From assembly GCA_008932935.1 (NCBI GenBank), contig WBXD01000007.1, forward strand, positions 1 to 36,700: 36,700 nucleotides of DNA, written 5' to 3'. Under the pieces are notes generated by a model that was not told the origin of the DNA, ran no database searches, and worked only from the letters and a program-made list of their open reading frames with translations. Of the stretch, positions 1 through 36,700 are shown piece after piece. Every line of letters starts with the position of its first letter. Position 1 is the stretch's first letter. Source of the stretch: Verrucomicrobiota bacterium. Its GTDB lineage: Bacteria; Verrucomicrobiota; Verrucomicrobiia; Verrucomicrobiales; Akkermansiaceae. A program made the translations under genes and the position numbers.

Positions 1-3000
1 CTGGCCCTTTTCGCCGAAGAGTTCCTTGAACATATCTTGGAAGTTGAGACGCACCTGGGCAAAGGTCTCGGAGAACAGGCGCTGGGTTTCGGTGTTGATG
101 CGCTCGATCACTTCGAGCAATTCCGCTTTGGAATTGACGAGGTCGTCGTGCTGGTTGCGCAGAAAGGTGTGGCGCTCTTCGAGTTCCTCGAATTCCTCGA
201 TGGCATCGATGTTGACCGGTCCCATGGCATCTAGGCGGCGCTTGATGTCGCTGACGATGGATTCAACGAAGGCCCAGTCCGGCGCGCCGGTCATTTCACC
301 GGGCAGCTCCGCGAGGTCGTCGGCGCGGGTGGCATCGACGACCATGGTGGGCATTTCGTCGTCATGGATGTCCTCGGATTCCTCGCCAGTGACGAGCGTT
401 TGGCGACCGCTGCGGGATTGCAGGGCTTTTTGCGAGGCAATGCTATTGAGTAAGGCATGGGAGTCGGGCTCGAAGCTAGAGAGGTCCGTCTGATGGCGCT
501 CGCGGATCGTGTTGCTCAGGTGTTCGAGGTGCAGGTCGAGCTTGGTCGCGGCAATTTCCTCGCGGCCTTTTTGATCGGAAACCCGGGTGTGGTCACGACG
601 CAAGGTGGCGAGGGCGATTTCGGCGCTTTCGATGGTGTCCATCAGAATACTGCGGCCGCTGGAACGGATATCGATTTCGGCCTGGAGGTCATCGGCTTCG
701 GCGCGGTGGGTCTCGCATTCCTCGGCCAGGCGGGCGTTTTCGGCGATAGCGGCTTCGATGCGTTGGTCGAAGGAGGCGATTTCGGTTTCGCGGCGGATCG
801 AGATTTCGCGCAGTTCGGCCAGGCGCGCCTCCATCGGCTTCTGCTGGGCTTCCGCGGCTTGTTTGGCGCGGCTTTCCACGGCGAGGACGGTGCGGATTTC
901 GTTGAGGGTTTCGGCGAGTTCGCGTTCGCGGTGGGCAGCGGAGTCCGCCTCGGACTGGCAGCGGCGGCTCTCGGTTTCGAGGGCTTCGAGGCGTTCGCGG
1001 GCCGTTTCGAGTTCGGCCTCGAGGTGGAGGCGGCTGGCGCTGGCGGCGAGTTCGCGTTGCTCGAGTTCGCCGCGTTCCCAGCGGTTGTTTTCCAGCTTGG
1101 TCTCAAAACTTTCCACCTCGCGGGTGGCGAGGCTGAGTTGGCCTTGCAGGGTGGACATATCGACTTTTTGGCGTTGCAGCCGTTCGCGGGACAATTCGAC
1201 TTCCTCGCGGAGCTCCTCGAGGCGCGCTTCCAAGCGGAGCACCCGGGTGCGGGCGGTTTCGTCAGCATCGCTTAGATCGGCGACTTCCGCAATGAGGGCG
1301 CGCACTTCGTTGCCGCGCTCCAGCACCGAGGTGCTGCCTTCGGAAGCCACGCCGCCGCGCAGCATGCCCTCGCCGCCTAACAACTCGCCTGCAGTGGTGG
1401 CGAAGGTCGTGCTGGGAAGGCTGGGGCGGAGGCGCAGGGCGGTGGCCAGATCGGGGACGATGAGGACGTTGTCGAGCAGGCGGGTGATGACTGCGGCGAC
1501 GCGTGTATCGGATTTGACGCGGTCCATGGCCCAGGCGATGGCCCCGTCGGGGAGGGTTTCGACCTGGGTGGCTTGGGCATGGCCGACGAACGTCTGTGGC
1601 AGGACTGCGGCGAGGCCGAGTTTTTTCTCGGTGAGGCGTTGGATGATGGTCTCGGCGACCTCCTCATCGCGGACCAGCACGGCTTGGAGGTGGGCGCCGA
1701 GGGCGGCCTCGATGGCGCGGGCGCAGGTGTTGTCGGCCTCGATGAAGGAGGCGAGCACGCCGTGGATGGCGGGCTTGAAGTGAGCGGGTTGGTCGAGGCC
1801 GGCGAGGACCTTTTGGGTGCCCTTGGCGAAGCCTTCGCCGCTTTCGACGAGTTGGCGCACCGCGTCGAGACGTGCGGCGCGTTGGGCGAGGATTTTATTG
1901 GCGGCGGTGGCGGCGCTACGGGCGGCGTCGAGGTCGCCGCGGGTGTGTTGGTAGGCACGTTCGGCGGCATGGAATGTTTCCTCGAGGGAGCCGAGTTGGG
2001 AGGCGGTCACTTCGACGTCACCGGCGATGCGGGAGTGCTCGGAGCGGAATTCTTCGAGTTCGAGGTTGAGGCGCTGCTCTTCGTCGGCGAGTTGGCGGGC
2101 GCGGTCGCGGCTGCCTTCAAGTTGGGCGAGAGCGCTTTCAATTTTCGCCTGCATGGTGGCGATGAGGGTTTGGCAGCGGGTCGCCTCACCGCGGTTTTCG
2201 CGCAATGAGGCTTCGATGCGATCGCGTTCGTCGCGGGTTGAGCGGGTGTGGGATTCCTGGCCGGCGAGCAAAATCTCCTGTTCGGCAATGCGCCGGGTGA
2301 GTTGGTCCAGCGCCTCAGTGGCGGAGTTGACCTCCCATTGCTGTTGCGCGAGCTTTTCGCGGGTGGCGTGGATTTCCTCGTGGTTTTGGCGGATGCGCGA
2401 CTCGAGTTCGGCTTTGCGTTCCTCGTTGAAGGCGGCGCGGCCGGCGGCGGAGTTGAGGGCGTTGCGGTGTTCGTTGAGGTGTTGGCGTAGCTCGGCGAGT
2501 TCGCCTTCGAAGGTGCGAGCGGCAGCGCGGGCTTGGGCGACGGCTTCCTCGCGGGCTGGTAGCTGGCGTTCCAACTCGCTATCGCGTACTTCCAAGCCGC
2601 GGATCGACACGGTCAATTCGGCGCGCTCGGCGCTCAGTTCGGTGAAACGTTTGTGGCCCAGATGGGTGTCGAGCACCCGCACATCGGCGGCGAGCGCTTG
2701 GTAGCGGCGGGCTTTAGCCACTTGGCGGCGCAGCGAATTCATGCGTCGCTCCTGTTCGGCGAGCACATCGGACACGCGCAGCAAGTTCGCCTCGGTGTAC
2801 TCGAGTTTGCGCAGGGCCTCCTTTTTTTCGCGTTTGAATTTGGTGATGCCGGCGGCTTCTTCGAACACCGCGCGGCGCTCCTCGGGTTTGGAGGAGAGGA
2901 TTTGGTCGATTTGGCCCTGGGCCATGATCGAGTAGGCGGTGCGGCCGATGCCCGTGTCCATGAATAGGTCGTGGATGTCCTTGAGCCGGCAGAGCGTGCC

Positions 3001-3345
3001 GTTGATCCGGTATTCCGAGCGGCCATCGCGAAACACCCGCCGGCCAATCGCCACTTCGTTGAACGCCACTTTGAGCAGCGCTTCGCAATCCGCCATGGTG
3101 AGGATGACTTCAGCCATGCCCATGGGTTTGCGCTTTTCGGTGCCGTTGAAAATCACGTCGGCCATTTCGCCACCGCGCAGGGCTTTGGCGGAGGTTTCGC
3201 CCAGCACCCAGCGGATCGCGTCCACCACGTTGCTCTTGCCGCAACCGTTGGGGCCGACGATGCCGGTGACACCTTGGGCAAATTCCAGCACCGTTTTATC
3301 GGCGAATGACTTGAAGCCGTGAATTTCCAGAGTCTTTAGATACAT
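1..3345 (-). CDS. smc: Chromosome segregation protein SMC, 3' end truncated by window edge
   Basis: Reverse strand from ATG at 3345 reads MYLKTLEIHGFKSFADKTVLEFAQGVTGIVGPNGCGKSNVVDAIRWVLGE (SMC Walker A). The same frame at positions 60-1 reads AQVRLNFQDMFKELFGEKGQ, the SMC C-terminal head region. Absent from the ORF track because no stop lies in the window. Confidence 0.95.
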   Translation of the reverse strand, partial: MYLKTLEIHGFKSFADKTVLEFAQGVTGIVGPNGCGKSNVVDAIRWVLGETSAKALRGGEMADVIFNGTEKRKPMGMAEVILTMADCEALLKVAFNEVAIGRRVFRDGRSEYRINGTLCRLKDIHDLFMDTGIGRTAYSIMAQGQIDQILSSKPEERRAVFEEAAGITKFKREKKEALRKLEYTEANLLRVSDVLAEQERRMNSLRRQVAKARRYQALAADVRVLDTHLGHKRFTELSAERAELTVSIRGLEVRDSELERQLPAREEAVAQARAAARTFEGELAELRQHLNEHRNALNSAAGRAAFNEERKAELESRIRQNHEEIHATREKLAQQQWEVNSATEALDQLTRRIAEQEILLAGQESHTRSTRDERDRIEASLRENRGEATRCQTLIATMQAKIESALAQLEGSRDRARQLADEEQRLNLELEEFRSEHSRIAGDVEVTASQLGSLEETFHAAERAYQHTRGDLDAARSAATAANKILAQRAARLDAVRQLVESGEGFAKGTQKVLAGLDQPAHFKPAIHGVLASFIEADNTCARAIEAALGAHLQAVLVRDEEVAETIIQRLTEKKLGLAAVLPQTFVGHAQATQVETLPDGAIAWAMDRVKSDTRVAAVITRLLDNVLIVPDLATALRLRPSLPSTTFATTAGELLGGEGMLRGGVASEGSTSVLERGNEVRALIAEVADLSDADETARTRVLRLEARLEELREEVELSRERLQRQKVDMSTLQGQLSLATREVESFETKLENNRWERGELEQRELAASASRLHLEAELETARERLEALETESRRCQSEADSAAHRERELAETLNEIRTVLAVESRAKQAAEAQQKPMEARLAELREISIRRETEIASFDQRIEAAIAENARLAEECETHRAEADDLQAEIDIRSSGRSILMDTIESAEIALATLRRDHTRVSDQKGREEIAATKLDLHLEHLSNTIRERHQTDLSSFEPDSHALLNSIASQKALQSRSGRQTLVTGEESEDIHDDEMPTMVVDATRADDLAELPGEMTGAPDWAFVESIVSDIKRRLDAMGPVNIDAIEEFEELEERHTFLRNQHDDLVNSKAELLEVIERINTETQRLFSETFAQVRLNFQDMFKELFGEKGQ

Positions 3346-3534
3346 GTTGAGGGGATGGGTTGGAGGGGAAAAGCAATGGGCCTGCACAACGCTAGCCAAG
3401 CCCTCCGCCTCCGCAATCCGAAATGACAATTTTAACCAAATATCGCGTCATCACCTCGCTAGTGATACAATATGTGGTAGTTGGTGGTATTTTGGAAAAC
3501 TGAAGGATGTTGCGTTTTCCAATGATCATTTAGG

Positions 3535-3927
3535 CTAATCCTCGTGTTCCGAGGCGAGCAGCTTGCGTTTTTTTTCTGCGAAGAGGGCGCGGACGATCCC
3601 GATGAGCAGCAGGATGCAGGGGATAGCCACCGCCGATTGCAACAGGGGTGCCGGCCCGGGCGGGCCCTTGTCTAGCAAAACGGCCGGCAGTGCAGCGAGG
3701 TTCTCGATGCCGCGGGAGCTGCCCATCAGAGCCATGACGCCGGCGCCGATGATGCCGTGCCAACGATTGCGCAGGGCAAACAAGCCGCAAATGAGCAAAC
3801 CGCCACCAAGGGTCAGTGCCTCGGTTAGGAAAGCGTACGACGCGGGTTTCTCCAAAAGCAGTGTGGCGGCGAGGCCGAGCGCGATAATGACGAACCCGGC
3901 GAGGAAAATTGGAATGCGCATGGGCAA
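3535..3927 (-). CDS. Small hydrophobic membrane protein, unknown function
   Basis: 130-aa ORF with several hydrophobic segments (IFLAGFVIIALGLAATLLL, ALTLGGGLLICGLFAL, AVAIPCILLLIGIVRALF). Start could be 3927 or 3921. Sits just downstream of manA on the same strand. Confidence 0.65.
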   Translation of the reverse strand: MPMRIPIFLAGFVIIALGLAATLLLEKPASYAFLTEALTLGGGLLICGLFALRNRWHGIIGAGVMALMGSSRGIENLAALPAVLLDKGPPGPAPLLQSAVAIPCILLLIGIVRALFAEKKRKLLASEHED

Positions 3928-3934
3928 AGGGGGC

Positions 3935-4870
3935 TTACGGCAGGGTCACCTGCAGGATGCACGCGGATTGTTGGGCAAGCAAGGGCGAGGCCTTGCGCGG
4001 CAGCAACAGGAACTGGCCTTTGGTGAAGCGGCGGCCGCCGGCACTCACCAGCACGCCGTCTACTAGCACCACGATGGAAAATCGCGCGGCCTGGGGATTG
4101 GCGATGGAGTCGCCGGGGGCGAGCATTTTGCGCATGGTTTTAAAATACCGGCAGGTGGCCAGCGTCTCGCCCTGTGGCACATCCATGGTGGGTTGGTGGT
4201 CGTTGAAGTCGATGCTAGCGAGCGATTCTGGGAGGTGGAGTTGGCGGGGTTTGCCATCGAGGCCGCAGCGGTTCCAATCGAACACGCGGTAGGTGGTATC
4301 GGAGTTTTGTTGGATTTCGTGGATGAGAAACCCAGCGCCGATGGCATGCAGGCGGCCCGATTCGATCAGGATGGAGTCGCCGGGCCGGGGCGTGAGAGCG
4401 TGGATACAATCCGCGAGCGAGCCCTCGCCGATGGCCCGTTGGAAGTCCTCACGGGTCACTCCGGCCTTGAGTCCGACGTAGAGTTTGGCCCCTGCGGCGC
4501 AATCCGCTATGTACCACATCTCGGTCTTGGGTTCACCGCCGAGGCTCGCGGCGAGTTGGGCGGGCGGATGGACCTGTAGCGAAAGGTCATCACGGGCATC
4601 GAGTACTTTGATTAGCAGCGGGAAGCGCGGCTGCGCCTCGTAGCCCTCGCCGAACAACTCCTCGCGCCGTTCACTCCAGAGTTGATGCAAGGACCGCCCG
4701 GCCAACGCCCCCTCGTCCACCACCGATTGCTCCGAGGCACGGTCTACAATCTCCCATGACTCGCCATACGGACGCTCCGGCGCGGGCAGCACGCGGCCAT
4801 AGACGCGCTCCATTTCGCGTCCTCCCCACACCCGTTCCATATAAATGGGTTTGAATGTCAGCGGCTCCAT
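3935..4870 (-). CDS. manA: Mannose-6-phosphate isomerase, class I (ManA-type)
   Basis: 311 aa: MEPLTFKPIYMERVWGGREMERVYG...PFPLLIKVLDARDDLSLQVHPP...TEMWYIADCAAGAKLYVGLK, characteristic of type I phosphomannose isomerase. Confidence 0.9.
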   Translation of the reverse strand: MEPLTFKPIYMERVWGGREMERVYGRVLPAPERPYGESWEIVDRASEQSVVDEGALAGRSLHQLWSERREELFGEGYEAQPRFPLLIKVLDARDDLSLQVHPPAQLAASLGGEPKTEMWYIADCAAGAKLYVGLKAGVTREDFQRAIGEGSLADCIHALTPRPGDSILIESGRLHAIGAGFLIHEIQQNSDTTYRVFDWNRCGLDGKPRQLHLPESLASIDFNDHQPTMDVPQGETLATCRYFKTMRKMLAPGDSIANPQAARFSIVVLVDGVLVSAGGRRFTKGQFLLLPRKASPLLAQQSACILQVTLP

Positions 4871-4998
4871 GGCCCACTTGATATCTCACCCGGCCGCCTC
4901 TGACAAGCGGCGAAATAATCCCCGTGATGGATGAACTAATTCTTGAGAACCCCAGCCCAGCCGCTTGGGGCGCTCAGCCTAACGCGCGGGCCGTGGCC

Positions 4999-7900
4999 TC
5001 ACAATACCGAAGACGGCCTGCCTTTGATCAGCAGGAGCAGGGCCGGCAGCACAATGAGTGTGAGCGGCAGTTGGGCGAGAAGGCCGGCGGTGATGGCAAT
5101 GGCGAGCGGTTGCTGCATGGCGCTGCCTTGGCCGATACCGAGGGCGAGAGGTAGCAATGCCAGGATGGCGGCGAAGGTGGTCATGGCGATTGGCCGCATG
5201 CGGTTCTTGCCGGCGAGCACGAGGCATTCGCTGAAATCACACTCCCGGCCCACGGCGGCGCTAGCCAGTTCGCTGACTTCCGAAACGAAGAAGATGGCCA
5301 CTTCGCCGACGATGCCGAGCACCATGGTCATGCCCATGATAGAGGTGATGTTCAGTTCGGTGGCGGTGAGCCAGAGGCCGAGAAATACGGCGGGCAGAGC
5401 GAGCAGAGGCGTGGCCAGCATGGCCAAGGCGACGCGGAAACTTTCATACAGGAAGAGCAGCAGCAGGAAGACCAGAACGATGGCGGCGATCATCACCACG
5501 AGCATGCCGCGAAATGCGATGCGCTGCTGTTCATACAACCCGCCCAGGCTGTAATAGACTCCGGTGGGAAGTAGGTCGCCATTATCTAACATGAGCTTGA
5601 CGTCGGCGAGCGTCGAGCCAAGGTCGCGTCCGGTGATACGTGCGGTCACTGCGGCCATGCGTTTGAGATCCTCGCGGTTGATTTCGGGCTGGCCGGTGAC
5701 AGTTTTGATAGTGGCAACACGGCTCAGCGGCACGAGGTGGCCGTCGGGAGCACGGAGTTGAAACTCCCGCAAGTCGCGAGCGCTGCGACGCGTGTTTTTC
5801 GGCGTCCACACCCGGACGCCAACCAGCTTCGGCCCGCGCAGGACGTTGGTGGTGAGGTTGCCAGCAAGGAAATCGTCCAGCCAACTGGTGATTTCCGCGC
5901 TGTCGAGGCCATCGAGGGCGGCCTTCACGCGGTCCACCTCGACGATGAGAGCGTCCCCGGCGGGAATGATGCCATTTTTCACGCCGACGACGCCGTTGAT
6001 GCGGGCGAGGGCCTCGGCGACCTTCGGAGCGGTATCGAGCAGGAGTTGTGCATCGTCGGTGAAGAGCTTGATCTCGATGGGCTGCGGCACGGCGGTTAGG
6101 TCGCCTATCAGATCTTCCATCAATTGCAGCAGCTCGACCTCAAGCCCCGGTACACTCGCTCCGATCTGCCCGCGCACGTCGTTCATGATCGCGTCGATGG
6201 AGCGGCGGGGCAACGGCTTGAGCCGCACGAAAAAGTCGCCGATGTTAGCCTCGCTCAAGCCACCACCGAGCTGCAGGCCGGTGCGCCGCGAGTAGGTGGC
6301 CACTTCCGGGGTTGTTTGTAGGATGGCTTCGATTTGCACGAGCCAGCGGTCCGTCTCGGTGAGCGAGGTGCCGGGCGCCGCGACGTAATCGAGAATGAAT
6401 CCGCCCTCGTCCATAGTCGGCATGAAGCCGGAGCCGACGCGAGACGAGGCGAACCAACCGGACCCGGCAAGCAGCAGCATGCCGATAACAATGAGCCATG
6501 GGTGCGCGAGAACCCGGCGCATGAGCCGCTCGTAGCCGCGATGCACCCAGCGGGTGAACGCGCCGCCCTCCGCCTGCTCAGCGTCCTTTTTGCCCAACAA
6601 TTTTCCCGCTAGGATCGGCACTGCGAGCCAAGCGATGAGGAACGACAAAATCAGGCTGGCAGCCATCGTGAGCGAGAGGGCTTTGAAGAAAGCGCCGGTC
6701 ACGCCGCTTAGAAACGCGAGTGGCAGGAAAATGATAATCGTCGAGGCGGACGAGCCGGCGAGCGGCCGGGTGAACTCAGCGGTGGCGAGGATGACCCGCT
6801 CGTACTCATGGCCGGAGCCGCCGCGCAGACGCCGCACGATGTGTTCCACCATCACTATCGAGTCGTCGATGATGAGGCCCACGGCAGCCGCCATACCGCC
6901 GAGGGTCATGATGTTAAAGCTCATGCCGAGGACTTTGAGCAACAGAATGGTGGCGGCGAGCGATGCTGGTAGCGCCAGCAACGCGATGAGGGTGATCTTC
7001 CAGTTGCGCAGGAACGCGAAGAGAACGAACGCCGCGAGTGCCGCGCCGATGAGTACGGCATCACTCACACTTTTGGCGGAGGCTACTATCAGGTCGCTCT
7101 GGTCGTACCATTGCGACAGCTTGATACCCGCCGGAAGTTTGTCGCCGAGGCCGGCGAGTTGTGCTTTCGCGTCGGCGGCGATTTGCACCGTGTTGGCACC
7201 GGGCTGCTGATAGATCTGGAAAATAACCGCGTCGCGGCCATCGGCGGTCACTCGGATGAATTGCGGTGCGGTGTCGTCGCGAACCTCGGCCACATCTTTG
7301 ACGCGCAGCACCCCGTTAGTGCCCGAGCGCAAGATGCAGCCGGCGATTTCTTCCAGGCTTTTGAAGCGGGTGTCGGAAACCACCAGGTAGAGTTTGTTGT
7401 GATCCTGCATGTGGCCCACGGCATGCAGCACGTTAGAGGCGGAGAGTTCCTTGGCCACCTCGCCGATCGTTAGGCCGAACGACTGGAGCTTGGCCGGATC
7501 CACGATCACCCGGTATTCCTCACTTGCGCCGCCCTGCACCGTGATTTTAGCGACGCCCGGGATGGTCGAGAGGATCGGGCGGAGCTGGTAGAGCGCAAAG
7601 TCGCGCAACTCGACGAGGCAGCGGGATGGCGACGTCAAGCTGTAGGCAATGGCCGGAAACACCGTCGGGTCCATCCGCGCCACCTCGAAGGTGGTTCCCG
7701 GCGGCAAACTCGGCAGCACCCGGGTCAGCTCGCTCTGCGCCTGCAGCAACGCCTGCACCATGTCTGCGCCCCAGTCGAAGGTCACCGAAATCTCGTTGCT
7801 CCCGCGGCTGGTCGTCGAGCGGATGTGGCGCACGCCTGGAATGGCTCGCAAGGCCTCCTCGACCGGATAGGTCACTTCCACTGCCATGCGCTCGGCCGGC

Positions 7901-8061
7901 CGGTTTCCGGCATCGACACTCACCCGGACACGCGGGAAATGGACGTGCGGGAAAAGCGCGACGGGCAGGTTCCAGCCGCTCACGGCGCCGCCAATGGCCA
8001 GCACGATGATGAGGAAGAGAATCGAGCGTGCGTGAGACTGCGCCCAGCGGGTGAAGTTCAT
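4999..8061 (-). CDS. Efflux RND transporter permease subunit (AcrB/CusA superfamily)
   Basis: 1020 aa; N-terminal LPVALFPHVHFPRVRVSVDAGNRPAERMAVEVTYPVEEALRAIPGVRHIRSTTSRGSNEISVTFDWG; internal GGMAAAVGLIIDDSIVMVEHIVRRLR and GFMPTMDEGGFILDY; repeated transmembrane blocks. Confidence 0.93.
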   Translation of the reverse strand: MNFTRWAQSHARSILFLIIVLAIGGAVSGWNLPVALFPHVHFPRVRVSVDAGNRPAERMAVEVTYPVEEALRAIPGVRHIRSTTSRGSNEISVTFDWGADMVQALLQAQSELTRVLPSLPPGTTFEVARMDPTVFPAIAYSLTSPSRCLVELRDFALYQLRPILSTIPGVAKITVQGGASEEYRVIVDPAKLQSFGLTIGEVAKELSASNVLHAVGHMQDHNKLYLVVSDTRFKSLEEIAGCILRSGTNGVLRVKDVAEVRDDTAPQFIRVTADGRDAVIFQIYQQPGANTVQIAADAKAQLAGLGDKLPAGIKLSQWYDQSDLIVASAKSVSDAVLIGAALAAFVLFAFLRNWKITLIALLALPASLAATILLLKVLGMSFNIMTLGGMAAAVGLIIDDSIVMVEHIVRRLRGGSGHEYERVILATAEFTRPLAGSSASTIIIFLPLAFLSGVTGAFFKALSLTMAASLILSFLIAWLAVPILAGKLLGKKDAEQAEGGAFTRWVHRGYERLMRRVLAHPWLIVIGMLLLAGSGWFASSRVGSGFMPTMDEGGFILDYVAAPGTSLTETDRWLVQIEAILQTTPEVATYSRRTGLQLGGGLSEANIGDFFVRLKPLPRRSIDAIMNDVRGQIGASVPGLEVELLQLMEDLIGDLTAVPQPIEIKLFTDDAQLLLDTAPKVAEALARINGVVGVKNGIIPAGDALIVEVDRVKAALDGLDSAEITSWLDDFLAGNLTTNVLRGPKLVGVRVWTPKNTRRSARDLREFQLRAPDGHLVPLSRVATIKTVTGQPEINREDLKRMAAVTARITGRDLGSTLADVKLMLDNGDLLPTGVYYSLGGLYEQQRIAFRGMLVVMIAAIVLVFLLLLFLYESFRVALAMLATPLLALPAVFLGLWLTATELNITSIMGMTMVLGIVGEVAIFFVSEVSELASAAVGRECDFSECLVLAGKNRMRPIAMTTFAAILALLPLALGIGQGSAMQQPLAIAITAGLLAQLPLTLIVLPALLLLIKGRPSSVL

Positions 8062-8077
8062 GGCGGGGAGAAATTTA

Positions 8078-9127
8078 TCACTCGGAGCGGCGGACGAGCA
8101 TGCCGTCCTGGAGTTGATAGTTGCCGGTGGTGACCACCTCGTCGCCGCCGCGGAGGGTGGCGCCGGACACCTCGGTTAGGACAGCGGTCTCCAAGCCAGT
8201 GGTCACTTGGTGTTTCACGGCGTGGCCGTCGCAAACGGTGAAAAGAACCGGGCCGTCATCGTCGGGCAGGATGGCCTCGCGCGGAACGACGAAGGCGTCC
8301 TTTTCCTCGACGCGGATATTGCCGCACACATAGCCATTGAGGAGCAGCGGCAGATCTGGAGGCACGGTCACGATGGTATCCACCAGCCGGGTTTGCGGAT
8401 TCACCCGCCGTGTGACCAAGCGAATGGCACCGCGGCCATCCACCCCATCCTGATTGACGGCGTGGAGGCTGACAATTTGTCCTGCATGCAGCCGTGCGGC
8501 ATTCGCGGGTTCCACTCCCAGGAGAACTTCGATCTTGTGGGCCGGCACGAGTGCCAGCAGCGGCGCACCAGCCGGGACGATCTGTCCGATGTGCACGTCA
8601 ACCGAGGCCAGTAGACCGCTGAGCTCGGCCTTGAGGGTGCTGCGCTCGCCAGCGCCGCGAGCGATGAGGCTGCTGAGTTTTGCGGCGGCGTCGCGGGCGG
8701 TCTGGCGTGCCAGTTGCAGGTCCTGGTTGATGGCCAACTGCATCTCAAAGCGCCTTGCAGTTTGCTCGAGCTGGCGCTGCGCAGACTCGGCGGCGGATGT
8801 GGCCTGGGCGAGCTGCAATTGCGTGTCAGGGCTGGGCTCGACCACGATGAGTGGCTGGCCCTCCTGCACCGACTCGCCCGCCGAGACGAGCAAGCGCATG
8901 ACCGTGCTTTCATATTGCACCGAGACGCCCACCAGTTCGCTGGGTTGCGCCACCACCGTGCCGTATGCGGTTAGAGTCGCGGCGATAAGCTCCTTGCCGA
9001 GCTTGACGGTCTTGACAGTGGCGGTGGGTGTGACCTCGTCCGCCGCCTTTTCCGCAGAGGGTCCGCTGCGGTGGCAGGCGCTTATCGCGAGGACGAGGGC
9101 GAGGAGCGTTAATGGAGATCGTGTCAT
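8078..9127 (-). CDS. RND efflux periplasmic adaptor subunit (HlyD/MFP family)
   Basis: 349 aa with lipoprotein-like N-terminus (LLALVLAISACHRSG). Barrel-sandwich halves VSAGESVQEGQPLIVVEPSPDTQLQLAQA and VDVHIGQIVPAGAPLLALVPAHKIEVLLGV. Adjacent to RND permease. Confidence 0.9.
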   Translation of the reverse strand: MTRSPLTLLALVLAISACHRSGPSAEKAADEVTPTATVKTVKLGKELIAATLTAYGTVVAQPSELVGVSVQYESTVMRLLVSAGESVQEGQPLIVVEPSPDTQLQLAQATSAAESAQRQLEQTARRFEMQLAINQDLQLARQTARDAAAKLSSLIARGAGERSTLKAELSGLLASVDVHIGQIVPAGAPLLALVPAHKIEVLLGVEPANAARLHAGQIVSLHAVNQDGVDGRGAIRLVTRRVNPQTRLVDTIVTVPPDLPLLLNGYVCGNIRVEEKDAFVVPREAILPDDDGPVLFTVCDGHAVKHQVTTGLETAVLTEVSGATLRGGDEVVTTGNYQLQDGMLVRRSE

Positions 9128-10494
9128 GGGGAAAGAGGCCGGGCGGCGGTGGTTTCTAGGGCAATGCGGGCTTGGGCGAGTTGCTGTTGGAGTTTCAGGA
9201 GGTCGAGGGCTTTGCGGGTGAGTTCGTTGTGTGTGGTGGAATAGCCGAGAATGCCGGCATTGCCCTCCGCGACGGCTTTGCCGGACATCTCGACGACCCG
9301 GCAGAGAGCCGGCAGCGCCTTTTGGGCATGGGCGATTTGGGCGTTGAGCGAGTGAACGTCGGCAAGCGCCGCCGCGATGTCGGCCCGGGCTGCGAAGACG
9401 CGGTTGGTGTATTCGTCGAACAGGCGCTGGCGCGTGGCGTTTGCCACTGCGATGCTGCCTTGGTTGCGGTCAAAAAACGGCAGAGCCATGGTGATGGCGG
9501 GGCCCAGTGTGCGAACGTTGCCGGTATCGGTGGCGCGGTTGAACCCGATGGTTATGTTAGGAAACTGGGCGAGGATGGCCGCGCGCAGTTTCGCATCCTC
9601 GCTCTCGTAGCCGCGCTTGAGGGCCAGCAAATCCAAGCGGCGCTCCTCCAACCCATGCAGCAGCGTGGCGGCCGATGGCGGATCGACGCGCGAGGGCAGC
9701 TCGGTGGCGCTTTGGAGCCGCAGATTGGTGGCCGGCGGATAGCCGATGGCGCGGTTGAGGGCGATGCGGCGCTGCTCGAGTGCCTGCTGCAGGCCAAGCA
9801 ACACGGCGCGGGCGTCGTTGGCAGATACCTCGAGCGTGGCGGATTCGAGAAGCGGCATTTCGTGAATATCGGCGGCTTTGCTGACGAGGTCGGCATTGCT
9901 GGCCAGGCGGTCTGAAATCTCCCCGGCCAGGGCCACCTGAGCACGCAGCGCAATGAGATCATAAACCGCAGTTCGAGCGGCAAGCGCCGTCTGCCATTCC
10001 TCCCACGCAATGTCCAGACGCACGGCCTGCTCGTCGGCGCGGGCACTGGCGACATCCTGGCCCCGGGTGACCACACCCTGCAAGTCCCAGTTCAAGCCAT
10101 AGCCGGAGCCGGTCCGGGTGCCTGCGGTGGCACCACCGGTGACGAAGTCGAGATTGCCGCTGAACTGGGGGTTGGGGAGGATGCCGGCTTTGAGAAGCTG
10201 CGCCTGCGCCTCACCGGCCTGATCACGCAGGGCCCGCAGCGCCGGATTGAGCAACACCGCGAGCAGCGCCGCTGCATCCGGCGACAGCCCGTCGCTGGCA
10301 TCCAGCCGCAACGGGTGGAGCAGCGGGTGATTGATTTGGCGGGCGGCGATGGCAAGTGCGTTGCTGTTAGGTGGGCGGAGGCGGCGTTCAACATTTGCGG
10401 AGTTGAGGGCCAGCGCATGGTACGTGGCGCAGCCGCTGAGGCAGAGTGTACCCGCCAGAGCGTAGGCTGCTCCTTGAAATCGTGAGTGGGACAT
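9124..10494 (-). CDS. TolC-family outer-membrane efflux protein
   Basis: 456 aa; lipobox-like LAGTLCLSGC; paired repeats with NPALRALRDQAGEAQAQLLKAGILPNPQFSGNLD and AILAQFPNITIGFNRATDTGNVRTLGPAITMALPFFDRNQGSIAVANA. Stop overlaps the adaptor start (9124-9127). Confidence 0.92.
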   Translation of the reverse strand: MSHSRFQGAAYALAGTLCLSGCATYHALALNSANVERRLRPPNSNALAIAARQINHPLLHPLRLDASDGLSPDAAALLAVLLNPALRALRDQAGEAQAQLLKAGILPNPQFSGNLDFVTGGATAGTRTGSGYGLNWDLQGVVTRGQDVASARADEQAVRLDIAWEEWQTALAARTAVYDLIALRAQVALAGEISDRLASNADLVSKAADIHEMPLLESATLEVSANDARAVLLGLQQALEQRRIALNRAIGYPPATNLRLQSATELPSRVDPPSAATLLHGLEERRLDLLALKRGYESEDAKLRAAILAQFPNITIGFNRATDTGNVRTLGPAITMALPFFDRNQGSIAVANATRQRLFDEYTNRVFAARADIAAALADVHSLNAQIAHAQKALPALCRVVEMSGKAVAEGNAGILGYSTTHNELTRKALDLLKLQQQLAQARIALETTAARPLSP

Positions 10495-10581
10495 ATTGAA
10501 TCGATGGTCGAAAGCTCATGCCACAACGGCTGCATTCAGGTCGAACTCCACTAGAGTCATTGAAAAGCTAAAGCTGCTGCG

Positions 10582-11892
10582 TTAGGTCAAGTTTTCTGCT
10601 CTTGGGTCTTCAAGTCTTGGGTCTTGCGTCTGAGGCACCGCCTCGCCAGCGATGGCGGCCTCTAGCCATGCGCACAACGCCGCGGCTGACGGGCGCTGCT
10701 GCAAGAGCCGTGCCCGCTCCAGCGCGTTCTCCCTGATAGACGCATCTTCAAGGCAGCGTTGCAACAGCGGCAGCAGCCGCCCCGCAGTGAGCCGGCCGAT
10801 GCCAATGCTCAATCCCACCCCCAGTCTCTCGATCCGGGCGGCGTTATCGGGTTGATCCAACGACATGTGAACGACGAGTTGGGGGATTGCCGCGGCGAAA
10901 CATTGTGCCACGGTGCCAATTCCTCCATGATGCACCATGACCGCCGCGCGAGGCAGCAGCAGACTGAAGGGGGCGTAAGCGGACACAAATATGGAGGATG
11001 GAAGATGCAGCGGCACTTGCTCGGACTTGGATGTTAGAAAAACCGCCCGGCATCCCAGCTCGCCAACCACCCGGCTGGCGATTGCGAAAAATTTGGTGGC
11101 ATGATACTGGCCCGTGCCTGCGGTGAAGACTACCGGCCTCTCGCCTGCAGCCAGAAATTGCTCAAGCTCCGCCGCCATGCCGCGCTGTTGCACCATGTCC
11201 TCTAACGGAAAATCCCATTGCAAGGTATTGTCAGGTTGATCCTTCTCCACCCGGCTAAACCAGCTTGGAAAAAGCGCCAGCACGCCGTCGGGCGAATGAT
11301 GCCATAGTTTCCACAGCCGGGTTGGCGGCGTCACTCCATGGACCGCGCAAGCCTCAGCGACCGCAGGAATGGCGAATGGGTCATAAGGACTCGGCAGGGA
11401 GAGGATGAACTTGCGCCACGCCAGCGGCAACAGTCGCAGCAAGCGGAATCCGGGCAGCACCAGCGGCACATCATCGGCGCTCATCATCGCCGCTGGATAG
11501 AGATGCACCGTAATCAAGGGTAGCCGATATTTTTCGCGGGCGATTCGCGCACCGAAGGATATCATCGGGGCCAGCATCAGGTCCGCTTTGCCAATCTCCT
11601 GCAGCACCCGCTCGATTGCTGCTACACACGGCCCGGTCGCGCGTCCGGCATAGGTGAAGGCCACCCGCTTGAACTCGCCTGGCTGCCACAAATCCGCTTC
11701 GGCAAGCATCAGAGGCAGCACATCGGTGTCAGGCGCGACAAACCCGATTCCCTCTGACTCCGCTGTTTGTTGATAGATCGAGGAGGCTATCATCGTCACC
11801 CGATGTCCGCGCTCCAATAGTTGGCGACCCAGCCAAATGAACGGAAAAATGCTCCCTGAAGTGCCGAATGGAATAAGAAGGATGTGACTCAT
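10582..11892 (-). CDS. Glycosyltransferase, GT1/UGT-like (GT-B fold)
   Basis: 436 aa; N-terminal HILLIPFGTSGSIFPFIWLGRQLLERGHRVTMIAS; C-terminal donor motif VMVHHGGIGTVAQCFAAAIPQLVVHMSLDQPDNAARIERLGVG. Confidence 0.88.
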   Translation of the reverse strand: MSHILLIPFGTSGSIFPFIWLGRQLLERGHRVTMIASSIYQQTAESEGIGFVAPDTDVLPLMLAEADLWQPGEFKRVAFTYAGRATGPCVAAIERVLQEIGKADLMLAPMISFGARIAREKYRLPLITVHLYPAAMMSADDVPLVLPGFRLLRLLPLAWRKFILSLPSPYDPFAIPAVAEACAVHGVTPPTRLWKLWHHSPDGVLALFPSWFSRVEKDQPDNTLQWDFPLEDMVQQRGMAAELEQFLAAGERPVVFTAGTGQYHATKFFAIASRVVGELGCRAVFLTSKSEQVPLHLPSSIFVSAYAPFSLLLPRAAVMVHHGGIGTVAQCFAAAIPQLVVHMSLDQPDNAARIERLGVGLSIGIGRLTAGRLLPLLQRCLEDASIRENALERARLLQQRPSAAALCAWLEAAIAGEAVPQTQDPRLEDPRAENLT

Positions 11893-12112
11893 GACATGTG
11901 TCCGGATATTCCGGCTTGGCTAACGGAACGAGGCTTGGAAAATGCGGTCTCTGGGGCAAGCAACAAATCCAAAATGTAAATCAAACCGATATCAAATCAA
12001 TCTTAAAGTCTTACAATTCATTTTTTGACTCCTTGCAAGCCCTCGCGTATGGGTCACGACCCGTTTGTCGCCAGACACCTGTTGGCAGCAAGCGGCAATT
12101 CACCTCGCCATT

Positions 12113-12883
12113 ATGCAACCCCCTAAATCCGTCACCGCAATTATTCTCGTACTCGCGTTTTTCCCAGCCTGCGGCCTCGGCTTCGGAGCGACTTTGGATG
12201 ATCTTGTAAAACAAGGTGACGTATACGATCTGAAATTTAATCCGACCGAAGCGCTTAAGTTCTACCTGCCCGCCGAGCATATGGACCCGAAGAATGCGAG
12301 TCTGCTGCTGCGCATCGCCCGCCAATACCGCCATCAGATGGCGGATGGCCCGAGCGTGAATGAAAAGTCGCGGCAATCAGGCTTGGCATTGGACTACGCG
12401 AAGCGGGCGGTGGCCATTGCACCGAAGGATTCAGAGGCGCAGCTATCCATTGCCATTTGCCATGCGAAGTCGCTCGACCTATATGGCAACAAGGAAAAAA
12501 TGGAGGCGCTGCGGCAGATCCGGACTCTCACGGACAGGGCGATTTCCTTGGATTCGGAGAATGATCTCGCTTGGTATATTCTCGGCCGCTGGCACCAACG
12601 CGTCGCGGAGATCGGCGGATTGAAGCGCAAACTCGCCGAAATGACCTACGGCGACCTGCCCAAGGCCACCAATGATGAAGCCGTCAAATGCTTCCGCAAG
12701 GCGATCAGCCTCAAAGCCAACCGCTCCGTTTACTATGTGGACCTTGGCATCACCTACGCGGCAATGGGCAACAAGGGGGACGCTAGGAAGTGCATCGAAA
12801 AAGGCCTCACCCTACCCAGTACGGGCAAAGACGACCCCGAAACGAAGCGACGTGGTCGCGAAACGATGAGTTCACTGAATTGA
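12113..12883 (+). CDS. Secreted TPR-repeat protein resembling the RMDN (regulator of microtubule dynamics) family
   Basis: ORF listed from 12065; the internal ATG at 12113 gives a signal-peptide-like start MQPPKSVTAIILVLAFFPACGLGFGA. Contains ILGRWHQRVAEIGGLKRKLAEMTYGDLPKATNDEAVKCFRKAISL...VYYVDLGITYAAMGNKGDARKCIEKGLTLP, matching my recall of the RMDN C-terminal pattern. Confidence 0.75.
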   Translation: MQPPKSVTAIILVLAFFPACGLGFGATLDDLVKQGDVYDLKFNPTEALKFYLPAEHMDPKNASLLLRIARQYRHQMADGPSVNEKSRQSGLALDYAKRAVAIAPKDSEAQLSIAICHAKSLDLYGNKEKMEALRQIRTLTDRAISLDSENDLAWYILGRWHQRVAEIGGLKRKLAEMTYGDLPKATNDEAVKCFRKAISLKANRSVYYVDLGITYAAMGNKGDARKCIEKGLTLPSTGKDDPETKRRGRETMSSLN

Positions 12884-12902
12884 ATTCTGAGGCTGCCTGC
12901 TA

Positions 12903-12941
12903 GGGCGCGACTTTATTTAACGCGCCTGAAGAAAACTTCTT
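12903..12941. repeat. Two adjacent short inverted repeats upstream of the PKS gene
   Basis: GGCGCG-actttatttaa... CGCGCC (12904-12909 / 12921-12926), then AAGAA-AAC-TTCTT (12929-12941). No T-tract follows, so not a classic terminator. Confidence 0.5.
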
Positions 12942-13034
12942 GCCAAGCGTCTGGCCAAGGGATAGTCCTTATATTGTTAGTTTGGCGTCGGCCATTCTAT
13001 CAGATTATCGGGACTTTAAACCCACAATCATATT

Positions 13035-16000
13035 ATGGCAAAAGAAGGTATAGCAATCATCGGCATTGGCTGCCGGTTTCCCGGTGGTGTGAGTGACACC
13101 GCCACGTTTTGGCAACTGCTGGCCGAAGGACGCGATGCCGTGTCTGAGGTGCCCACGGATCGCTGGAATGTCGCTCGGTTCTACGACGCGGAAACGGGCT
13201 TGGCCGGCAAATCCATCGCTAAACGCGGGGGATTTCTCGAGCAAATCGACCAATTTGACCCGCAGTTTTTCGGGATTTCCCCGCGTGAGGCGCCCTACAT
13301 AGACCCGCAGCAGCGGCTGTTACTCGAGATTGCGTGGGAGGCAATTGAAGATGCTGGGCAGGTTTTGGACTTTGCGGGAGGTAGCGACATAGGAGTGTTT
13401 ATGGGAGTTTCCCATAATGATTACCAAAACATCCAAACAGGCAGCACGGATCGCAAGGGCATCAGCGCCCACTCGCCAACGGGCAGTGCCCACAGCATCG
13501 CCGCGAACCGGCTTTCCTATTGTTTCAATCTCAATGGCCCGAGTATCGCGATGGACACCGCTTGCTCCTCCGCTCTCACGGCGGTGCACATGGCTTGCGA
13601 GTCGCTGCGGGCTGGTCGCTGCAAGATGGCGCTGGCTGGCGGCGTGACGGTGATCATCACGCCCGACGGGTTTATCGGCTTCTCGCAAGCGGGCATGCTC
13701 TCGCCAGACGGCAAGTGCAAGGCATTTTCGGCGGAGGCCAATGGCTTCGTCCGGGGTGAAGGTGCCGGCATTGTCCTGCTCAAGCCGCTTTCCCAAGCTC
13801 TCGCCGATGGCGATCCGATCCACGGTGTCATCCTCGGTTCCTCGCTCAATCAAGACGGTCATACCAATGGCATTTCGCTCCCATGCCCTGCCGCTCAGGC
13901 CCAATTGGTGCGTGACGCTTGTGCTGATGCGGGCATCCTGGCGGCGGATGTCGGCTTCGTCGAGGCGCACGGCACCGGCACTGCGGTGGGCGATCCCATC
14001 GAGGCCATGGCACTGGCCGACGCTCTTTGCGGTGAGCGCGCGGCGGATTCCCCGCTGCTCATCGGCTCGGTAAAAACCAACCTTGGGCACTTGGAAACTG
14101 CGGCTGGCATTGTCGGCCTCATCAAGGGGATGCTCGTGCTCAAGCGCGGTCTGATCCCGCCAAGCCTGCACTTTGCCAATCCGAGCCCGCACATCGACAT
14201 GGTTGGCCTGAAATTGCGCGTTCCGACGACCCTGGAAGTGTTTCCAAGCAATGGCAAACGCCGCATCGCTGGGGTCAATTCCTTTGGTTTCGGCGGTGCC
14301 AATGCGCACGTCATTCTGGCCGAACCGCCGCTGCAAGCGCCTCACGCACAGGGGCCATTTCCGACGAATCGTTCGTGGCCGCTGGTGATTTCGGCCCGTT
14401 CCGAAGTGGCGCTCAAAGCCACCGCTGGCCGTTTGGCGGCTTGGATCGACAGTCATGAATTGGCAAACGGCACGTCTCCGGTGCTGCCAAAGCTCACCTA
14501 TATGCTCGGTGCCCGCCGCAATCATCACGCTTTCCGCTTGTCGCTTGTCGCCAAGTCGTCCGCCGAGGTGGTTGCCGAGTTGCATGAATTCGCGGCTGGC
14601 AATCCGGTGACTACGGTGCAGACGGCGTTTGCGCCGCGGCCTGAATTTGCGCCGCGCATTGGGTTTGTGATGAGCGGCCAAGGCCCGCAATGGTGGGGGA
14701 TGGGTCGCGAATTGATGCGCCACGAACCGGTCTTCCGCGCCACAGTGGAAGCCTGTGCCGAGGCGATGCGTCCGCACGCCCAGTTCTCTCTGCTAGAGGA
14801 GCTCGGTCGCGACGAGGCGAGTTCCAGAATGCTGGAAACCGAGATTGCACAACCGGCGATTTTCGCAATGCAGTTGGCCTTCGTGGCGCTGTGGAAATCC
14901 ATCGGTGTGGTGCCGAGTGCCGTCGTCGGTCACAGCGTGGGCGAAATCGCTGCGGCCTGCGTCGCGGGCATCCTCAGTCTAGCAGAAGGGGCCCGGATTA
15001 TCGTCCTGCGGGCCAGCATGATGCATCAGTGTGCTCGCGGGGAGGGGACTATGTTGGCGGTGAGCTTGTCGGAGCAAGAAGCGTTGGATGTGATTGCCCG
15101 CCACGACCGCAGCGTCAGCATTGCGGCCTTTAATGGTCCTAGGTCACTTACCCTGGCCGGCATCGCCTCCTCGCTGGAAGCCATCCAAGGCGAGCTGGCC
15201 GCCCAAAATATTTTTGCACGATTTGTGAAGGTGCCTCATCCGTATCACCACGCGATGATGCAGCCCGCGGCGGATCAGCTGATCCAAGGGCTGGCCGACA
15301 TTGCGCCGCAGGCTGAAACGTTGGCGTTTTTCAGCACCGTGACGGGTGAACGCTGCGCAGGCCAACACTGCGATGCCGCCCATTGGGGACGCGGTATCCG
15401 CCAACCCGTTCAGTTTGTCAAAGCCGTCGATGCCATGGCCGACTTCGGCGTGGATATCTGGTTGGAAATCAGCCCTCATCCGGCGCTGTCGCTATCGATT
15501 CAGGAATGCCTCAGTGCCCGTGGCCTTAAGACCCAAGTGACCGCCACGGCTCGCCGTGAGCGCGAGCATGACGGGTTTTTGGAAGCGGCACTTGCGCTCC
15601 ACCGCGGTGGGGTGCTGCTTGATTTCACCGGGCTGACGCCCTCCCGCGAGCTGCTCTCGCTGCCCGCTTATCCGTGGGAGAAGAGCCGCTGGTGGCATGA
15701 AAGTAGCGAGTTGCGCGAGGCACGGCTTACCCACGGCGGCAAGGGGCTGCTCGATGCCCGCCAACCCCGTGCCACGCCAACCTGGACGACGCGCCTCGAC
15801 AATAGGCATCTGGCGTTCCTCAAGGATCACAAGGTGGACACGCACGTGATTTTTCCCGCTGCAGCCTTCGTGGAAATTGCGCTTGAGGTCGGCTTGCAAT
15901 TGTTTGATGGCCGGCCCTTTGCGCTTGAGGATTTCGAGATCCGTCGCCCGCTGATTCTTCCAGACCCGGCGTCGGCCCTCACCCTCGAACTGACCTACGA

Positions 16001-19000
16001 GCCCACCGAACGCAGCTTCACGATCCAGAGCCGCTTTGAGCAAACCAACACATGGTCGGTTCACGTCGTCGGCTCGATGCGTAGCGAGCGCACCGAATCC
16101 TCTTTCGCAAACTCCATCGTCGGCCCGCTCGATGCCGATTTGGCAGCAGAAGACGTCGGCGCTTTCTACGACCACATGAGCGAACTGGGACTGCGCTACG
16201 GCGACGAGTTCCGCCCGATCCGCGAACTGGCCGCCGGAGCTGGGAAATCCGCAGGTCGGGTTGCCTTGTCGGAAATCATCGCCGCCCGCGCCGAGGAATA
16301 CGCGCTGCATCCGGTCCTCTTGGATGGTGCCTTGCAAGTATTCTCCGCAGGCGCCAAGACGGTCGAGGACCGCAGGGCAAAAATGAAACTGCCCGTGCGC
16401 TTCGCGAGGATTTTATTCCTTCGCTCGCCTGGCGCATCAACTCAAATCCGCAGCAAAGTGCTGCATTACAACGATGAGTTGATAGAAGGCCGCATCGGTA
16501 TCTACGACGAGGCCGGCCACCCGTGTGTGCTGGTGGACGGCTTCCGGGCCATCAGCATGAGCGCCACCCGCCGCCCTGGCACCTCAGGTGACAGTCGTGA
16601 TTTGGTTTATCATGTGGATTGGGAACGCAAGGCCCCCACTTCCGCTCCAGCGGTGCAAATTCCGCTGTCATTGGCCCGACTGCGGGACGTTGCCACGGCC
16701 GCATTGAACGAAGTGATTGACCTGCGTGGGCGAGAGCAACTGGAAGGCGTCATGGCAGCCGAGGATCACTTGGCGGCCGCTCAACTCGCCAAGGGTTTGC
16801 GCGAGATGGGGGTGGGCCCCGGATTTTCCGCGGCTTCGCTGGGTGTGACGCCCTTGATGCGCACAGTTTTCGGCCGTTTGATGGCCAAGCTCGTCAAGCG
16901 CGGACTGCTCACGAAGAATGGTGGTACTTACGCTCCGACGGCGGAATTTGGCAGCGCCGCAGACACCGCATCAGATCTGCTCCGAGCCTTTATCACCGAA
17001 CACCCCGGCCACTTGCCCGAAGCCCTGCTCTGCGCGTCATCCTGCGGAGAACTCGCTGCCATCCTGCGCGGCGAAAAAGACGCCGTGCAAATCCTCTTCG
17101 GTGGTGCCAACGCCGAGTTGCTCGATCATTTTTACGGCGATGGCTTGTTCTCTAGCCACTGGATGATCAGCATCGCCAAAGCCGTGCAAGCAGCCGCCCG
17201 CCAACTCCCTGAGGGCCGTGGCTTGCGCATCCTCGAAGTTGGCGCTGGCACCGCGGGCCTCGCCGCGCAATTGTTGCCTCTGCTCGAGCGCGGGTTGCAC
17301 AGCTACACGTTCACCGACGTTTCCGCCGGCTTCTTCTCGGCGGCTAACCAAAAGCTCGCGGCCTTCCCTGAGGTAGAATACAAGGTGCTGGATCTGGAGA
17401 AACCTGCCGCGGAGCAGGAGTTCGAACCGGGCACTTACGATTTTATTGTCGGCACCAACGTGCTGCATGCCGTCGCGGACGTCCGGGTGACGCTGGCAAT
17501 GCTCCATGATCTGCTCGTTGCCGGCGGCACTTTGATGTTCATGGATTTGGCGACGCCGCAGCTGTGGACCGAATCGGTCTTTGGGCTGACGCAGGGTTGG
17601 TGGCATCTAACTGACCGCGATTTGCGGCCCGAGCAACCGCTGATGCAGCGCGCCCAGTGGGAATTCGCGCTCAAGGATGCCGGGTTCGATGAAACCACCT
17701 CAATGCCCGGACTGCTAGGCCCGGAAGGCGAAGGCCAAATTGGCATCCTCGGCAGAAAAACCGACCAGGTGCTAGCCGCCGCGGACGCTCCGCTCGAGAC
17801 GGTCGGTTTAGCGCTTTCTAACGTCGCCGCCGCGGCCACTCCGCTCGAAGCCTGCTGGGTCGTTTTTGCTGACGAGGGGGGACTCGGCAGCGAAGTTGCC
17901 GCGCAAGTTGTCGCTGGCGGAGCGCGCTGCCGGATGGTGCGCCGGGGTGAGCGCTTTGCACGTGTGGGGGCCGACAGCTTTACGCTGCGAGACGAGGAGC
18001 CGGACGACTGGAAAGAGCTTTTGGCCGCCTTGCTCGAAGACACGCCACCAGAACGTTTCGTCTATCTCTGGACCCTCGATGAAAAAATCGGCACCGGCGA
18101 CCACGACGCATTGATGGGCACCGACGCCCTGCTCCACCTGACGCACGCACTGGAAGCAACGCTGGCGGCGGCCAAACTCCGCTTCGATCTGATCACCCGT
18201 GGTGCCCAGCCGGCTGGCTCAAACATGGGTTCCACCAACGTCGCGCAAGCCCCCGCACTCGGGATGTTCCGCGTCATCCTTAGCGAACATCCAAATTTCT
18301 CCTGCCGCGGCATCGACCTGCCAAGCGGCGCCTCAGCAGCCGATTGCCACCTATTGTGGAACGAACTGATGCATGCGGACAACGAACGCGAAGTGGCCCT
18401 GCGTGGCGAGGCCCGCTACGTTCAGCGCATCAGTCATGGTCTGCCGCAGCGCATGCAACACCTTGATTCCTCTGTGCCGCTGCGGCTCGAATCGCGTGAA
18501 CGCGGTCTGCTCGATAGCCTGCATTTCACGCCGTTCACACTGCCACTCTGCGGGCCGGACGATGTGCTCATCCACGTCAAGGCTGCTGGCATGAATTTCC
18601 GCGACGTGCTCAAGGCACTCGCCCTGTACCCGGCGGAAACCGCCGATGCACGGGTTTTTGGCGACGAAGTGGCAGGCGAAGTGCTTGCGATCGGTGCAGA
18701 TATCAGCCACCTCGCCGTCGGCGACAAGGTATTTGGCCTCGCCGTTTTCGGTCTGGCGACCCACTCGCTGGCGCGTGGCTCCGACGTGCGCAAAATGCCA
18801 GACCATCTCTCCTATGAGGAAGCTGCGACGTTGCCGGTCGTGTTCATGACCGCGTGGCATGCGCTTGTGGACGTCGCCAGGATAAAGGCCGGAGAGCGCA
18901 TTCTGATCCACGCCGGCGCCGGTGGTGTTGGCATGGCCGCCGTTCAAATCGCCCATCATCTGGGTGCGGAAGTCATCGCCTCCGCTGGTAGCCTGACCAA

Positions 19001-20720
19001 GCGTGAGCTGCTCAAAACCCTAGGAGTCCGACACGTCATCGACTCCCGCCGAGGGGATTTCGCGGAGTCCGTCATGGAACTAACCCATGGCCGCGGCGTG
19101 GATGTCGTACTCAACGCACTCGCCGCCGAAGCTATCCCGATGGGCTTGTCGTGCCTCGCCGAATCCGGGCGGTTCCTGGAAATCGGCAAGCGCGATATTT
19201 ACCTCAATTCGCGCATCCCGCTGTGGGGATTGCGCCGCAATTGCTCGTTCCACGTCATCGCCATGGACGCTATTTTCGCCGGCGACGCCAACCAAACCCG
19301 CGATCTCCTGGCGCAAATCGCCACTCTCGTCGATCAAGGCGCACTCACTCCGCTGCCATTCCGCTCCTTCCCTGCCAGTCGCATCGACGCCGCGTTCCGC
19401 CTGATGGCTGGCGGCAAGCACACCGGCAAAGTGGTCGTTGGCTTTGCCGATGCCTTCATGCTGAGAAAAGGTGAGCCGCCGTTGCCGCCCTTCGAGGTGA
19501 GGGCGGACGGCGCCTATCTCATTACCGGAGGGCTTGGCGGATTCGGCCGCGTGCTGGCCGAGTGGTTGGTCGATGCCGGCGCCCGCCACCTGGTGCTCAG
19601 CAGTCGCAGCGGGGCCTCCACTCCGGAAACCGTCGAGTTCGTTGCCAGCCTTGTGGCTCGCGGCATTGAAACCACGGTTTTAATAGCTGACATCGGGTCG
19701 CCAGCGGACGTTAAAAGACTCATTGGCGAGCTGCGCACTTCAAAAATTCCACTCAAGGGGATTTTTCACCTTGCGATGGTAATCGACGACGCCCCGCTCT
19801 CGGCCTTGACCGCTGAGCGTCTGCGCACGGTAATGGCTCCGAAAGCGCATGGCGCATGGTTGCTGCATGCCAACACGCAGGGCATGGACCTTGATTGCTT
19901 CGTGATGTTCTCGTCGGTCTCGAGTATCTTCGGCAACCCCGCACAAGGGAACTACTCGGCCGCCAACGCGTTTCTGGATTCCCTCGCCTACCATCGCCGC
20001 GCCCTCGGCCAACCCGCCCTCGCCATCAACTGGGGCGTACTCGGCGGCCAAGGCTACGTCGCTCGCAATGAGCGCGTCGCAGAATTTTTGGCGCGCCAGG
20101 GGACCGGCGCGCTGACACCTGCCGAAGTGACCTCGCTGATGGAATCCTTCCTCACCGCCCACGCTACCCAAGTCGCCGCGATCCGTGTGGATTGGACGAA
20201 ATGGCGGCAATCGTTCCGCGGCATGCAGGACAATCCTCTCGTCGAGCGCATCTTCGCTGCCGGCGTCGAAGTCCAAGATACCAACTCTGGCAGCCACGAC
20301 TGGCGCGCCAAAATCCAAGCCGCGACTCCGGAAGATCTGAAAACCGTCATCGGTGCGGCCGTGCGCGACGTCGTCGGCACCGTGTTGCGTGTCAAGCCGG
20401 AGAGCCTGCGCGAGGATCAACTGCTCACCGACCTCGGCCTGGACTCGCTCATGGGCGTGGAAATCGAAACGATGTTGGAGGCGGCCATCGGCGTGGCGCT
20501 GCCACCCACCAGCCTGATGCGGGCGCGGACGATCGGTCAGATCGCCACCTTGATTGCGGAGCAAATGGGCAGCGATGGGGACAGCGCGGTCAAGCCTGCA
20601 GTGGTCGAACTAGCGGTCGACACTGCGGAGTTGGATCTCGATGCGATTACCGACGAGGACCTTGACCTCTTGCTCGGCGCTGGCATCGACGTGGAACCCA
20701 TCCTGGCCGGAAAAATCTAA
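13035..20720 (+). CDS. Single-module highly reducing type I polyketide synthase: KS-AT-DH-cMT-ER-KR-ACP
   Basis: 2561 aa. KS: DTACSSALTAVHMAC, EAHGTGTAVGDP, KTNLGHLE. AT: GHSVGEIAAA, HPYHHAMMQP. DH: DHKVDTHVIFPAAAF and LLDGALQ. cMT: LRILEVGAGTAGLAAQLLPLLE. ER: HAGAGGVGMAAVQIA. KR: LITGGLGGFGR, IDDAPL, FSSVSSIFGNPAQGNYSAANAFLD. ACP: LGLDSLMGVE. Confidence 0.97.
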   Translation: MAKEGIAIIGIGCRFPGGVSDTATFWQLLAEGRDAVSEVPTDRWNVARFYDAETGLAGKSIAKRGGFLEQIDQFDPQFFGISPREAPYIDPQQRLLLEIAWEAIEDAGQVLDFAGGSDIGVFMGVSHNDYQNIQTGSTDRKGISAHSPTGSAHSIAANRLSYCFNLNGPSIAMDTACSSALTAVHMACESLRAGRCKMALAGGVTVIITPDGFIGFSQAGMLSPDGKCKAFSAEANGFVRGEGAGIVLLKPLSQALADGDPIHGVILGSSLNQDGHTNGISLPCPAAQAQLVRDACADAGILAADVGFVEAHGTGTAVGDPIEAMALADALCGERAADSPLLIGSVKTNLGHLETAAGIVGLIKGMLVLKRGLIPPSLHFANPSPHIDMVGLKLRVPTTLEVFPSNGKRRIAGVNSFGFGGANAHVILAEPPLQAPHAQGPFPTNRSWPLVISARSEVALKATAGRLAAWIDSHELANGTSPVLPKLTYMLGARRNHHAFRLSLVAKSSAEVVAELHEFAAGNPVTTVQTAFAPRPEFAPRIGFVMSGQGPQWWGMGRELMRHEPVFRATVEACAEAMRPHAQFSLLEELGRDEASSRMLETEIAQPAIFAMQLAFVALWKSIGVVPSAVVGHSVGEIAAACVAGILSLAEGARIIVLRASMMHQCARGEGTMLAVSLSEQEALDVIARHDRSVSIAAFNGPRSLTLAGIASSLEAIQGELAAQNIFARFVKVPHPYHHAMMQPAADQLIQGLADIAPQAETLAFFSTVTGERCAGQHCDAAHWGRGIRQPVQFVKAVDAMADFGVDIWLEISPHPALSLSIQECLSARGLKTQVTATARREREHDGFLEAALALHRGGVLLDFTGLTPSRELLSLPAYPWEKSRWWHESSELREARLTHGGKGLLDARQPRATPTWTTRLDNRHLAFLKDHKVDTHVIFPAAAFVEIALEVGLQLFDGRPFALEDFEIRRPLILPDPASALTLELTYEPTERSFTIQSRFEQTNTWSVHVVGSMRSERTESSFANSIVGPLDADLAAEDVGAFYDHMSELGLRYGDEFRPIRELAAGAGKSAGRVALSEIIAARAEEYALHPVLLDGALQVFSAGAKTVEDRRAKMKLPVRFARILFLRSPGASTQIRSKVLHYNDELIEGRIGIYDEAGHPCVLVDGFRAISMSATRRPGTSGDSRDLVYHVDWERKAPTSAPAVQIPLSLARLRDVATAALNEVIDLRGREQLEGVMAAEDHLAAAQLAKGLREMGVGPGFSAASLGVTPLMRTVFGRLMAKLVKRGLLTKNGGTYAPTAEFGSAADTASDLLRAFITEHPGHLPEALLCASSCGELAAILRGEKDAVQILFGGANAELLDHFYGDGLFSSHWMISIAKAVQAAARQLPEGRGLRILEVGAGTAGLAAQLLPLLERGLHSYTFTDVSAGFFSAANQKLAAFPEVEYKVLDLEKPAAEQEFEPGTYDFIVGTNVLHAVADVRVTLAMLHDLLVAGGTLMFMDLATPQLWTESVFGLTQGWWHLTDRDLRPEQPLMQRAQWEFALKDAGFDETTSMPGLLGPEGEGQIGILGRKTDQVLAAADAPLETVGLALSNVAAAATPLEACWVVFADEGGLGSEVAAQVVAGGARCRMVRRGERFARVGADSFTLRDEEPDDWKELLAALLEDTPPERFVYLWTLDEKIGTGDHDALMGTDALLHLTHALEATLAAAKLRFDLITRGAQPAGSNMGSTNVAQAPALGMFRVILSEHPNFSCRGIDLPSGASAADCHLLWNELMHADNEREVALRGEARYVQRISHGLPQRMQHLDSSVPLRLESRERGLLDSLHFTPFTLPLCGPDDVLIHVKAAGMNFRDVLKALALYPAETADARVFGDEVAGEVLAIGADISHLAVGDKVFGLAVFGLATHSLARGSDVRKMPDHLSYEEAATLPVVFMTAWHALVDVARIKAGERILIHAGAGGVGMAAVQIAHHLGAEVIASAGSLTKRELLKTLGVRHVIDSRRGDFAESVMELTHGRGVDVVLNALAAEAIPMGLSCLAESGRFLEIGKRDIYLNSRIPLWGLRRNCSFHVIAMDAIFAGDANQTRDLLAQIATLVDQGALTPLPFRSFPASRIDAAFRLMAGGKHTGKVVVGFADAFMLRKGEPPLPPFEVRADGAYLITGGLGGFGRVLAEWLVDAGARHLVLSSRSGASTPETVEFVASLVARGIETTVLIADIGSPADVKRLIGELRTSKIPLKGIFHLAMVIDDAPLSALTAERLRTVMAPKAHGAWLLHANTQGMDLDCFVMFSSVSSIFGNPAQGNYSAANAFLDSLAYHRRALGQPALAINWGVLGGQGYVARNERVAEFLARQGTGALTPAEVTSLMESFLTAHATQVAAIRVDWTKWRQSFRGMQDNPLVERIFAAGVEVQDTNSGSHDWRAKIQAATPEDLKTVIGAAVRDVVGTVLRVKPESLREDQLLTDLGLDSLMGVEIETMLEAAIGVALPPTSLMRARTIGQIATLIAEQMGSDGDSAVKPAVVELAVDTAELDLDAITDEDLDLLLGAGIDVEPILAGKI

Positions 20721-20728
20721 TTTGACGG

Positions 20729-22087
20729 ATGTCATCGGACCCGCGAGCGCAGTTCAAGCAATGGCTGGAGAACGGGGATGCCCGCCTCCAACCGCTCACT
20801 CTGCCACAGCGTGAATTGTGGGAGCATGCAGCGGTGCCGGTGGCGGACCCTGCAAACCACATTTGCGGACTCATCGAGATCAAGGGGCCGATCACCCCGG
20901 AGCAAGGTGCCGCGGCACTCCAGCGCGTCATCGAGCGGCAGGAGGCACTGCGGATTTCGTTTTTGCCGGGCAAGGGCCGCCCGTTGCAGATGATCCGAAC
21001 AACGGGGACGGCGGTGCTGGGTTTTCGCGTGCTCAAGGCCAACGACGTACTGGAAGACGTGATGCAGCAAATCTGCCGGCAACCGTTCGACATGCTGCAA
21101 GGACCGCTGCACCGCATGGAAATGATCCGCCGCGCACCCAACGACCATGTGCTGGCCTTTGCCTTCCATCACGCCATTGCCGACGGATGGTCGCTGGGTG
21201 TGTTCGTGCAGGATCTATGCACGGCTTATGTCATGGGGCTCTCCGGCCTGCGCAAGACCATGGCCATGGGGATGATGGGTCTGAAAAACTCGCTGCTGCC
21301 GGTAACCCAGACGTACAGCGAATGGGCGACAGCCGAACGGGCCCTCTGTCAGCCTGAGTTGTTGGCCAGCAAAGTCGCTTTCTGGAAGTCACAGCTCGCC
21401 GGATCGAGTCGAATCTGGAGTGGTGCCACTGAGGCGGCGCCCTTGCAGCGCTGGGTCGCCGTGATCCCTTCGAACTTGGTGCGGGGCGTCAAGTCCTTGG
21501 CCGTGAGTCACAGCACGACGATGTTCAGCACGCTACTGGCAGCATTTCAGCTCTCACTGGCGAAATGGACCGGCAAGGATGATATCCTCGTCGGCACCCC
21601 GGTGGCCAACCGCAATAAGGTGACCATCCGCCAAACCATCGGCTACTTCGCCGGGGTGGTTCCCCTCCGCGCGCAGATTGATCCCTCACACAATTTCTCC
21701 CAACACCTGCAGGCGGTGGCCACAGCCGCCCTCGATGCCTTCGCCAACGCTATGCCCTTCGCCGAGCTCGCCGCCGCCCTTGGTGCAGACCACACGGCGG
21801 GCGAACATGCCATCTTCGATGTGCGTTTCGCGCTGCAGAACCACCCAGTGCCCGACGTGGTGATGGCGCGCATTTCCACCAAGCTGCGGATGCGTTCCAC
21901 CGGCACCGCTAGGTTCGATCTCGGCTGCGAGATTACCGAAATTGGCAGCGAGCTGGAGGTGGTCTGGTTGTTCAAGCCTCGTCGCATTCCCGCGGCAACC
22001 ATTGCTGCGTTGCACGAGCTTTTCCTCGCGATTTTAAAGCTTGTCTCCAGTAATCCACAACACCGGGTGACCGCACTAACTAATTAA
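20729..22087 (+). CDS. Stand-alone condensation-domain protein (NRPS C-domain / PapA-like acyltransferase superfamily)
   Basis: 452 aa. HHxxxDG motif in AFAFHHAIADGWSLGVFVQDL; FDMLQGPLHRMEMIR; ILVGTPVANRNKVTIRQTIGYFAGVVPLRAQID. No adenylation or carrier domain. Starts 8 bp after the PKS stop. Confidence 0.9.
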   Translation: MSSDPRAQFKQWLENGDARLQPLTLPQRELWEHAAVPVADPANHICGLIEIKGPITPEQGAAALQRVIERQEALRISFLPGKGRPLQMIRTTGTAVLGFRVLKANDVLEDVMQQICRQPFDMLQGPLHRMEMIRRAPNDHVLAFAFHHAIADGWSLGVFVQDLCTAYVMGLSGLRKTMAMGMMGLKNSLLPVTQTYSEWATAERALCQPELLASKVAFWKSQLAGSSRIWSGATEAAPLQRWVAVIPSNLVRGVKSLAVSHSTTMFSTLLAAFQLSLAKWTGKDDILVGTPVANRNKVTIRQTIGYFAGVVPLRAQIDPSHNFSQHLQAVATAALDAFANAMPFAELAAALGADHTAGEHAIFDVRFALQNHPVPDVVMARISTKLRMRSTGTARFDLGCEITEIGSELEVVWLFKPRRIPAATIAALHELFLAILKLVSSNPQHRVTALTN

Positions 22088-22091
22088 TCTC

Positions 22092-23087
22092 ATGGCTTAT
22101 CTAGCAACTAACAATAGCGACTGCGTGCCGCCTGTCGTGGCAGTGGATGACGATGACCACGGTAACACGCATTGGGTGAGCCGGGCGGCCTTTCCCCTGA
22201 TCAGTGCCGCGCTGATGGTCACCCAGATCGCGCTTGGATTCGCCTATCACTATGACTTGATTTGGTTGTGTCTACCGCTGGCCTTTCTCGTTAGCCACTT
22301 CATGCATGGGCTGCTCATCGGCTTTCACGAAGCCTCCCACGGACTCTTGCGGAAAAACCGTTTTTTCAATGAATTTGACGGCATGCTCACCGGGACGCTC
22401 AGTTTCATGAGCTTCACGCTCTATCGCGCGGCGCATCAAAAGCATCACTCGCACCTTGCCACCGAGCGGGACGTCGAGTTATGGCCCTTCGTGATCGTCA
22501 CTTCGCCACGCTGGCAACGGCGCTTGGCTGCCCTCATCGAACTGAACTTGGGCATTCTGTACACACCCTTTTTATTTATGCGGGTTTTCATCCAGCAGGA
22601 TTCATTAGTTAGAAGCCGGAAAGTCCGCCGCCGGATCTGGCTCGAATTTGCTCTGATCCTCGTGGTCTGGTCAACGATCCTCATCACGGTCACTCGGTTC
22701 CATGTCTGGGACTATTTCGTCTGGGTTTTGCTCGGGCCGGCCGTAATCGCGGGCAATCTTCAGAGTTGGCGCAAATACATCGAACACGTCGGCTTGAGCG
22801 GCCACACCGCCAGAAGCGCCACCCGCAGCATCGTGGCTCATTCTTGGTCCGGCCGCCTCCTTGCGCTCACCTTGCTGCACGAGCCGTTTCACGGGATTCA
22901 TCATCTCAAGATGGCGTTGCCTCATGACCAACTGCCATCTCACGCGGCGTTGCTGGATCCGACGGCGGAAGGGGATGTGGCGCCGTTCCCTAACTACCGC
23001 TCGGCGGTGATGGACCTGCTGCGCAATCTCTCCGATCCCAAATCCGGCAGCCATTGGCCCGCTGCGCCGCCACAATCACACACCTAG
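22092..23087 (+). CDS. Membrane fatty-acid desaturase family protein
   Basis: 331 aa with three His boxes: GFHEASHGLL, AAHQKHHSH and HEPFHGIHH; hydrophobic segments. Starts 4 bp after the condensation protein stop. Confidence 0.9.
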   Translation: MAYLATNNSDCVPPVVAVDDDDHGNTHWVSRAAFPLISAALMVTQIALGFAYHYDLIWLCLPLAFLVSHFMHGLLIGFHEASHGLLRKNRFFNEFDGMLTGTLSFMSFTLYRAAHQKHHSHLATERDVELWPFVIVTSPRWQRRLAALIELNLGILYTPFLFMRVFIQQDSLVRSRKVRRRIWLEFALILVVWSTILITVTRFHVWDYFVWVLLGPAVIAGNLQSWRKYIEHVGLSGHTARSATRSIVAHSWSGRLLALTLLHEPFHGIHHLKMALPHDQLPSHAALLDPTAEGDVAPFPNYRSAVMDLLRNLSDPKSGSHWPAAPPQSHT

Positions 23088-23137
23088 GTACTCGCCCCGC
23101 TGCGGCCCGTCTCTCTGTAAGTAACTCATCACCAAGG

Positions 23138-23165
23138 CTCCCCCCCAAATGGGGGAGGTTTTTTT
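23138..23165 (+). terminator. Rho-independent terminator at the end of the PKS operon
   Basis: CTCCCCC-CCAAAT-GGGGGAG stem-loop followed by GTTTTTTT. Confidence 0.85.
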
Positions 23166-23388
23166 GCTGGCGCAAACCGCCATATCTGCTACCTACTCAC
23201 ATCGACTCCGCTCAACCCCCCAGTTTCCAGCCTGTCAAAACCACCCATTCCTAGGTCCGAAATCGCGAAACCCACCGCCCCGGACCTTCCCCCCATCAAG
23301 GGGATTCCCTTCTTCTATCCACTATTTCCTCGCCTCTTCCGTTTGGAATTTAGTGCGTATCATTGATTGCTTAACTCACAATAATACC

Positions 23389-26300
23389 ATGAAACCGCCC
23401 CGCCTCTCTCTCGCCCTCGCGCTCTGCGCCATCCTGGCCCTGCCGTCCGCACCGGCGGCCAATCAGATCAAGGCGAACACGACCACCACGTTGGCGGCAG
23501 CGGACTGGGGTGGAACCATGCCCGGTACCGCCGACATTGGTGAGTTCAACAACGTCATTAGCGCAGCCAATGCGTTGGGCGTGACCATTGATGCGGGCGC
23601 CGGCTTGTCCGTAGGAGGTCTAAAGTTCGACAACAACCTGCCCGGACCAGTCGTCTTCCTTTCCGGAGGGGGCATCCTCACCCTCAACACCCTCAACGGC
23701 ACGAACTTGGACCTCTCGACGACCAATAACGACGTGACCATCAACGCCCCGGTAGTACTCGCCAACAACCAGATTTGGACTGTGAACACCGGCAAAACAC
23801 TCACCATCAACGGCACCATTACCGGCACAGGCATCACCCTGACCAAGAGCAGCAATCCCGGCAATCTGGTCATCGCGAGTACCGGCAACGCCTTCGCCGC
23901 ACTGACTCTCAACCTTGGTCAGGTGACCCTCAATAACTCGGCAACCATGACTCTGACGGGAGCGACCTATTTGGAGGGTGGTAACGCCAGTCCGATCATG
24001 CTGGACGTCAACAACGCCACGTTCACCACCGCGAGCATGACCACACGGGATGGTCAGGTTGTGGTGGAAGGCACGACGGGCAGCATCGTCATGGGCGGCA
24101 CCTTGACCATGGGCACGGGGGATGGAAGAAAATCCGCTATCTACCTCAAGAACTCGGGTTCGATCTACGGCACCAGCTCCACCCCCAAGGCTCTGAGCAT
24201 GGGTGCCGGATATACTCAACAAGACACCTACTTCAAGCTTCAAGATAACACAACGGCGAGCTTCAGTACTGCTGCAGTATTGAATTCGGCCAACTATTGC
24301 GATGGCCACGGTCATGGAAGCGTCCTGGAACTCCAGGATAGTTCGGCGCTGACCACCACCAGCGATGCGTTTGTGGTGCAAAACGCAAGTGACAACGGGA
24401 GGAGTGGGACACTTTACGCCTACGGACAGATCTATCAGCATGGCGGCACGCTGACAGTGGGCGGCAGCCTCAAGCTTGCCGACAACATCAATGCCCCCTC
24501 CGCGGGCAATGGCAGCGGGCCGACGATATTCAAAGTAGTTGCCGCCTACAACCTGAACAGCGGAACACTGAAGGTGGCCGGGCAAATCCTCGGTGGCAAC
24601 TCTTCCGCAAACTATGGCCTGCCGTTTTTGAACTTTCATGGCGGCACGCTGGTCTATACTGGCACCACCACTCAGACCGACTTTATCAACTTGAGCAAGA
24701 CCACCGGCGCATACGGTAAGAACGGCACCGCCAATGCCCGCATTTGGGAAAGCGCCACGATCGACACCGGTGCCAAGGACGTGACCATCGCGCAATCGTT
24801 GATGGCTCCCAGCGGTCAAGGGGTCAGTGCCATCGCCATCACCAATTTGCCCACTCCAAACTATGTCTATTACAACAATGTGCCGCCGTGGGTGTACATC
24901 GACGGCGGTGGCGGGACCGGTGCGACCGCGGTGGCCACACTCGATCCAGCTACGGGCAAAGTCAACGCCATCGTCGTAACCAACCCGGGCAACAACTATA
25001 CCAGCAAACCGACCATCGAATTGGTCCGCAATGACCTGATCCAGACAATCTCCGCTGTAGATATCACGCTGACGACGAACACGACTGGCGGTTCGGGAGC
25101 TTATCACGGCGATCTAGCCAAACTTGGCAGTGGCACGCTGACCCTTTCCGGCGTGAACACCTACGCCGGCACCACCACTGTCAGCGTAGGCGCACTGGCT
25201 ATTACCAACGGCTACAGCCTCGGCGCGGGGCCGTTGGTGGTGGCACCCGGCGCAACAGTCAGCTTGAGCAATGTTTCGCCCGCGTTTGTAGCTTCCCTCT
25301 CTCTTGGTGGCAACGCCAAGGCCAACGGCACCTGGGGGGCAACCGGCTCCGCTGCCGCAAATATTGATGATACCTATTTTGTCGGCACCGGTATCCTTAC
25401 CGTCGGCACTGGCACCACCACCGCCACCACGCTTGTCACCTCGGGCACTCCCTCGGTGTATGGATCTTCGTTGACATTCACCGCCACAGTCGCGCCCACG
25501 CCCACCGGTGGCACGGTCCAGTTCTATGACAACGGAGCGGCTTTGGCCAGCGCGGTAACGGTCAACACCAGCACTGGCCAGGCATCGTATGCGACCAACG
25601 GGTTGTTGGTGGGTTCTCACACGATTTCGGCGACCTACAGCGGCACGACGGGCTATGTCACCAGTGCCAACACGGGTATCCCCCAGACGGTCACCCAGAG
25701 GCCGGTGACCTTGACGGGCACCAAGGTGTATGACGGTACGGCGACGATTGCGGGTGCCAGCATGTCTGTTAGCAATGCGGTTGGCAGCGAAACGGTCAAT
25801 TTGGGCAGCACCTTCGGCATCTTGAGCGGTGCCAATGTCGGATCGCGGACCCTTTCTGCCACCAATCCGGTCCTCCGGGTACAATCGGCCACCGGGAGCA
25901 CCGGTGCCGTCGCCGACGTGACCCTGCCCGTGACGCTGGGTTCCGCCCCGCTGAACGGCAATACGCTCGTCGCGGTGATCTCGACGCGCGGCACGAGTGC
26001 CGGCCGGGTAAGCGGTATTAGCGGAGGCGGGGTGAGCTGGTCTCGCGTCTCGCAGTCAACCGGCACGGCCGGCACGACCACAGAAATCTGGTATGGCCCG
26101 AACGTCTCGGCTGGCACCACCGCCATTACCATCACACAGGGTTCACTGCTCTCAGCGGCGGTGGTGGTTGAATACGGCGGCTTGTTGACTCCGACCTCGT
26201 TTGATGTGGCGGGGAACAACGCTGGCAACAGCGCCGCTGCCGTTACCGGCACTTCCGCCAACACGCAACAGGGAAGTGCCGAGTTGTGTGTTGGCGGCAT

Positions 26301-27852
26301 CGGCTTGGTCGATAGCACCTACACGCTCTCCGGCATCCTCAACTCTTTCGTTCCCGTGGCCAACGCGGCGTCAACCTCCGTCACCACCAATACCAACTCG
26401 GTGGTCTACGCCCTGGAGGGAGTGGTGACGACCAGCGGTGCGGGGTTGTCCTCGGGCGGCACGGTCAGCACCTCATCTCAGTGGTCGGGTGCCATCGCCA
26501 CCTTCAGGGCGGTCCCGGTTTCCCCGGTTGTCCGCGTGCAGTCCGCCACTGGAAATACGGGTGCCAGCGCCAGCACCAGTTTTAGCGTGACCCTCGGTGC
26601 AACCCCGGTGACCGGCAATACCCTTATCGCCGTGATTTCCACGCGCGCCGTATCGACGCAGAACGCGGTAAGCACCATCACCGGAGGCGGAGTCAATTGG
26701 TCACGCCAGAGAGCCGCAGGTTCTGTCACCGTGAATTCGGCCGAAATCTGGTATGGCACGCCCGTCGCCACAGGCACCACCGCCATTATCATCACGACTG
26801 CCGCCTCCGTTTTCGCGGCGGCTGTGGTCATGGAATACACCGGCGTGTTGGCCGGTACCGAAAGCCAGGCGGACGCACAAAACGTCGGTACTGCCTTGCT
26901 CACCGGGGGCAATAATACCTCACAAGCAAATGAATTGTGGATCGGTGGCTTCGGCTTGGTGGACAGCACCTACACGCTTTCCACCTTCACTGCCGGCTTC
27001 ACCCCAGTAGCCAACACCGCCTCCGCCAGTGCCACAGCCTCCGATAACTCCGCTGTTTATGCCATTGAAAAAATTGTTAATGCTACCGGCAATACCCAGG
27101 GCGGGGCCACACTCAGTACCTCGTCGCGATGGGCCGCATGTGTGGTGGCCTTCAAGGCCAAGCAACTGACGTTGGCGGGTGCCAATGCGGCCAACTACAC
27201 GCTCGCCGGCATGACCGGCTCGGTTGCGGTGACGGCACAGCCGCTGTCGGTGACGGCACCCTTGATTGCCGACAAGCCATACGATGGTTCGCCCGCCGCT
27301 GCTGCGGTTACCGTGGGGACGCTGTCGGGATTTGTCGCTACTGAAACCGTCAGCACGACGGCAACAGCAGCGAATTATCCGAGTGCCGCCGCCGGAACGT
27401 ATCCCGGCACGGTTATTACCTACACGCTCCACGATGGAACCAATGGCGGATTGGCCGCCAACTACAGTTTGGCCAATGGGACTGCAACCGGGACGATCAC
27501 CGGGGGGAATTCCTACATCACCTGGGCCAGCACACACGCCGGTGGCCAGGCGGCGAATCTTGATTTCGACAAAGACGGCATTCCCAATGGTGTGGAATAC
27601 TTCATGGGCGCGCCGGTCGGCGTCACCGCCAATCCTTCGGTGGTGACCGCCTCGGGAGTTAGAACCGTGACCTGGCCTCGCAATGCTGCCAATGGAGTCA
27701 CGTCTTGGTTGGTTCAGGTCTCAGATAACCTCGTCACTTGGACAAATGTCGTGCCGCCCAACTCGAGTATCGACACGGCTGATCCCTCCAAAGTGGTTTT
27801 CACCTTGCCCAGCGGCCCAACGAAATTCTGCCGCCTAGTGGTCACCCCGTAA
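23389..27852 (+). CDS. Large secreted surface/exoprotein with autotransporter-associated repeat, Ig-like and YDG-type domains
   Basis: Signal-peptide start at 23389 (MKPPRLSLALALCAILALPSAPAANQ). Autotransporter-associated repeat GSGTLTLSGVNTYAGTTTVSVGALAI; Ig-like GTVQFYDNGAALASAVTVNTSTGQASYATNGLLVGSHTISATYSG; YDG motif TLTGTKVYDGTATIAG. C-terminal LDFDKDGIPNGVEYFMGAPVG. Confidence 0.85.
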   Translation: MKPPRLSLALALCAILALPSAPAANQIKANTTTTLAAADWGGTMPGTADIGEFNNVISAANALGVTIDAGAGLSVGGLKFDNNLPGPVVFLSGGGILTLNTLNGTNLDLSTTNNDVTINAPVVLANNQIWTVNTGKTLTINGTITGTGITLTKSSNPGNLVIASTGNAFAALTLNLGQVTLNNSATMTLTGATYLEGGNASPIMLDVNNATFTTASMTTRDGQVVVEGTTGSIVMGGTLTMGTGDGRKSAIYLKNSGSIYGTSSTPKALSMGAGYTQQDTYFKLQDNTTASFSTAAVLNSANYCDGHGHGSVLELQDSSALTTTSDAFVVQNASDNGRSGTLYAYGQIYQHGGTLTVGGSLKLADNINAPSAGNGSGPTIFKVVAAYNLNSGTLKVAGQILGGNSSANYGLPFLNFHGGTLVYTGTTTQTDFINLSKTTGAYGKNGTANARIWESATIDTGAKDVTIAQSLMAPSGQGVSAIAITNLPTPNYVYYNNVPPWVYIDGGGGTGATAVATLDPATGKVNAIVVTNPGNNYTSKPTIELVRNDLIQTISAVDITLTTNTTGGSGAYHGDLAKLGSGTLTLSGVNTYAGTTTVSVGALAITNGYSLGAGPLVVAPGATVSLSNVSPAFVASLSLGGNAKANGTWGATGSAAANIDDTYFVGTGILTVGTGTTTATTLVTSGTPSVYGSSLTFTATVAPTPTGGTVQFYDNGAALASAVTVNTSTGQASYATNGLLVGSHTISATYSGTTGYVTSANTGIPQTVTQRPVTLTGTKVYDGTATIAGASMSVSNAVGSETVNLGSTFGILSGANVGSRTLSATNPVLRVQSATGSTGAVADVTLPVTLGSAPLNGNTLVAVISTRGTSAGRVSGISGGGVSWSRVSQSTGTAGTTTEIWYGPNVSAGTTAITITQGSLLSAAVVVEYGGLLTPTSFDVAGNNAGNSAAAVTGTSANTQQGSAELCVGGIGLVDSTYTLSGILNSFVPVANAASTSVTTNTNSVVYALEGVVTTSGAGLSSGGTVSTSSQWSGAIATFRAVPVSPVVRVQSATGNTGASASTSFSVTLGATPVTGNTLIAVISTRAVSTQNAVSTITGGGVNWSRQRAAGSVTVNSAEIWYGTPVATGTTAIIITTAASVFAAAVVMEYTGVLAGTESQADAQNVGTALLTGGNNTSQANELWIGGFGLVDSTYTLSTFTAGFTPVANTASASATASDNSAVYAIEKIVNATGNTQGGATLSTSSRWAACVVAFKAKQLTLAGANAANYTLAGMTGSVAVTAQPLSVTAPLIADKPYDGSPAAAAVTVGTLSGFVATETVSTTATAANYPSAAAGTYPGTVITYTLHDGTNGGLAANYSLANGTATGTITGGNSYITWASTHAGGQAANLDFDKDGIPNGVEYFMGAPVGVTANPSVVTASGVRTVTWPRNAANGVTSWLVQVSDNLVTWTNVVPPNSSIDTADPSKVVFTLPSGPTKFCRLVVTP
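25870..26526 (+). repeat. Tandem protein repeat copy 1 (~219 aa)
   Basis: VLRVQSATGSTGA...NTLVAVISTRG...SGISGGGVSWSR...EIWYGPNVSAGTTAITIT...AAVVVEYGG...GGIGLVDSTYTLS...FVPVANAAS...SSQWSGAIATFRA; collinear with the next repeat. Confidence 0.9.
26527..27162 (+). repeat. Tandem protein repeat copy 2 (~212 aa)
   Basis: VVRVQSATGNTGA...NTLIAVISTRA...STITGGGVNWSR...EIWYGTPVATGTTAIIIT...AAVVMEYTG...GGFGLVDSTYTLS...FTPVANTAS...SSRWAACVVAFKA; collinear with copy 1. Confidence 0.9.
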
Positions 27853-27984
27853 GCACGATCCAAATGCCCATCATATCCTAGACGTTAAACCCATCCCTCT
27901 TCAAACTGATCGCTTTTTTTACCCAACGCTCCTGCACCAGCAAGGCTTGAGCTTGGTTAAACATCTGGACGCAGGCCGGCTTTT

Positions 27985-28710
27985 GTGCAAAACTGCACTG
28001 TGGCTCTCGATACTGCAACACCCCCCGGTAAATTGATCTATCAGGCGATCGGCCTGCAGAAGCAATTCGACAATGGCAAGGTGGCCGCCTTGCGCGGCTT
28101 GGATTTGGAGATCCGGCAGGGGGAGTTTGTGGCGATTGTGGGCCAGAGCGGCTGCGGCAAGAGTACCTTGTTGCAGATGCTCGGCGCACTGGACAAGCCC
28201 AGTGCAGGCACGCTGAAGTACCGTGGCAACTCAATCCCCGACCTGCCAGATCCTGCGGCGTATCGCGCTCAACAGATTGGTTTCGTCTTCCAGGCGTTTC
28301 ATTTATTGCCGACTTTCACCGTCTTGGAGAACGTCCAAATCCCCATGTTCGGCGGCAATTTATCACGCCCACAGCGCAAGGCTGGGGCCGCTGAATTGTT
28401 AGAATCCGTCGGCCTCGGGCATAGGTTCAATCATTATCCATCCGAACTGTCCGGTGGCGAACGCCAGCGCGTCGCCATCGCCCGCGGCCTTGCTAACAAG
28501 CCTGGCGTGGTCTTGGCGGACGAACCGACCGGCAATCTCGACAGTGAAAGCGCCCTCCAGATCATTGACCTGCTGCTGGATCTTCACCGCAAGTTAGGTG
28601 TGACGCTGGTGCTCGTCACCCATGACCTGAGCATCGCCGCACGCGCCTCGCGCATCATCCGGATGAAAGACGGTCGCGTGATCTCGGACCAAGCCACGCC
28701 CACCAACTAA
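27985..28710 (+). CDS. ABC transporter ATP-binding protein (LolD/MacB type)
   Basis: 241 aa with GTG start. Walker A GQSGCGKSTLLQMLG; signature ELSGGERQRVAIARGLANKPGVVLADEPTGNLDS; H-loop LVLVTHDLSIA. Confidence 0.93.
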   Translation: MQNCTVALDTATPPGKLIYQAIGLQKQFDNGKVAALRGLDLEIRQGEFVAIVGQSGCGKSTLLQMLGALDKPSAGTLKYRGNSIPDLPDPAAYRAQQIGFVFQAFHLLPTFTVLENVQIPMFGGNLSRPQRKAGAAELLESVGLGHRFNHYPSELSGGERQRVAIARGLANKPGVVLADEPTGNLDSESALQIIDLLLDLHRKLGVTLVLVTHDLSIAARASRIIRMKDGRVISDQATPTN

Positions 28711-28722
28711 CACCTAACTGCC

Positions 28723-29838
28723 ATGACGTTTTTTACCATCGTTCTCCGCAGCTTGACTCGGCGCCCTGTTCGCACTGGTCTGACCTTGGTTGGCATTTCC
28801 ATCGGCATCGCCGCCGTCGTCACCCTCGTCGGCATGGCTTGGGGCTATGAAAAGGGCGTCGCCAACCAATTGGACGCCGTGGGGACCGACGTGGTGGTGA
28901 GCAACATGAGCGGCGGCTTGATGCCCAAGGTGTTTAATGAATCGCTGAAGGCAAAAGTCGCCACGCTGCCGCGGGTGGTAGATGCCACATCCATCTTGAT
29001 GCAGATGTTGAGTGTGGAGGATGCTCCTATCATGATGATATCGGGCCGAGAGTGGGGCGGCTTCGCCTGGCAAAAAATGTCACTGCTCGAGGGCCGCATG
29101 CCCAAAAACGCTGCCGAAAAGGCCGTGGTCCTCGGCACCCTCGCCGCCGAGGTGCTCAAAAAAAAAGTGGGCGACACCGTCCAAATCGAGGTCGAGGAGT
29201 TGCCCGTCGTCGGCATTGTGGACGGACATGCATTGATGGAAAATGGCACCATCTTCCTGTCCCTGAAGGTGATGCAAGAGGTCACGGGCAATGACGGCAA
29301 AATCAATTTTGTGAACATTAGGGCAATTCCTAACACATCGAAAGCGCAAATCAATCAGCTGTGTAGGGACATCCATGGCATTTTTCCGGAAGGTCGGGCG
29401 ATGGTCTCGACCGAGGTGGTTGGCACCAGCCAAGGGTTTCGTGTGATCCGGGCCATCAGTTGGAGTACCTCACTGCTGGCCATTATCGTGGGCGTGCTCG
29501 GCGTGATGAACACCATGCTCATGACCGTGTTTGAGCGCACTCACGAAATCGGCATTCTGTTAGCCGTGGGCTGGCGGCGGCGGCGGATTGTGGCCATGGT
29601 GCTGTGCGAGTCCGCGCTGTTAGGTTTGCTCGGTGGCCTCGTCGGCGTGGGTCTCGGGGTGCTTGGCCTCGTTACCTTGGGCGCCTCGCCCGGCGTGCGT
29701 GGCTTCATTGAGCCGGATCTCAACCCGCAACTGATGCTCATTTCCATCGCCATCTCCGTTGTTGTCGGCGTGATCAGCGGTCTGTATCCGGCGTGGCGCA
29801 GTTCACGCCTCACGCCGAGTGTTGCACTGCAAAGTTAA
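28723..29838 (+). CDS. ABC transporter permease (MacB/FtsX family)
   Basis: 371 aa; N-terminal RSLTRRPVRTGLTLVGISIGIAAVVTLVG; C-terminal LLAIIVGVLGVMNTMLMTVFERTHEIGILLAVGWRRRRIVAMVLCESALLGLLGGLVG...SGLYPAWRSSRLTPSVALQS. Confidence 0.93.
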   Translation: MTFFTIVLRSLTRRPVRTGLTLVGISIGIAAVVTLVGMAWGYEKGVANQLDAVGTDVVVSNMSGGLMPKVFNESLKAKVATLPRVVDATSILMQMLSVEDAPIMMISGREWGGFAWQKMSLLEGRMPKNAAEKAVVLGTLAAEVLKKKVGDTVQIEVEELPVVGIVDGHALMENGTIFLSLKVMQEVTGNDGKINFVNIRAIPNTSKAQINQLCRDIHGIFPEGRAMVSTEVVGTSQGFRVIRAISWSTSLLAIIVGVLGVMNTMLMTVFERTHEIGILLAVGWRRRRIVAMVLCESALLGLLGGLVGVGLGVLGLVTLGASPGVRGFIEPDLNPQLMLISIAISVVVGVISGLYPAWRSSRLTPSVALQS

Positions 29839-29853
29839 CTCCAATTTGCTCAT

Positions 29854-30645
29854 ATGAAATCGCTGCTTCGTTCTATTCTTCACGCCTTGCCCGCTGCTGC
29901 GCTGCTGGTGGCAGTCGCGGGTGCCCAGGATGCCACGCCATCACCTCGCGAACTCGCCGCACAACTCAGCAGCAGCATTCAGGATGGGTCGTCAGTTTTG
30001 CGCGTGAAAATGGAGATTAACGCTGCAAGTGGCGGTGGCAAGACGGTGTTGCAGATTCAAGTGAAGTCGCTGCGCAGCAAGAATTCCACGGATTTAATTT
30101 ATCAGATTCTCTGGCCCAAGGAGCGCAAGGGCGAGTCATTCCTCCTGCACAAGTCAGCCGGTCGCGCTCCTAGCGGCACACTATTCACCCCGCCTGCCGC
30201 GATGCTGCCTGTGACCGCAGCAAAAATCAAGGATGGCGTCTTCAGCAGCGATCTTGCGTACGAGGATCTGGTGGAGAATTTCTTCGCGTGGGAGAAGCAA
30301 GCCAGTGTCGGTTCCGAGGTCATTAATCGGGTGCCTTGCCAAATCCTCGAATCCAAGCCGGGCAAGGGGGATGATACTGGCTATTCGCAGGTGCGCAGTT
30401 GGATCGATACCAAGCTCATGGTCACCATGCGTGTGGAGAAATACAAGGGCGCAGGCAAGCTGGCAAAACGCATTGATACCACCCGGGTGTCCAAGGACGA
30501 TACCGGCAAATGGATTGGCTCGAGCTTCTCACTGCAGCGGCCAGGGCAGAATTCCACCACGGCAATCGAAGGCTCCAACAGCAAACATGGCATGACTTTC
30601 TCCGCCACTGATTTCACCCCGGAGGCTCTCCGAACTCTCAAGTAA
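29854..30645 (+). CDS. LolA-like outer-membrane lipoprotein-sorting family protein
   Basis: 263 aa with signal peptide. Residues such as LIYQILWPKERKGESFLLHKSAGRAPSGTLFTPP...MLPVTAAKIKDGVFSSDLAYEDLVENFF...SKPGKGDDTGYSQVRSWIDTKLMVTMRVEKYK resemble the LolA-like sorting family found with MacB/FtsX transporters. Confidence 0.8.
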   Translation: MKSLLRSILHALPAAALLVAVAGAQDATPSPRELAAQLSSSIQDGSSVLRVKMEINAASGGGKTVLQIQVKSLRSKNSTDLIYQILWPKERKGESFLLHKSAGRAPSGTLFTPPAAMLPVTAAKIKDGVFSSDLAYEDLVENFFAWEKQASVGSEVINRVPCQILESKPGKGDDTGYSQVRSWIDTKLMVTMRVEKYKGAGKLAKRIDTTRVSKDDTGKWIGSSFSLQRPGQNSTTAIEGSNSKHGMTFSATDFTPEALRTLK

Positions 30646-30653
30646 TCAGATAT

Positions 30654-31763
30654 ATGTTAGATATTAAGCCAATGGATGCCGTGACGGCGCTGTATGCGGA
30701 AGATGAGCACGATTTGGCCGAGGCCATCGTCGCCAGCTTGAGCCGCGCCATTTTCCGCGGGCGCGACACCAAGCCGGCCGGCAGGGGAGGGGTTCTTATC
30801 GGACAGCTCTCTCACCAGGTGGTGAACTGGACTACCAAGGCCATGTCCTCGGTGGATGGGGATGCCATCACACTCTATAGGAATCCGCTGTTTGAGCGCT
30901 CCGGCCATCCCTACGCGAGGTCGCTGCTGGCATCATCCCAGCGCGACACTGTCGCGCTGGTGGAAGGCGGAGATCCGATGAATGGTCCGTACATGATGCT
31001 CTCACCGGAGATTCGCAAAAACAGCGGCTGGTGGGACCGGGTGTTTTTCGAGTCTGTCCAGAGCAAGGATGTGCAGTTGCGCTTCACACTGGAAACCCGG
31101 GCAACCTACAGCGCCGCCAAGCAGGTGTTAGACCAGGGTGCATCCATCCGCATCAAGGCGGTGGCCGCCGGGACCGGCCTGAGCCTGATTTTGGCCTACG
31201 ACCAGCTCATACGTGAGGGTTGCGATCCGCGTGCGATCACCGCCGTGATCACCGACCGGGACCCTGCCAACATCGCCAAATGCAACCGTCTTCTAGCCAA
31301 ATTAGCCAGCACCCGCAACCCCCACCATGTCGGCGGGCATGGCTATGGGATTTTCGCCATGACCGAGGATGTCTGCGCCGCGCCAGATCCGTTGGTGACG
31401 GCTCTCCATGCACCTTACAACATTGTCACTGCCATCGGCATCCTCGAGTATTTTCAAGGTGTCTCGCATGGCACGACCGAGCAGCGCTTGCGCCTCCATG
31501 AACCCGCAGAACCCTTCTCGGCCACCCATTTGGTCGCCCAACTGGCCGCAATGACCACCCACCGCGGCCATCTGATCATGAATACCTACCGCGATCATTC
31601 CTCCATCCGAATCCTCGAACTCTTCGGCAAACGCTTCGATTTTCGTGACCGCAAGCATCTGCGCAACTTGCTCGCGCCGCTGCATTTCCGACCATTCCAT
31701 CTCGCGGGATCCGGTCACATTTATGACGTCGAGGTTTTTGAAAAATTCGCAATTGGCGAGTGA
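30654..31763 (+). CDS. Putative class I SAM-dependent methyltransferase-like protein
   Basis: 369 aa; SAM-fold-like IRIKAVAAGTGLSLILAYDQL followed by AITAVITDRDPANIAKCNRLL; C-terminal HRGHLIMNTYRDH. Family call from motif impression only. Confidence 0.5.
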   Translation: MLDIKPMDAVTALYAEDEHDLAEAIVASLSRAIFRGRDTKPAGRGGVLIGQLSHQVVNWTTKAMSSVDGDAITLYRNPLFERSGHPYARSLLASSQRDTVALVEGGDPMNGPYMMLSPEIRKNSGWWDRVFFESVQSKDVQLRFTLETRATYSAAKQVLDQGASIRIKAVAAGTGLSLILAYDQLIREGCDPRAITAVITDRDPANIAKCNRLLAKLASTRNPHHVGGHGYGIFAMTEDVCAAPDPLVTALHAPYNIVTAIGILEYFQGVSHGTTEQRLRLHEPAEPFSATHLVAQLAAMTTHRGHLIMNTYRDHSSIRILELFGKRFDFRDRKHLRNLLAPLHFRPFHLAGSGHIYDVEVFEKFAIGE

Positions 31764-31831
31764 TATCGGCTATATTCATGATTCCGAGGCTGCCTAACAT
31801 TGTAATAAATAACTCTTCAATTGACCCCATC

Positions 31832-33484
31832 ATGAAATCCGCCATCCCTCTGGTCCTCGGCCTCGTGCTCGCCACGTTAGCCTGTAAAAATTATTCCACC
31901 GTGACCCATGTCCAACCGGCATACCGATCCAAGACCCCCGCCGGTCAGATTCTGGCAACATCTCTCAAGCAACCCTCCACCCAATACCTAGTCCAGATGG
32001 GCCATTTCTTGGATGCCGCATCCGCCGCCGGCAGCGCCCTGCAACAAAACCCGAACGACACTCAAGCACGACTTGACTACAATTTCGCGGTGGCACGTAT
32101 TTTTGGCCTCATCGACGATGCGGGCCTCGAACCGTGGAAAGCATCGCTACACTGCCCGGGAGCCCGCCAAGTCTGGAATTTATCACTCAAACGCAGTCCG
32201 CAGCCCCAACGGAACCCATCCAATTATAAAATCGAACCTGCCGATATCTATCATTTCGAGGGTTCCCTCGTTGACCGGCGAATCGTCAAGGACGGCCTCG
32301 GTGCACCGCTGGTAGTCATGAGTAAGGGCGCCAATCCAAAGCTGTTAGATCCTTTTGCCCAAGGCAAACACATTTACTACGGAATGACCGGCGTGATTGA
32401 TTTTTCGGGCACCCAATGCGTTGCGCAATTCATCGATCCGCTCGCATCTGAGACGGTGCCTTTCGCAGGCCACACCTATCTGCTTGCCGCAGATTTCTCA
32501 GCACCCCTAGCGCTCGCCTTGGCGGATTTGAAGCCCCGCAAGACTGAAATTGAAGGCATGTTTAAGCCGGAGGAGTTTCAAACCAAGATCCGCCTAGCGC
32601 GCTTGCAACCATACGACCCGAATAAAATCCCCATCCTCTGCATCCACGGCCTCGGCGACTCCCAGGCAACTTGGGCACCCTTGATCCAATCCCTCCGCGG
32701 CGACCCCGTCATCCGCAAAAATTTCCAATTCTGGTTTTTCAGCTACCCCACCGGCTATCCCTATCCGCTAACCGCGGCAGTGCTCCGCAGGCGCATGGAT
32801 GCAATCACCGCCTACTATCCGCAGCATAAGAAAGTCGTCGTCATCGGTCACAGCATGGGCGGCATGATCAGCCGAACCTTGATCACCGACAGCCGCATGA
32901 CGCTGTGGAACGCCATCTACGACCGCCCGCCCGCAAAAATGCCGTTTTCCGTCGAGACTCGCCAAGTGATGAGCGAGTCCTTGATTTTCAAACACCGCAG
33001 CGATGTCTCCCGCGTCATCTTCATGTCACCCTCCCACCGTGGTGCCGATATGGCAACGAGCTTCTGGGGCCGTATTGGATCGATTATCATCGGCGACCCC
33101 AAAGACGTGGTTCCAGACGAAGCCAAAGTGCTGGCCATGGCCAAACCCAACTCCACCGGTGAACAACTCACCCGCATGCCTAACAGTATCGACATGCTCG
33201 ATCCCAAAAACCGCTTCGTCACCACTCTTGCGGGTATCCGCCTAACACCTGGAATTCCCTTCCACACCATCCTCGGTGACCGCGGCAAAGGCGGCAATCT
33301 TAACCACGTCCCACCGGTTAGCACGGATGGCCTAGTGCCCTACTGGAGCAGCCATCTCGACGGCGCGAAGAGCGAACTGATCATCCCCTGTAACCATTGG
33401 ACAAACCAACACCCGCTCGGTATCGCCGAAGTTGATAGGATTCTCCACGAGCATTTGAAAAAATTCGCCCCCCCGGCTTCGTAA
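31832..33484 (+). CDS. Lipoprotein alpha/beta-hydrolase (PGAP1/lipase-like)
   Basis: ORF listed from 31760; ATG at 31832 gives MKSAIPLVLGLVLATLACKNYST with a lipobox-like LATLAC. Catalytic region IPILCIHGLGDSQATWAPLIQSLRGD and VVVIGHSMGGMISRTLI. Confidence 0.85.
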   Translation: MKSAIPLVLGLVLATLACKNYSTVTHVQPAYRSKTPAGQILATSLKQPSTQYLVQMGHFLDAASAAGSALQQNPNDTQARLDYNFAVARIFGLIDDAGLEPWKASLHCPGARQVWNLSLKRSPQPQRNPSNYKIEPADIYHFEGSLVDRRIVKDGLGAPLVVMSKGANPKLLDPFAQGKHIYYGMTGVIDFSGTQCVAQFIDPLASETVPFAGHTYLLAADFSAPLALALADLKPRKTEIEGMFKPEEFQTKIRLARLQPYDPNKIPILCIHGLGDSQATWAPLIQSLRGDPVIRKNFQFWFFSYPTGYPYPLTAAVLRRRMDAITAYYPQHKKVVVIGHSMGGMISRTLITDSRMTLWNAIYDRPPAKMPFSVETRQVMSESLIFKHRSDVSRVIFMSPSHRGADMATSFWGRIGSIIIGDPKDVVPDEAKVLAMAKPNSTGEQLTRMPNSIDMLDPKNRFVTTLAGIRLTPGIPFHTILGDRGKGGNLNHVPPVSTDGLVPYWSSHLDGAKSELIIPCNHWTNQHPLGIAEVDRILHEHLKKFAPPAS

Positions 33485-33781
33485 CCGAATCCTTCCAAGG
33501 CCCAGCCAGCGTGCTCTGCGCATGTAACCGCCCGAGCACCGAACCGCCAAGTACACTCCACGCCAGTACAGCACTGTGAATTGCCAGCCAATAATTTTTC
33601 ATAACGGCCCGAGACTAAGCCGGCGACTATCCAGACGCAAGTGCCTAACCCTTCCCAACATGCAATGGCTTTCCTGGTGAAAGTCGTCGGCCGCCGGAGG
33701 CCGGACCCTGGGGCGAAAAAAAAGTGGGGTTGACAGCTATGCGGTGAATCAGCACAACCTCTGTCCGCAAGCCACGCAACC

Positions 33782-35059
33782 ATGAAACTCACCAAGATGC
33801 TCACCCGCATGCCCTGCGGTACCACCGCTGTCTTGGGCTGGTGCCTTGCTATTGCATTGTCACTCCTCGCAGGCACAGTCGAGGCTGGTGCAAAGCCATC
33901 TGCGCCTAGCGCCAAATCTGAGTTTGAATATGACGGGGACTTCCTGCGCAACCTCGCAGGCGGCTTGCAACAGGGCAATGCGTATAATGGTTACCTCAAG
34001 CTTGGCGAAACACTCGCCTGCGGCAATTGGGAGGACCCTGCCGACTCTAGCAATCCAAGACGCGAGTTCGCCCTCCACGCGAGCGTGATCTATCCTCATG
34101 GTGAAAACTTGTCACGGGACAAGGTCGGCGATCTCAACGGCGTGAGCAATTATTATGCCAACACCGGCCTGCGACTCTTCTCATTCTGGGCGGAGAAGAA
34201 CTTCTTCACCAGCCGCGTGTCGCTCCGCGTGGGACTCTGGGCTTTGGACAAAGGCAGTGGTTTTTGGCAGTCCGAGGGCGCCGGACATTTCCTCAACGGC
34301 GGCTTCGGCACGTTTCCCGTGCTGAGTAATGGTTTGGTGACCGCGGCCTATCCCGTCTCCGCCCCATGCATACGGCTTGAGTGGCAGCCAGTCGAGGCGC
34401 TGCCACTCACTCTGCGCACAGCCATCTGCAGCGGAGACGTCGGTACTCCCGCGGATAATCGCCACAATACCCAATGGCATCTGCGCAGCAGCGATGGCGT
34501 CGCGGCTTTTGCTGAGGCGGAATACAAGGCAAAATCCGCCGATGGCAGCCTGCTTGGCACCTACAAGACGGGCGGATTCTTCGATTCGAAGTGGTTCGAC
34601 GACTTGAGTGGCGGCCACCAGCACCACGGCAACTGTGGACTCTACGCCATCGCCGACGAGGATGTCCGCTCAATGATCACCAGCGCCCCACAGGAATTGG
34701 CCGTCTTCGCCAAATTCGCGCTCGCTCCGCAAGATCGCAATTTCGTGACTTTCGATACCGAGGCTGGCATGAGCTACACGGGACTCATGGCAAAGGCCGC
34801 GGGGCGGGAAGACGTGCTGGCGCTGGGAGTAAGTCACTCCACGATCAGTGACAGCGCGCGGGATGGCGTTGGCAATGCGTTTCCATCTCATTACGAGACT
34901 GTACTCGAGCTTACCTACCAATCGCACCTCCCAATGCTGGAACGCAACGCCGTCTCCGTGCTGATGCAACCCGACCTCCAATATATCATCCATCCCGGCG
35001 CAGTGAACAGAACACCCAATGCGCTGGTCGGCGGAGTCCGTTTAACGGTTAGATTCTAA
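33782..35059 (+). CDS. OprB-family carbohydrate-selective porin-like outer-membrane protein
   Basis: 425 aa with signal peptide; ends VLMQPDLQYIIHPGAVNRTPNALVGGVRLTVRF, a typical OprB-like C-terminus with terminal F; internal beta-strand-like amphipathic pattern. Confidence 0.8.
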   Translation: MKLTKMLTRMPCGTTAVLGWCLAIALSLLAGTVEAGAKPSAPSAKSEFEYDGDFLRNLAGGLQQGNAYNGYLKLGETLACGNWEDPADSSNPRREFALHASVIYPHGENLSRDKVGDLNGVSNYYANTGLRLFSFWAEKNFFTSRVSLRVGLWALDKGSGFWQSEGAGHFLNGGFGTFPVLSNGLVTAAYPVSAPCIRLEWQPVEALPLTLRTAICSGDVGTPADNRHNTQWHLRSSDGVAAFAEAEYKAKSADGSLLGTYKTGGFFDSKWFDDLSGGHQHHGNCGLYAIADEDVRSMITSAPQELAVFAKFALAPQDRNFVTFDTEAGMSYTGLMAKAAGREDVLALGVSHSTISDSARDGVGNAFPSHYETVLELTYQSHLPMLERNAVSVLMQPDLQYIIHPGAVNRTPNALVGGVRLTVRF

Positions 35060-35130
35060 ACTCAGAATCGGGCTTTCAGGACTCTAGATTCTCGATTTCA
35101 AACAAAGGTTATAGCAATCACCTATATCCC

Positions 35131-35322
35131 GTCCACACCGCTGCCTACGCGCAACACCGCGAGGCCCTCGCGCAGGCGAGTGAGCAACGCCAGTCACTGG
35201 CGGCCTCGCAAACCGCGATGTTGCTGAAGTGAATGCATCAGAACACCGCGCTGACTGAAGCTACACGCTGCTTGAGCGAGCCGATGGAATCACTCACCGA
35301 GGACGTTTACTGCCGGTTCTGA
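35131..35322 (+). pseudogene. Possible gene remnant: in-frame coding-like segment interrupted by one TGA
   Basis: One frame reads VHTAAYAQHREALAQASEQRQSLAASQTAMLLK*MHQNTALTEATRCLSEPMESLTEDVYCRF*. Helical, cytoplasmic-tail-like composition on both sides of the TGA at 35230-35232; no plausible upstream start. Confidence 0.3.
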
Positions 35323-35391
35323 GGTGGCGTGCCTCTGGTGGAGTGAGGAAAGAATTGCCACGGGCGGGTGGCTCGGGCTAGGGTCCCGCCG

Positions 35392-36687
35392 ATGTTAAAC
35401 CGGTTTTACAGCGACTTTGATGTGGAACGCCGTGCGGCGACGGGGGCTGCCGAGGATTACCGAACTCCGTTTCAGACGGATCGGGACCGGGTGTTGCACA
35501 CGCCGACGTTTCGCCGCTTGCAGAACAAGACGCAGGTGTTTTGGAGCGGCGAGTACGATTTTTACCGGACCCGGCTGACCCATTCGCTGGAGGTGGCGCA
35601 AATTGGCAAGTCCATTGCCTATTGGCTCAAGACGCGGCCAGGCGGATTGTTAGATGATGGGTTTTTCATCGATCCGGATTTGATCGAGGCGGTGTGTTTG
35701 TCGCATGATTTGGGGCATCCGCCATTTGGCCATGCGGGGGAGCGCAGTCTCAACCATTTGCTGTGCGGGCACGGCGGATTCGAGGGCAATGCGCAGACAT
35801 TGCGCTTGCTCACCGAGCGGATTTACTCGGGGCGGCGCATCGGCATGGATCCCACCCGGGCGTTTCTCGATGGCGTGCTCAAGTACAAGTCGCTGTGGAG
35901 CGATCTCACCTCCGCCGCTGCCGGCAGCCCGCCGCAGAACCACTTCCTGTACGACGATCAGGCCGGCCATCTCGCTTGGGCCATGGATGGGCGCGAGTTT
36001 CCTCAGCAATCTACGCCGGGCCCGGCGCGCGATGCGTTGAAATCGATCGAGTGCCAGGTGATGGATTGGGCGGACGACACCGCTTATTCGCTCAACGATC
36101 TCTCCGACAGCGTGCGCGCCGGGTTTCTCAGCATCGAGAACATCGAGGCTTGGGCGGAACGCCACGGCGAACCACGCGGCGAGGGCTCTGCGCTCGGCGA
36201 CCTGATGCGCGCGATCCGCCAGCGCCGGGTCGATCCGTTCGTCGGCAAACGCATCGGCCGCTACATTCAGGCCGCGGCCTTGCAGCCAGATACCAATTTC
36301 CTCAGCGACCTGACGCATCGCTACGGCTTCCGTCTGGTGGTCGATGAGGAAGTGCGGGCGGAGAGTGCACTGTTCAAGCGCTTAGCCTTTGATGTGGTGT
36401 TTCTCTCGCCGCAATTGAAACAACTCGAGTACAAGGGTAGCCGGATGTTGCGCCATCTGTGGGAAGTACTGAGCGAACGCTACATCGAGCTAGGCAGCAT
36501 CGACGGGCAGGACTTCCAATTGTTGCCCGCCGATGTGGCTGCGGAAATTGCCGCAGCTCCCGATGCAGCGGGGCGGGCCCGGCTGGTGTGTGATGTTCTC
36601 GCGGGCATGACCGATGGCTACGCCGCACGCACCTACAAGCGCTTGTTTGTGCCGGATTTTGGTTCCATCGGCGACTTGGTGGGATGA
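35392..36687 (+). CDS. dgt: Deoxyguanosinetriphosphate triphosphohydrolase (dGTPase) family HD protein
   Basis: ORF listed from 35368; ATG at 35392 gives MLNRFYSDFDVERR. RTPFQTDRDRVLHTPTFRRLQNKTQVF, TRLTHSLEVAQIG and the HD motif CLSHDLGHPPFGHAGE. Confidence 0.92.
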   Translation: MLNRFYSDFDVERRAATGAAEDYRTPFQTDRDRVLHTPTFRRLQNKTQVFWSGEYDFYRTRLTHSLEVAQIGKSIAYWLKTRPGGLLDDGFFIDPDLIEAVCLSHDLGHPPFGHAGERSLNHLLCGHGGFEGNAQTLRLLTERIYSGRRIGMDPTRAFLDGVLKYKSLWSDLTSAAAGSPPQNHFLYDDQAGHLAWAMDGREFPQQSTPGPARDALKSIECQVMDWADDTAYSLNDLSDSVRAGFLSIENIEAWAERHGEPRGEGSALGDLMRAIRQRRVDPFVGKRIGRYIQAAALQPDTNFLSDLTHRYGFRLVVDEEVRAESALFKRLAFDVVFLSPQLKQLEYKGSRMLRHLWEVLSERYIELGSIDGQDFQLLPADVAAEIAAAPDAAGRARLVCDVLAGMTDGYAARTYKRLFVPDFGSIGDLVG

Positions 36688-36700
36688 TGACGGGCATTGA

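Follow-up and report, generated by a model that had tools for sequence, protein, structure and literature searches.

A YDG domain interrupted by two tandem modules of an undescribed family in an adhesin-like protein of Verrucomicrobiota

Insertion of one domain into another, also in nested form, is well documented, and most inserts are single and smaller than the domain that hosts them. To this known principle the locus described here adds an inserted family that is undescribed, an unusual ratio of insert to host size and a set of states that can be read as a series. In an ECOD survey of 48,263 pairs, the insert was smaller than the host in 77% of events, with medians of 115 and 199 residues (PMC13114784). 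The A1-B-A2 architecture of those insertions recurs here, and A1-B1-C-B2-A2 is found in two relatives (L074 and L075), but in this case a host of about 85 residues carries an insert of 215 residues, or two of them in tandem (430). The host is the YDG domain of bacterial filamentous and adhesin proteins (PF18657), which is distinct from the SRA-YDG domain of UHRF1. The name mostly leads to that unrelated domain, and no papers on PF18657 itself were found. As in other members of the family, Big_3_5, MBG_2 and more YDG domains lie next to the YDG domain studied here. Whereas the Pfam profile runs without a break, its positions 62 and 67 are parted here by 215 residues in the relatives or by about 430 in the window, i.e., the whole 36,700-nucleotide stretch of DNA that was analyzed.

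The window comes from the fragmented genome (G000; 178 contigs, about 71% complete) of an uncultured bacterium of Akkermansiaceae type, and its relatives in the named collections are Akkermansiaceae MAGs. The host protein is encoded on the forward strand by an open reading frame of 1567 residues (23149-27852). The ATG at 23389 is the likelier start (23389-27852), because a signal-peptide-like stretch, MKPPRLSLALALCAILALPSAPAA, begins there; the annotated-style frame runs from 23149. The domains follow in the order PATR/autotransporter-type beta-strand repeat, Big_3_5 Ig-like domain, interrupted YDG, second YDG and C-terminal domain. Pfam matches in the protein (P0002) were PATR (residues 656-685), Big_3_5 (residues 763-849; 25435-25695, forward strand, directly before the interrupted YDG), the next, uninterrupted YDG (residues 1363-1444; 27235-27480, forward strand) and a partial YDG, and the NCBIfam match was an autotransporter-associated strand repeat (TIGR02601). 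For the C-terminal beta-barrel translocator of a classical, type Va autotransporter, no Pfam autotransporter match was obtained in the 1567-aa protein.

The surroundings of the gene were surveyed as well. Upstream, the region 13035-23087 encodes a type I polyketide synthase (KS-AT-DH-MT-ER-KR-ACP), after which come a condensation domain that forms a protein of its own and a fatty acid desaturase; lying beside the adhesin gene, this region is likely a small biosynthetic cluster. Adjoining the polyketide synthase, the minus strand at 4999-11892 encodes an RND efflux operon (AcrB-type pump, HlyD-type fusion protein and outer membrane factor) together with a UDP-glycosyltransferase-like gene. Directly downstream of the adhesin gene, genes for an ABC ATPase, a MacB/FtsX permease and a LolA-like lipoprotein-sorting protein were found at 27985-30645.

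In the initial annotation, a YDG domain split by two tandem, collinear repeats of about 215 aa had been proposed, and the coordinates given for the repeats were borne out. The stretch at 25681-27270 consists of the YDG N-terminal part (25684-25866, forward strand; PF18657 positions 5-62), which ends at SATN, module copy 1 (25870-26526), module copy 2 (26527-27162) and the YDG C-terminal part (27163-27252, forward strand; PF18657 positions 67-84), which resumes with QLTLAGANAANYTL. The two halves had also been said to read as a normal YDG domain once joined, and the Pfam profile agreed: the joined sequence scored 54.7 bits over positions 5-84 of 85 (gathering score, 25), compared to 32.9 bits for the N-terminal and 14.7 bits for the C-terminal part alone and 26.7 bits for the intact 530-aa stretch with the inserts in place. 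With the N-terminal half followed by its native continuation, the first 33 residues of the real insert, the control score was 30.5 bits, over which joining the C-terminal half gained more than 20 bits. As the halves fill adjoining profile positions, removing the inserts leaves a whole domain, and its interruption by two modules between profile positions 62 and 67 was confirmed.

The same pattern was observed in four other nested hosts, where the joined YDG scored 41.8-48.0 bits versus 28.4-35.0 bits for the N-terminal halves, and a continuous YDG relative (L089) scored 42.0 bits. The motif of the C-terminal part, LxLxGxxAxNYTLxGxxGxVxVT, is kept in all nested hosts. Because the halves reach good scores only when the module is removed, standard annotation misses such YDG domains. 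In the AlphaFold2 model of a nested relative (L022), both YDG halves were of low confidence (pLDDT about 40-55) and were not assembled with each other. The domain presumably refolds around the insert from its two parts.

Both module copies lie on the forward strand. Copy 1 has its core at 25870-26514, followed by the linker PVSP (26515-26526), and the core of copy 2 is at 26527-27159. They are collinear over their full length of about 215 aa each, with 51% protein identity, and their DNA shows matching blocks of 75-85% identity at a spacing of 651-660 bases. Searches with the module returned no match above the curated cut-off in Pfam or NCBIfam and no PDB sequence match; the family is undescribed in Pfam and NCBIfam. 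The GC content of the inserts (0.65 and 0.60) is close to that of the host gene (0.58-0.68) and thus gives no sign of recent foreign DNA.

The fold of the module was predicted with AlphaFold2 from copy 1 aligned with 24 relatives, giving an all-beta model of 13 strands with a pLDDT of 91.2 and a pTM of 0.91. A Foldseek search of the PDB, with either the nested model or the module alone, returned nothing at E <= 0.001, with TM at most about 0.25. Among viral models (BFVD), there were 73 matches at E <= 0.001, nearly all from tailed phages and several named minor tail protein, and the best of these, Caudovirales proteins, reached TM 0.82/0.76 and 0.79/0.78, with predicted structures on both sides. 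The predicted fold superposes over its full length on Caudovirales tail or minor tail beta-sandwich domains (BFVD A0A2Z4QGS8 and A0A6J5LI46). Unlike those domains, the module sits within another domain of a secreted, cellular protein and has no detectable phage sequence match: none was obtained by tblastn among 50,697 phage records, and plasmid records likewise gave none. The PHROG matches were weak (phrog_2729, virion structural protein; best value 0.0012, 2 of 24 members). Predicted structure thus suggests kinship of the module with phage tail proteins. It is not part of a virion: the protein that contains it has a signal peptide, PATR and Ig-like domains, and its gene lies among bacterial genes.

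Relatives were sought by a scan of 84,980 species genomes and by family-wide searches. Exactly one module was found at the same YDG site in about 45 other hosts, which belong to Akkermansiaceae, other Verrucomicrobiota families and Bacteroidota, including the isolate Flavobacterium aquicola (L023). Among these hosts is a paralogue in the window genome (L002; C1, 3265-aa frame), with one module at the same place in its YDG domain. Within the family, the module is present in 21 of 260 genomes. The site is empty in a host of the same genus (L089; G703:C81), whose continuous YDG domain of the same subfamily reads ...VGAQAITSTSGLTLGGIAMANYTLTG... and was the best match of the joined-host profile, with 91.8 bits on a profile made from nested hosts. 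Within one YDG subfamily, the module accordingly occurs in zero (L089), one (about 45 hosts) and two copies (the window), so that both the empty and the single-copy relatives which the initial annotation had suggested looking for exist. A second host with two tandem copies inside a YDG domain was not seen among the relatives found. Seven proteins (L019, L020, L027, L029, L033, L034 and L038) from Bacteroidota and Geobacteraceae have the module alone at the N terminus, directly behind the signal peptide, and it is therefore an autonomous domain. L073 (G679:C7:11008-12312) holds two divergent relatives of the module in tandem, but not within a YDG domain.

The origin of the insertion was analyzed in a tree of 74 YDG domains (46 nested hosts, L089 and 27 other uninterrupted YDGs; 96 columns, insert left out). 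The nested hosts and L089 formed one group apart from the 27 other YDGs (SH-aLRT 97), and the nested or empty label required 2 changes on this tree, compared to a mean of 22.6 after shuffling. A single insertion, either followed by one loss or made after L089 had split off, suffices to explain this distribution; the result counts as support and not as proof, since the tree has only 96 columns and the empty-host profile, made from nested hosts, favors this subfamily. In one YDG subfamily, nesting of a single copy is inherited and nearly fixed, and the insertion did not take place in the window gene itself. Of the proposal that a module was inserted into this domain and then duplicated, the sequence of steps is upheld by the empty host, the single-copy hosts, the standalone modules and the sisterhood of the two window copies described below. 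The module did enter a YDG domain, but this happened before the present gene, which inherited the single-copy state. A fixed architecture, named in the initial annotation as something that would refute the proposal, thus applies to the insertion but not to the doubling, and the doubling is what is new in the window gene.

In the tree of the inserts, standalone and nested modules were mixed (4 changes), so that the module may have moved in and out of YDG domains repeatedly, although a single clade of standalone modules was not rejected (AU p 0.27). This mixing would also fit a YDG site that is a permissive surface point tolerating beta-sandwich modules and that was filled independently several times, as would L032, in which two YDG domains of one protein (frame 2, residues about 818-1070 and 1334-1545) are each interrupted by a divergent module, the first of them very divergent, and L074 and L075, in which a further, different module sits within the module, before its last strand. 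The nested hosts, however, are one YDG subfamily in a single clade with one empty member seen, and all of them carry the same insert family, whereas independent events should strike other YDG subfamilies in the arrays, too. Several independent fillings are for these reasons regarded as unlikely, and a single old insertion followed by inheritance is preferred.

The window host YDG itself groups with Bacteroidota hosts (SH-aLRT 87), and its neighboring domains are similar to those in F. aquicola L023 and Algoriphagus L030. Transfer of the window host YDG between phyla is possible. An exchange of inserts between hosts, with inserts from the L018/L022 group and a host YDG grouping with Bacteroidota, was considered on the basis of a 32-row module tree and was dropped when the insert part was lost in the larger, careful tree.

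The careful 54-module tree placed the two copies of the window as sisters with a support of 98/91, which speaks for a later tandem duplication. The distance between them is about 1.1 changes per column, and the doubling is therefore old. An assembly error as its source was rejected, as about half of the residues differ between the copies. Acquisition of copy 2 from another gene by recombination between paralogues, instead of tandem duplication in place, would be in line with the earlier 32-row tree, where sister support was weaker (84/34) and copy 2 was on a long branch, and with an AU test on a short-search tree, which did not reject a clade of copy 1 and the L018/L022 group. Against this, the 54-row tree joins the copies, and no closer relative of copy 2 was found in the window genome. 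Recombination of this kind is given a small chance only, and duplication in place is retained.

In L075 (G280:C67) and L074 (G708:C252), nesting reaches three levels: the YDG domain contains the module, and the module contains a domain of about 235 residues from another family. This second module is nested in the same way as the window module, but it belongs to a different family and lies inside the first module instead of in the YDG domain, entering just before the last strand (QWSGAxATFK). Elsewhere in the genus, its family (SKPxGVxxGDVMIA type) also follows signal peptides on its own, and it has direct sequence matches to Rhodococcus phage minor tail proteins (E 3e-8 to 1e-4). Profile comparison by hhalign of 11 sequences of the second module with the first aligned 189 collinear columns (E 0.0034, probability 9.5%), and the same comparison with 2 sequences of the second module gave no result. 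The alignment is suggestive of a distant kinship between the two modules.

That the YDG halves are not one domain, the C-terminal part stemming from a composite linker with a chance likeness in low-complexity, beta-rich repeats, draws on the shortness of the halves, the repetitive and compositionally biased region and their unassembled state in the AlphaFold2 model, but is very improbable given that the C-terminal part fits exactly the missing profile positions and outscores the native continuation when joined, that an NYTL-type C-terminal part follows the module in every nested relative, and that an uninterrupted homologue exists (L089).

The interrupted YDG would belong to the stalk of a long, secreted protein resembling adhesins. 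In an ancient event, a self-standing module of about 215 aa, probably a beta-sandwich of the phage-tail type, would have been inserted in a loop or at a strand junction before the last hairpin in one YDG subfamily, and the nested arrangement would then have been inherited and spread among Verrucomicrobiota and Bacteroidota, with a later tandem duplication of the module inside the same site in the window gene. The YDG domain would still fold from two parts, and the module chain would leave and re-enter it at a single point, so that one head (the usual case) or two heads in series (the window) may project to the side of a stalk built from Ig-like, YDG and MBG domains. Taken as a whole, this account of an old insertion into a YDG stalk, its inheritance, a later doubling and side-on heads is considered probable. 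By analogy with phage tails and from the adhesin-like context, the modules may be binding heads for a carbohydrate or other surface ligand, and two heads may raise avidity or widen specificity.

The empty, single, double and doubly nested states survive in close relatives, and the steps by which the architecture was built can be read from them directly. A bolder reading, offered only tentatively, is that in adhesins of Verrucomicrobiota and Bacteroidota one point of the YDG stalk is a long-lived docking site for binding modules of the phage-tail type, which can be exchanged, doubled (the window) or re-nested there (L074 and L075). If true, it would mean recursive building of multiheaded, side-on adhesins from parts shared with phage tails, contrary to the usual pattern in which the insert is the smaller partner. 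The module is a candidate binding head for the large uncharacterized adhesins of freshwater Verrucomicrobiota.
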